Of a stretch of 64,000 nt of DNA, positions 1 to 64,000 are shown piece after piece. The position numbers and the translations under genes are program-made. Position 1 is the stretch's first letter. The number at the start of each line of letters is the position of its first letter. The DNA is taken from the NCBI GenBank assembly GCA_022376465.1, contig JACDTU010000001.1:2232001-2296000 (forward strand). The letters are read 5' to 3'. The notes beneath the pieces are model-generated. The model had not been told where the DNA came from, made no database searches, and was given only the letters and a program-made list of their open reading frames with translations. The DNA comes from Cubamyces lactineus. Taxonomy: Eukaryota > Basidiomycota > Agaricomycetes > Polyporales > Polyporaceae.

Positions 1-1821
1 GTTCCATGTCATCAATGGTGGAATTCCCGAGACGACGCGAGTACGTTTTCCGATCTCCCTTGACCTCCCGGGTGCCCCCGCTGACATGCAACAAGGTCCT
101 AGAGCTACCCTGGAATCACAGTAAGGTCCTCATTGGCTTGGGCTTGTTGCGATACTGATGCAGTTACCTCTTTGAAGTCATTTACACAGGTACCGTGGAT
201 TCTGATTCCACTACGTGAGGACCTTTGTTGAGCCATGTTATCAGGGAATGGCCGTGTCGCTCGAATCATCTCAGCGGCTGCAGCAAAGCACCTAACCCCA
301 ACGACCTTGGAGGTACGCTCTCGTCTCTAATCTTTATAATCGAGGCACGATTGCGCTCATGCATCATACCATCTACAGTTAGGAGGTATAGAATTTCGCA
401 CCCGAAACTCCTCTTTCATGGATTGACTCTGCTTGGTCGTAGGCAAGAACCCAGTCGTGGTCGACCCTAAGTGCGACGTGCAGTTGGCCGCGAGGCGTAT
501 ATTGTGGGGTAGGACCTGCAATGCAGGCCAGGTCAGTCCTGATTCTCTTTGCCCTGACATCCCACGTATGTGTGTACATCTGATGCAATCCAATCACATC
601 TCACAGGTCTGCCTCGCCCCCGAGTACGTACTACTTCCAGAAAGCTTCCAAGACACCTTCGTCGAGGCTCTGAAGGCCGTGTACCGTTCGTTCTACCCTG
701 ACGGCGCGAAGGATTCGGACTCGTTCTGCCGCATCGTGACCGAGGCGCACACGGCTCGCATCAAGGACCTCATTGACCGAACGAAGGGCACCGTCGTGTT
801 CGGAGGCGACGTCAATATCGCTGAGCGGTACGTGGCGCCGACGTTGGTCAAGAATGTCAAGCCGGACGATCCGCTCATGGAAGGGTGAGTTCAACGCGCC
901 TACACTGAGACTACTGTCGAGTTGACAAACCCTCGACAGTGAAATCTTCGGTCCTGTTCTGCTCCTCGTCCCGGTCAAGGACGTCGACGAGGCTCTGGAT
1001 ATCATCAATTCGAAGTATGTTCCACTGTTGAAGGGTGTATGAGCGAGCGATTGAACTCTCATATCAGGGACCATCCTCTCGCAATATATGCCTTCTCTTC
1101 GGATCAAGCGTTTTTGGAGAAAGGTGTCGTAACTCCCCTACTACGATGCGTAATTGCTTGACTCTGGAGTATGCACTACAGTGTTCGACAATACGGAGAG
1201 TGGTGCAGCTGTCGCAAACGAGGTTGTCATCAGTATTGGAGGTGTGTTGCTACCTAGAACGCTGTATCATCATGTGCTCATCCCTCCATAAGTTCCGGGT
1301 CTCCCTATGGGTGGCGTTGGTGCAAGCGGACGTGAGTCTCTTCGACTATGACCTTCTTTGGCCGGAGAGGTGTAGCTTTGACGGCGAACAGATGGCTATT
1401 ACACGGGCAAGCATATGTTTGACGAGTTCACCCATCTCCGTGTCTCCCTCAACAACCCCGGGTGGTGAGTCCGCTTCCAGTCTCTTCGCACCAGGGATCG
1501 CATGGCGGTGCTCATAATCTCTCCTATCATAGGGTGGACAAGATCGCGTTTGGGTTCCGCTTCCCTCCTTACAAGGTGCGCACACCCCTCAGGCTCATCA
1601 CGCTGACGGTGCGTTAGTAACCACCCACCGCTTCTGTGCGAATCCACGATCGGCAGCCCGAGAAGGAGAAGCAGCTCCGTGCGCTCTCGCCATCCCTTCC
1701 TCCACGTCCGTCCGAGAAGAAACACGGGGCGACGATGATTGGCTCTTGGTCGGTTATCCTGTTCGCTAGTGCGGTATCGGTCGTGCTGCTAAAGTCCGGG
1801 TGGAGCCTGCCTACCATGTAG
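1..1821 (+). CDS. Fatty aldehyde dehydrogenase (ALDH3-like), tandem copy 1, 5' truncated by window edge
   Basis: The gene oxidises long-chain aldehydes to fatty acids with NAD(P)+ and, by its C-terminal anchor, probably sits on ER, lipid-droplet or mitochondrial outer membrane (yeast Hfd1 / human ALDH3A2 type). The window opens inside the exon ending [13 protein letters not shown]. Later exons give [29 protein letters not shown] then VCLAPEY (catalytic Cys, with an intron just before its codon at about 532-606), the [21 protein letters not shown] block, DHPLAIYAFSSDQAFLEK, PGLPMGGVGASG and KIAFGFRFPPY. The last exon (about 1657-1821) encodes a basic/proline linker and one hydrophobic helix (SWSVILFASAVSVVLL) ending KSGWSLPTM. 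About ten short introns are inferred and no frame break was found. It is a same-strand tandem with the next gene; in the catalytic region the two look roughly three-quarters identical, so the duplication is old. Confidence 0.88.
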
Positions 1822-2806
1822 AGGTCGCGGCCTTGGCCTCCGACGTAATAGCACATCTGGCCGTCGAAGCTGGCACCGTGTAGTCTCTCGAACCTGAATC
1901 CGTTAGCTCGAGGCCGGACGCGCTCGGCATCGTTTGCACCGATATTCAGATGTGGACGGGCTGGACCATTTCTACGGTGTCTGACTATCCGGTGCACCGG
2001 GGGTTCGAACACATGATCGCCCTTCCAGTTTCTTTGCTCGCTATTGAACATCCGAGGCCTCGACTGACCAATTAAAACGAGTGCATCGATGCCGTGTCGT
2101 CGCCTTGCATGACCAGTGCTTCCGCTGATGCGCAAGGCGTCAGCTATAAGTCAACAATACTATCCGGTACGGGGAAGGCGTCATCCGGTAAGCAATGAAT
2201 CTGCACCCACAAGCAGTAACACACTCACACGATCCGTCGGACTACGCGATAAAGATCCGCACACCCGCCGTTGCGTGTATCGAAGCCGTAAACGCAGGCG
2301 TTTGTAGCTGCGCTCAGCGCCACCGCAAGCAGTGATCCGTCCCCGGCGGGCATTTTTACGTGCCTTTTTTCTTGCTGGCTGTGGAAGTGCGTTTCTTTCC
2401 TCAGCATCGTCATGGACGGGGATGGGGGGGGCGAGGATCTTACAACCTCATGGGGTGTCTTGGCATGGCTGTGGAAGTGCGTTTCTTCATGCTCACCGCA
2501 CACTCATTCAATGGCGACGTTGAGAAGGATCGACTCTTCTCGACATCCCCGCGCTTGCCTTCCGCCATTTCGCAGCAACACCTTCTGCGGGCTCTTACGT
2601 TGACATTATGCAGTGGGCTGATTCGCACAGGCACCATTGTGCTCGAGAGGTATGGAATCGAACGATGACACTGGTTGTAAACTCTCACATGGTTATCTTC
2701 CCCGCTCTATGTCCAAGGCTGAGCGCATATGTATATCGTCCTAGAGTATGACCCATGTAGCGTCAGCCCCACTGTTTCATCTCCCACCTCTCACGTAGCG
2801 ACCAGC
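1822..2806. other. Intergenic spacer between the two aldehyde dehydrogenase copies
   Basis: No protein-like reading frame was found. The spacer holds a 22-bp direct repeat (2376-2397 and 2466-2487, core GTGGAAGTGCGTTTC) spaced 90 bp apart, with a G-run (GGGGATGGGGGGGG) between the copies. It presumably contains the copy-2 promoter. Confidence 0.5.
2376..2487. repeat. 22-bp direct repeat pair upstream of aldehyde dehydrogenase copy 2
   Basis: Two exact copies at 2376-2397 and 2466-2487 lie about 320-430 bp upstream of the copy-2 start codon. They could be paired regulatory sites or a small local duplication; the sequence does not decide. Confidence 0.6.
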
Positions 2807-5313
2807 ATGTCGACCTCGTTCTACACCCCCATCGAAGATATCGAGAAGGTGCGTTTGCTGCCCGCTCCCGCCAACCTAGACGTTAGTCTTACTGACGATC
2901 GGCTCTGTACGCGACTAGATCCACGAACGCGCCCATGCGGCGTATCGGTCGGGCAAACTCAAGTCCATTGCCTATCGCAAGGAACAGATCGCACAAGTAG
3001 GCTACCTCCTGCAGGACAACGAGCAGCGATTCGTCGACGCCCTGAAGCTGGATCTGGGTCGTCCACATCTGGAGACGATACTGTGAGCCGCATGAATGCC
3101 CCAGTTGTTCTTCAGAGTGTAGCCGTTGACCCGCTGCTCGACGAACTTGTCCAGGTACGACTTTGCTGTCGTATACACGGAGATCAGGGCGGCGTATGAC
3201 AATATCGAGGAATGGACGAAGATACAAAAGCCGGCGTTCAACATCAAGTTCTGGGCTATGAACCCTCATATGCGGGCCGAGCCGAAAGGAGTATTATTAG
3301 CCATCGCACCCTTCAACGCGCCTGTGTATATGCTCCTCACGCCCTTGGTAAGACTCAATCTTCCAGGCATCGGCAAAAGCAGCCTTTAACCATTTTGCAT
3401 ACAGGTCGGAGCAATCGCTGGGGGAAACGCAGCCGTCCTGAAGCCGTCCGAGCAGGTCCCCGAGACTGCTAAGCTGATTGCAGAGCTTGTACCAAAGTAT
3501 CTCGATCGCGACTTGTTCCATGTCATCAACGGTGGTATCCCTGAGACGACGCGGGTAAGTTTGAGGCTTTGTGTGACACTGTCTTAGTAGTAGGACTGAC
3601 ATGCGCATGAAACAGGTTCTCGAACTTCAATGGGACCACAGTACGTTTTCGTTGATGCCAGTTCTCGAGTTGAGTGTCTAACGTGTGTGTGGCAGTTTTG
3701 TATACAGGTGCATGCGCAGTGTGTGCAGTTATGGTGGGACGATCGCTGAGGCCGTGCAACTGACTCCAGGTAATGGACGCGTGGCTCGAATCATCTCGGC
3801 GGCAGCAGCCAAGCACCTAACACCAGTAACCCTGGAGGTAAGCTATCGCACTATGCCCCCGTTCTACCTAGGCTCAACTACTTGTTGAAAACTACAGTTA
3901 GGAGGTACGCATTCCCGCGTCATGTTTATGTTAACTTCAGTGTAACTAGAACATCCGTAGGCAAGAACCCGGTTGTGATTGATCCTCGATGCGATATACA
4001 AATGGCGGCTAGGCGTATTCTCTGGGGTAGAACCTGCAACGCTGGTCAGGTATGCATATCAAGTTGGGAAGTACCGATGTCGACTTCGACATCATTGACT
4101 TCTGATCCAGATCTGTCTCGCTCCGGAATATGTTCTCGTCCCAGAGAGCTTCCAGGACACCTTCGTCGAAGCCTTGAAGGAGGTACACGAGTCTTTCTAC
4201 CCGAATGGGGCGAAGAACTCGGATTCCTACGCTCGGATCATCTCCGTGGCTCAAGCAAATCGGCTCAAGAAGTTGATCGACAGCACAAAGGGAAAGATCG
4301 TCTTCGGGGGCGAGGTCGATGCCCCACAACGATATGTCGCCCCGACATTGGTGAAGGACGTTCGGCCAGACGATCCGCTCATGGAGGAGTGAGTGTGCAT
4401 CACATCATGAAGTCAGGCGACGCTTACTCATCCTATCTCAGTGAGCTCTTCGGACCAATTCTACTCATCATCCCGGTTAGAGACGTGGACGAAGCAATTT
4501 CAATCATTAACGAGAGGTACATTTCTTCCCTCGATTGGCGCAGCGGCGGATGAGAGCTGAAGACGGCTGCAGAGATCACCCCCTTGCCGTATATGCATTC
4601 TCATCGGACAAGGCATTCTTAAAGAAAGGTATGTTACCTACTGCTTTCCCGGCTATGAAGTACATTACTTATGTTCTGTTATAGTTTTCGAGAATACAGA
4701 GAGCGGCGCAGCTGTCGCAAACGAAACGCTCATCAGTGCCGGAGGTCCGTAGTGTCCCTTTATCTACTCCTTATTAGATACCCATAGCTCATTGTGACTT
4801 GAAGTTCCCGGCCTTCCAATGGGCGGCATTGGTGCTAGCGGGCGTAAGTCACTTCTGCAATTTCCAGAGATGTCCCAATCTCATTCGTTCTAATTCTCGG
4901 CTTGTAGATGGGTACTACACTGGGAAGCACATGTTCGAGGAATTCACGCACCTTCGTATCGCCATCGACAACCCGGGCTGGTCAGTATGCATATGTTCGT
5001 TCAAGGTCAACATGGCTGACGTCCGTGCAGGGTGGACAAAATCGCTTTCAGCTTCCGTTTCCCGCCATATGGGGTTCGTGAACTCTTTTCTTCCTCGCAC
5101 CGCACTCCCGCTGATTATTAAGATTCATAGCCAACAGCAACTAAAGATGCCCTGCGTGCTTTGTCAACGTCGCTGCCTCCGCGCCCCTCTAAGACGAAGG
5201 AGGCACCAGTGGTAACCAAGTGGGGCCTCTGGCTTGTCGTCCTGCTTGCTAGCGGAACATCGATAGTCCTGAGTGGGCCCGGTCAGAGTTTTATCAAGCA
5301 GCTGAAGGCGTAG
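2807..5313 (+). CDS. Fatty aldehyde dehydrogenase (ALDH3-like), tandem copy 2, complete
   Basis: A complete gene. It starts at [14 protein letters not shown] (ATG 2807) and an intron follows that exon directly. Exons in order: [79 protein letters not shown] (cofactor-binding core), [62 protein letters not shown] then ICLAPEYVL (catalytic Cys), [42 protein letters not shown]. The C-terminus ends in a single transmembrane anchor ([17 protein letters not shown]) and a short lysine tail. It belongs to family ALDH3 (about 500-530 residues); the domain order and tail anchor match the membrane-bound fatty aldehyde dehydrogenases. The intron just before the catalytic Cys codon is shared with copy 1. 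Exact splice sites were read by eye. Confidence 0.9.
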
Positions 5314-6088
5314 CTCCCTCTGTTCAGCGAAACGATACGATTATAATGTACGGCGGATTCATCGATTGTCAGTGGTACGGTTTCTCTAACGCACACACTC
5401 AGGAAATTGGGAGGTAAACTCGCGTGTATTCATTTGTTCTAGTCTTGCTAGTCTCAATCGATAGGGCACTTTCTACATATACAGCATAAATATATCCTGT
5501 AAGCCTTTCGATTACAAGGATAGAAACGAGCCAGACTGCCAGAGCACATAAGCACTGCGGCGAGATCGAGAGCAGCCGTGCATGAATTCAGCGCCTATAC
5601 TTAACGCGATCAGGTGATCGCGTTACTACGAGCGCTACCGTGATCGATGGGGATAGTACCGACTCTCGGAAGAGGCTGCCCTGTGAGCCGCGCAAGTCCT
5701 AAGGTCTGGAGACGTAAGGTGTTATTGAACCCGAGTTTGCAGCTCTCTGGGGGAGCTAATGTCTTAGGTCACTCGTCAGCTGGTTCGTGTGGCTGTAGAG
5801 CCAGTCTCTCGAGCCAGGGGCAGGCCTCCTTTTGATTCTTCGTGTGTGACCCTCTGAGTTAAATACGAGGATCAGTCTATCCTGGCACAGGCCTCTTAGT
5901 TGGTCGGACGCACATATGTGCTGATATATGTGTGACTACCTTGGTGCCAATTCGATCGTCTATCCATACATGCCGTCCTCGAGATAGCTTACAGTGTACC
6001 AAACGTATTCAACACGCCCCCCTGTCTAGTACTCGTCTTACGCCTCTGATGTTGTGCTAATCCTCCTCACGTACTAGCGTTCGTCTGT
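5314..6088. other. Convergent intergenic region with a perfect 10-bp-arm palindrome
   Basis: No coding sequence is recognised between aldehyde dehydrogenase copy 2 (+) and MFS gene A (-). At 5603-5624 there is an inverted repeat with arms AACGCGATCA and TGATCGCGTT separated by GG. It may be a 3'-end hairpin or a dimeric protein-binding site. Confidence 0.5.
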
Positions 6089-8680
6089 TCAGAGAGTGTA
6101 CCGGAAGTCCGGCGCGCGATCACCCAGCCTCCTCAGCTCCTCCGGCGAAAGGCGTTCGCCCTTCTCGTTCGCCTCGCGCACTAGCTCGTCGCGCCGCGCG
6201 TTGATGCGTTTGTACGCAAGCACCGCGATTGGAACCGTGATGAACCCGATGCCCACAAACATGAGCTCAATACCGTCTACATACGAAAAGGCAATTAGTG
6301 ATAAGCGATATATGCAGAAAGAGTGACATAGAGGGAGGTAGAGCAAAGAGAGGGAGGACACGTACGACCCAGGATGTATCGCGGTGCGTCTTGCGTGCGG
6401 TAGATGTTGCTTGCGATCGCACCCCCGAAGTTCCCGATGCCGATATGTAATGCCATTCCTACACCGCGCTTGTAGTGACCCGCGAGGTTGTTCCCCAACC
6501 TACGTCCCGGTCCAGCTTCGTCAGCTTTTCTCCATGTAGAGTGGAAGTTGTGTGAAAGTACTCACCAAGCGACGACGCCCGGAAAGCTTGCGTACGAACC
6601 CCCGACGATGAGGAACGTGCCGAAGTACTTGGCGCCGATGGACACGTTGGAGATATTGATCGCGAATCCGATGAGGATGTAGACGAGCCCGGCAAGTACG
6701 AACGGGTATCGCATTCTGAGCTTGTCAGACCATATCGCCCACCATAGGAGTGTTCCGGCTAATCGAGAATGGAAGGTGGATTTAACAGGATGGGTGGAGA
6801 TTCTTGGGACGGGGACGTACTGGCAAAGACGTATGGCGGTACGGTGAGGAGTTGCGAGATAGCCGCAGTGAAGCCGAATCTTAATAGCGGCAGTCAGATA
6901 TCCGCTACGAGTCCAGTGAGTGTCACGCGTACCCATTGATGATTGATCTATCTCGTCGAGACCATAGTTAGTGGGTTGAATGGCCGTATAGCGAATGAGG
7001 GAGCGAACTTACGGAAGGAAGAGGGAGATGCCGTACACTTCAGAATGACCTCGTGAGGATCGGACATCGGAAGGCGTAGAGGTGCAGGCACGTACATGGC
7101 GCGATGACCGACATGTAGATCAGGATGTGTAGCCACACCTGCCAGTCTTTTAGAGTCTCCCAGATGTGGCGCAGCTCGAAGTGCTCCTCTTCGCCTACGG
7201 AAGAGTTGTCGTACTCTGAGGAACTCATGGATCAGTACGCGGCCTGTATGTTTCCAAAGCTACGAGAACTAGTGGTGTACCGTACGTACTCTTACGGTGG
7301 ACGACGTATGCCCGTTCTTCAGGAGTGAGGAACTTGGCCGTGTGCGGGAAATCGACAAGGACTAGTGTCACGTAGAGAAGTTAGCATGTTGGTGGTCACG
7401 AAGGAATATGCTCGGATGGCGTACTGAAGAACGAAACGAACCCGACGACAACCGTCGCAAGACCCTCAATGATCTATATCCAAAATGCATCCGAATCAGC
7501 ACCTGGATTTAACGTGGAGACTTCAAAACGTACGAAGATCCAAGACCACCCGAGCAATCCAGCCGTGCCAGACATGAACGAAATCGCGAACGCGAGCAGG
7601 CCTGAGAATGCCCCGGCAAGGGTCGCGCCTCCGAAGAATACGCCCACGCGGTACTGGATCATGTGGCGCGGGTACCAGAGTGTCAAGCTACGCTCCAGCG
7701 GTTAAACCTGTACTGATGGGACAAACGGTAGCACGCACTAATACACCACCCCTGGGAAGAGGCCTGCCTCAGCCACTCCGAGGCAGATTCGCGTGCCAAC
7801 CAGTTGCGGGTAGCTGTACCGTATCAACTGATTAGTTGAATTATACAGACGTTGTATATAGGCCTTGAACTTACTTTTTGCAAAGGCCCATGAGCGTCCT
7901 GTTGCGAAATTCAGCACATCGAATGACACTTCGCGTTATCAGCACGGACTTACATGATGATCCCCCATACCATCTGAATATTCCGTCAGTATGATGCCCA
8001 TAGAGCTGCCATTACAGGTGCTTACCATGATACCTGGTAGCCATCTCGACGGACGGAACTTCTTGAGTACCAGGCTGTGTTGATATGCGTATATAAGTGC
8101 GACTAAGTATTTGAACAACGGAACGAACGACGTACTTCGCGGGGCACTCGCATAAGCAATATGGCTATCGTGGGCCGTGAGTTTGAGACAACACCTCTCG
8201 TACATGAGCATGTATACGGCACGTACGACGAAATACATTGTCTAGAAGCTGCCGTGAGCGATTGAGAAACGTGCGCATGAGGATTGAGAGGTACGCACCA
8301 AGGCGATATTGTACTTGTTCCCTGTCAGATCAAGCTGGGTCAAAAGCCCCTGCAGTTTCGCGTTTCCTATAGAATGTGTGTCAGCTCCTCATCAAAATCC
8401 TACGGTATTCAGTTGGACGGCATAGGGACTAACCGATATTCCCTCGATCCAAGAAAGAGCAGAGGTACATCAACGTCAGGATGGGCATGAGTTGCATGTC
8501 GATCTTCCTATATAGCGCCTTCACTTGCGCGGGCGTGAAGTCTGGGGGAGGTGGAAGCGCCTCCTCTCCACCATACGCAATTACTGGCATCACGGAGGCC
8601 TCTTCCACGATCGAATCCTCTCCGGCTTTCTCGATACTCGCGCTCCGCGCCTCCGCCTCGTCTTTCGTCATGGCGGCCAT
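6089..8680 (-). CDS. MFS transporter A, Dal5/allantoate-permease family (anion:cation symporter)
   Basis: A 12-helix major facilitator of the Dal5/Tna1-type family, which moves organic anions such as allantoate, ureidosuccinate, nicotinate or pantothenate across the plasma membrane with protons. The start is ATG 8680 (MAAMTKDEAEARS); the ATG at 8671 is the alternative. Landmarks in order: LMPILTLMYLCSFLDRGNIG (TM1), [92 protein letters not shown], the central-loop [60 protein letters not shown], and the family C-terminus RAPDFRYTL. About 15 exons are implied; no frame break was found. Substrate cannot be deduced. It is the first of five paralogues in this window. Confidence 0.88.
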
Positions 8681-10493
8681 TTGGAATGTCGGTTGGCAGA
8701 TAGTCAAAGCCTTGACAGAACCTTGAGGGCGTGAGAGCGTTGACGGTTCAAGGAGGTCTCGAAGGAGTGCGCACTCGCCACGGCTGGGGTGCGAGAGGCA
8801 CCGTACCGCAGGGTCATTCGTGGGCTCTTATAATCGGAGCGTTTGGACGTCGTGTGCGTGTCCACACGCTCTTCAGGATTTTCTTGGCCCGAAGGAGTGG
8901 CTCTGATATGAGGTCTTCCTACACATGTCCATATCTGCTCCAGAATACGCACGCTCTCCAGCTACTCGCAGTTTGAGGTGGGGCGGGTAGTTATAAGCGG
9001 GTAGGACGGAGAGTGTATAGCCGAGCATATCGCAAACGAGGGGACGCCTCTTTCCCATGAGAAGTATTCTTGCGCTGCGGAGCCCTGAGCGGAAGATGGT
9101 CACAATGGCTACAGCATGGACGTTGAGCGCTGGGCTATGGCAATTAGCGGAACAACGCAGAGAACGAGCGTCAAGTGTGGGGAAGGATTGCGTGCCTACG
9201 GCCAGAGGCTGCGCGCTCTGCTTTTCTTGGTAACAGATGCCTGACAGGCGATACTGCCACAGAAACCTGCAGAGTCAAGTCGAGGGCCTCCGTGAGTAGT
9301 ATCGCCGCAAGCAGTATACGTACGTTTATGTGGTACGCGTGTATCATCTGCCTAGGGGAGACAATATACGTACCGAATGTCAGCACTTGAGAAGGGCTTT
9401 CCACCATGTTTTGCGCTCTCGGGGCCGCTCATCGACTGTGTATATTGCCTTATTTGAGTAGAAAGGCGTTTTGAACAGGGGGTTTGTACTACCTTTGGCG
9501 AATATGAGTACTTCAAGTTAAGTGCGGTGCTTGCAAGTGCGAACAAAGCTCTGGAAGCCTAGACCGCCGACGGCGTATAGACGCGGTCACCAAAAGCGGA
9601 AATCCCGGCGGGTCAAAACCGTGCGAATCCCGCCTTGTCTCCCGGATACTCAATCTTGCCCAACTTATTGAGTCGCCAACATTGTTCTTGCTCTTGTCCT
9701 CGTCCTTCTCGCGTCGGGATACACGGTACTTGTCTTCGAGACTGTCACTTCGTGCCCTCAGAGATGTGCACGTGCTGGCCTTGTGCATTTGGTACCAGGT
9801 TCGCCCTTCCCTTCAGCAGCATCATGACGCATTTTGGTGTCGTCGTGGACTGGTCACCGTTGCGCAACGACGTGCAAGCGGTCTTCACGTAACCCATGAG
9901 CGTGTTTTCATTGAAGAAGCCGTGGAAAGCTAACCGAGTCACGAGCGTTGCAATCGCCCCCGGTGCCGGCAACGCCGCAGTAACTGCTCTGTCAGCTCTG
10001 AGTTCCATTCTGACTCTGAATCGCAGCACTCAAAGCTCATCGACCTAGTGACTTGGCGACTACCTTGGCCGACACAACAGATGTATGTGCACTTATACTG
10101 CAGCAACCGATAGACTGTTGTTCTCATCACTGAGCCTGCAGCCAGTCCTCGGCTCTCTAAATACCATCATTCCGCAACACTTCGTATACGCTCGTGAGGG
10201 GAGTGGGTAGCACCGTAGCACCAAGAGGAGGCTCGGAAGTCCGACTCAAGCTGCAGCATCTTCGCGGTAATTGTAGTCAACCGAAGGCTTCTTGACACCA
10301 GTGGCAACGCTTTATACTTTTCAGCGCTCGTGCGGTGGATCGCGCCAGCTGCAATCAAACATCCTTTGTACGTCGATTCAGATCCGATCTGCTGCAGTGC
10401 CGCCCACGAGGCTGATACATATATCAACCCATCCTAGGAGACCCAATAGGCAACCGCACGATCTCTCTTCCAACCGCCACTCATACCTCCACC
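8681..10493. other. Divergent intergenic region (MFS A / AAA ATPase), no recognised gene
   Basis: 1.8 kb between divergently transcribed genes. A minus-strand open stretch at about 9745-10029 has no recognised domain and no convincing splice continuation, so it is not called a gene. A TATA-like TTTATACTTTT lies near 10311, before the AAA ATPase start. Confidence 0.4.
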
Positions 10494-13420
10494 ATGCAAG
10501 GCCAAAAGTTGCAGCAACGCCTTCAGCGTATGCAGACCAGGCAGTTGTTGGCAATGCCGGCGAAGTACGCCTCGCTTTCCTCGCATTATGTTCGTGCATT
10601 GACGTCCAGATGGTTAGTCCTGCTATCGCATTCCTTCCTCCCGGAGAGGACGGCGGCCCGGGCTTCGCCATGCCTGCTCAGAGTGGCGACACAGTGGAGA
10701 TGGATCCAATGGATGAGACGCCCCCTCCGGCCCAAGAGGAGATCCCGGAGGGCCCTCCAGGCAGCGTCCTTGTGATCAAATACCTCCACGAGGTTCACGA
10801 TTCATTCAAGAACCGCTGGATAATCAAGCCAGCGCCCAAGTCATCTGAGGAGGACAAGGCGAGCAAGAATGACGGGTCGAAGTACTCGGTGTACGCGTTC
10901 ACCGTCATCCGCAAGTTCAACTATAGCCAGGACGGCAAAGCGAATACCTTCAATGTGACGACGTCCTTCCAGATCAACAGTCCTGAGCTCGTCAAGGTCG
11001 GGCAGGACGTGATCGGCAACATGCAAGGCATCTCTTGGACGGCGAAGCCACTCAGAGTAAGCTGTGTTCGGGACAAAGGATCGTTGGAAGGCTAAACTCA
11101 ATCTGTGTCTCAGATCGATCCAAACACACTATTGTCTTGGTATCCTGAGCTCACCGCGCACGCCGAAAGCCTTGCGGAGAAGCTGAAGGATGGTCTAGAT
11201 GAGTCGCCACTCCGCCGCACCTATGAGCACCTTAACCACCTCCTGTCTTACCTCAAAGAGACCTACTCAACGACCCTCGATTCTCTCGCTTCTCTCTTGG
11301 AGCATGGTGAAATCACATTCGACCTCCTCTGGGCCCTCTTTGTTCCTGGAAAAACGACCGTATACACGCTCTGTCCCGTCACGTCTGAGCCCCGCGCACT
11401 CCGGCTTGTCCATGCCGAGCTCTGCCAGAAGGCAGATGCGCAGGCTGCTGTGTCAGCTGCGTATGATCCCACTGGTCTCCTTACACACAGGACCTCGCAG
11501 GAGCAACAAATGCAGTTCTTCTGGCGCCTCGTCCTGGAGTACATCGAAGTCGACATCGGCAGCCCTGCGGACAACCTCGGCGAACTCGGCACGGGCATTG
11601 GCGCTAAAGTCGAGAACGACGCGCCACCCACGTTCGGGTACGCCGGCCTCGGAAGAGTCATCGATGTCCCGCGATTCAAGGGAGCAAAGAAGATATCGAC
11701 GCTCGTAGCGTACCCTATCCAGTACTACTCTGGCCCTGGGGGCGTGGAGGGCCTGAAGGAGAGATTGATCCAGCGCGGGAAGAAGTGGGCCGAAGTGGCG
11801 GGTGGTATGCACCATGTCGCATACCGTGGCCTTGCGTTCAAGTTCAAGGAACGAGCATACGTGAAGTCGAGTGTACGTGACACCTCCCCCGGTGACAGCT
11901 GACGCTTAACTTGAGCTCTTTTGTGATAACAGGTGAACTCGAGGATCATGATAGATCGAAGTACGTAGCTCTGCCCGTCCCCATCCCATGGATGTGGGAG
12001 CACCAGCTGACCGGTGTGAGTATCCGCACACAGAGACGTTCGCGGATACCGTCCCAAACTACCCAATGCTGCCCCGTGTAACGAAGACGCTTTCCAGACA
12101 AGATATAGATAGACATGCCCGGCGTGCCGCCACCGGCACATCAACCGTAGACCCGGATGCGCGCCCGCTCACCGACGAAGAGCTACTGCTCACTTCGCCG
12201 ATCGTTTATGGGTTTAGTTTCACAGACAAGGAGTTTTGTGAGTACCCATTACGTGCTCTATTCCGCGTGCCAAGGGAGTGCAATAAGATGCAAGACGCTG
12301 ATAGAAACACTTGTAGTGGAGTTCATCGTTGAGAGAGTAGAGTCGTTCGAGTGGAACGATGAGGCCTTTGAGCAGCTCGTCATCCCACCGGCGCACAAGA
12401 TGGTGCTCAAGACTTTGGTAGAATCGCATGCCGCGGGTACCTCAGCCAAGTTCGACGACTTCGTGTCTGGCAAGGGCCATGGTCTTGTCATCAACCTCTT
12501 CGGTAACCCGGGAACTGGTACGTGGTGTACGAGTATACGAATTGGCTGATGTGCTCATCGTCACTGTCTTAATAGGTAAGAGCTTGACAGCAGAAGCTAT
12601 GAGCGAATGTAAGTCCGTTTGTCCACATTTAAAAACATCACGCTGACGGTGCCGAAACGCCCCAATTAGACGTGCGAAGTAGGCCTCACGAGTTTTCGTC
12701 AGACGCTGAACATCCCTGATCTTGCCTGGAATCTTTCCCACAGAGCCGTTGTATGTTGTGGGAGCGGCCGACCTCGGGACGCACGCAGATGCTTTGGACC
12801 AGTGCCTCACCTCCATCCTCAAGGTGTCGGCGATCTGGGGTGCGGTGGTACTCATCGACGAAGCGGATGTGTTCCTGGAAGAGCGCACGCTCGCTCACAT
12901 AGAGCGGAACGCCATGGTTGCCGTGTTCCTCCGGCAACTGGAGTGAGAAACCCCCTTGTGTTCACAACTCACTAGTCTCGGAGAGAGCTGACGTGGTCGA
13001 CCCCCACAGGTACTTCCGCGGCATCCTGTTCTTGACGACAAACCGGGTCCGTGTGTTTGACGAGGCTTTCCAGTCGCGCATCCACGTCTCGCTGCGCTAC
13101 CAAGATCTCTCGCCTGACGCCAAGCGTCATATCTGGCTCGCATTCCTCAAGAAGGTGAACGGCGACGTGCCGTACGGCGGTCTCACCAAGGAGGAGCTGC
13201 GATCCCTTGGTGAGAAGAAGGTTAACGGGCGACAGATCAAGAACGTCGTGAAGACAGCTGGGGCGCTCGCAGCCGGACGCAACGAGACGCTGTCGTTTGG
13301 ACATCTGGAGCAGGTCTTGGACCTGATGGAGCAGTTCGATACCGCGTACGTTCTTGTGTTTGCCTGTATAACGGCTACGGTCTAACTAACACGGTCCACA
13401 GGCACATCATGTATCAGTAG
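10494..13420 (+). CDS. AAA ATPase with N-terminal DUF7025-type region
   Basis: The product is a fungal AAA-family ATPase of unknown cellular role. The start at ATG 10494 (MQGQKLQQRLQRMQTRQLL) is joined through a short intron (about 10566-10618) to AIAFLPPGEDGGPG. The N-terminal half (about 10620-12330) has the family's VLVIKYLHEVHDSFKNRW, GEITFDLLWALFVPG, GLAFKFKERAYVKSS and SRIMIDRS blocks. The ATPase core follows: Walker A GNPGTGKSLTAEA (interrupted by an intron after GNPGTG), PLYVVGAADLGTHA, Walker B VVLIDEADVFLEER, sensor region ILFLTTNRV, arginine-finger region FDEAFQSRIHVSLRY, and a C-terminal lid with GEKKVNGRQIKNVVKTA. The last exon is HIMYQ and stop. These proteins usually run to 700-800 residues and this gene fits. 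No disruption was seen. Confidence 0.87.
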
Positions 13421-14127
13421 ATGTGGATGAGGCTACCACGCGTAATTGTACGGCCTAGTGTATAGTAGACGACCCTCTGGATCATTCTTTCTGTAACGCT
13501 ATGGCTTCTGGCGTTCTACCGCCCGCGTGACTCGGCGAAGCTGCACGCCGGACGTAACGGGTGCTGACCTCGTGCTTCCAGACTTGCAGCGCTGCCCAGG
13601 AAGTCTTCGCGGATACGCGTCCTGTCGTCGTACGTAACTCTCAATTGTTTCGTTCCAATATGACTGATGCTACTGGCATTGAAAGACATCAGGATGTCCT
13701 TATAGCATACGGGACTCTTCTGATCATCCGTAGACCTCGCGCACGTGTAAGTCATGCGCGTATAAAAACTCTCACCTCCCTTTTGGTTGGACCGCGACCG
13801 GCGCGACCGACCCATACTGCGCCGTCCTACGCCCGCCGCGTCCGGCGGTCCTATCGTGGACTTGACTTGTACGTGATCTCTGCCCCTCACATGTTCGTCG
13901 TTCTGTGCATCGTGCCCGCTTCTTTGAGTGTATTCGATTGCGTTAAGCATGGTCACCAGTCATGTGTCCGCCGTGCAAAGGGCCGGCGGCAAGGCTCCAG
14001 ACGCGCAGATGCAGTTACCGAGGATGCCATCGGTCTGATTGACCCATGCCCTCGGGCTCTTTTCTGTCGAGGCTCAGTATAAATGTGGTCTCTCATTGGG
14101 ATGTGGCCAATTGGACCCTTGTCGTCA
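13421..14127. other. Intergenic / promoter region upstream of the GH92 gene
   Basis: No recognisable coding sequence. CAGTATAAATG at 14076-14085 looks like a TATA box for the GH92 gene. Because the ATG at 14083 overlaps it, the downstream ATG at 14128 is favoured as the translation start. Confidence 0.45.
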
Positions 14128-17100
14128 ATGGTCATCATGTCGCTGCTACGGCGAGCTGCAGTCTGGGGTGTTGTGCTCGGGTACAACGCGTCCGTTCTGA
14201 GTACGGGAACATCTACAGATGCATCTGTGCCGAGCTCTACCTTGGCCCCTGCAATTGGTGGATCGTCGTCGCCTCCCGTGTTCATCAAAGATGCCGCGAG
14301 TCGCGTCAACCTATTCGTCGGGACGACCAATGGTGGACATGTCTTCCCTGGTAAGTCAGTCCAACGTCGAACTCCTTGCTTCGCGTGGCTCACCTGAGGC
14401 AGGTGCAACTCTCCCTCATGGGATGGTGAAGGTCGGGATGGACACGGACTCTCCTGGGAACGTAGGTGCCGGGCTGCAGTCCTCGCAGTGAGTATGACAT
14501 CACATGCGTAATCACGTAGCATGCGGGTTACGACGCCGACCCAACATTCAATGCCACTGGATTTTCTCAACTGCACGATGATGGTACCGGCGGAGTGAGT
14601 GCACTTCCTCCTCAGCAGTGACAATGACTTATGTTGTCCGAATAGGCTGTTCCTCTCTCGCTGTTCAAACTTTGGCCCTTCGCTTCATGTGGGGTGGGAA
14701 ACACTTTCGAGGAATGCCAGGCGTCTCTAGATGGACGGAAAACGTTACGCAAGGTTCTGGCAGATGGTACTTAATCTTCCAGTACCTGTAGGCGCGTATC
14801 TTTTCTGACATTCCGAGCCATTCAGGGTCGCCCGATGATGCAGCTGAACCGGGCTACTTCTCAACCAACCTGGTGCGATCATCAGTCCCTTGTATCGGAT
14901 GCGCACCGTGTTCTCAAATGGCATTCAACAGTCCACTGACATCCGCGTTGAGTTGACCGCGACCCGGCGAACCGCGTTGCATCGGTCAGTTGCTTCATAG
15001 CAGCTCGCTTACAACTTCTCAGTCCCTCCCCAGATATACTTTCCTCAAGGCAACGAAAACGCCCCGGATCGCAGTGGATATCACGAATGATGGCCAAATG
15101 AGTAGCACGGATCCTGATATGGAACTTGACCCTGTTACGGCACGGGTCACAGGTAAGCCTCCGCCGGGATGCACTGAATGTGAGCTATATCAAATTGCAC
15201 AGGCGGGGCGCATTTTGAGGCGTCGTTCGGGCCTGGAAGGTACCACGCGTTTACATGTGTCGACTTCAAGGGAGAGGGATATGACCTGGTGAGTCCATCA
15301 GCCACTCTCTGGGACATTGTCCGATATGGTCTTGTAGGGACCACCAACGGAATATGGTGCATGGTTGGCAGACTTCCCTGTGAAGCAGACCGTGACTATC
15401 ACGCAACTGTACACAAGTAAGTCTTGCATTCTCTTGCTTTCCGGTTGACAGAGGCTTGACGTGTCTTGCTAGGCTTCACCGACGAGTTGGGCGCGCTCTT
15501 CACTTTCGTTCCGAACCCCAATGGTAAGCCATCCCTTTCATGATGATAGAATGAAGCTAACGAGGTCTTCCTTAAGGGACAACTTCTATACTTGCACGCG
15601 TTGGAGTGTCCTTTATCTCTTCGGAACAGGCTTGCGCAAACGCAGAAGCAGAGATTCCAGACTTTGATTTCGAAGGAGTGCGTTCAGCAGCTAGAGCAGA
15701 GTGGAGCGAACTGCTTGGCCGTATTCAAGTCGACCCTTCGGGAGTAGATCCGGAAGTTGTGGATTTGTTCTACAGCTCCTTGTACAGGACGCATATATCT
15801 CCAGCCGACTGTGAGATGATTGTGCTCTCTACTCTATTGGCTATTGACAAACAACTACAGATACTGGCGAGAACCCGCTATGGAACTCGACTGAGCCATA
15901 CTACGACTCATTCTATTGCAATGTACGCGTGGTTTTGTGCTATGTCATTCAAAGGCTGATGTATAACAGTGGGACACGTACCGGACCTTGTACTCCTTGA
16001 TGGCACTTCACGATCCTGCGACTTTCGCCAGAATCGTCCGGGGCATGCTCAATATTCAGCAGCATGAAGGTGAGCCGCCTCTATCTTCCGAAGCAGGCGG
16101 ATACTTACTTGCTGAACAAGGATGGCTGCCTGAATGTCGAGGAGCGACTGCAAAGCATTACATTCAAGGCGGTAGCAGTGAGTCGGTTCCCCCGCTAACG
16201 GTATACTCCATGTGTGCTGACACCCTCGTCGCATAGACGGAGACCCGATAGTTGCTGAGTTCTTCGTGAAGTACGTATTTACTCACCGTAGGTCCTCCAT
16301 GCACTCAGCCGACTTTCATCAGGTTCCACGAGCATGCACAGGAGCTGAGCGTTGACCCCGATGCACTCTATCAAGCTCTGCTTGCAGATGCGGAGCTACA
16401 ACCTCCCAATTGGGACCTTCAAGGAAGGCAAGTCAATATTTGGAAGTCACTAGGCTACATACCGTCCGACGTCTGGGAGAGAAGTGGCACAAACTCAAAG
16501 CAGGTATCGCGGACGTTGGAGGTGAGTCGCAATCGCACGTTATTGTATGATTTCGCTAGCTCAGAATCCGTCCTGGCAGTATGCATTCGACGACTTCAGT
16601 ATTTCGCAGGTCGCCAAGATTCTCGGTCATACGAGCGACGCGAAGAAGGTATGTAACTACGTCTGCGCGTTCGGCCGGAGAGTGATGCCCGCGACAGTAT
16701 GCACAACGCTCCGAGAATTTCGCGAACGTCTGGAATCCAAACATAACGTTCCCGGGGCAAAAGGACATTGTGGGATTCATGCAGGTCCGTACGTGCAAGC
16801 TAGATCCCGAGACCACTCATTGACCATCACGTTTTAGCCCCGTTTCGCCAGTGGTGTGTTCAACCTCACAGATCCGAGGCATTGCAGTATCCACGATCCA
16901 TTGCATTCCACCTGCTTCTTGAATGCACAGAATCATGACGGGTTCTATGAAGGAGCACCGATCGTGGTACGAGAACTCCTTGTATCACGGGAAGAGCCAT
17001 GACTCAGAGGGAGCGTAGTACTCGCAGTATGTTCCGCATGACACTGCCCGGCTTATCAAACTGCAAGGTGGTAATAGCAAGTTTATCTCGAGGCTCAACT

Positions 17101-17809
17101 TCATTTTCGACCAGGTGAGGTCCAGTATCTACCCATGATGTACAGAGATCAAGATCTAACATTACGAACAGGATTACTTCGATTCTACGGACGAACCTTC
17201 TCAGCAGATCCCTTTCATGTACCATTATGCCAATCGACCCGGCCTGAGTACTCAACGCTCTCGACAAGTCATCGCCGAGTTCTACAACACCTCGGTGAAT
17301 GGCCTCCCAGGGAACGACGGTATGTATCTCCAGACACTACGTCTGCGACAGCTCGCTGACGCCATGGTGTTAGACTCGGGTGCTATGGGGAGCTATGTCG
17401 CGTTCTACCTGGCTGGCCTCTATCCTCTGCCTGCTACACGCCAGTTCCTGCTCTCTTCTCCCTACTACGCGGAGATCTCGTTCAGGAATCCCGTCCTCAA
17501 CACCACCACCACGATCCGCGCGAACGGCTTCCGTGGCAATCCTAAGAGCGGTACCGGCGGCCATGTCTTCGTCAAGGTCAGTGAGTCGGCGGCGTATGGA
17601 ACGAAAGAAAGATCACTCCGCTGACGAAGCATCTCTCACAGAGCGTCAAGATCAATGGGAAGGCTTGGAAGTCGAACTGCTTCATCGAGTGGGACGCCTT
17701 TACCAGCGGCGCTCTGATTGAACTCGAACTCACCGACGACATCAACGTCCCATGCGGGGCGTCATCGGATGCGCTGCCGCCCTCGCTCTCGACCGGAGGA
17801 TATGACTGA
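14128..17809 (+). CDS. Secreted GH92 alpha-1,2-mannosidase
   Basis: Family 92 glycoside hydrolase (exo-alpha-mannosidase) acting on alpha-mannosides of glycoproteins or cell-wall mannans. The N-terminus MVIMSLLRRAAVWGVVLGY looks like a signal peptide or anchor. Exons in order: FVGTTNGGHVFPG, ATLPHGMVKVGMDTDSPGN, HAGYDADPTFNATGFSQLHD, AVPLSLFKLWPFASCG, RVELTATRRTALH, VAVDITNDGQ-like block, HAFTCVDFKGEGYDL, then the catalytic (alpha/alpha)6 part with WDTYRTLYSLMALHDPATFA, GWLPECRGATAKHYIQGGS, FANVWNPN, NHDGFYEGAPIVYSQYVPHD, QQIPFMYHYANRPGLSTQRS, GNDDSGAMGSYVAFYLAGLY, and the C-terminal sandwich ending SLSTGGYD. Gly/Asp-rich motifs expected for calcium-dependent catalysis are present. More than a dozen short introns; no in-frame stop was noticed. 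Its end converges on MFS B with a 78-bp gap. Confidence 0.92.
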
Positions 17810-17887
17810 AGAATTGATTGGGATGAGGAGGATCCAGAAAGGTCACAAAGACTTGTAGCGAATCGAGAAGTCATTGCGAATAGGTAT

Positions 17888-20398
17888 TCATAAAGTGTAC
17901 CGGAAATCGGGCGCTCTATCTCCCAGTCTCTTGAGTTCCTCTGGCGAGTACAGTTGTGGAGAACCCTTCTCGCTCGCCTCGCGCTGCGTTGTATCACGCC
18001 GGGCGTTGATCCGCGCATAGACTGTCACGACTGCCGGAACAACGAGCAGGCCCATGGCGACGAACGCTAGCTCTACGACGTCTGCGAATGCACACTCCTG
18101 TTACTGTCATTTGGTTACATTGGGAGTGTAAGATACGTACGTCCGGTAATGTAGCGTGGAGCGTCCTGCGTGCGATAGATGTTGCTAGCAATGATTCCAC
18201 CGACTTGTCCTGAGATGGCTTGTATGGCTAGCCCCGTCCCGCGCCTGTAATGGCCTACGAGATTGTTTCCTAGCCTAAGCTAGCATCAGTCCATACAGCA
18301 TGTGCAGACATTCAGGGTCGCAACGCACCACGAGGGTATGGCGGGGAAGCCGGCGTAGCCACCGATGACGACCAGGAACGTGCCAAAGTATTTTGCACCC
18401 AGAGCAACGTTCGAGACGTTGATCGCAAACCCGACGAGGCAGAAGCAGAGTCCTAGTAGGATGAAAGGGGAGCGCTTCTTCAGCCTATCCGACCAGATTG
18501 CCCAGACGACGACCATAGTCGCTGTACACCGAGTGCAAGATATGTCAACGAGGATATTTCTGTCACTCGATAGGCGCACTCACTGCCTATCACGTAGGGC
18601 GGTACGCTGAGTAGCTGCGAAATTGCTGGCCCGAAGCCGAAGCTGAGGACAACACCGGCACCGTGGTCAACGTGGGGAACTACGAAGGGTCACATCACGA
18701 CAACCTCACCCGTTGATAATTGAACTACCAACCGCCCGTACGTTGTGAGCGTAAGATCATCGTAAATTCGACGAAGTCGCTTACGGGAGAAATAGTGATA
18801 TCCCATACACTTCCGTGAGGGAATCAGCGCCGCTCTAGTCAATAGAAAGGAGTATGCTTTTCCAACCGTTTACTGACCTGGTGTGATGATCGATACCTCC
18901 ACCAGACACGCGACCCACACCTGCCAATCCAGCAAGGCCCCGACGACATGGTGAGCCGCGAAATCTTCGTCTTCGCCTACAGGAGAGCTATCGTATACTA
19001 TGTGGATTGTGAGAAAGAGTTATGAAGGGCATATGATCCGGTCGTACGGGTCTTCTGGACGAGGAATGCTCGCTCTTCCACAGTCAGAAAGGAGGCGGTA
19101 CGAGGGTAATCGACGAAAACTATCAAAGATAAGAAGCCGTTGATGGCATGTTGTCGCCAACCTAGGGGCTGAAGCGTACTCAATGCTGCAACGATGCCGA
19201 CGACTACAGATACTATGCCTTCGATGATCTTTAACGACGCAGACTATGAGAGCCATCAATGTACAAGGGCAGGCAGGAGACTTACAAATATCCAAGACCA
19301 ACCGAGAAGGCCGGCGGTTCCGGACATGAACGATATGCCGTACGCCAGCAGTCCGGAGAATGCCCCTGCTATGGCAGCACCACCCCAAAACAGCCCGATG
19401 CGATACTGGAGCATATGACGTGGATACCATAACGTCAAGCTGTGACAGACGGATCCTAAGAATGTCTTCCAATTAAGCAGATTAGGAGGACGAGTTTCTT
19501 ACTAGTAGAGAATCCCAGGCGACAGTCCAGCCTCTGCGATGCCCAAGCAAATTCGCAGGGCTAGGAGTTGTTGATATCTGCGACATAAAGGTTAGTTGCA
19601 TGTCATACAGTCCAGCGAAACGCACGTCTTCACTATTCCGTGTAACGTCCTGCTCGCCGAGTGCTAAATCAGCCTTTCGTTGCCTGTTTGTATGCGATTA
19701 CGAGAGTATACATACGTGATAACGCCCCAAGTAATCTAGCGGGACATGAGTAGGCCCTGACAGCTAAGAAAATGCCAGCATTTCACGTACGGCAATTCCA
19801 GGAAGCCATACGGATGGCCTCAGTTTCTTCAATACCAAGCTGCAAGTCGTACGAGATCAGTGCAATCCTATAATTCCACTTACAGTGCACGCACTTCGCG
19901 GGAAGTGCGAATATACAATTGGCCTAGCCAATACATGAGCATCCGTCTCTAATACCGAAGACGAATACTTACCACAAAGTTTAGTGTCTATACAGTTATC
20001 TCAATTAGCACACTCACATGCGCTCGTCAGAATTAATCACAACGTCCCAGTATGATATTGAACTTATCGCCCGTCAGGGCCAACTGCGACGTCAGACCTT
20101 GTATCTTTGCATTTCCTGTGTCCATATCTCGCAAGTTGGATGACAATCACCGCGTAGAACAAGCCAGCGTACCTATGTTGGTCTTGTCGATGAATGCGGC
20201 CACGTACATGATCGTCACTAGAGGGATGAGCCTCAGATCGACCTTTCGCCAAAGCTGATTCTCGTTGAAAGGAGCGGCTTGTGCTTGTGATGATACATCC
20301 GATTCAGAACTGCGCGAAAACTCGCCAGAATGACTGGGCCCAATGCTGCCCTTGAGACCAGCAGCCGCCCCGGGCATCGGGAATTCACTTGCTGACAT
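17888..20398 (-). CDS. MFS transporter B, Dal5/allantoate-permease family
   Basis: Second Dal5-type permease. Start ATG 20398 (MSASEFPMPGAAAGLKGSIG). The cytosolic N-terminus is followed by LWRKVDLRLIPLVTIMYVAA and FIDKTNIG; the usual LDR of TM1 is changed to IDK. Then come [120 protein letters not shown] and a C-terminus RLGDRAPDFRYTL nearly identical to MFS A. The multi-exon structure matches its paralogues. It is convergent with the GH92 gene and, like A, points away from its nearest metabolic neighbour. The substrate is unknown. Confidence 0.87.
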
Positions 20399-21049
20399 TC
20401 CGTTAGGGCGGTCTGGGGGTTCGGTGCCGGGCGGGTGGATATAAGGTACGTGAGAGCAGCTTCACGGAGCCTCATGCTCATTCGTTGTTTATAAGCTACT
20501 GGCGGCCGCTGTGAGTAGTCGACCGGATTCACAAGCTCAACAGGTGATCCAAGCACGCCAGTCAACGGTATGTTTTCTCACACTCCTCTAATGCACCGGT
20601 CGTTTTCAAGTAGTGGTGCAGACTCGTGATGTGCGGGGGCCTTGCAGAGCGTAAGCGGCCTAAGAAAAGCCTAGCGGACCTCCGTATGCATCCGTTCTGG
20701 CACATCCGTGCGACAGTCTTCAATGGATCGTGGAGTTTCGGGAGACCTGAGTGGTGAATCATCCGTTCGTATTGCACAGTAAAGATTGGGGGAAGATGGG
20801 GACTAAAGGACGCTGGGAGCTTTGGCCGGTGGTGATGGCGAAGGACAAGGTGCGAGACTCAATAAGCGCCGGTGGTTCGACGATGTCAAGCCCAATACTA
20901 CTAAGCACACTCCTCGTAGACCCACGAGTCCCTAGCGTATTAGCTTTTACTGGAGACTAATGCGCGTATAGCTTCCCCGGACGAGGCTATTGTAATTTCG
21001 CCCCTTTTGCTACAGCAGGGCCTGAGCTACCGCACACGGCGGTCTACTA
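20399..21049. other. Intergenic region, MFS B promoter and DUF6533 3' flank
   Basis: 650 bp between two minus-strand genes with no recognised coding sequence or repeat. It should contain the MFS B promoter. Confidence 0.4.
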
Positions 21050-22770
21050 CTACTCTCCACTCACATGGCTCAAACATGCTAAGTCCATGTCGTCTTCGTA
21101 GGCAGTGTCAGTAATAAGCGCAAGTGATCCACCGACCGAGTCAACAACCCTTGACGCAAAACGGAGGGTAGCATTCGCATCGCCTGCTATATCTCCTTGC
21201 AGGGTGCTGAGGCTGGGGTTCAGCGCTTCCTGGTTGGCTGACTGAAGCGCGAGGAGGAAACGGCAAGTCAGGATCGCCGTCATACTATCGTTGTGGGTAA
21301 TTAACGCCAACAGCGAAAGTCAGTGAGAGTACAGTGGTGCCAAATCAAGTTGGTTCTTACGGATCCGTGAGGATTGTCACTTGGCTAATTTGGTTGACCG
21401 GGGACACGATCTGCCAGTGGTACACCAATATAGCTGATCAGAAGACGGTTTACAGGAAGATGAGCGTGGAATGAGACGTACGGATACCACCGTCAGAGCG
21501 AGTTGTAGGGTGTTCATCGTCACGACAATACTATCCTTGCATGAGACGTTTCGCTACGATGTCCGTAACATTTGCACACATACAGGAAGTATATCATGCC
21601 TGTGGAGGCGGGTACGGTGAACTTCATCAGGGCAAAAAACGGAGCGAGTTGCACGCGCACCATTTTTTAACAATACATCCGCAAGCGTCCGGGGCGTCAC
21701 GTCCCAACTGGGCGTAAGCCGAAGCGATCCAGCTTTGATGGTTTGCCACCCGGTTACAGCAATGACGAGGATGTCAGCCGCGATCACACTGGAGCGTGAG
21801 ATCGAGACAGCTAATAGTATGACCAAGGCCCATGCCCATCAACGTCGAACTCGCTGTGCGCTGCCTTGTGTGCTTACCACTGTTTAGATAGGGTGAGCGC
21901 GCTGGATATCGCACAATGCCAGGAAGTATCACGCACATTACTGCCTGGTGCGCTGTCTGGACTGATCCGCCTGAGCACCCAATATACGGAATGTTCGCAC
22001 CCGTCAAGCCCAACCTCAGTAGCCACTGACCACTGGTATGAGCAGGTCTCCACGACAGCTCTCAACGGATGGCATACCACATTGACGGCAAATGGGCCAG
22101 AAGCTAGCGCGAATACGATAGCAGCCAAGGGCCAGTTCATACGGCTGAGCGCCAAGGTGCGCAGCGCGGAGAAGGCTGTGAGGATCTACGTTAGCCGATC
22201 TCTCCTTCAGACAAGCGGTGTCGGGTGCTTACCAGCCCAGACAAGATATTGGAGGATTTGGAAAGGGAAGGACGTTTTGATGAGCGACAGACAGCTGAGT
22301 TGGAGCACATTTGAGCGAGTCTGTCTTGTACTCGATTTCAGAATCGTACCTCTGGGAAGCAGTTAGTGAGGCCACCAGTTGACGAGTGGAAGTTCACGCA
22401 CCGAGTCGGACCAGCGAGCATATGTTAAGGCGCTCAAACAATTGTAACTCAACAAGGCGAGATAACGGGTGCATAGGAAGAGCGCGGTTGCACCCGTAGG
22501 CTTGCGTTTCCAGAACAGGTTGACTTCTCGGTCGAAGGTGATGATGTACTCGTATGCCAGCAAAGCTGGAACCATAGAAACGCTGGTTAGCATTATGGAT
22601 CAGATTGTGAACGTCGTACATACCGAAGGTTGCCATCTGCATCCTATTGTCGGTAAGCCTAAAATTGTGAAGTTAGTCGCGTCCGGAACAAGATAGCCAA
22701 GTCCAATGTGCGTGTGGACTTACCCCGAAGATACATCCTGAATAGCGGCGGCTTGTTCTGCAGCAGACAT
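21050..22770 (-). CDS. DUF6533-family multipass membrane protein
   Basis: A membrane protein of the large Agaricomycete DUF6533 family; function unknown. Start ATG 22770 (MSAAEQAAAIQDVSSG), then LTDNRMQMATFG and the diagnostic segment PALLAYEYIITFDREVNLFW followed by KRKPTGATALFLCTRYLALL. Further exons contain AFSALRTLALSRMNWPLAAI with FALASGPFAVNVV, RSSVIAADILVIAVTGWQTI, TPRTLADVLLKNG, and the last exon LTAILTCRFLLALQSANQEA-like, with a soluble tail ending CLSHVSGE (stop at 21050). The order matches the family: N-terminal DUF6533 helix pair, then helices, then the RFLL(A/D)L helix. Splice sites were not resolved individually and a broken exon cannot be excluded. Confidence 0.75.
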
Positions 22771-25700
22771 GATGCGGCTTGTGGGGGATCAGCCAAGATA
22801 TGCGGTATAATGTACCCCTCGTTGACGCCGCATCTAAGTGGAGTCTAGCTCTGATAGCAGTGACAGAGCAAAGACGATTTTAACCGCTGACTTGTCAGTG
22901 GCGTTAGCATTAGCTGAGCGGTCCGAGGCCGTACGTTTATGCAAAACGTGTAGAGACAAAGATAGGTCGCTGGGTAGCGTGCTTGCAAGTGCCCAGAGTT
23001 AAGCTTTGATACAGAAGCGGGATTACGCTCGCTTTACCAGCGCAACGATCGAACATGAGTTTTGGCTCCTTTCAGGAGGCACTGCATGGCCTCTTACACG
23101 GTTTCAGATAGCTTTGGATTTAAGCACGGGGCTGTGAAAGCGATCTGAGTGAGAAATAGATGGTGCCAGAGGTAGCAGGACGACGATCGCACCTGTGAAG
23201 AAAGTTCAATGGATCAAGCATCATGATTGTGAGGAGCCAGCTACGCACCGCTCTATTCCCCGGTTTCAGCATTGAGTACGTACTCACAGCGAGTGTGCCT
23301 ACAGACGTGGCGGAGGAGTCAAAGGACATACGTGAGTGGGTACCGCAGTTTAAGTTGAAATACGACATTGATACGTACGCGCATGCCATGCCCCCCTACT
23401 TCGTGTGCTCCACGCGCATTCAGCTCCACACCTTACCGCCGTCTAAATTGTAGCCATTTCGGTGACCCAAAATATTCTCAGATGATCATGCCCACCTTCG
23501 TGATGTCTACAGGTGTCTCCATGTCCAAGCCTGAGCGAATCAGGATCATCAGCAAATTTTGTAAAGTACTGCCTAACGGAATGCAAGGAAATGCAATCCC
23601 GGAATTCGTTGCATTCCTTACCTGGGAAGCGCCGGTTATGCATTGCCTGTCATAGGAGAGAGGCATGTATGACAGTTCCTCGCCGCGCGCCACCTACCAT
23701 AACCTTGCCCAACCTTCCTTTGCCTCGCAAGGCGGCGGGCTGCCTTCCCGGCCATGTAGGGTGAGGATTTCAATGTCGGGCAAAGGACTGCATGCGCCGG
23801 TGATAGTTTGGCATGCGAGGGCGTAGAGATTGCATACCGAATGCACCCCGTAGGCTGAGAACTCACTTCCATAGCCTAATACATACCGGGGCCGGGTAGT
23901 TCTATGCAAACTATTCAACATGCGGTGCATTGAATCATAGCGGGCGGGACTTATGATTGAATTCTTATACAGTATTAATACATGATATTATGCGTACAAT
24001 AAGCGAGCTATAGCGCACATAATCTGAAGCTCACCAGTATAATCAACAATAACCCACGTCCGTGATGTTGCTTACCTTTTATCAGTTTGGTCGGCAGCCG
24101 CGACGACAGGCCTCAAGCCGCGAGGTATTTCGTAGCACCACGCACTCACCTTGACGTTGGGGTACCACGTCAGCCCATCCATGTCTGCCTCGCGCGCCGC
24201 GATGATCACGTTGAACACCCCCACGGGGTCGCCGACATACTGCTGCACCTAGCGCCGGTCGCCACGGTTGTCGTGCTCACCAATTTGAGTCATGGTATGC
24301 GTGTATATATGCACTCACCTGTGCTTGTATGCGTGTATATATGCATATATGCGCTTACCTGTGCTTGTATGCGCGCATATATGCACTCACCTATTGTTAT
24401 ATGCACCCACCTGGTGCTAACTTGGTGCTGTTGGTGGCGCACACTGGGGGGCCGCGTCGGTGGGCGCGCGCAAGACCAATGGTGAACAGCTAAGTCTGAG
24501 GACAACGGGAAAGAGGTCAGCGTGGAGAGGAAAAGAGATGTGAATGAGTTCGCGAGTCGCGACATGCCCATTAAGTAGTGACGCGCAGATTGCGCGGTCC
24601 GAGCTCACAGCTATGACGTCAAACAGGTATCATTATTCGGGACGTGTACTTGACATGAGTAAGATGACATTCCGGTGCTTCGAGACAGGGTTATAGTGCA
24701 ATGCGAAACCTACCTTTTACCTGAGAAGGGTTAATATGGCAACACCTTCCATGACAATGGAAATGATCGCCAGATTACGCCCAGCCGGACGAATCCTGGC
24801 AAGAATTCGCCCAGCGTGGCGAACGCACGGCAGATGTTCGCCCTGCCAGGCAAATCAGTGTTATTCAAGGCAAGGAAAGGCCAGCGCTTCCCCGGCCTGT
24901 CCGGGAATGCTATCCTTGCCCGGCGCTACCTTGCCAGGCAGAGCTTTATACAATTTGCTGATGATGCGCTGAGTATGTGGGCCGGGGTACTCGCGGCCGC
25001 GAAGGTATTAGCATAGTCCGTCTACGTCGCGGTACACGTCGCTGAAAATGAACACTAGTTGCGATGACTTAACCTGGCGACGATGCCCGGGGGGCTAGTG
25101 AGTCACTCTGTGTGACCGACACTTGGTGGAAACCACCGGGAAGAACTTGGGGGTAAAAATAGTGATTTTCGAGGCATTTACGGTGTATAGTCATCCGTTC
25201 GAGATTTTTAGCGCTGGTGTATTTTCAACCATTTATGCAGTATCCCAATGCGACATTTTTCAACCTTATTTTGCAACAATCACCACGTTCGCCTAGCCGA
25301 ACAAAGTGATGACTACCCCCACCTTTTACGTCGCTTTCCCTCTGCTTTATAATGGTGAAATCCTCATAAATAGGCCTTATAATTCACTACTTTACTGCTC
25401 TACATCAGGGTCTGTTCACGCTAGCTGCATTTAAATACTAGGTGTTATAAATGTGCTGTAGACAAATAATACACAGTATTAGTACTACAGGAAACTCGTA
25501 GGGGCCTAGAGGACGAGCGAGAGCCAGGATGGTACAAGACAGGGGTGTACGTGTCACTGCCATACCAACACAATGTTGACAAGCACCAGTCTAGAACATA
25601 GATGGAGTCACAGTGCGTAGTACAGCGGGAGGTACTAAGCTCCAGAGACCGTCAGAACGACCGAGGAGTCCGTAGCTGACGCTACTGCTAGATGGCCAAG

Positions 25701-26438
25701 AGACACAGAGAGCGCAGGACAAGAAACAATGAGCCAGACAAACCAGCTTCAGGTAGGCGACACCAGCAAGTGTAATAGACGAGAGAGCACGCCGTAAGGG
25801 GCAGGCACAAAGCAGCACTGTCGGACAAAGAATTGGGAGCGGAGGGTAGGCACGACAAGAGCAGGCGAGTGGGCTCGGCAGATAAGGCACTGACTCACTG
25901 CAGGCGAGAAGCTGTTTGAATCTGCAGTTGCGTATCCCGTATGTTGATCCACTGGCCACAGCAGGAGAAGAGTACCGGAGAGCCAGCGCCGGAGCTCAGA
26001 CCAACGGGGTCAACATGCTAGATCTAGGACCCAGAATCACGACACAGACGGCGAGCAGGACGGGGCGAGCAACACCAGGACAGCGAGAAACCAGCAAAGG
26101 AGCACTGCGATGGGGGCGACGGGACTGCGGCGAGAGCTAGAAAGAGAGGCATGGGCGTACACATAGTATATGTAGTTGACGACAGAAACGCGATCGACAA
26201 GTCCGTTTGCTGCTGGCACGTCCCTCCTGGCGGTGTCATTATTTGGAGGTATTTGGGTTGTGGCTGCATTTGGACAGGCGCCAGTGGAGGGCAAAGCGTT
26301 AGTATTTTCTCCTACTTATGCCAGTGAACTCTAAGGTGGTTATCATCACCACGTTATTCAACACCCCCACTTAACCCCTACTTTGCCTGGTGATCGGCGT
26401 GTTTCACCAGATAAAATCGTAGCGCCTACCACTTCCCA
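22771..26438. other. Gene-poor, repeat-like region
   Basis: No complete gene is recognised. A minus-strand coding-like fragment at about 24150-24280 reads QQYVGDPVGVFNVIIAAREA but has an in-frame stop just upstream and no identified family. A TG-rich minisatellite lies at 24295-24414. The stretch 25500-26290 is purine-rich on the plus strand without ORFs and could be a degenerate LTR; 25282-25325 and 26341-26385 share the text ATCACCACGTT followed by CCCCCAC. The region ends at the LTR-2 target duplication. Confidence 0.45.
24295..24414. repeat. Minisatellite of GTATGCG/TATATATGC units
   Basis: About three degenerate copies of a 30-55 bp unit built from GTATGCGTGTATATATGC plus ACTCACCTGTGCTT. 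The spacers are not conserved and there is no CRISPR architecture. Confidence 0.7.
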
Positions 26439-26443
26439 GGCGC

Positions 26444-26860
26444 TGTTACGACGAGCCTAGATCGGTCACAGCAAGCGACGTCCTAGGGATCGGACCAGAG
26501 GTCTCCAGTAGTTCGAGTCGAGTAGAGGTTCAGAGGAATAGGCAATGGATAACCAGGTCGAGCTGAGGATCCCGAGCGGATCCTCTGGTCTTAAATACAG
26601 GAAGAGAGACATGGACACGTCAGCGCCACGTAGGCGCCACGTACCGTGAGGGTCCAGTATAACTACGTAGAGTCAGGGCTGGGAATACAGATGATGTGGC
26701 GATGACGTGGCGGAAGGTGATAGGGTAGTAATACAACAGCCGTGTGAACCGGTGGGAAAGGGTGACGTGGCATGGGAAAGGATGACGTGGCATAACGGAG
26801 GCACGAGGGAGAGAGAGGAAAAGGAAACTGGGTGGCCGTGACGTACTGAGCGTCGTAACA
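26444..26860 (-). repeat. 3' LTR of LTR-2
   Basis: 417 bp, apparently identical to 33683-34099. It is flanked inside by a purine tract on the minus strand (GAAGGGGGTAA, about 26861-26871) that can prime plus-strand synthesis. Confidence 0.95.
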
Positions 26861-26909
26861 TTACCCCCTTCGTATGCTTCTACGCTGTTCCATCAGCGGA
26901 ATATCCAGC

Positions 26910-27944
26910 TCAACTCGTAAACCGCTCGTCCATGTCTTCTGGGCGCAGAGGGCACTCCCACGGGTGATGGCCAGGGGCGGTGGCGCGACACCAGACACAT
27001 CGCCAGTCTCTGCACCGCAGGTACTCGTGATCGGGCGACCCACAGACTAGGCAGCTGCGGCCAATAGGGTGGAGGGACGGCGGGGACTCAGGTCGGGCTG
27101 GCGAAGCGTCCATTGGGGCGGGCGAGGTGTCTCTTCGAGCTCTTACGTTACGCTCGTCGGGGGATGGATCACGGGGCCGACGGCTTCCTGCGGAGACTCT
27201 GGTGTGGAACAAGGGCAGATAGGTCCCTTGGCGTCGGGCTTCGCCGGGTACTCTTCTTGCCGCAGCTGGGAGTTCTCCGGGAGGTGGGGCCGCGTCGTTG
27301 ATGACCGAGGCCAGTGGCGCCATCCTTGCACGGAATGCGGGGAGTTCAAATGTTTGTATGAGGAAGTTCCTCCACGTGCGCGTGGTCCGGGCGAGCCGTC
27401 GAGTGGTGTTCAAAGAGTGTCTTGCCAACCTCCGTAACTCGTGGGCATGGTGCCCGACGTTTTCGAGGGCGCGCGCCTGCCGTTCTGCGATGTCGTAGTC
27501 CGAGACTTGCCGTTGCTCCTCTTCTTCACCAAACACCTCATGAAGAGCGTCTAGAGCGTCCTCTGCGATGTCAGCTGCGTCAACAAGGTTCCCTTCCAGT
27601 GCGTCCAGTTCCCGTTGCTCGTTGTAGAGGCATCGATACTCTCTAAGGAAGTACTGCAAGCCTCGCTCGGTGGCATTGACGACTGGGGTAGGGTTGGTGA
27701 GGAGCGCACGGAGCAACTGGTTGACGTCGGGGTGCCGGGAGTGGTCTACCAGATGAGAGTCTTCGACACCAACCGTGCTGAGGTCCGACGTCGAGGAGGC
27801 GGGCGATGGTGACCTAGAGGTGTATTCCGGTGGGGGCGACGAGAGGCGTCTGGCGAGTGGGGGAGGAATGGGTAGCGGCTGTTGGTTTTCCTGGTCGCTT
27901 GCATTGTCGTCAGCGACTTGGGTGCTATAGAGGGGGCGGCCCAT
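26910..27944 (-). CDS. LTR-2 accessory ORF3: double zinc-knuckle protein, 344 aa
   Basis: Starts at ATG 27944, one nucleotide after the stop of the preceding small ORF (TAG-A-ATG). It begins MGRPLYSTQVADDNAS; an upstream TTG in frame is less likely. Layout: a Pro/Ser-rich disordered N-terminus (1-65), a helical middle (about 70-215) with acidic and Arg/His-rich heptads suggesting a coiled coil or capsid-like helical domain, a basic Arg/Pro linker, and two CCHC zinc knuckles at the C-terminus: CLVCGSPDHEYLRC (C-x2-C-x4-H-x4-C) and CVWCRATAPGHHPWEC (C-x2-C-x6-H-x4-C). This looks like a second Gag-type nucleic-acid-binding protein encoded after pol. No function is assigned. Confidence 0.75.
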   Translation of the reverse strand: MGRPLYSTQVADDNASDQENQQPLPIPPPLARRLSSPPPEYTSRSPSPASSTSDLSTVGVEDSHLVDHSRHPDVNQLLRALLTNPTPVVNATERGLQYFLREYRCLYNEQRELDALEGNLVDAADIAEDALDALHEVFGEEEEQRQVSDYDIAERQARALENVGHHAHELRRLARHSLNTTRRLARTTRTWRNFLIQTFELPAFRARMAPLASVINDAAPPPGELPAAARRVPGEARRQGTYLPLFHTRVSAGSRRPRDPSPDERNVRARRDTSPAPMDASPARPESPPSLHPIGRSCLVCGSPDHEYLRCRDWRCVWCRATAPGHHPWECPLRPEDMDERFTS

Positions 27945-27945
27945 T

Positions 27946-28134
27946 CTACTCGTCCCAGCTGGAGTTATTGAGGGTGCGGTCGGCCTGGTCAAGCTTGTCG
28001 TTTACGGGGTCGAGAGGGTCACGGTGTTCGAGAGCAATTTCGAGGATGTTGATGGAGAGGCGCAGGTGAGTGGCGATGAAGGCAAGGGCAAGGAGGTAGC
28101 CGAGGGTCATGCAGGTGAAGAGCGCGATGATCAT
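27946..28134 (-). CDS. LTR-2 accessory ORF2: small single-helix membrane protein, 62 aa
   Basis: ATG 28134 to TAG 27946. The N-terminus MIIALFTCMTLGYLLALAFI is one hydrophobic helix; the rest is amphipathic and acidic (LEIALEHRDPLDPVNDK). It begins 5 nt after the stop of the upstream small ORF and ends 1 nt before ORF3, which suggests coupled termination-reinitiation or a shared subgenomic message. No homologue recognised. It is too small and lacks the cleavage sites and cysteines of an envelope protein. Confidence 0.55.
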   Translation of the reverse strand: MIIALFTCMTLGYLLALAFIATHLRLSINILEIALEHRDPLDPVNDKLDQADRTLNNSSWDE

Positions 28135-28139
28135 GGGCT

Positions 28140-28298
28140 TCACGATCCCCACGCTGATCGGGATGGGTAGTCACGGCTGTGGAGAGTGTGCTCGATGATG
28201 CGGTTGAAGAGGTCGCGGAGGATATACCAGAGAAAGAGGAGGGTGATAGCGAGGAGGGTGAGGCAGTAGATGGCGAAGAGGATGGCGAGAGAGAGCAT
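28140..28298 (-). CDS. LTR-2 accessory ORF1: small single-helix membrane protein, 52 aa
   Basis: ATG 28298 to TGA 28140, beginning 6 nt after the pol stop codon. MLSLAILFAIYCLTLLAITL continues into LFLWYILRDLF, a strong N-terminal transmembrane helix, followed by a short basic/serine tail. It is the first of three tightly packed ORFs behind pol. No family is recognised; similarity to ORF2 in size and topology (N-terminal helix, short polar tail) suggests the pair may act together. Confidence 0.55.
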   Translation of the reverse strand: MLSLAILFAIYCLTLLAITLLFLWYILRDLFNRIIEHTLHSRDYPSRSAWGS

Positions 28299-28304
28299 TG
28301 CAGA

Positions 28305-31300
28305 TTACAGCAGCTTCTTCGCCCTTTTATACCGTTGGAGGATTTCTTTGGTGTTCGGAATTAGAGCGGACTCGGGTTCCCATGTGTTCTCGGCGCTGGA
28401 GTAGCCTTTCCACTTGATTTGGTAGCGGATTCCGCCTCGTGTGGTCTTGTGTCCGACGATCGCTTCGACCTCATATTCTTCTTCTCCGTCGATAAGGTCA
28501 GGTGGTGACCTTGTGTAGTTCGGTCCGTGGGTGTCGTTTTCCTTGTATGGGGTGAGGAAGCATGCGTGGAACACAGGGTGTACCTTCCAGTGTTTCGGCA
28601 GCTCCAGCCGATAGGTCACGGGTCCAAGTACTTCGGTGATGACAAAGGGGCCTTCCCGTTTGGGTGCGAGTTTCCGGGATGCGTAAGCGAGCTTGAGGTT
28701 CTTCCCTTCGAGCCAGACCTTCTGTCCTTTCTTGAATTGGACGAACTTTCCCTTGAACCTGTCGCGTATGACGTGTCGGGCTAGCTCGTGGGCTGCTAGG
28801 GCTTCGTCTCGGGCCTTCTGGAGGTTCACTAGCCGTTCTTGTACTGTCGGGGTGTTGGTCTTGGGGTATGCGATAGGAATCAGTGTCGGTTCGTACCCCA
28901 TCATGAGGTAGAATGGTGATGCGTTCCGTGCTGAGTGGGTCCGTTGATTGTGTGCAACTTCTGCGTCGACAAGGTGTTCCGCCCATTCGTCTGGTCGGCC
29001 TTCGCAGAATATCCTGAGGTAGACTTCCAGTTCTTGATTCACTCATTCAGTTTGTCCGTCGGTCTGCGGGTGATATGCGGTAGACGGGGAAAGGGTGATG
29101 CCTAAGAGTCTTCCTAGTTCGCGAGTGACGTTGGATACGAATTGTGGCCCTCGGTCGGATATGATCTTGCTGGGTAGTCCAAAGTGTCGGTAGACATGCC
29201 GGTGGTAAAGCGCCGCTGTGCCGATTGCGTCGATCGTCTTCTTGCATGGTGCGAAAATCACCCCCTTCGTAAGGCCATGGTCGACCACGACCAGAATACT
29301 ATCGTAGCCGTGGGATTCGGGGAGATCGGTGATGAGATCCACCGTGACGTTCTGGAATGGCCGAGTAACATCGTCAGCGGGGATTGGTTGTGGGGGCGGG
29401 GTGGTCGGGTGTGTGTTTGGCTTGTTCTGCTGGCATGTGGCACAGCCTTCGACGTATCGGGATACCATGGCATACATGCCGGGCCACCAGTATGACCGTC
29501 GTATCAGTTCTAGAGTCTTGAATTTCCCAGGGTGTCCGGCTGCCGGGGAGTCGTGGTGTTGACTGATCAGGTCTCGTCGCAGGGCTTCGTCGGCCGGTAC
29601 GTAGCATCGGTGCTTGTAGAAGATTAAGCCATCTCGTTCTTGCCAATCGGTGAGTGCACTTCTGATCGGGGGTGGTCCGTCGTGTTGGATGGCAGCAAGT
29701 GCGTCGCAAAAAAGTCTGTCTTGCGTGGCCAAGTGTCGGAACCTCGGTGCCAGCCGGGTGTCCACTAGTCGTACGAAGAGGTTGTCAGGTAGCATGGTTC
29801 GTTCAGTATTGTCGTCTTCTGATCCTTGTCGGTGATCGGGTCTTCGGGATAGCGCATCCGATTGTACCATTGCCGTGCCGGGGGTGTGTACGAGTTGGAT
29901 GTCGAACTGGGAGAGAAAGAGGGCCCATCGTGCTTGTCGTCTGTTCAGTTGTTGCGGGTTGCGCCAGTAGGTGAGGTTCTTGTGGTCGGATAGGATCGTA
30001 ACCGGGTGCCCTGATCCTTCGAGGTAGTGTCGCCAGGCCTTCAGGGCTCGAATGATGCCAAGTAGTTCTCGGTCATAGATTTCGTAGTTCCGTTCCGCTT
30101 CGGTGAATCCTTCGGATAGATACGCGCACGGGTGCAGGTCGCCGTTGGCATCTCGCTGCCGGAGTACTGCCCCTGTGGCCCATTGCGAAGCGTCGGATTC
30201 GACAACAAAGGGTTTGCTAACGTCGGGCATTTGCAGCACGGGGCCGTCGCGAATCGTTGCTTCAGCATGTCGAAGGCCTTCTGGCATTCCGTTGTCCATT
30301 CCCATTTAGCGTCTTTCTTGGTGAGCACGTTGAGCGGTCGCGCGATCTCCGAGAAGTGGTCGATGAATCGTCGGTAAAAGTTGCCGAATCCAAGGAATGA
30401 TCGAACGTCCTTGACAGTTGTCGGTTCTGGCCAGTCGAGTATTCCTTTTATCTTGATAGGGTCCATGGAGATCCGGTTCTCGCTGATGATCATTCCAAGA
30501 TACTCCACTTCTGGTGCGTCGAATATGCACTTCTCTAGCTTGAGGTAGAGGTCGTGTTCTTTGAGTCGTTCCAGGACACGTAAGGTCCTTCTTCGGTGTT
30601 CGTCCAGGTCTGCCGAAAAGATCAGTATGTCGTCCATGTAAATCACTACCCATCCTTCGTCGATCATGTCTGCGAAGATCGCGTTCATCATAGCTTGGAA
30701 GGCCGAGGGGGAGTTCTGCAGTCCAAAGAACATGACCATTGGTTCGTATAGCCCTTTGCTGGTTCGGAAGGCGGCCTTCCATTGATCACCGTCCTTGATA
30801 CGGACGTTGTTGTATCCCGACCGGAGGTCCAGTTTGGAGAAAACCTTCGCTCCGCGCAGCTTGTCGACCAATTCCGATATGAGTGGTAGTGGGTACTTGT
30901 TGGGGACGGTCCCTTCGTTGAGGTATCGATAGTCTTGGCAGGGTCGTAGTGTTCCGTCCTTCTTGCCGACGAAGAAGAATGGGGATGCCATCGGCGAGTT
31001 CGAGGGTCGGATGTAGCCTTTTCGTAGGTTCTCCCGGATGAATTCCTCCTCGGCTTCGAGTTCCTTGGGCGTGAGTTGATATCGCTTGAAGTCCTTCGGG
31101 GTAAAGCCTTCCTTGAGTTCAATGGCCAGGTCCCAGGGTCGTGATGGTGGGAATCGTTCGGATGCCTTCTTTTCAAAGATGGCGGCATATCCTCGGTACG
31201 GTTCGGGGAGCATTTCTTCGAAAGTCTTCTTCTCTTCCTGTGCTTGGTGCTGTTGTGCGAGTGCCATTGCGGGGTTGACCTTTGCTCGGATCCAGACGTT

Positions 31301-32152
31301 GGCTGCAATTGCAAATCGAAGTCCTTGTGGGGCTCGTCGGATTCTTCCGATGGTGGGTCCGGGTCCAATCTTCGTGGGTTCGTAGTCGTGTTCCGTGGTG
31401 AGGGGGGATCCGGGTCGAGGCATATCTCCGTGCCATTCTGTCGCATGCGATGCTATCATGGCTTCGTGTTCTCTGCGAAGATAAGCTATCAGCAGATCTT
31501 GGTCGTTGGGTTCTTCTTCCGGGTGCACGTCGGAGAGGGTAACTCGTTCGATGTTCTCGTAGATTGGTTCTTGGGTCGATGCTTCCTCGGTCGCGTCTTC
31601 GTCTTCTTCATCTGTTTCTTCGTTCGGTTCTTCTTCAACTGGCTTGGGTCTTCCGGTGAAGGGGTCTTGATCTGGGAACCACATTGCACGCAGATGTTCC
31701 ACAATTGTTCGGTTCACCCGGGCGGGGTCGATATCGAGGGACCCTTTCGTGAAGTCGATGTTGGCATTGACGCGCTGCAGCCATGGCAGGCCCAGGATGA
31801 TTGGTTCCTTTCCTAGCGACGTAATCAGGAACCGCACAATGTGTCGGTGGCGCCCAGCTTCAATCTCAAGGACTGCGCATTTCTTGATATCGCCTGCTTC
31901 ATTCCTGGTTCCGTCAGCGTTGTATACTCGGATCGGGGCTTTCAGCGATTTGAGCGGGAAGTTGTGCTCTTTCGCAAACCTGTGGTCCATGAATACTTCT
32001 CCCGCTCCCGTGTCGATGAGGGCTTTCGTTTCGACGCTTAGGTCCGCGTGGATAGATAACGGAATTCTCATAGACTGTCGAGAAGTCTGCGCTACTATTA
32101 CACGGCGGACCTTAGTACGCGGTCGTGACGTCGAGGCACGCCGGTTCTTCAA
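28305..32152 (-). pseudogene. pol: LTR-2 pol (protease-RT-RNase H-integrase-chromodomain) with one frameshift and one nonsense codon
   Basis: Reached by -1 frameshift from gag; the pol frame is open from 32152. Aspartic protease: ALIDTGAGEVFMD (about 32050). Reverse transcriptase: DLRSGYNNVRIKDGDQWKAA and catalytic VIYMDDILIFSAD. RNase [36 protein letters not shown]. Integrase: HHCC zinc domain ([19 protein letters not shown] ... GCATCQQNK), D,D,E core including [20 protein letters not shown]-terminal chromodomain: YQIKWKGYSSAENTWEPESA. Breaks: a single-nucleotide loss at about 30240, at the RT/RNase H boundary, and an in-frame TGA at 29043-29045 right after QTDGQTE where family members carry Arg. 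Everything downstream remains open to the stop at 28305. Confidence 0.9.
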
Positions 32153-33150
32153 AAACCCTCGTTGGAGAAGCTTGCGAGGATTTCCTTCACGTCTTGGTCT
32201 TCCTCTAGCCCCTTCAGAGCGGTACGGATCCTTGCTGCGATAAGCTGCTTCTTGTCAGCCGCTTGGCCATCGATGGATTTGATGTCTTCATCATCGTCGC
32301 TCTCGTCTTCTTCGACCTCGGTGATGCGGGCCTTGGCAGCTGGCTTCGTCTTCTTACGGTCATTGGTTCTTCTGTTGGGGCACTGCCGCGCTAGATGCCC
32401 TATCTGGTGGCAATTGAAGCATCGTCCTTCTCGGTAGTGCTTCTCACGTTCTTCGGTCGTCATCTTGTCGACATCCATGGCGTCAGGGTCGCGTTCTTGC
32501 GGTCGGGGTCTGTACGGCTTGTACGTAGGTCGGAAGGTCGAGGTCTTCCCGTTGTATGCTCTTCCCAGGTGATACTGCTGTTCGAGAGTGGAGGCTCGGA
32601 GGTAGAGTTCGCTGGCGTCCTTCGGTAGGGGGTACATCCCGAAGATCTTCTCTCGAAGGGGACGGTTGAGTCCAGCATAGAAGAAGTCGGCAATGACTTC
32701 GAACTCTGTGATTCCGCATCGCGAGATGATCGACTTGAACTCGGCGATGTAGTCTTCGACTTTCTTGCTTCCTTGCTTCAGGTTTCGCAGCAGCACACGG
32801 GCGCTGGCCTTCTGGTCGATGTCGTCGAATGCTTCCAGTAGTTGCTTCTTGAAGTCGTCCCATGTTCCGTAGTTGGGTTCGATACGTCCTTCGCCTGGTC
32901 TTCGGTTCTTGTTCTGGTCGGCTGCCTGCCGTTCTACGTCTTCAATGAAGGTGCGGGCCCAGGTTCCGGCGGTGCCCCCGTTCATCAGCATAAGGCAGAA
33001 GACGATCTTCATTTCGTCGGTGGCGTAGGTCTTCTTGTTCATCGTGAGGTAGAGGGAGCATTTCTGCAACCACTCCACTACTTCGCCCCGCTTCCCTGAG
33101 AACTCTGGGGGCATCTTGAGCTTGATCTCGTTCGTCTTTTCTTCAGCCAT
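32149..33150 (-). CDS. gag: LTR-2 gag (capsid/nucleocapsid), with a non-AUG open extension upstream to 33654
   Basis: Structural protein of the retrotransposon particle. From the first ATG (33150) it reads MAEEKTNEIKLKMPPEFSG, then the Ty3-type capsid block KRGEVVEWLQKCSLYLTMNK through YIAEFKSIISRCG, and a C-terminal zinc knuckle CFNCHQIGHLARQC (C-x2-C-x4-H-x4-C). The stop TGA (32151-32149) directly follows GAG GGT TTT. Oddly, the same frame stays open upstream for 168 codons (33151-33654) with no ATG and plausible protein composition, including VDKEAKLVYYEGQQVFWKN and SWHFTEVPLTWRNCLD. Gag may therefore start at a non-AUG codon. Confidence 0.88.
   Translation of the reverse strand: MAEEKTNEIKLKMPPEFSGKRGEVVEWLQKCSLYLTMNKKTYATDEMKIVFCLMLMNGGTAGTWARTFIEDVERQAADQNKNRRPGEGRIEPNYGTWDDFKKQLLEAFDDIDQKASARVLLRNLKQGSKKVEDYIAEFKSIISRCGITEFEVIADFFYAGLNRPLREKIFGMYPLPKDASELYLRASTLEQQYHLGRAYNGKTSTFRPTYKPYRPRPQERDPDAMDVDKMTTEEREKHYREGRCFNCHQIGHLARQCPNRRTNDRKKTKPAAKARITEVEEDESDDDEDIKSIDGQAADKKQLIAARIRTALKGLEEDQDVKEILASFSNEGF
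32152..32158 (-). promoter_or_regulatory. Programmed -1 frameshift site of LTR-2 (G GGT TTT)
   Basis: The canonical X XXY YYZ heptamer lies in the gag frame as GAG GGT TTT TGA, so the ribosome would slip just before the gag stop. The pol frame then opens at 32152 (TTG AAG AAC), exactly one base back. Confidence 0.8.
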
Positions 33151-33670
33151 CGTGGCTTCGGTTCGGCCTTCGGGTTCGTTTGCAGTTCGGTTCGATTCTT
33201 CTTGAGGGGTCTTCCCTACGGGTTCTGGTGCGGCTTCGCTTCCCTCCGGGTCGTGGTCGTCGTTCGAAGTTCTTGTAGCGTTCTCGCTTTCTGGTTCACT
33301 CTCCTCGAGTATCTCCGCCTGAGCTGGTCTGGGAGTAGTGAAGTCTACCGGGGAAGGTTGTTCTGGTTCTGTTCTTGGTTCCGGGGTGGCCGCTGGTTCC
33401 TCCGGAAGTTCGTCTCCAAGTGATATTTCGCGGTAGCGTCTTCGGTAGTCGGGGTCGATGTCAAGGCAGTTCCGCCAGGTGAGAGGGACTTCGGTGAAGT
33501 GCCAGGACTTGTTCTTCCAGAAGACTTGTTGCCCTTCGTAGTAGACTAGCTTGGCTTCCTTGTCAACCGCAAATTCTTTCGGTATCGACGCCGTGTTGTT
33601 CGGTTCGGGGCCGCTCTGTCTTGAGCGGGTGTCGTGTGTCGAGATCTGGGTAGATCAACGGGTTCTGGTG

Positions 33671-33680
33671 AGCTCGACCT
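33671..33680 (-). promoter_or_regulatory. Self-complementary primer-binding site of LTR-2
   Basis: Two nucleotides inside the 5' LTR, the minus strand reads AGGTCGAGCT. Its exact reverse complement AGCTCGACCT lies in the LTR (33794-33803), 33 nt downstream of the TATA box, where the mRNA 5' end is expected. No initiator-tRNA complement is seen. This matches Tf1-type self-priming. Confidence 0.7.
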
Positions 33681-33682
33681 AA

Positions 33683-34099
33683 TGTTACGACGAGCCTAGA
33701 TCGGTCACAGCAAGCGACGTCCTAGGGATCGGACCAGAGGTCTCCAGTAGTTCGAGTCGAGTAGAGGTTCAGAGGAATAGGCAATGGATAACCAGGTCGA
33801 GCTGAGGATCCCGAGCGGATCCTCTGGTCTTAAATACAGGAAGAGAGACATGGACACGTCAGCGCCACGTAGGCGCCACGTACCGTGAGGGTCCAGTATA
33901 ACTACGTAGAGTCAGGGCTGGGAATACAGATGATGTGGCGATGACGTGGCGGAAGGTGATAGGGTAGTAATACAACAGCCGTGTGAACCGGTGGGAAAGG
34001 GTGACGTGGCATGGGAAAGGATGACGTGGCATAACGGAGGCACGAGGGAGAGAGAGGAAAAGGAAACTGGGTGGCCGTGACGTACTGAGCGTCGTAACA
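33683..34099 (-). repeat. 5' LTR of LTR-2 (promoter copy)
   Basis: In transcription direction it starts at 34099. U3 holds four TGACGT-type sites (34078-34085, 34022-34029, 34002-34009, 33942-33949), then the TATA box TATTTAAG (33836-33829), then the predicted transcript start near 33803. Confidence 0.95.
33829..34085 (-). promoter_or_regulatory. LTR-2 U3 promoter: CRE-like TGACGT(GG) array plus TATA box
   Basis: Three exact TGACGTGG motifs and one TGACGTAC lie about 105-250 bp upstream of TATTTAAG. TGACGT is the core site of ATF/CREB-type bZIP factors. The LTR therefore looks built for stress-responsive transcription, as known for fission-yeast Tf elements through Atf1. Inference from motif only. 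Confidence 0.55.
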
Positions 34100-34104
34100 G
34101 GCGC

Positions 34105-34553
34105 ACAGTGTCACAGGAATGCTCGATCTCGTTCAACACACATTACTTTGTTCCAGAGCCATTCAGCGAGCGCTCTTGGAGTTATATCTCTTTGATTTCA
34201 CCGCGTCAGGGCCGAAGGTTGACAGCGTACATTGTGCCCGCAAAGAGGTAGAACACCTAGCGATAGTCATAGTACTACGTAGTAGTCGAAGCGGTAAAGA
34301 GGTGGTCGTCGAATTCCCACGCCAGCGCCCCGTCTCTCGCGCGCGTTGCTTTGCAACTGGCAGTTGCACTGCTCTGTGCCCATGGCTCAAGTCGTGTCCT
34401 CACCCAGTGCTTGCATGTTTCCATTTGAGCGGGTCGTTATAGGCATAAGGGCTACCACTGGCACGTAAGTCAGCGCGGGATTGGTAATACTACTATACAG
34501 TGAGTCTCCGCGATCGTCTTTCCTCCGGCAAGACTCAACGAAACACACAGCCT
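34105..34553. other. Spacer between LTR-2 and the MFS C 3' end
   Basis: 450 bp with no recognised gene or repeat. Confidence 0.4.
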
Positions 34554-37500
34554 TCACAGAGTGTATCTGAATCCAGGTGCGCGATCACCCATTCGTTTCA
34601 GCTCTTCCTCTGTGAGCTGGACGCGCAAGCCCTTCTCTTCCATATCACGTTCTGCCGCATCCCTGCACGCGTTCCTGCGCGCGTATATGAGCGCCGTCGT
34701 AGGTACGATGACCAATCCCATCGAGATGAGGCACAACTCCGCAACGTCTGGACCGAAAGTAATCCCAGTGTGAGCGTCGAGCCCTTCTTATGAGAGCTGC
34801 CGTACATGATACTCACGCCCACGGATATAGCGAGGTGCATCTTCGACGCGGTAGATGTTGCTTGCGACGATCCCGGCAATGTTACCGAACATGATTTGCA
34901 TGCCGAGGCCCACACCGCGTTTGTAGTGTCCGACCGCGTTATTGCCCAGCCTGCGACTCTCAGTCAGTACCCGGCTTCCGCAATGAGGCGAAGCACACAG
35001 ACCAAGAGATCGCCATGGGCGCTGAGGAGTACGCCCCGATCACGACGAAGTATAGTCCGGCGTACTTCGCGCCGATTGAAGCGTTCGAGATGTTGATACA
35101 GAATCCTAGAAAGGTGATGCAAAGCCCCACGAATACGAAGGGGGATCTCATCTTGGTGACGTCGGAATAGTGTGAACAGATCACTGTCATCGCCGCTGAG
35201 TCTCGGTGAGCGGAGAATGCAGTACATACTGTACGAGGGCACCTACTAGCGATGACGTATGGCGGCACGGACAGCAATTGCAAAATTGCAGGGTTATACC
35301 CAAATCTACGAGGATAGCTGAGCATACTGCTGGCTTACGCAGAACGGTGGCGGGTTTACCCATTGATAATAGATCTGCGAGGCAATCATAGTGAGACTAC
35401 GCTGTTGCCGAAGTGTGTATGACTGCTTGTTACTCATGGTAAGAATAACGAAATACCATTAACTGGCGGGCGCATCGTTAGTCCCCGGGATTGAAATGTG
35501 CATATTAAGGTGAATGGACATACTTGGACCGGTGATGGCAACGTCTGTAAGGCACCCGGAAATGATTTTCCAGTCGAAAATGGCCGCAGGTATATGGCGC
35601 CACTCGAAATGTTCCTCTTCGCCCGCGCTCGAGTTGTCCTCCTCTATGTAACGCAGTCAATATTAGACGACATGCCGGAGTTCTGTGCAATGGACGTACT
35701 AAGACGATGAATCACATATGAACGTTCTTCCGGAGTGAGAAATTCAGCCATCTCCGGTAGATCCACGAAGACTAGAACATGTAAAAGCTATCCGTAAGTG
35801 TCATTCTAACTCGCACTGGGAGGGCGTACCGAAGAATGCAATGATTGCAGCGATGACGGTGAGGAGCCCTTCGACGATCTGCACCAAAATGAGAGATGAT
35901 CCAGACCAAAAGTGAAATAAACGCACAAAGATCCACGACCATCCAAGCAATCCAGCCGTGCCCGACATGAACAAGATACCATACGCGATCAAACCCGAGA
36001 AAGCTCCTGAGCATGTTCCGCCAGCCCAGAACAGTCTGAAGCGCCATGACAACATGTGACGCGGGTACCATAGAGATAGCCTGAGCAGTATGTTGTCAAC
36101 GAGTTCTGTACGAGGCAAAGGGAATGACCAAGTGGAGAGCTCACAAGTAGTATATTCCAGGAGAAAAACCTGCCTCCGCGACACCGAGACAGATTCGAAC
36201 ACCGACAAATTGCGGATACCTGTCGGTGTATCTGAGTTAGCTCGGTCACTCGAGCGGCTCAGAGGATGGCTCGTACGTCTTGACGAGTCCCATCAGAGTC
36301 CTAGAGCGTATTTCTGTTACGCCCCGTGCTGTAACCCCGAAGTCCGATCCCCGAACCCCCGTACTCCGCTCCTTACTCCGTGTTACGTACTCCGCTCCTC
36401 CGTACTCCGCTCCTCCGTACCCCGTACCCCCGACTCCGTTCTCCGTACTCCGCACTTCGTACTCCGTACTTCGGACTTCCCCCGACCCCATGACTTACAT
36501 GTCTCAGATAACCCCTCATGGCGCTGCCTACATGAGGCTTTTGCTTACTGAGCTATCTACGTTATCTTACCCTTGGCAAGTTACTTCGTACTTTCGTTCT
36601 ACTCCTTCCTATCACGTACATCTCTTATTGTTTTTATCGGGTTTCTGACTTAGTATAAATACTGCCCCGGAATGTAGTAGCTACGCAGTTCGGAAATCTC
36701 GTTATACTCATTACTGGTTCAACTCGTACTCCGACACTCAACCCCGACCCTCTAGTCCGACCAACCTTCGTTTCCAAGTCCGACCTCCGACCCGTCAAGT
36801 CCGTACTCCGCAGTCCGCAAATAGAGGACACCGAGTCGGAACCCGTGCGTTACTAATAGTTTCGCGAAAGTCCTCACTACAGTGCCAGTCCGACCTCCGG
36901 TCGTACTCCGTCCCCAAACTCCGTCCAAGTCCCGACCACCGGAGTTGTACCCCCGGACGGCACGGTCCTAACAGTATTTCCGAACTCACCGGGTTTCACT
37001 CAATATGTCCACTCGAACCGTAGCCCGCACTCAGACTCAATCTCGCGCCCTAGAGCAAGAAGACCCCGCCGAGAACTGGAGTGGCTGGACAGCTCGCCGA
37101 GGCGACTCAGCGACGCAAGAAGAAGCTACTCCGAGCCGCCGCGGGCAGTTCGCTCGAACAATCGTCGAAGCATCCTCCGATGGGGACGACGAAGGTGACC
37201 CGCCTCAGCCTCTGGTCATCTCTACCGCGACTGCCTCGCAGGTACCCCGAGAGCCATCCCCGGGGAACCCGTTCTCCGAGGGTCAGCCTTCAGGTCCGAG
37301 CCGCGGGCCTCCAGGTCCGCCTAGTCCTCCAGGTCCGCCGGGCCCTCCAGGACCGCCAGGTCCTCCGGACAACGACCCACAAGGGCCGGGAGACGACGAC
37401 ACTAGCTCAAGCTCGGACTCCTCCGACTCCGAAGACCGAGTTCAGTCGCAACTAGCGACCGCGATCTCCCTCATCGCGCGTACCCTCGAACGTACTACCG

Positions 37501-40500
37501 CTCCAACTCCGGCGGTTACCCAACCTTCGAACAACGAGCGGCACAACGTCCGCGAGCCGGACCAGTTCGACGGGTCCGACCCCAACAAACTCCGGTCTTT
37601 CTTCACGCAGTTGGAACTTGTCTTCAAGGCCCAACCCCGAACCTTCGACTCCGATGAGAAGAAGGTAACCTACGCCATCTCCTTCCTCAAGGGCACCGCA
37701 CTACAGTGGTTCGAGCCATACCTCCTCGAAGGCGACTCGGACAACCCCCCCATTTTCCTCACATCCTACGACCACTTCCAGGAGGAACTCCGAGTGAACT
37801 TCGGTCCCTACGACGCCTCCGGAGCTGCGGAGCACGAGCTGATGAACCTCCGGATGGGCGACAACCAGCGGATAGCTAAGTACATCACTCAGTTCACTCG
37901 CCTCGCTACTCAAGTCCGCTGGGGGAATGCTCCGCTCCGGTACCGGTTCTACGACGGGCTTCCGAACCGTCTCAAGGACCGCATCTCCGAGGTCGGCAAA
38001 CCCGAGACCCTGGTGGCCCTCCGCGACCTCGCGCAGTCAATCGACAACCGCTACTGGGAGCGCAAGGCCGAGGTCTCGCGCGAGTCCGGACCTTCAAAGT
38101 CCGGCAGCAAGTCGACCTCCGACTCCAAGTCCTCCAACTCCGGTAACAAGTCCGGAGGTAACAACTCCGGGCAGGCCTCCTCGTCTACCCCGTCCAAGTC
38201 CGGCAATTCCGGTACTTCGTCGAAGTCTCCTAAGACTCCGAAGACCCCGGCCAAGACGTACGCCGACAAGCTCGGTAAGGACGGAAAACTCACCCCCGAG
38301 GAGCGTCAACGCCGTTTCGCCAACAATCTCTGTCTCTTCTGCGGTGGAGCTGGTCATACCGCGAGTGCTTGTCCGAAGAAGACCTCGTCCGCGACTAAGG
38401 GTCGTGCTGCACAAGCCAACCCCGCTCCCGCTGCGCCTGCTCCGGCTGCAGCCTCGAAGGAGACAAAAAATTAGTCCGTGGTCCTCCGAACTCCGTACCC
38501 CGTGAGGACCGCGTTGACTCCTCCGGTACAGAGATCCTCAGGCTCAACGCGTCCGCTCTTTCCGACCCCCATGCACTCCTCCTCGACTTGTACTCCGATC
38601 CTATCCCAACTCCGTTCCGCGCCCTTATCGACTCCGGTTCCTCCCATTGTTTCATCGACTCCGATTTCGCGACTACGTATCAACTCCCAACTACCGCAGT
38701 AACCCCGCTCCGTCTTCAGCTTTTCGACGGTACTTCTAACCACCTGATTACTTCGTTTACCACCCTGCCCGTACATTTTCCGTCTGGAGAAGTCCTCAAT
38801 ATAGATTTCTATGTTACTCCGCTCGACAAGTCCGTGTCTGCCGTTCTGGGATACAGCTGGCTCTCCGCCTACAATCCGTTGATTGACTGGAAGAAGCGCA
38901 GCATCCAATTCCGTTCCGCACCCCCGCCGCGTCCTGTTTCTGACACCATGGTACCCCCGCCAGCTCCGGCTGAGCGTACTCCGTCTACTCCGTCTACTCC
39001 GGCTACTCCGGAACTACCGACTTCTCCTACTCCGACCTCCGTTCCCCGGATCTCTCTGGTGAACGCTGCTGCTTTCGCTCGAGCTTGCAAACTCCCGGGG
39101 TCCGCGAGTTATACCCTGAATCTGTCTACCCCGGACTTGGCTACTGCTCGGAGTTCGTCCATCTCCAACTCTCCCCCGGACCTCACCGGAGTTCCGGAGG
39201 GGTACCACGAGTTTGCGGACGTCTTCAGCAAGACCAAGGCTGACATCCTACCGGAGCATCGCCCCTACGACCTAAAGATCGACCTGGAAGAAGGGGCTAC
39301 TCCGCCACTCGGCCTATCTACTCTCTCTCAAAACTCGAGCTCGACACGCTTCGGGAGTACATCGACGAGAACCTCCGTTCGGGGTTCATACGTCCGTCCA
39401 ATTCCCCCTGCGGAGCTCCCGTCCTCTTCGTCAAAAGAAGGACGGATCCCTTCGCCTTTGCGTGGACTACCGGGGCTTGAATAAGATCACCCGGAAGGAC
39501 CGCTACCCCCTTCCTCTCGTCTCGGACTTGCTGGACGCACCTCGGAAGGCCCGGATCTATACCAAAATCGACCTCCGTCACGCTTACAATCTAGTCCGCA
39601 CAGCCCCGGAGATGAGTGGAAGACCGCGTTTCGGACTCGCTATGGGTCCTTCGAATGGTTAGTCATGCCGTTCGGACTTTCGAACGCGCCCGCTGCCTTT
39701 CAGCGGTTCGTCAATGACATCTTCGCGGATATGCTCGACGTGTGCGTCATCGTCTACCTAGACGACATCCTCATCTACTCCGACAACCCCGAGCAACACC
39801 GCAAGCACGTCAAAGAGGTACTCCGGCGACTCCGCAAGCACCGGCTTTATGCCTGCGCTGACAAGTGCGAGTTCCACACCGACTCCGTCGAGTACCTCGG
39901 GTACATCCTCTCTCCCACCGGACTTACCATGGCGGAGTCGAAGGTTAAGGCGATCTTGGATTGGCCCGAACCCCGGAAGGTTCGCGACATACAGTCGTTC
40001 CTGGGGTTCGCGAATTTCTATCGACGGTTTATTCCAAACTACTCCGAGATCGTACTACCACTGACCCGCTTAACCCGCAAGTCCGTGCCTTGGCACTTCT
40101 CCGAGGAATGTCGGAGTTCGTTTAACGCTCTCAAGAAGGCGTTCACGACAGCTCCGGTACTACACCACTGGATGCCCGACCGACCCCTCACCGTCGAGAC
40201 CGACGCCTCGGACTACGCCATCGCCGGCATTCTCTCCCTTACCACCGAGTCCGGTGAACTCCACCCCATTGCTTTCCACTCCCGCACCTTGACCGGCGCG
40301 GAGTTGAACTACGACACCCACGACAAGGAACTCCTCGCGATCTTCGAATGTTTCAAGACCTGGCGGCACTACCTCGAAGGTTCGGCAACCCCGATCGACG
40401 TTGTCACGGACCACAAGAATTTGGTATACTTCGCGACTACGAAGTTACTGACCCGCCGCCAAGCCCGATGGTCGGAGTTCCTCTCGCAGTTCAACCTCGT

Positions 40501-43500
40501 AGTCCGATTCCGGCCAGGTAAGCTTGGAGCGAAGCCCGACGCACTGACACGCCGTTGGGACGTCTACCCAAAAGAGGGGGGCAGTGACTACTCCGTCGTC
40601 AACCCACACAACTACCGACCGGTTTTCACCCAGGAGCAGCTCGCCGCGTCCCTCCGGGCCACCTACCTCCGACCCCCCGTACTCCGAGCTTCCTTCATCC
40701 TCGACTCCGAACAACTCCTCTCGGACATCAAGTCCGCTCAAGCAACCCCGACTCCTGACCCCGAACTATCTGCCGCACTCAAGCTCGCCTCCGAAGGCAA
40801 CTCCCGATGGTCCCGCGATGAAGACGGGTTACTCCGACTCTCAGGTCGAGTCTATGTCCCGAACTCCGGCGACCTCCGCCTTCGCGTACTCCGAGCTTGT
40901 CACGACCATCCTACTGCCGGACACTGGGGACAGAACAAGACGCAAGCCCTGGTCCTGCGGGACTACGCCTGGCCCGGACTTCGACTCTTCGTCCGGGACT
41001 ACTGTAAGTCCTGTACTACCTGTGCGCGAGCTAAAGTCCCCCGGCATCTTCCCTACGGTACTTTGAAGCAACTCCCGATCCCCAAGCGACCCTGGAACTC
41101 CATCTCCATGGACCTCATCGAGCAACTCCCGAACTCCGCTGGCTACACCGCGATCTTGGTGGTAGTCGACAGGCTCACTAAGCAAGGTATATTCATCCCT
41201 ACCCACGACACGCTTACAGCCTCGGAGTTAGCGGACTTGTTCGTACTCCATGTGTTCTCCAAGCACGGAGTTCCCTCGCACGTTACCTCCGACCGGGGCT
41301 CGGAGTTCGTCTCTCACTTCTTCCGCTCCCTCGGTAAGGCCCTCGACATGCGCCTTCACTTCACCTCCGGTTACCACCCGGAAGGCGACGGTCAAACCGA
41401 GCGGGTTAACCAGACCCTCGAGCAGTACCTCCGGATCTATTCGAACTACCAGCAGGACAACTGGTCCCAACTCCTTCCCTTGGCGGAGTTCGCGTACAAC
41501 AATGCCCCATCCGCAACCACCGGTATATCCCCGTTCTTCGCGAACAAGGGCTACAACCCCGCCATCTCCGTCTACCCCGAGCGGGACCTCACCTCCGCTC
41601 GAGCTCGTGACTACGCTGTCGACCTCGACGAACTTCACACCCAACTCCGACAGCAGATCTCCGAAGCCCAGGCCCGATACCAAGTACAGGCGGACAAACA
41701 CCGTCTACCGGCGCCGGACTTCAAGGTCGGAGATCAGGTCTATGTCCGAGCTCAGCACATCCGGACTACACGTCCTTCCAAAAAGTTGTCCGAGAAGTTC
41801 TTAGGTCCGTTCACTATCATCGCGCAAGTCGGAACTCACTCCTTCACCCTCCGACTACCGGACTCTATGCGCGCGGTACACCCCGTTTTCCATGTCTCGC
41901 AACTCGAGCCTGCAACTCCGAACACCATCCCCGGCCGTGTCCAAACTCCGCCACCTCCGATCCTGGTGGACGGAGAACCGGAGTACGAGATTTCGGAGAT
42001 CCTCGACTCCAAGATTGACCGCCGGCGTCGGAGTTGTCAACTCCTGTACCTAGTTCGATGGGCAGGCTACGAAGGTACGGACGAAGAAACTTCGTGGATC
42101 TTAGCCACGGAGCTCGGACATGCCCAGGAGCTAGTTTCGGACTTCCACGCAGCTTACCCGGACAAGCCCGGACCTCTTGCTAAGTTGTCTTGAGGTTCAC
42201 ACACGGAGTTCTCACCAACAGAATTTTACTATTCTACTCCGCACCCGGACTACAATTGTCTACCTACGAAGCCTGTAGTCCGAAGTCCGTAGTCCGCCCT
42301 ACTCCGCCATGTCCATGTCCGCCGGGTCCTCCGGCCCCTTCCCCTCCTTAGCGCCCTTGCCCTGCTCCTCCTCCTCACCGGACTTGCCCCGCGCGGACTT
42401 GTCCAACCCCGACCCATTCTCCTCCTCCTCCCAGTCCGACCCCGCAACCCCCGCCCGCTCCAGCGCGTCCGCGATCACGTCCTCCTTGTCCTGCGAGGTG
42501 ATCTCAAGGATCTCCCGCAGCATAGTCCCGAACTCCGTCGCGAGTTCGGACTTCACCGCCTCGCGGACGGCCTCGCCGATCACGGCCTTCAACTCCTTCC
42601 GCACGATCTTGGCGATGGCGTCGCCAAGACCCCGGACTTCCTCCCGCATCATCTCCTCCCGCTGCTCCTCCTCGTCGACCAGGAGGTCGATGACCCGCCC
42701 CGCGGTGCGCCGGTTGCGCTGCACCGCGACGAGCAGGTGCTCGAGGAGCTCGCGGTCGGAGAGCTTCTCCGGGTCATCGGACCACCGGAGGTCGGACTTC
42801 CCAACCTCCGGAAGTCCGGAGCTGGCGGACATGCGGGGGCCCGTCGACGAGCCCGCGATGCTCGGACCTCGGGCTACTACCGTCCGCGCTGGTGGGTTAA
42901 CTCCGGGCGGTGCTACGAATGTCCACCGGACCTCACCTGGTTGGAGCGGCTTCTCCGCCGCCTTCTCCGCCGGCTTCTCCTTCTCCTTCCCCTTGCCCTT
43001 CTCCGCCCGCACCTTCTCCGAACTCCGAACTCCGGTGGGCGCGGGGGTCTCGAATCCGTCGTCGTCGACGACGATGGCGGCGGACTTGACCTTCTTGCGC
43101 TGCGGGCTGGGGGCCTCCTCCTTGCGCGTGATCCGGGCCTGGATGTCCGCGGGCAACCCGCGAGCCCCGACGCACGCGCGCGACCGGGCCTTCTGGCATT
43201 GGACGCAACTTGACGTCCGTTTGCCCGCGCGGAACCGGCACGCGATCTGCTTTGCGGCGCACCGGTCGCACTTCGTCCTGTGGAACTCCGTTAGTCCGAA
43301 CCCCGTACTCCGTACCCCGACTGGACTTACCACGGGACGAGCAACTCCGCGTCGTCCTCCTCCTCCTCCTCCGACTCCGGCTCTTCATCCTCCGCGGGAC
43401 GCTTGCTTCCCCGCGCGGAAGTCCCGGCCTTCGCGAGGGCAGCCTGGCGAATCGAGGCGACCCCGTGCCAACAACATGTCACCACCTTGCAATTGCCAGG

Positions 43501-45991
43501 CAAGGTGCTGCAATTTCCCTTGCTAGAACAAGGCCGGAAGTTGCAAGGGATGACATGTCACCACAAGGCTGCCAGAAAGTGAAAAATGCGACATAATGCA
43601 AAGGTGGCACCAACAGGAGTTGAACCCGGGACCTCAGGAGTTCCCGGGAGTCTCCTCCAGCAGCATTAACCACTGCACCATGGAGCTGTTACTAACCTCT
43701 ACTTCTAATTCCAATATATCACCGCTTTTCCACTGCTTTAGACCTTCATTGCTGCTACATTGATATACAAAGAAGCATAGATACAGATTCTTTGAACGCA
43801 TTTTTGATGCTTTATCAAGAGATATAGATGTTCTTTCCACATATATGGTATATAGAATGAAGCAAAAAGCGGTGATATATTGGAATTAGAAGTAAGGGTT
43901 AGTAACAGCCCCATGGTGCAGTGGTTAATGCTGCTGGAGGAGACTCCCGGGAACTCCTGAGGTCCCGGGTTCAATTCCTGTTGGTGCCACCTTTGCATTA
44001 TGTTGCATTTTTCGCTTTCTGGCAGCCTTGTGGTGACATGTCATCCCTTGCAACTTCCGGCCTTGTTCTAGCAAGGGAAATTGCAGCACCTTGCCTGGCA
44101 ATTGCAAGGTGGTGACATGTTGTTGGCACGGGGACTGGTGGCGAATCAACGCCGCTGCCTTCTGCGCGGCCTCGTACTCCGCGCGCTCCTTCTCCTCCCG
44201 CGCTTGCTCCTCCTCCGCCTTTCGCGCCCTGTAAACCACCGTTAGCCCGAACTCCGCACCCCGAAACCCCGGCAACCCTGGTACTTACGCCTCCGCTGCC
44301 GCGGCCTCCTCCGCCGCCGCCTTCATTCGGAGTTGCGCGAGGTGGGCCTCCAAGGCCTGGATGTTGTCGAGGGTTGTAGACATGCTGGTGGTGGTGGTGG
44401 TGGGAGACAGAGAGCGAGGACGAACTGGCTAAGTCTCACCCCCGTCTTATATACACCTTTCTTCATCGATTCTGACCCTGCCCCGATTCTTGATCTCCGT
44501 TCCCTGGACTTATCGGATTACCTTTTTTGGGCAGACTTCCATTTCTCTTCACTATAGGCCCTCAAGGGTTCGGGCCTAGGGGGGAGGCACTGTTACGCCC
44601 CGTGCTGTAACCCCGAAGTCTGATCCCCGAACCCCCGTACTCCGCTCCTTACTCCGTGTTACGTACTCCGCTCCTCCGTACTCCGCTCCTCCGTACCCCG
44701 TACCCCCGACTCCGTTCTCCGTACTCCGCACTTCGTACTCCGTACTTCGGACTTCCCCCGACCCCATGACTTACATGTCTCAGATAACCCCTCATGGCGC
44801 TGCCTACATGAGGCTTTTGCTTACTGAGCTATCTACGTTATCTTACCCTTGGCAAGTTACTTCGTACTTTCGTTCTACTCCTTCCTATCACGTACATCTC
44901 TTATTGTTTTTATCGGGTTTCTGACTTAGTATAAATACTGCCCCGGAATGTAGTAGCTACGCAGTTCGGAAATCTCGTTATACTCATTACTGGTTCAACT
45001 CGTACTCCGACACTCAACCCCGACCCTCTAGTCCGACTAACCTTCGTTTCCAAGTCCGACCTCCGACCCGTCAAGTCCGTACTCCGCAGTCCGCAAATAG
45101 AGGACACCGAGTCGGAACCCGTGCGTTACTAATAGTTTCGCGAAAGTCCTCACTACAGTGCCAGTCCGACCTCCGGTCGTACTCCGTCCCCGAACTCCGT
45201 CCAAGTCCCGACCACCGGAGTTGTACCCCCGGACGGCACGGTCCTAACAATTTCATCACATCCATGGGCGGATCAGTAAAACGGCGCTGACATTTTGCTG
45301 TAGTCGACGGCTTACGCAACGATGCCCCAAGCCAGCTGAAGAGACGTCGATGAGACACATGTATGATATGTACTATAGTCAGCTTACTTACTGCCAGACC
45401 GGGGATCCACTTAGACGGTCTGAACTTCTTGAGTAGCAAGCTGCGCGGATCACGGCCACCGTCAACGTATGCATCGATGTGCGGGCACGAACACTCACTT
45501 GGAAGGAATGGTGCATACGCAGTAGAACTGCGGATGTTCTTGAGCGGTCTAACATTAGGAAGCATGCACAATGACATACGAGGTAGAACATGGTCTGCGA
45601 TTGACTTCAGATAACGGCTTATAGACAACCACAAGTATACTTACAAGAGCTATGTTGTATCTATCGCCAGTTAGGTCCAGTTGCGTTGCCAGCCCTTGTA
45701 ACTTCGCATTTCCTGCGAATCTCATCAGTTGCCGTAGAGATAAGTATTGAGGTCTCTAGGCTCACCGATACTGCCTCGGTCCAGGTACGATACAAGGTAC
45801 AATAAGGTGGATATGGGAATCAGCCGCTTATCGATCTTCTGCCATACCCTTCGCTCCTCCTCTGCATTGAGTATGGGAGGTGGAGGGAGAATATTAACCT
45901 GACAATCCGCGGACGTTTCGATAAGTGTATCCAGGGTGTCCTCGGGTTCTTTGCTCAACGCGGGTGCCACGGGTGCTGGATGGAGCGACAT
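34554..45991 (-). CDS. MFS transporter C, Dal5-type, split by LTR-1 inside an intron
   Basis: Third Dal5-type permease. The N-terminal part lies right of the retrotransposon: ATG 45991 ([20 protein letters not shown]), [56 protein letters not shown] and an exon ending at 45316. The C-terminal part lies left of it: the exon beginning at 36300 (TLMGLVKT), [80 protein letters not shown], ending [14 protein letters not shown]. The donor (45315/45314) and acceptor (36302/36301) join in frame across the element; without the 8,940-bp insertion the intron would be 75 bp. Coding sequence is therefore not cut, but a 9-kb intron with LTRs is unlikely to splice well. The element lies 13 bp from the acceptor, so it may also displace the branch point. 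Confidence 0.8.
36315..36973 (+). repeat. 5' LTR of LTR-1
   Basis: U3 (36315 to about 36485) carries roughly 18 CCG triplets, including tandem copies of CCGTACTCCGCTCC. The TATA box is TATAAATA (about 36653-36660) and the predicted transcript start is AGTTCGGAAAT at 36687. Confidence 0.95.
36976..36986 (+). promoter_or_regulatory. Self-complementary primer-binding site of LTR-1
   Basis: ATTTCCGAACT lies two nucleotides after the LTR end. Its exact 11-nt reverse complement AGTTCGGAAAT is at 36687-36697 in the LTR, about 34 nt after the TATA box, where the mRNA should begin. No tRNA-complementary sequence is seen. This matches Tf1/sushi-type self-priming. Confidence 0.75.
37005..38474 (+). CDS. 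gag: LTR-1 gag (489 aa)
   Basis: Capsid/nucleocapsid polyprotein starting at ATG 37005, 31 nt after the LTR. The N-terminal third is disordered and rich in Pro/Gly (collagen-like [10 protein letters not shown] runs, about residues 98-128) and Ser/Asp. The capsid core contains [34 protein letters not shown] and [21 protein letters not shown] Ser/Lys/Gly-rich linker leads to a C-terminal zinc knuckle [14 protein letters not shown] (C-x2-C-x4-H-x4-C). It ends ACA AAA AAT TAG, where the frame passes to pol. No breaks were seen. Confidence 0.93.
   Translation: MSTRTVARTQTQSRALEQEDPAENWSGWTARRGDSATQEEATPSRRGQFARTIVEASSDGDDEGDPPQPLVISTATASQVPREPSPGNPFSEGQPSGPSRGPPGPPSPPGPPGPPGPPGPPDNDPQGPGDDDTSSSSDSSDSEDRVQSQLATAISLIARTLERTTAPTPAVTQPSNNERHNVREPDQFDGSDPNKLRSFFTQLELVFKAQPRTFDSDEKKVTYAISFLKGTALQWFEPYLLEGDSDNPPIFLTSYDHFQEELRVNFGPYDASGAAEHELMNLRMGDNQRIAKYITQFTRLATQVRWGNAPLRYRFYDGLPNRLKDRISEVGKPETLVALRDLAQSIDNRYWERKAEVSRESGPSKSGSKSTSDSKSSNSGNKSGGNNSGQASSSTPSKSGNSGTSSKSPKTPKTPAKTYADKLGKDGKLTPEERQRRFANNLCLFCGGAGHTASACPKKTSSATKGRAAQANPAPAAPAPAAASKETKN
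38465..38471 (+). promoter_or_regulatory. Candidate -1 frameshift site of LTR-1 (A AAA AAT)
   Basis: The heptamer lies in the gag frame (ACA AAA AAT TAG), ending immediately before the gag stop. The -1 frame is open from here into the protease, with no stop before 39300. Downstream RNA structure was not assessed. Confidence 0.7.
38465..42193 (+). pseudogene. pol: LTR-1 pol (protease-RT-RNase H-integrase-chromodomain) with three apparent 1-nt losses in the RT region
   Basis: Protease: [16 protein letters not shown] (about 38620). Reverse transcriptase: [55 protein letters not shown]. RNase [37 protein letters not shown]. Integrase: [20 protein letters not shown] with [11 protein letters not shown] (HHCC), core [59 protein letters not shown]-type module [20 protein letters not shown]. 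Chromodomain: [20 protein letters not shown], ending at 42193. The reading frame slips at about 39316, 39433 and 39610; each slip fits loss of one base from a short run, and together they return to the original frame. Everything after 39665 (842 codons) is open. Confidence 0.92.
42299..44380 (-). CDS. LTR-1 antisense accessory gene: Zn2Cys6-like cluster plus coiled coils, interrupted by a nested element
   Basis: Convergent with pol. A minus-strand TATA box (GTATATAAG, about 44449-44457) precedes the ATG at 44380 ([20 protein letters not shown]). Exon 1 leads into a Glu/Ala/Lys/Arg coiled coil ([20 protein letters not shown]). After a nested insertion (43454-44138) the frame resumes with [20 protein letters not shown] and an acidic run. 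A 53-bp intron (about 43331-43279, branch-like CTAAC) precedes a binuclear-cluster motif [11 protein letters not shown] ... [12 protein letters not shown] (C-x2-C-x6-C-x11-C-x2-C-x7-C), then a basic KR-rich segment, a long helical region ([20 protein letters not shown] through [14 protein letters not shown]) and an acidic tail ending [11 protein letters not shown]. Intron 1 (about 44288-44230) also has CTAAC. About 430 aa when the insertion is ignored. Function unknown; it resembles a Gal4-type DNA-binding regulator. Confidence 0.7.
43603..43688 (-). repeat. tRNA-like module in left arm of the nested element
   Basis: The minus strand carries an A-box-like TGGTGCAGTGGTTAATGC and a B-box-like GGTTCAACTCC, with GGTGCCACC at the 3' end. 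Acceptor and T stems pair poorly, so it is a tRNA-derived (SINE-like) module rather than a working tRNA gene. Confidence 0.5.
43906..43991 (+). repeat. tRNA-like module in right arm of the nested element
   Basis: Inverted copy of the left module, with B box GGTTCAATTCC. It differs from the left copy at a few positions. Pol III promoter boxes are present; tRNA folding is poor. Confidence 0.5.
44591..45249 (+). repeat. 3' LTR of LTR-1
   Basis: 659 bp. It differs from the 5' LTR at three transitions that I can see (one near each of 44620, 45036 and 45190). It is preceded by the polypurine tract GGGGGGAGG (44578-44586). Confidence 0.95.
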
Positions 45992-46977
45992 GCTGAGCGC
46001 AGGTCCAGATGAGACACTGTATACAACGCGATACTTTGTGAACGTGTTCCCTTATGTACTCACTCAAGATGCCGTGAGCCGTGTAGCATGTCTGACATAC
46101 AGCCGCCAGCGGTTCGTTCGGCGGGATCCTCGGTACTTGGGTGCCTTTCACTTGTGAGCCCCAAAACAACCCCACAGGAAGTCCTGTGCCCTCCTATAGA
46201 TGTGGTAGGACTGTGGCTACGTGGTTTATACGGCACACCGGTATCAGTGTATACATGTACCCGACGTACCCGTGATATATCCGCTTCAGGGTCTAGATGC
46301 GAAGGCGGCGGAGACCCTGAGTAAGCAGGGAGGTTTGCTGAACCATATCAGCCGAACGTGTGGGATAGCACGAGGGTTGAGAAGGAGTAGGCCATAGTCT
46401 TCTCTTCCTCTTAAATGACCATTCGAGCCACAAGGTTTCGATCCCCTGCCCTCTGTGTCTATATGAGCGAAATCTAAAGTCAGAATATGGATGCCGGCAA
46501 GGTCAATGCGATGAAGGAGGAAATCAGCATACGTATACTTGATGATTGACTGCGCGGTCTATCGCGCTTGCTCCGAACGAAGGTGTCCCACTACGCCCCT
46601 ATACTCGTCACATGCATGTGTCGTAAAGTTGCGTCGTCAGGAGCGTACCAAAAGGGGGATTAGAAAGGCTTCAACGGCGATGTGGTGGCCTTGAGGCTGC
46701 TCGCGGAATCATGCTGCCAGTTACGCCTGCGCAAATTTGCTCGGGGCCCTACACTTCAAATACGTGTTAAAACAGGGAGACGTTTCTTCACCAGGACTTT
46801 GAGAACTACACGTAACACACGAGATTGCTGAACTTCTGAGACAGCGGAATACTGAGGAACGCGTCCAACATCTGAATAAACGACGCTGAACGGCGTTTCC
46901 ATCTGACGACAGCACGATATCCCTGTATTACCGCCTGTTGGAGTCGCCAGAATCTTACAGAATCAAAAGAAAAACAC
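45992..46977. other. MFS C upstream region, no recognised gene
   Basis: 986 bp between the MFS C start and the TIR element. No coding family or repeat is recognised. It should contain the MFS C promoter. Confidence 0.4.
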
Positions 46978-47392
46978 TTACATACCCAGGCTCCTAAACC
47001 AGCCCTCCACAGTGTTCTCGTTCCCCAGAATCCCGTAGCGTAGTGTAAAATTTGGTAGAGCTGAAAAAGGCTATGTCAAGGACCGGGATGATGTAATATG
47101 ATAAACGCGGGGGAGTTGCCTTTTATATCACGAACAGGGGAAGAGAACACTATAGGAGGGCTGGCGCAACTTGTCAAGCGCCCGGGGCCTCGAGCTCATG
47201 GCCCTCGTGAAGCGCCCGAATATTTCTGCAAGCAACGGCAGTAAACCCTAGGGTTTGCTAAAAAATATACCTCTTTGGCAGAGTATCTGCACTCGTGTAT
47301 TCCACCGAGCGTCTGCGCGCGCGTCGCGTACGAGCGAAGTCTAAAAGCTGATTCTCATTTGCTCTACCTTATCTGTACTACTCTCCTCTGCT

Positions 47393-47590
47393 ATGTCTGG
47401 CTCTCGATGGACAATCAAGCGCATTCGCAAGCTGGTGCAGCAGAAGTTCAAGAAGCGAGCGTGCTTGTTCCAAATCAAAATCGCGCAAGCCCTTCGAGAA
47501 CGACGTAGTGACGTCGTCGCGGTCGCTGCTACCGGAGCCGGCAAAACATTGTCTTTCTGGATCCCAAGTAGCATGCGTTGTAGAGACCAA
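47393..47590 (+). pseudogene. Helicase N-terminal fragment (Walker A) inside the TIR element
   Basis: Starts MSGSRWTIKRIRKLVQQKFK 66 bp inside the left TIR and includes FQIKIAQALRERRSDVVAVA followed by ATGAGKTLSFWIP, i.e. the Q-motif-like region and Walker A of a RecQ/DEAD-type superfamily 2 helicase. A possible splice donor (GTAGGTGCC) follows CRDQQ at 47594. The remaining helicase motifs are absent, so this is the truncated 5' end of a gene that a full-length element would carry. Confidence 0.65.
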
Positions 47591-47745
47591 CAGGTAGGTG
47601 CCTTCTCCTGCATCTTGGAGGCCAGCTCACTGATTTCAAAGCCCTCAAGCTGGGTTTCGTTCATACGTATCGTGTCAAAATGGAGCCCACTATCTTTCCG
47701 AGACAGGCCCTTAATCTCCGCGCGGCAGGTCTCCGTAACCTTAGC

Positions 47746-47937
47746 CTAGGCCCATCTGCATAACACCTCGTGATGCACTGACTGCTGTTCAAGGGCATTG
47801 AGGAGCTGCGAGAGTGATGCCGTATGTGGTCTATCGGTCTCAAGGGATGAATTTAGTAGCCCGAGTATAAACGTGAGCGGACTGATGTTGTGGTCTCCGA
47901 GCGCATTGAGCACGTCCGAGACCACGCGCGCGGGCAT
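47746..47937 (-). pseudogene. Partial conserved-looking ORF facing the helicase fragment in the TIR element
   Basis: ATG 47937 (MPARVVSDVLNALGDHNISP) with a TATA-like TTTATAC upstream, continuing LTFILGLLNSSLE and SLSQLLNALEQQSVHHEVLC. It resembles the N-terminus of Agaricomycete proteins of unknown function often seen in repeats, but I cannot name a family. It is truncated by the internal deletion. Confidence 0.4.
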
Positions 47938-48569
47938 AGTGAGAGGAGTGCATAGAGTATAAACCCCATGCAATCCTCAAGTTAGTGCAATCAATGTGGA
48001 ATCGCATGACCACCAATACACGCCGTGGGCACAATGCAGCCTTCCCCCACGCAATTAGACAGTCCTTCTACATGCGACGCGCGTGCAGACGCTCGGTGGA
48101 ATACACGAGTGCAGATACTCTGCCGAAGAGGTATATTTTTTAGCAAACCCTAGGGTTTACTGCCGTTGCTTGCAGAAATATTCGGGCGCTTCACGAGGGC
48201 CATGAGCTCGAGGCCCCGGGCGCTTGACAAGTTGCGCCAGCCCTCCTACAGTGTTCTCTTCCCCTGTTCGTGATATAAAAGGCAACTCCCCCGCGTTTAT
48301 CATATTACATCATCCCGGTCCTTGACATAGCCTTTTTCAGCTCTACCAAATTTTACACTACGCTACGGGATTCTGGGGAACAAGAACACTGTGGAGGGCT
48401 GGTTTAGGAGCCTGTTACATACCCATATTCGGCAGACCGCACGATACATTTCGAAGACGGAAGCTAGGGCGGTGACAGCAGTGGTAGTACTAGAACGAAG
48501 GAAACATAGGCGCTGGCAAACGCGCGGCCCTTCCGCATCGCGCGCAATCACGTGATCGCGTGTGGCTGG

Positions 48570-48975
48570 GACAGCCCACAGGCAGCAAGCCCGAGAAGTT
48601 CTGCGACGTTTTCAGCATCACTATCAACAGTACGTGACCTTCTCAAACTTCTCGATTTTTTTGACGCGATATAGGAGAAAACGCGGTCTCTGACAATACC
48701 TCTGTCCAGGTGTCCGGCGGCATCCGTCTCGGCACGGCCGCGCTCATCTAGCCTGGCAGTAGTATGCCCGAGGCAGATATAAAGGCCGTCACCGAGTTCC
48801 TCTGCCGCGCCATCCAGACCGCGCTTGTTCTCTAGCAGGAGCTAAGCAGCAATGTGCTCTAGGATTTTGACCGCGTCGCGTCGACGCCCGAGGAGGGCAT
48901 GGCCGGCGTGGAGGAGGTTGTGGCGCTCCGTGGCATTCTGCGCACGTCTGCGGAAGTAGCCGTTCCCGGACGTCG
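48570..48975 (+). pseudogene. Serine hydroxymethyltransferase C-terminal relic with three in-frame TAG codons
   Basis: Exon-like GSKPEKFCDVFSITIN (to 48629), an intron-like gap with GT...AG-like borders (about 48630-48674), then ENAVSDNTSVQVSGGIRLG, MPEADIKAVTEFLCRAIQTA and DFDRVASTPEEGMAGVEEVV, which line up with the C-terminal domain of SHMT. Three TAG codons interrupt this second part, with no frameshift. The PLP-binding N-terminal two-thirds are missing, so the fragment cannot be an active enzyme. The retained intron indicates DNA-level duplication rather than retroposition. Confidence 0.6.
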
Positions 48976-49249
48976 ACATCCCAATATTCGCATAGGCGGT
49001 ACGCATCGCGGTCGTGACATATACTGTATAAGTGGAAGTTCCACTGTCAGTATTCATGATGGCTCACTAGTACTCGTGTGAGATTCCACAAATTTAGTTT
49101 CATCTCATTTACTGGGATACTTGCCGGCTTGATATAAGAATGTCATCGCCGTCGGGTCGGACCGTCGGACGCCGTACTTTAATCTCACACCTTGGCACAG
49201 AACGAGAGACGTTCGCAAGGGCAATTCATCAATCCCATACTACACGCCC

Positions 49250-51737
49250 TCACAGGGTGTACAGAAAGGTCGGTGCACGATCACCCATGCGCTTCAACTC
49301 TTGCTCCGTGTACACCCCTCTCCCTCGCACCGCTCCAGGCTCCCTATCAGATTCTGCCAAAAGTTTGGAACGCTGACGATTTCTGTGAGAGTAGATGAAG
49401 ACGGTGATGGGTACGAGGAGAAGGCCCACCGCGAGCATAGCCAGCTCCGCAGTATCTGCATCAGAGTAGATCAGCCCAGAGTCCGTCACAGTGATGTTCA
49501 TCCAAATACTCACGACCAGGGATGTAGCGAGGCGCGTCTTGTACTCGATACACGTTACAGATGATAATGGCCGCGATGTTCCCAAACATCACTTGCATAC
49601 CGATCGCAACGCCGCGCTTGTAGTGGCCAACAATGTTGTTTCCCAGCCTATAAATCTAAGTCAGGTTCTGATGGGCCCACGCATATTGCGATGAGAGATA
49701 CCAGGCAATGACCATCGGTGCCCCGAGATATGCTCCAGTCACCACAAAGTACGTGCCAAAGTACTTCGCGCCGACCGAAGTATTAGATATATTGATTGCG
49801 AACCCAATGAACGCCAGTGTCAGGCCGAGGAATACGAATGGTGAGCGCATACGGATACGGTCGGAGTACAGTGAGCAGATGATGACAGTCGCGGCTAAAC
49901 GAATCGGTTGTCAATGACGATAAGCAGAATCGGACAATTACCTACTCGCAACAACGTAAGGAGGAACAGACAATAGCTGGGAAAACGCGGCGTTGAACCC
50001 AAATCTGTGCCGAAAGCGTTAAGAATAGGAAGATGCAATCAAAAACTCGAATTTTACCCGTTGATGATCGACCTGTCGTGGTAAGGGTGTTATCACCATT
50101 CTAGTTGAGGGCATGCTTAGTTGAGAACGTACGGCAAGAATAAAGCGCCACTATACACTTCGCCCGCAGGTCACTCGTTAGCATATGAGTGACGAGTTTG
50201 CACAACGACGTACATCCCGACGTCACGGTGACATTGATGACACATCCCATGATGACCTTCCAGTCCAGGATCGCCTCTGTGACGTGGCGTAGCTCGAAAT
50301 GTGCCTCTTCACCCGCGGCATTGTCATCTCCTACGTAGCGTTATATCAGATTCAGTGCATGTCACAAGAAGACCAGTGCTACGTACTGAGACGACGGAGT
50401 AGGAAAGCTCTTTCTTTTGGCGAGAGAAAGTTAGCCGTCTCCGGAAGGTCGACGAATACTGGAGCATATAATGGGACGTAGAAATGAATGAGAACAGCTC
50501 AAGACGTCGCATGAGCATGAGAAACTGACCGATGAACGCTACAATTGCAACGACGATTGAGATCAGACCCTCGATAATCTACGCAGGGTTCTAGTCAGTC
50601 TGATCCCTAACAGGCCATGCAAACGACGCACGAAGATCCAAGACCAGCCAAGGAGCCCTCCGGCTCCCGACATGAACGAGATACCGTACGCAAGTAAACC
50701 GGAGAAAGCACCCGAGAACGTCGCGCCACCCCAGAATAGCCCGAAGCGCCACTGCAGCATATGGCGGGGATACCAAAGGGTCAACCTAAGTTATCGAGAG
50801 TAAGCGTATCGCCTTGAGCGAGGAGCCGAAGAGCGCACAAGTAATAAACGCCAGGGGATAGGCCAGCTTCGGCAACCCCAAGGCATAAACGTAGTCCAAC
50901 AAATTGCGGATACCTATTGCGTATTAGATGCGATTCGACTCGGAGGTGCGGACACACGTTTTGGCTAGGCCCATCAAGGTACTGTTGGAGGGCAGCGATG
51001 AGTTCATGATGTCAACTGGAGAGTTGTGATACCTTACGCGACAATTCCCCAAGCAAGCTTCACGAACGTTATATGGGAAGTACTCATCACAAATTGTTCT
51101 TACTTACAGCGAGTCCTGGGATCCATTTAGAAGGCCCGCACCGCTTCAGCAGCAAGCTAACTAGCGTGTTCAAGGAAATATCCTGCGCAGTAATGTGGAG
51201 GTACATACTTTGCAGGTGACGTGAAGATGCAGTAGCCCTGGTGCGATCTCGTTGAACACTATTTCGCGAGTGCAAATGGACAGCCAACCTACTAGATAGA
51301 ACATAGTCTGTGAAGCCGATCAGAGGGTATCTAGACTGCGAAACGAAAAACTCACCAAGGCAATGCTATATCTGTTGCTGGTCAGGCTCAGCTGTGTGAG
51401 TAACCCCTGAAGCTTGGCGTTGCCTGGATCATCATCTCGTCAGTGAGTTCAACAAGAGTAAGAAGAGCTCACACAAACCGATGTTGCCTCGGTCGAGATA
51501 AGAGACTAGGTATAGCGCTGTCGCTATCGGGACGAGTCGCATATCCACCTTACGCCAGAGCGTTCTCTCTTCCTCCGCCGTCAACGCAGGCATTGAGCGG
51601 AGCGCCGAGTCAGACTTGGACGTTTCGCTGCTATCCGCGTCAAAGATCTCTACCATGTCTTCTATGTTCCCCTTCTCAATGGACGGTGTCGAGGGTGATG
51701 GTGCCGCCGTGGACATCTTGACCTGCCGAGTACTCAT
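49250..51737 (-). CDS. MFS transporter D, Dal5/allantoate-permease family
   Basis: Fourth Dal5-type permease. ATG 51737 (MSTRQVKMSTAAPSPSTPSI); ATG 51716 is the alternative. TM1 region [20 protein letters not shown] with GNIG, LSLTSNRYSIAL-like second exon, [111 protein letters not shown]-terminus [14 protein letters not shown]. Exon pattern is the same as the paralogues; no break was noticed. It is closest in text to MFS C, suggesting a C/D duplication before the mobile elements separated them. Confidence 0.86.
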
Positions 51738-52432
51738 TCGAGGACCAAAGACGAAATGGAGAGAAATATCCACACGTATATACATCGTAGTGGCTACAAG
51801 CTTCGACTGCGGTACGAGGAGCCCGCCCAACAAGCTACCTGTCGCATGATGATTAAGTTCGTTGGAGAGACGGAGAACAACGCTGGAAATATACTTGCCA
51901 TACTTCCCGTGAGACGTGCCCCTGGCCTGACGGCAGCTCTAAGACGCGATCGGTGAACCATGTATATCCCGTCCTAGATGAAACTGCATGTCAGAAGGAT
52001 GTGGGCGGCGCCCGATGCTCCAAGTGTGCTCATAGAAGTGCGCGCTCCATACGCAATTGAACGTCGCCTGAGAAATCTGCAGTTCTGCATCAGACGGAGA
52101 AGTCAGTCAAAGTTGGTTGACGTCGAGGGATGAGCTCTACTCACAGCAGTGTGAGCGTATTTGGCGCTAGAATCGTGCTGTCGCGCGAGTCCAAGAGCCC
52201 AGGTATTGACAGCTTGTGCAGGTATGAGCAACAACGAAGCTGGTGGTCTCAATGCAACCCATACCAGGAGATGTCCAATCGGATGCCATGTACAATCAGC
52301 TACAATAGAATACGAGTACCTACACATTAATAGTATACACCACGCACCGCGTCAGGCTCGGGAAATACAGTAAGCTGACTTCAAACCTTCATTCTACCAG
52401 GCGGGACCCACGCCCCATACGACTTGGCCCAC
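51738..52432. other. MFS D upstream region
   Basis: About 700 bp with no recognised gene or repeat, between the MFS D start and the PH-like gene 3' end. Confidence 0.4.
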
Positions 52433-55400
52433 CTATCGCGAAGTCCCCCCACCGTGAGCCTTCCCCGTCCCAACGCTCACGGTGCTACTCACGGTAGTCA
52501 TCATCATTGACATCGGCACGGGGAGCCGCTGCACCGACTGTCCGTGTACCAATCCCGCGTGGTTGCCTTCGTCTTCCTCAGCTCCAGGCGTCGACCCGCG
52601 CGCAGAAGAAGGGCGTGAATTCCGTCCGTACAAGGACGAATGTCGAAAGGTGGTGTACCCGCTGGGGACCATGGGCATACCGGGCAGTGGAATCGGATGG
52701 TGCCTACGTGGGCTTCCCCGACGCTCTTCACTGCCCTGCACTTGGGCGCAAAGCGGGGAAAGAGGTCGGGATCGTGCTGCACTTCTCATGCTTGCCAGAG
52801 AAGGGGGCAAAAGTGGAGGCGAGGAGGATGCAGACCGAGGCAGAGGGGGCTCAGCCGATGGGTCAAGGTTTGCTTCGGAGCTTGACGCGGAACCAGACGC
52901 ACGCTTCGCCTTCACAGAGCTGCCAATGGCGGTTCGAATAGTACGTTTGAGAAGCGAGTCGGCAGACGAGTAGCTAGATAGCGTCCGACCTCCGTGCTCC
53001 AGCGCAGCAGCTCGTTTGAGGCGCCTGCCGCGAGAGCTAGAAGTGGCCGGTTGAGGGTAGCCATAGTACGAGTTCGGTCGCGGACGAGGGGGTGGGTCGT
53101 GACTATGTATAGAAGAATCTTCGCCTTCGGTCTCCGCCTCTGCTTCAGCCTCGCTGCCACTCTGGTCCCGTGTCCGGGTAGAACGCCGCCAGGGACCTGC
53201 TTGCTCGCGCTCGGGTGTACTTGCTGCCGGTGAGATGCCATTGGCCGTAGTCCAGTCCGTACTCCAGTATAGAGCTTCAGGAATAGCGGTCTCGAGCGTA
53301 TCGGTGCGTTCGATTATTGGGCGCTCCGCCAAACGCTCACGCCGACGTTGCATGATGGCAACGTCAAGCCAGCCCTCCCATTCATTCTCGCTCTCGTCCG
53401 AGTCGTCGAGTGCCCGCGGGTCCGGGTGGGGTGAATCATACTCTCCAGGAGGGGAGGCGGAGATATTGTAAGGAATAGCAGAGTCGCTTACGTGTCGTCC
53501 TGCTCGAGGGCGAGATTGAGGCCGCCCCAGTGGTTCGATAGGAGAGGCTTCAATGGCGCTTGTGCGGCGAGCCCATTGGATAGCCAAGTCATCGTCTTCC
53601 ATGTCTTCATCGTCATCATCTTCATCTCCGAACATGACAAGTTCCATTGCGCGTCCGACAGCACCGAGACCTGCTCGCCGCGCCTTCTGCACAAGTGATA
53701 AGCGCCATTCAGGGTAAGGTACGCCATGGTCGGTGGCATATGGATCTATGCGTAGCTGAGGGGGGTGTCTCGGTGTGACAGGTCTCGTCGGAGGCGCAGA
53801 CGCTACAGCCTGAGGTGAGCGCGGGAACGGGTACGTATCATTTGGCACATGAGAGAAGGTGGAAGGGAAGGTGGCCGATTCGGGCGAGGACAAGGGACTA
53901 GAAGTCGCAGGAGGGAAGGTGTATGACGATGTCGGGCCGGGGGTGAGAACGTCGGAAGGGGAAATTGGAGAGGACGAGCGCGTGCTGAACACAATAGGCG
54001 AGGGCACGGATCGCGCTGGCGTACGCGGCGGAAGGAAAGTCGAGTCGCAAGTTGGGGGTCCTTCTCTATGTAGCACGCGGAGAATATGGGAGCAAGCTTG
54101 AGCAATGCGCGCATACAGTCAGTCTTCTATCCAGCATTACAGAACGACCCCGCCTACCTGCACTGCTCAACATATCTAAGACAATCCAGACGGCATCTTC
54201 GTCCCCTTCCAGGTCCTCCAATCCAGTGCGGCTGCCGCGTCTCGCGAGAGCATCCCACATGTCTGCAAGTCCGGTTCCGCTCGGACTTCCTATGAGCGCG
54301 CTAGCGCTGGAAGCTAGGCTGCTGCTCAGACTGCTATGTGTGTCACGTCCGCGGCGCCACCAGGCTCCGGAAGGTGGAGGACAGTCCGCATCCTGTGAAT
54401 GGCGCTCGTAAGTGAGGTACGATTCGCTGCTCATGGTTCGTTGCCGGGGACCTGGGTCCGCAAATTTCAAGCAAACTATCTCGGATGCTGGGGAGGGAGA
54501 GAGCTTTTGTGCAGGTACAGAGCGAGTACGACGCGATGAACGTGATGGTAGATCGAGATGACTGCCATCCTTGATGCAAAGCATAGATGAAAGTGGGGCT
54601 GAATATGCAGAATGATGATCCTGGGGACGCGATAATTAATACCTCATCTCATGCTCGTCACACAACGCGCACTGCGATACTGACGACGCGTCAATCGAGG
54701 TGGAAACTCACATGGCGCTCCTTGCACAGGGAAAAGACGCCTTGATGTATGACAGCCCACCGCTCTTTCCATTCTAACCCGATCTTCTTCTTGCCCTTGT
54801 CACGAAACAGAGGAGATCTCGGGTTGACATCATCGCTTTCGTCTTCTGCCTGATGGTCACCTCCCGCGTCGCGGGGGCTGGTTTCGAGACGGCTGCCAGT
54901 GGTTCTAAGCGCCCATACTTTCGCCGAAAAGTAGGGGGTTATGTATGCGTCAAGTGAATAGCGAGGTAGGGACACGAAGGAATGGGCGAGAGGATGCAAC
55001 TCAAGCAGTTCGCCTGGATGTATGCCATACCACTCAAGAGAGAAGCGATCTTCTAGGATTTGCGTGGTGGAGAAGGTCATGAGAATGTACGCTGTCGTTT
55101 CCTGGGTAAGTTCGGAACTGTCGGCGGGAAGAAGCCGAGCTAGAGAGTCTGATGCCGACGAAGTCGATGGTCGCGTATTGTACTTGTACCGGTGAGCATC
55201 AGCGAAGACCTGGTTGACATCGTCGTCTTCATCATAGTCCTCAGATTCGTCCCCCGCCTCTCTTTGGTCAAGCGCGTCGGGTTCATTGCATAGATTGGAG
55301 GCAGCGCCCTCGGCGCCTACCAAACGAGGCTTCCGTAAAGGTGCGGCGAAAGTGATGGGAGAAAGTGAACGGCGTCGGGCCTTGCGGGGTGATACAGGAA

Positions 55401-55613
55401 TAGAACGCTGCTTTCTATCCACACCTGGGCTATCCTTGGCAAATATCTCGAGGAGAACGTGCTTGAGCTGTGAGACAGACCACGAGGAGTCGACGTGCGT
55501 GACAAGCCACTGGTCCGTACAGACTGATGTAGGTGGTGAGCAGGATGTCTGGCTTCGCAGTCAAAATTCTCACCCATTCTGCAGGCTATTCGTAGGCGTT
55601 TAGAGTCATTCAT
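52433..55613 (-). CDS. Large serine/proline-rich protein with a PH-like domain
   Basis: Start ATG 55613 (MNDSKRLRIACRM) joined through a 50-bp intron to CTDQWLVTHVDSSWSVSQLK, a small ubiquitin/Ras-association-like beta segment, then a disordered basic region. A helical block follows (DSLARLLPADSSELTQETTA, FSLEWYGIHPGELLELHPLA). The PH-like part has LEWKERWAVIHQGVFSLCKE, IKDGSHLDL, ASEIVCLKF, SYLTYERHSQ and, after insert loops, DEDAVWIVLDML, matching the strand-strand-helix order of PH domains. The C-terminal 500 residues are disordered (Ser/Pro/Arg) with acidic runs such as MFGDEDDDDEDMEDDDLAIQ. It is probably a membrane- or cortex-associated adaptor; no specific function is known. It is divergent from the 2OG oxygenase. 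Confidence 0.7.
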
Positions 55614-56563
55614 CGGCCTAGGTGAGATGGGATGAAGGAAGGTGGTGGTCAGAGGCAAGCCTGAATTCGCGAGTGATGCGCGACACTGCGCGTGGGCCCC
55701 GCCACAGCCGTCACGATCACGTGTATGTGACATATTACCCTTGACGCGAAGCGTGACAATCCCCGGACGCTTCGTTGCGAGTGTTTACCACGCGCGACAA
55801 GTTCTCTCTAAGCTGCACTCTCACCCTGGCACGGCTTTCTCATCCGCACGCACCCGATTAGGAGCTTCGTGTCATCGCAGGTCCATGGCGAGGAGCCCAA
55901 TACAAACAGTATTCCGTCCAATATCACGCTTTCGAGCTCAAGTGTGTTGACATGATCATGACGCACACCGTGGTTGACTATGAGGCATCCGCCTGGTCAG
56001 TAGTACCTACGTGCTTCGTACATGGTACGACTTCGTACTTTTTCTGTGGCCCCACACGCCCACACGCGAGACATTGTGTTTGAGGGCCAAATGAAAAGCA
56101 TTCGGGCAGATACTCTTTACTCACATGGCGTCAGCGTAAGATGCCGGCCTGCCCACGTTCCAGTGCGTATTACAATCTTGTCGGCGCCTTTCACGAGGCT
56201 GACCTTTTTGTACAGCGTCCGGAACATAGCTGATTGCCAAGAACTGAACTGACTCCAACGATAGACTACAGGCGTTCCGCTAGAATCCGGTGATAGGCAA
56301 TGGTTTGTCACTATTGCTTCTCGGTATTGCTTCTACCGCTATCGGGACTTGTTCCGGTGACTCTCCTGGACGTACCGGAAAGCATCGTCCTCATGCTACC
56401 GGCTTCTCATCTTCGAGACGATGTGATCAGTTACATATCATTCTCACGGATGCTATATTAGAGAGCCTAGGATGTGTCGCTAGACGATATTTAGGGGTGG
56501 GACGAACCTGGTAAACCCAGGCTCGCCTTTGAAACACGCACACTCGACGCTCGTTCCGCGAGT
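55614..56563. other. Divergent promoter region (PH-like gene / 2OG oxygenase)
   Basis: 950 bp between divergent start codons with no recognised coding sequence. It must hold both promoters. Confidence 0.45.
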
Positions 56564-58174
56564 ATGCCTGTCCCAACCAATCCTCCCTGTGCTCGGTTCA
56601 TACCTGCGCCGCCAACAGAAGAAGACTGTACGCAATTCTTTAATCCGAACACAGAAAAAGGCGCTGATTCTGATTACTTGCACCGCAGTGGAATGGGCAC
56701 CGCTTCCTATCATCGATTTCTCTCAAGCGGCAACCCCTGAGGGCCTCGCGCGGATTGCGCCCCAAGTATGCAATGCCATGCGCACGTACGGGTTCTTGTA
56801 TATTGTCAATCATGGCTATACCAATGCTCAGGTACTCCGAAACCCGGAGTTCGTTACTATATGCTATTTGATGCCCTAATCATTTTTGCTAGAACGAACG
56901 TATCTTTGACATCGCGGACGCCATGTTTACGAAGGTCACCGACGACGAAAAGAAGCGTCTCGTTGCGGACTTCAAAAAGACCGGTTCGTACAGAGGCTAC
57001 AAGGCGCGCCAGACTTGGGTATGCATGCCATTGGTTCCTATTTCAACAAATCTAACGATGCCGTAGGATATCAGCGATGGCGTCCGCGACCAGATCGAAC
57101 AGTATAGTTGTATGCCTGCATGTCTACAGTCGCAAACCATTGCTGATGCGATGTTCCAGTGCATTGCACGGTGACTGACCCGGAGATACAAGAGCATCCA
57201 CGCGCCATAGAGCCTTTCCTGCCAGAGCTCCGTGCCTTTACCGAGCATAACTACTATCACGTTATGCACCCTCTCCTCAGGTAGTGCCCCAGTTACGCTC
57301 TCAGGCTGATTTCATAATCAGTTTGATCTGTAGGATGCTTGCTCAAGGCATGGAGTTGCCCGAGGAGACGTTCGTCCATTTGCATAATTTCGGTAGTCCT
57401 ACTGAAACTTCGGGTGCGCTTTCTCCTTTATCTATGTCCATTCCATTGAGTCATAGTACGGTCCACAGCCCGCATGATGAAGTAGTGCGCATCTGGCAAT
57501 GGCGTTACAATCATTCACCACTGACCTGTTTCATCGGACAGTTATCCGCGTTTGGCTGAGGAAGAGGCTCGCACGAACAACGTGTGGCTGAAAGGACATA
57601 CTGGTTTGCTCATCTGCGCTCATATTGCGGATCGCTTGATTCATTCATTTTGCTATAGATATAGGGACCATCACAATTCTATGGAGCCAACCAGTCTCCG
57701 GGCTACAGATCCTTTGTCCGGATGGGAAGTGGCGTTGGGTTCGCCATATTGACAATGCCCTCGTGCGTAATCCTGCCTGCTAGCTCTCTCTTTTACCACA
57801 TGATGATTCCGACCTCATATTGACACACACAGACTGTAAATATCGGCGATAGCATGGAATTCCTCTCCGGCGGATACTACAAGGCGACCATCCACCGCGT
57901 CCGCCAGCCACCCGCAGATCAAGCAGGCTACGCGCGCTTGGGCGTGTTCTACTTCGGCATGGCAGACGACGACGTGGTGCTCAGGCCACGTATGGAGAGT
58001 CCCATGCTGCAGCGAGTGGGAGTCGCGGCCAGGTTTGACCTCGCCCACGCTCCGACGATGTTGCAGTACAGAACCGGAGTCACGAGCGCTTATGGTGTCT
58101 CTAAGCTATCGAAGAGAGATGACGGACACGAAGAAGAGGTCATTCACGGGGTGGTTGTCAAGCATTTCAACTGA
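56564..58174 (+). CDS. 2OG/Fe(II) oxygenase, isopenicillin-N-synthase-like
   Basis: A non-heme iron, 2-oxoglutarate-dependent dioxygenase. Start ATG 56564 (MPVPTNPPCARFIPAPPTEE). N-terminal DIOX_N-type domain: WAPLPIIDFSQAATPEG, MRTYGFLYIVNHGYTNAQ, IFDIADAMFTKVTDDEKKRL, GSYRGYKARQTW. Middle: VRDQIEQYS, HPRAIEPFLPELRAFTEHNY, MLAQGMELPEETF. Catalytic domain: NNVWLKGHT then, across an intron (57612-57660), DIGTITILWSQPVSGLQIL, giving the iron-binding H-x-D whose Asp codon is split by the intron; WRWVRHIDNAL; then NIGDSMEFLSGGYYKATIHR with the second iron His, and RQPPADQAGYARLGVFYFG. It ends VVKHFN. Substrate unknown; no biosynthetic cluster surrounds it. Confidence 0.86.
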
Positions 58175-58813
58175 GTACAGAGCTGTTCCATATGGCCAGT
58201 GGTGTCTTTTACGAAGTATTTTCTGACCCTTGCGATCTAGTATGTATATCACGAACGCCGTTCCGCTCTGAATTGCAGATTTTGAGTCCCAGTGCCACAA
58301 ACTGCCCTCTCAAGGAAATAGAAGTTCGCTCTCACCAGCAGCACAAAAAGCGTTGCTTATTGTCACCGGCCTTTCCTTACGGGTGCCCGGCTGATGGTCG
58401 CGGATCCCACGCCTGTCTCTACCCGGGCTTCGCGCAACCTACGTTGTTCTATCATTGCTAGGTAGAGCCGGCCACCTGCCCCCTCAACTGTCATTCTTGT
58501 GATCCTGTGATGATCGTCCCTGCCCCCAAGATTGTGCGTGGCGAGGAGCAGAATCCTCTCCACGCCGGCTCCAATGGGTATTCCAGGAAAGTTTCTGCCC
58601 CAGTACAATCGCTCTCACAAGAAGTCGACTCGGGGCAGGGTGCATATCTAGCGGGAACAGCTCGCGGCTTCGCTCCTATACGACGGTAAAACTGTCGTAT
58701 GTGCCTTTACACCGCGGTTTTCGTTCCCTCCACGCTCCATATATGATTCCAGCAGAACCTGGCCGCGCAGCTATCCCCTCTGCACGTCTTCAACTCCCAA
58801 ACCCGACCGACCG
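58175..58813. other. Intergenic region, MFS E promoter
   Basis: 640 bp with no recognised gene. TATATGATTCC near 58739 is a possible TATA element for MFS E. Confidence 0.4.
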
Positions 58814-61321
58814 ATGATGCCTGACGCAGGAGCAAAACGCCTCTCGCAACATGGCAGCGTAGAGAAGGCTGTTATCGAAATATTGGAAGAACGGCCGGTA
58901 TCACCAGTTTCTGGCGTACCAGCAGAGAATCAAGAAGATGAACTTCCTTCACCACCGAACCTAACCGAGGAAGAGGAAAGGCGGATATGGCGGAAGGTCG
59001 ATATGCGGCTCCTCCCCATTCTCACCATCATGTATCTGGTCGGTTCCGTCGACCGAAGCAACATCGGTCTGCACTTCTTGACGCCAGTAACTGGGAGAAT
59101 ATTGACCCGCGATCGTAGGAAACGCGAAACTCCAGGGCTTGTTGACGGAGCTACAACTCACTGGCAACAAATACAATATCGCTCTCGTGGGTGCAATGTA
59201 TATGAAGTGTTGTTGGAGATAGACGACTCACGCAATGAACGTAGACCATGTATTTCGTCGTATGTCCAGTTTGACCCGAAACTGGCTATCTCGGACATTG
59301 ATTGTATGTTCAACTGTAGTCGTATTCAATCTGTACAGTTCCTGCCAAGTACGTTCACCTCGTACCGTTAAGAAGGCCATGCTTCGGTCATTCATTCATC
59401 TACGTATTGCACAGCCTGCTCTTGAAGAAACTTCGTCCCTCTAGATGGCTCCCTGGGGTCACGGTCAGTACTGCACGAATTAAATGTCGTCGTCCGTACC
59501 TGACGATACACAGCTCGCTTGGGGGATTATCGCGTACGTGACCTCCCGGATAATCGTACCTATATGAGAGATGACCATTTGTATACAGGACGCTCATGGG
59601 TCTAGTCAAGACGTAGATCAACTTCACTTCTCAACTTGTTGCTAGTTGTGCTGACGACTTTCGTAGATACCATCAGCTACTAAGCCTACGTGTTCTGCTT
59701 GGTATCGCCGAAGCCGGCTTGCCACCAGGGGCGTTCTACTAGTGAGCGTATCTCTCTTCACCAGTCGCACTGCAAGCCTGACAGGCGTAGCATCACGATG
59801 TGGTACCCACGGCACATGGTACAATATCGCATCGGTATGTTCTGGGGCGGTGCTACCTTCGCGGGGGCGTTTTCCGGGCTTCTTGCCTTTGCGATATCCT
59901 TTATGTCGGGCAAAGCTGGACTGCTTGGGTGGTCCTGGATCTTTGTGAGTTGGTGGGCCATGCCGGACATGAAGGGACGCAGTGCTCACTAGCATCCCTT
60001 CGTCTTGCAGATCATCGAAGGCCTCATCACCATCATAGTAGCCTTCACGGCCTTCTTTGGTCAGATCGTCGCGGCTACGCTTCGTGTGGACGTCGATCTG
60101 ACTCTAGTCTTTCGGTAGTGCTTGTCGACTTACCAGATACGGCGACTTTCCTGACACCTGAAGAGCGGGCATACGTCGTATACAAGAAGAGTAAGCCGAT
60201 GTGCAAATGCGAGCGAAGAGGCAGGTGGACTCATTGTTCGTCAGAGTACGACAACTCTTCCGTGGGCGAAGAGGAGCACTTTGAGCTTCGCCAGCTGTGG
60301 GAAACACTGACAGATTGGCGGGTCATCGTCTGTGCTTTGATCAATATGTCTGTGATCACTCCCGGTATGTCAGTATTCACCACTCGCGCATATACCGATC
60401 CTGACAAATCGCATAGTATATGGCATCACCTTATTCTTACCGTGAGTGTCTACTGTCGCGTTACATTCTGTGTCTCATAAATCTACGAGTAGGTCAATCA
60501 TCAACGGGTGAGTAAACCTTCCGCTGTGACGCAAGTCAGGTTACACTTACACATTCCGGGAACCTCAAGGTTTGGCTTTAATACGGTCATTTCTCAGCTC
60601 TTGTCCGTTCCGCCCTACGTTGTCGCGAGTGAGTCAGGGCCCGCTATCGTGGTCCGTCCTAAACTCACCTAATATGAATCAGCCATTGTGGTCGTTGGAT
60701 GGTCAAAATGGTCAGACAACGTGAAGAGGCGCTCGCCGTTCATCCTCTCCGGGCTACTCCTAAGCCTCGCCGGATTCGTTATCAACGTCGCCAACGTGAG
60801 CATTGGAGTTAAGTACTTTGGTACGTTTCTGGTGGTCGTCGGCAGTTACGCGGGCTTCCCGGGGAATGTCTCTTGGTGCGTAACCCCTTTTGTATGCTTG
60901 TGCGAGGCGACACTGAAGCCCACGGGATCCATGAAGGCTTGGAAACAACGTCGTTGGGCACTATAGACGAGGGATCGCCATCGGAACGCAAGTCATGTTT
61001 GCCAATGCTGGCGGTGCAATCGCATGCAATATTTACCGCGTCCAAGATGCCCCACGTTACCTTCTAGGCCGTGAGTTGCATCATGTCTAGTGCGTCTTCC
61101 GATGACACTGATGCTACAGCGCAATAGATCTCGTCGAGATTGGTTTCGTAAGCATGGGACTGCTGCTGCTCCCCATAGTCGTCGTTACATACGTGCGCGC
61201 GAACGCACGACGCGACATGCTCCAACGGGAGGCGGAGGAGAAGGGCACGAAAGTGGACTATACACCGGAGGAATTGAGGAGTATGGGAAACAATGCTCCC
61301 GACTTCAGATTTACTTTATGA
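58814..61321 (+). CDS. MFS transporter E, Dal5/allantoate-permease family
   Basis: Fifth Dal5-type permease and the only one on the plus strand. ATG 58814 (MMPDAGAKRLSQHGSVEKAV). TM1 MRLLPILTIMYLVGSVDRSN, then after an intron NAKLQGLLTELQLTGNKYNI, LLKKLRPSRWLPGV, LGIAEAGLPPGAFY, YPRHMVQYRIGMFWGGATFA, SGLLAFAISFMSGKAGLLGW, SSEYDNSSVGEEEHFELRQL, SIGVKYFGTFLVVVGSYAGF, GNNVVGHYRRGIAIGTQVMF, NIYRVQDAPRYLLG, C-terminus RSMGNNAPDFRFTL. The RAPDF signature of the other four is NAPDF here. The multi-exon structure matches and no frame break was found. By the central-loop text it is most like MFS A. Confidence 0.87.
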
Positions 61322-61796
61322 ACGGATGTGGGCACTGGGATGGATACTTTCTGCCACGGTTGAAGTGTATGAAGCTGCGATGAATAAGAACCAGGACTAC
61401 ACTCACGGGATATACAACACACTGGGATTGGCGCAAGAGATGCTTCCCAGCCCAGCATCAGTGTTGTCTAGTCGTAGGTTTAGGTCCGGTTCGTAATTCT
61501 CGGGCACAAGCGAATAAGGACGGAAACTTAGCAGAACGCAGGAGGTTTCTACTAGATTGCAAGGCAGTGTAGACGGTGCCGTGCACATTACAGCCGCGTA
61601 GCTCGGCCGTGGCTAGTGCAGATACTGTACAAGTGTGAGCTCAGAAGCCTGGGCCCTGAGACAGTAGTCTAAAATGTAGCGCTGGTGCAGAGGAGTTGCG
61701 CCCACGTCTCAGACCTGGTCATGCGAGAAGCGTTCAGCCCCCGAGCTATTCAATCGTACGAGGTAATGGTCGCACCTGACTGGACGTAGCGGTATA
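61322..61796. other. Convergent intergenic region (MFS E / bL28m)
   Basis: 475 bp with nothing recognised apart from presumed 3' untranslated sequence. Confidence 0.4.
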
Positions 61797-62212
61797 TCAT
61801 GAGGCGACCTTGGCAACTTCTCCTACTTGCTGCTTTTCCCTGACCAGCAGTCGCAGTCGCATGCCCTCCCAACCCAACAGCTCTGGCTTCGTGTTCAACA
61901 GGTACTTGTCGATGTTGCCGTACTGTTCGCCCGACGGCGCGCATTAGGACTACCCTTTTCGTCCACCACCATGCGGCGTACCTTCTTAATCGTCTTCAAG
62001 GCGCGCGCAGTGACCTTCAGCCGAACGAACTGCTGCAGAGCATCGGAGTATAGGCGTTGGTTGTGGACGTTGGGCAGCCATGTCCGACGGGTCTTGTGCT
62101 TGGAGTTGGGTACGTTATTTCCATATTGCTTCATCTTCCCCTGGAAAAGACCCAGCTGGGAGCGCTTGAACGGCGCGCTGACGACCGCGAGGAGAGGTAT
62201 TGAGGGGAACAT
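61797..62212 (-). CDS. Mitochondrial large-subunit ribosomal protein bL28m (MRPL24-type)
   Basis: Structural protein of the mitochondrial 54S ribosomal subunit. ATG 62212 (MFPSIPLLAVVSAPFKRSQL); the frame is open a little further upstream but without an ATG. The core matches bacterial-type L28: GLFQGKMKQYGNNVPNSKHK, TRRTWLPNVHNQRLYSDALQ, RLKVTARALKTIKK. An intron (about 61976-61911) separates the last exon, YGNIDKYLLNTKPELLGWEG ending EVAKVAS. It is arranged head-to-head with the NADP-isocitrate dehydrogenase gene, 305 bp between start codons. Confidence 0.9.
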
Positions 62213-62517
62213 GGCGGTCGAGGTCAAGGATGGACGGTCCACGGGATTGTCGAGGCAATTAGTTGCCAGCGGGTAAGCTATCCGGACTTATCTGGCAAAA
62301 TGATGCAGCCTAATAATGGTGGTTATCAGATAAGATAAGATGACTTAGGAGTCCCATGATGATCCTCGCACTCGGTTGTCGCTGGCAGACGTGATTCGGC
62401 CGAGGTTCTCGCATTCGTCCACACCGAGCTCTTGGTTCGTTACGGCGACCACGACAGGATATATAAAGCCGCCAGCTATCCTCCGCTAGGCCCCCAAACC
62501 ACTCATTCCTCACCATC
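62213..62517. promoter_or_regulatory. Bidirectional promoter (bL28m / NADP-ICDH) with a GATA-site cluster
   Basis: Four WGATAA-type sites: 62288-62293 (minus strand) and an overlapping run TTATCAGATAAGATAAG at 62323-62339. A TATA box (GATATATAAAG, about 62458-62468) lies about 55 bp before the dehydrogenase ATG. GATA factors of the AreA type control nitrogen metabolism in fungi; nitrogen control of this promoter is inference. Confidence 0.6.
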
Positions 62518-64000
62518 ATGTTGTCTCGCTACGTCTCGCGTTCTCTTCGCGGTGGCCGGCAGGTCGTCCCCGCCCACATGGCCTTCCAGCGGGGGTTTGC
62601 GAGCACCTCTATGAGGATGCGTGAGTCTAGTCGCATCCGTATATCCTCTGTGTCTGACGTGTTTGTCTCGGGTTTCTGTGTTGCTGGGTGCGACAAACGA
62701 TGAATCGCTATGGGGGGTTGGGTGTGCGGGCGTGCGGGGAAACGATGACCACTCGCAGAGAACAAGATTGTGGTCCAGAACCCCGTTGTCGAGCTTGATG
62801 GCGACGAGATGACCAGGATCATTTGGAAGAAGATCAGGGAGGAGGCGCGTTCTGTGGTCGTTCGGCGCCACAACGGTGTATGCTGACCTCTGGAACTCTG
62901 CAGTTGATTTTGCCCTACCTCCAGCTCGACATCAAGTACTACGACCTTGGTCTCGAGTACCGCGATGCTGTGGGTGCTCTCGCATCTCGATTACTCGGTC
63001 ACAATGCTGAGATACAAAGGGCATAGACCAACGATCAAGTTACGGTCGATGCAGCGGAGGCCATCCTGAAGCACAAGGTCGGCATTAAGTGCGCGACCAT
63101 CACCCCGGACGAGGCTCGCGTGAAGGAGTTCAACTTGAAGCAAATGTGGAAGAGCCCGAACGGCACCATCCGCAACATCCTGGGGGGCACTGTCTTCCGT
63201 GAGCCCATCATCCTCGAGCGCATCCCACGACCCGTCCCCGGGTGGAAGAACCCGATTGTCATCGGCCGTCATGCCTTCGGCGACCAGGTAAATGCGCCCA
63301 CACTTAGGCGACATCGACTGAATTGACGTAAATTTATCACAGTACCGCGCGTCAGACTTCCTTGCGCCCGGACCTGGCAAGCTCCAGCTTGTGTACAGCC
63401 CTGCCGACGGTGGCGCGCCAACGAAGATCGACGTGTACGACTTCAAGGGTGCTGGTGTAGCCCTTGCCATGTACAACACTGATGATGTGCGTGATCACCT
63501 CTCTGCATATGCTCACTCTCTGACAGAATTCCCGTAGTCAATCCGCGGTTTCGCGCATTCCTCGTTCAAAATGGCGCTTGCCAAGAAGCTCCCTCTTGTA
63601 GGCGGCCCTCCCGTGACCCCTAACCGATGTGCTAAACAATCCTACCATAGTTCATGTCCACGAAGAACACGATCCTCAAGAAGTATGATGGTCGGTTTAA
63701 GGATATCTTCCAGGAGATTTACGAGAGGTAGGTCAAGTCTTCATATGACATAGTATGTGGCTTACTCCATCCTGTATATAGCGACTACAAGTCCGCATTT
63801 GAGGCGGCCGGAATCTACTACGAGCACCGTCTCATCGACGACATGGTCGCACAAGCAATCAAGTCCTCAGGCGGCTTCGTCTGGGCGTGCAAGAACTACG
63901 ACGGCGACGTCCAGTCCGATATTCTCGCCCAGGGTTTCGGCAGTCTCGGCATGATGACGAGCGAGCTCATTACGCCCGACGGGCAGGTGATTGAGAGCGA
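62518..64000 (+). CDS. IDP1: NADP-dependent isocitrate dehydrogenase, mitochondrial, 3' truncated by window end
   Basis: Converts isocitrate to 2-oxoglutarate and CO2 with NADPH production in the mitochondrial matrix. ATG 62518; the Arg/Ser-rich N-terminus [20 protein letters not shown] through GFASTSMRM is a matrix-targeting presequence. Then [20 protein letters not shown] with [87 protein letters not shown] (substrate-binding Ser/Asn), [95 protein letters not shown]. The intron at 62845-62903 has a GC donor (GAG|GCGCGT). The last about 100 residues lie beyond the window. Confidence 0.94.

Follow-up and report, generated by a model that had tools for sequence, protein, structure and literature searches.

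Behind the pol gene of a Ty3/Gypsy chromovirus in the genome of Cubamyces lactineus, probably a wood-rotting fungus, lies a compact module of three open reading frames, here called ORF-A, ORF-B and ORF-C, which behave as protein-coding genes under purifying selection. We suggest, at roughly even chances, that they form a selected membrane-acting accessory module of one chromovirus lineage, in which ORF-C would be a soluble partner and the downstream ORFs would be reached by coupled translation; we infer both this function and this mode of expression from the sequence.

The element in the window (the whole stretch of 64,000 nucleotides that was analysed) belongs to a family that we call F1. It is flanked by a GGCGC target-site duplication outside both LTRs and has the Pfam order protease, RT, RNase H, integrase and chromodomain between them, which together with the short target duplication identify it as a Ty3/Gypsy chromovirus. 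Pol of the window copy is interrupted, with Pfam matches spread over three ORFs; an open pol frame of 1316 codons is found in at least 19 element copies, overlaps gag by 106 nt, and is reached from gag only by a frame change. The three ORFs that the sequence-only reading had placed after pol agree with it in coordinates, sizes and spacing: on the minus strand, the gaps are 6 nt between pol and A, 5 nt between A and B, and 1 nt between B and C. Also as described there, A and B have one strong hydrophobic segment apiece (19-residue Kyte-Doolittle maxima of 2.68 and 2.36, respectively; a maximum of at least 2.0 occurs in 7 of the 216 window ORFs of 45-85 aa, with A and B counted among the 216), and ORF-C ends in two CCHC knuckles.

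Table 1. Features of the window element and its post-pol module; positions are counted from the first letter of the window.
Feature	Position	Strand	Description
5' LTR	33683..34099	-	417 nt; TATTTAA at LTR position 264
gag	32149..33150	-	333 aa; Retrotrans_gag and one CCHC knuckle; without PPxY
pol remainder (protease, RT, RNase H, integrase)	29043..32071	-	interrupted in window copy
pol C-terminal part	28305..28904	-	integrase C-terminal SH3-like domain and chromodomain; stop 28307-28305
TATAAAA	28325..28331	-	candidate internal promoter inside pol end; 33 nt before ORF-A ATG
ORF-A	28140..28298	-	52 aa; one hydrophobic helix (residues 5-23), then short tail ending RIIEHTLHSRDYPSRSAWGS
ORF-B	27946..28134	-	62 aa; one hydrophobic helix (residues 2-20), then acidic tail with ILEIALEHRDP
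ORF-C	26910..27944	-	344 aa; proline-rich N-terminus with PPxY, predicted helical middle, two CCHC knuckles
PPEY (PPxY), ORF-C residues 38-41	27822..27833	-	aligned with PPNY/PPSY/PPPY in relatives
First CCHC knuckle, ORF-C residues 298-311	27012..27053	-	C-x2-C-x4-H-x4-C, read from sequence
Second CCHC knuckle, ORF-C residues 316-331	26952..26999	-	C-x2-C-x6-H-x4-C, read from sequence
3' LTR	26444..26860	-	417 nt; identical to 5' LTR

The check that had been proposed, a search for other copies in the genome, found all three ORFs and, mostly, their spacing to be kept. ORF-C is uninterrupted in 42 of 44 near full-length copies; ORF-A has 74 matches, and ORF-B has 59, with 54 of these full-length. 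The exact 6/5/1 gaps are present in 28 of the 29 loci holding both the pol end and ORF-C (L001-L027, L029 and L030, where L001 is the window copy). At L019 the pol frame is broken, and the A-B-C gaps are still 5 and 1; L028 is a locus from which pol is absent; a more diverged cousin, L031, has gaps of 6/4/1; and the loci L032, L047 and L048 are degraded.

A distinct family, F2, carries four chained ORFs. Scored by script, 10 of 14 loci have junctions of 0, -4 (ATGA) and -8 nt, and L037 also has this chain as judged by its coordinates. Three loci depart from it: in L034 D' ends prematurely, in L040 A' is extended, and in L049 D' has 71 aa and B' is broken. A' is 77 aa long with two helices, D' is 74 aa long, and C' is full length in only 4 of the 14 loci. 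Identity between F1 and F2 is 81% in the pol end, 52-54% in A, 35-37% in B and 30-31% in C. Module order and tight packing hold in both families, but F2 has one more small membrane ORF, making four ORFs in all, and a helix duplication.

Compared with the cousin L031, dN/dS is 0.14 for ORF-A (CI 0.04-0.36), 0.14 for ORF-B (CI 0.05-0.31) and 0.17 for ORF-C (CI 0.12-0.25), far below 1, while 12 wrong-frame controls (shifted or antisense) gave 0.55-6.7. What the sequence-only reading had named as refuting it, other copies without the ORFs or with freely broken frames, or dN/dS near 1 for all three, was not observed. Distinct young F1 copies, pooled and set against the window copy, gave 0.10 for A, 0.39 for B, 0.13 for C and 0.17 for the pol end. 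For F2, seven selected pairs, in some of which the C' compared ends early at a stop, gave 0.04-0.14 for A, 0.16-0.41 for D (with an upper limit of 1.03 in one pair) and 0.11-0.17 for C; ORF-B gave 0.18 (CI 0.09-0.30; 13 copies). The F2 pol values in pairs with L038, 0.50-0.63, are inflated by the broken pol frame of that locus.

Extra ORFs behind pol are of an already known kind. The claim that chromoviruses normally end at the chromodomain is not supported, as a third chromovirus family (F3) in the same genome bears a different post-pol ORF, and a survey covering Gypsy elements of fungi together with one from a spikemoss, in the part of it available to us, has a figure label reading 'additional ORF with unknown function' (PMC2864245). 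This label applies to at least one element, the legend giving neither detail nor bearer. The ORF3s of bdelloid rotifer LTR elements are also family-specific post-pol ORFs, some transmembrane and some coiled-coil; however, the small ones have 210-230 aa, ORF3s as such are said typically to come from spliced messages, and a chain of 50-77 aa proteins was not seen in the accessible text (PMC5408684). No report of the A-B-C combination was found in the literature searched.

Pfam gave only sub-threshold matches for A, B and C, for their F2 and L031 versions (for L031, C only), for D' and for the F3 ORF, for example DUF7683 for ORF-C (E 0.0019); no Pfam env domain matched in the module ORFs. In the F2 helical region there was a weak CoV_S2 match at E 0.0043, scoring 16.2 bits where the cut-off is 40, which we took for coiled-coil noise; two weak HU matches from a PDB profile search of ORF-C (E 0.096 and 0.17) were treated as chance. 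A homologue of known function was found neither for ORF-C in Pfam, the protein collection and PDB sequences, nor for A and B in Pfam. In the protein collection, F1 ORF-C gave three relatives (the 8-sequence alignment four, the extra one being the fragment P0004), one of which carries an organism name, as a hypothetical protein of Trametes cubensis; the F2 ORF-C homologue gave none, an absence that weighs little with about 7990 candidates scored per search. Among viral contigs, nothing was confirmed.

ORF-C had been taken for a second Gag-like protein, a view that we find unsupported: neither it nor its F2 and L031 homologues have a Pfam gag match that would indicate a capsid domain, its similarity to the element's own Gag in BLASTP lies at the knuckle only (E 0.17), and the knuckles, present in F1 and L031, are absent from the three F2 homologues aligned. 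RNA binding is therefore not a conserved property of ORF-C. Both families retain PPxY, although shuffling ORF-C produces this motif by chance in 9% of sequences for F1 and 18% for F2; it belongs to an SDQEN...PPP...PPxY pattern that is invariant in 8 ORF-C sequences with 30-31% identity between families. The helical middle is predicted at about residues 89-218 with low to moderate confidence, and AlphaFold modelled ORF-C poorly, at a mean pLDDT of 47.7, which is too low for a fold search.

We propose that the module would be expressed apart from gag-pol, from a short transcript starting at the TATA box at the pol end and/or within the full-length RNA, and that ribosomes would gain access to the downstream ORFs through coupled termination-restart or leaky scanning. 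A and B would be small membrane anchors, with tails that share a similar I-x-E...RD-P-like stretch; given their hydrophobic segments a membrane role is plausible, and to that extent the earlier idea of membrane targeting survives. The helix of ORF-A and that of ORF-B each contain an invariant Cys (5 aligned sequences each). In HIV Vpu and similar small viral membrane proteins, too, a short membrane helix at the N-terminus precedes a short tail; A and B are likened to this type by description, not by sequence. C would be the soluble partner, in which PPxY would be bound by Rsp5/NEDD4-type ubiquitin ligases, the middle would be helical and, in F1, the knuckles would bind RNA. Together, A, B and C might direct the RNA or particles of the element to the membrane of an endosome or vesicle or to the plasma membrane, or alternatively act on a host membrane process, and so aid assembly, release or passage between hyphae.

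It is possible, though we tend to doubt it, that the membrane proteins and C do not serve particle assembly but disturb either competing elements or a process of the host, such as ubiquitin-dependent membrane traffic, silencing or incompatibility. The PPxY of C as a ligand for ubiquitin ligases is consistent with such a role, as is the lower conservation of the module than of pol between families, with an F1 vs F2 dN/dS for ORF-A of 0.54 (CI 0.23-1.10), a depth at which selection on A is unproven. The divergence between the window copy and L031 is likewise greatest in the module, the flanking pol and LTR being more similar, as expected if variants were exchanged. However, the low dN/dS of all ORFs within families gives no sign of an arms race, and accessory genes often outpace pol in evolution anyway.

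For the membrane-acting accessory module that we favour, the TATAAAA before ORF-A is perhaps an internal promoter. It occurs only once in the 7656 nt of the element sense strand (300 simulated sequences gave an expectation of 0.12), and 47 of the 48 copies inspected retain it (34/34 F1-type loci including cousins, 13/14 F2 loci), although gag and the two pol parts counted favour TAC (29:10) and AAG (69:23); against a promoter, the codons that it overlaps specify a conserved R-Y-K-[KR], and the copies are related by descent. Such a promoter, a rival explanation, was absent from the sequence-only reading. In foamy virus, an internal promoter in env, found experimentally, drives accessory genes including a transactivator, as stated in the available part of PMC3185757; the fungal element would similarly have a second promoter inside a structural gene, here marked by the conserved TATAAAA alone.

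A tentative alternative, with a modest chance of being right, is that the module is expressed by termination-reinitiation alone, from the full-length message and through the pol stop. Stop and start codons are close or overlapping (6/5/1 in F1, 0/-4/-8 in most F2 loci), and UGGGA, described in the accessible part of PMC5972666 as the core of the calicivirus restart element, stands 13 nt upstream of where ORF-C starts, both in F1 and in L031. However, ORF-C (in F1 and L031) is the only ORF with UGGGA near its start, none being found in the F2 locus scanned, L036, and this UGGGA coincides with conserved Trp-Asp codons; of the TURBS-type features, the module has close stops and starts but not UGGGA upstream of each restart. 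Since pol is itself reached only by a frame change, the product of a restart on the full-length message would be very low. Of the earlier suggestion of termination-reinitiation or a bicistronic message, the coupling remains plausible from the codon arrangement, more so in F2 with its overlapping junctions. The accompanying remark that such packing is rare in nuclear fungal genes fails for transcripts, as polycistronic transcripts are common in Agaricomycetes, with up to 8% of transcribed genes, Trametes versicolor included (PMC4503453), and 1272 loci of Ganoderma lingzhi (PMC11590231), according to the parts of these papers available to us; this bears on transcripts and does not address reinitiation.

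Most work on the retrotransposons of fungi regards them as gag-pol elements that do not leave their own cell. That selection maintains a series of small membrane genes next to a PPxY partner suggests that part of the element life cycle takes place at membranes, which could bear on passage between hyphae or species; the series would also offer an example, maintained by selection, of a nuclear RNA in a fungus from which three to four proteins are translated in tight coupling. With 42 uninterrupted ORF-C copies in one genome, the module is directly testable. The most far-reaching version, which we consider unlikely, is a membrane-egress or cell-to-cell transfer operon of an Envelope-less fungal LTR element. 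In it, an internal promoter would drive mini membrane proteins and a PPxY partner recruiting a NEDD4/Rsp5 ligase and the ESCRT pathway, as a genuine chain of overlapping ORFs in a eukaryote (four ORFs in F2).

We hold it to be quite improbable that A and/or B act like insect sORF2 as FAST-like fusogens, where local fusion would let particles cross between cells without Envelope. Both are small single-helix proteins with a short post-helix tail from an Envelope-less Metaviridae element, and insect sORF2 genes lie behind pol in 7 of 22 Lepidoptera consensus sequences in the available text of a preprint (PMC11952523). However, the N-myristoylation motif MGxxxS/T, which the same preprint reports missing from some sORF2, is absent in A, B, A', B' and D'; only 4 (A), 1 (B) and 0 (B') residues precede the helix (18 in D'); the net charge over the 15 post-helix residues is 0 in A and B and -1 in B' (-3 in D'); and A and B, at 52 and 62 aa, are below the range of 63-107 aa given for sORF2 in the accessible part of PMC11952523. 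A and B do have a single helix each, as sORF2 does, at the N-terminus where that of sORF2 is central. The sORF1/sORF2 proteins of the Drosophila mdg1-group and other insect Metaviridae are likewise small single-helix membrane proteins of Envelope-less LTR elements, sometimes encoded behind pol, but mostly upstream of gag and usually with an N-myristoylation motif, an ectodomain and a polybasic patch, as far as the available text goes (PMC11952523); the fungal module, in contrast, chains two to three membrane ORFs with a PPxY-bearing, partly helical protein and is without those three features.

An env-like expression by splicing, in which a leader near gag would be joined to A, B and C, is clearly unlikely as the origin of the module messages. 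Retroviral env is expressed from a spliced message. The ORF3s of LTR elements typically are too, according to the accessible text of PMC5408684; however, the nearest YAG upstream of ORF-A lies at 97 nt in F1, 72 nt in the F2 locus L036 and 9 nt in L031, with no shared acceptor position. Finally, it is hardly credible that the three frames are open by chance in a GC-rich stretch: short ORFs are common in the window, but we regard this reading as refuted because of the selection in the real frames and the recurrence in F2.

Paralogy of ORF-A and ORF-B is suggestive only, with shuffle p values of 0.0035-0.029 in 5 of 9 pairs and 0.15-0.71 in the remaining 4, and an hhalign probability of 18.9. 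The similarity of D' to A and to B is not significant (shuffle p 0.18 and 0.24). Better supported than A/B paralogy is the helix duplication inside ORF-A' of F2 (shuffle p 0.0005).

The ORFs that follow pol in the window element form a genuine, selected accessory module, and as far as our searches reach its make-up is new. No description of such a module was found in the literature searched, in which coverage of subscription papers was limited, and absence from print is not established. A survey of fungal LTR elements deals with gag and pol and with complex elements with inserted domains (PMC3248453), and a figure legend in PMC2864245 lists additional ORFs of unknown function.

The window element is a Ty3/Gypsy chromovirus of 7656 nt on the minus strand, with a GGCGC target duplication, a Gag of 333 aa, and recognisable Gag and pol domains. 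The sequence-only reading had placed three same-strand ORFs directly after pol, and re-reading the window copy returned the same sizes and gaps: ORF-A (52 aa), ORF-B (62 aa) and ORF-C (344 aa) lie downstream of the pol stop with gaps of 6, 5 and 1 nt. Since only 49 nt separate the end of ORF-C from the 3' LTR, the module occupies the whole space from pol to LTR. The insertion (26444-34099) is recent, as its LTRs are identical, yet its pol frame is interrupted; the copy may have been mobilised in trans or have decayed early, or the sequence may contain an error.

Features of the window element and of the post-pol ORFs in families F2 and F3
Feature	Location	Strand	Size	Remarks
LTRs of window element	26444-26860 and 33683-34099	minus	417 nt each	identical
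GGGTTTT	window 32152-32158			directly before gag stop codon
F2 A'			77 aa	two helices, from internal duplication
F2 D'			74 aa	fourth ORF, one helix
F2 B'			50 aa
F2 C'			433-434 aa	in full-length copies
F3 post-pol ORF	L054:765-2060			other copies: L051, L066, L067, L068

Copies of the module were sought in the same genome, of 36.3 Mb in 43 contigs. ORF-C had at least 87 matches; among those listed, 44 were near full length at ≥98% identity and 42 of these had no internal stop. ORF-A gave 74 matches and ORF-B 59 (54 full-length), and the 6/5/1 gaps recur in 28 of the 29 loci with pol in view. Because young copies look alike regardless, divergence is the proper test of selection. Against L031, a diverged cousin of the window copy, dN/dS was 0.08 for the pol end (upper limit 0.18), 0.14 for ORF-A (0.36), 0.14 for ORF-B (0.31) and 0.17 for ORF-C (0.25). 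Both expectations of the sequence-only reading, that ORFs and spacing be kept in other copies and that dN/dS lie below 1 for all three ORFs, are thus borne out. Wrong-frame controls on the same alignments (shifted or antisense reading, n=12) gave 0.55 to 6.7, the lowest being ORF-A antisense (0.55, CI 0.19-1.65). Pooled young copies gave 0.10 for A, 0.39 for B and 0.13 for C, with 0.17 for the pol end. The degradation of loci L032, L047 and L048 is expected of any element.

A second chromovirus family, F2, has a pol-end protein 81% identical to that of the window family, F1. Here D' begins directly at the A' stop, the D' stop is overlapped by the B' ATG (ATGA), and B' and C' share 8 nt. These gaps (0/-4/-8) occur in 10 of 14 F2 loci (L033, L035, L036, L038, L039, L041, L042, L043, L045, L050); L037 also fits by its ORF coordinates, and L034, L040 and L049 depart from the chain. 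Only 4 of the 14 (L033, L034, L036, L039) have a full-length C', so that many F2 copies have decayed in C'. Selection acts on the module within F2: in seven chosen pairs dN/dS was 0.04-0.14 for A, 0.16-0.41 for D (one pair with an upper limit of 1.03) and 0.11-0.17 for C, and B', open in 13 of 13 loci where it was sought, gave 0.18 (CI 0.09-0.30). Between F1 and F2 it was 0.08 for the pol end and 0.54 for ORF-A, whose CI of 0.23-1.10 means that selection on A is not demonstrated at this depth. One F2 copy, L035, is cut at 1-583 (sense 2419 onward) by sequence with a transposase-like ORF, which by eye we take to be of Tc1/mariner type.

ORF-A and ORF-B each have a single helix at the extreme N-terminus with an invariant Cys within it, and their tails share I-x-E...RD-P. 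ORF-C keeps SDQEN, PPP and PPxY in F1 and F2 despite 30-31% identity between the families, with PPxY at residue 38 in both the window copy and the F2 copy L036, whose homologue has an extra PPPY and no knuckles. WW domains of NEDD4/Rsp5 ligases bind PPxY, which also serves retroviruses as a late motif; the Gag of the window element has no PPxY. In the structure model of ORF-C, a pLDDT of 70 is reached only in parts of the middle, as helices. The membrane-partner model leads all readings in support; the function and expression it would give the module are what we infer.

F3, a third and abundant chromovirus family in this genome (pol end about 44-48% identical among the matches listed), carries where whole a different ORF of ~430 aa behind pol, starting MVYT; the L054 copy had no Pfam match over the cut-off. 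Of 20 loci retrieved, 10 were inspected and nine were F3-like, and none of these nine had a small hydrophobic ORF between pol and the ~430-aa ORF. In one of the nine, at L062:1589-2022, the F3 post-pol ORF is broken, and downstream of it, in sequence that looks repetitive, lie two hydrophobic ORFs of 65 and 77 aa (KD19 2.57 and 2.74), 2 nt apart.

Compared with L031 per 100 columns, the window copy is 0.87-1.00 identical in the pol end, 0.67-0.89 in A and B, and 0.49-0.78 in ORF-C, with LTRs mostly at 0.90-0.96 (0.83 in the inner-edge block); dS climbs from 0.17 in the pol end to 0.39, 0.74 and 1.59 in A, B and C. By eye in the alignment, the L031 ORF-C is nearer to two relatives from the protein collection, P0002 and P0003 (Trametes cubensis), than it is to that of the window copy. 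Given this gradient and this closeness, recombination seems to have placed an old ORF-C variant in a younger backbone. Window 26900-28300 forms a divergence island, with a strongly diverged ORF-C between similar pol and LTR, which suggests that elements exchange variants of the module.

As for expression, pol lies in the -1 frame relative to gag and overlaps its end by 106 nt. GGGTTTT before the gag stop fits the pattern of a -1 slippery site and, pol being open in that frame, looks like a -1 frameshift site. This makes it likely that pol is made in minor amounts only; restart downstream of it would then be rarer still. No splice-acceptor-like position before ORF-A was common to the copies compared. 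The sense strand of the element contains a single TATAAAA (expected 0.12), 33 nt before ORF-A. All 34 F1-type loci, among them the cousins, and 13 of 14 F2 loci retain this motif, although the gag/pol parts counted favour the codons TAC and AAG. It is a candidate internal promoter, and only a lead, because the copies are related by descent and the motif overlaps conserved codons. A precedent exists in foamy viruses, where an internal promoter drives accessory genes (PMC3185757).

In the second LTR element of the window (36314-44889), none of A, B and C had a significant match. A 177-aa ORF at 42299-42832 (minus strand) runs antisense to the gag-pol of this element, and an inverted repeat of 269 nt lies close to the element's 3' end (43461-44133).
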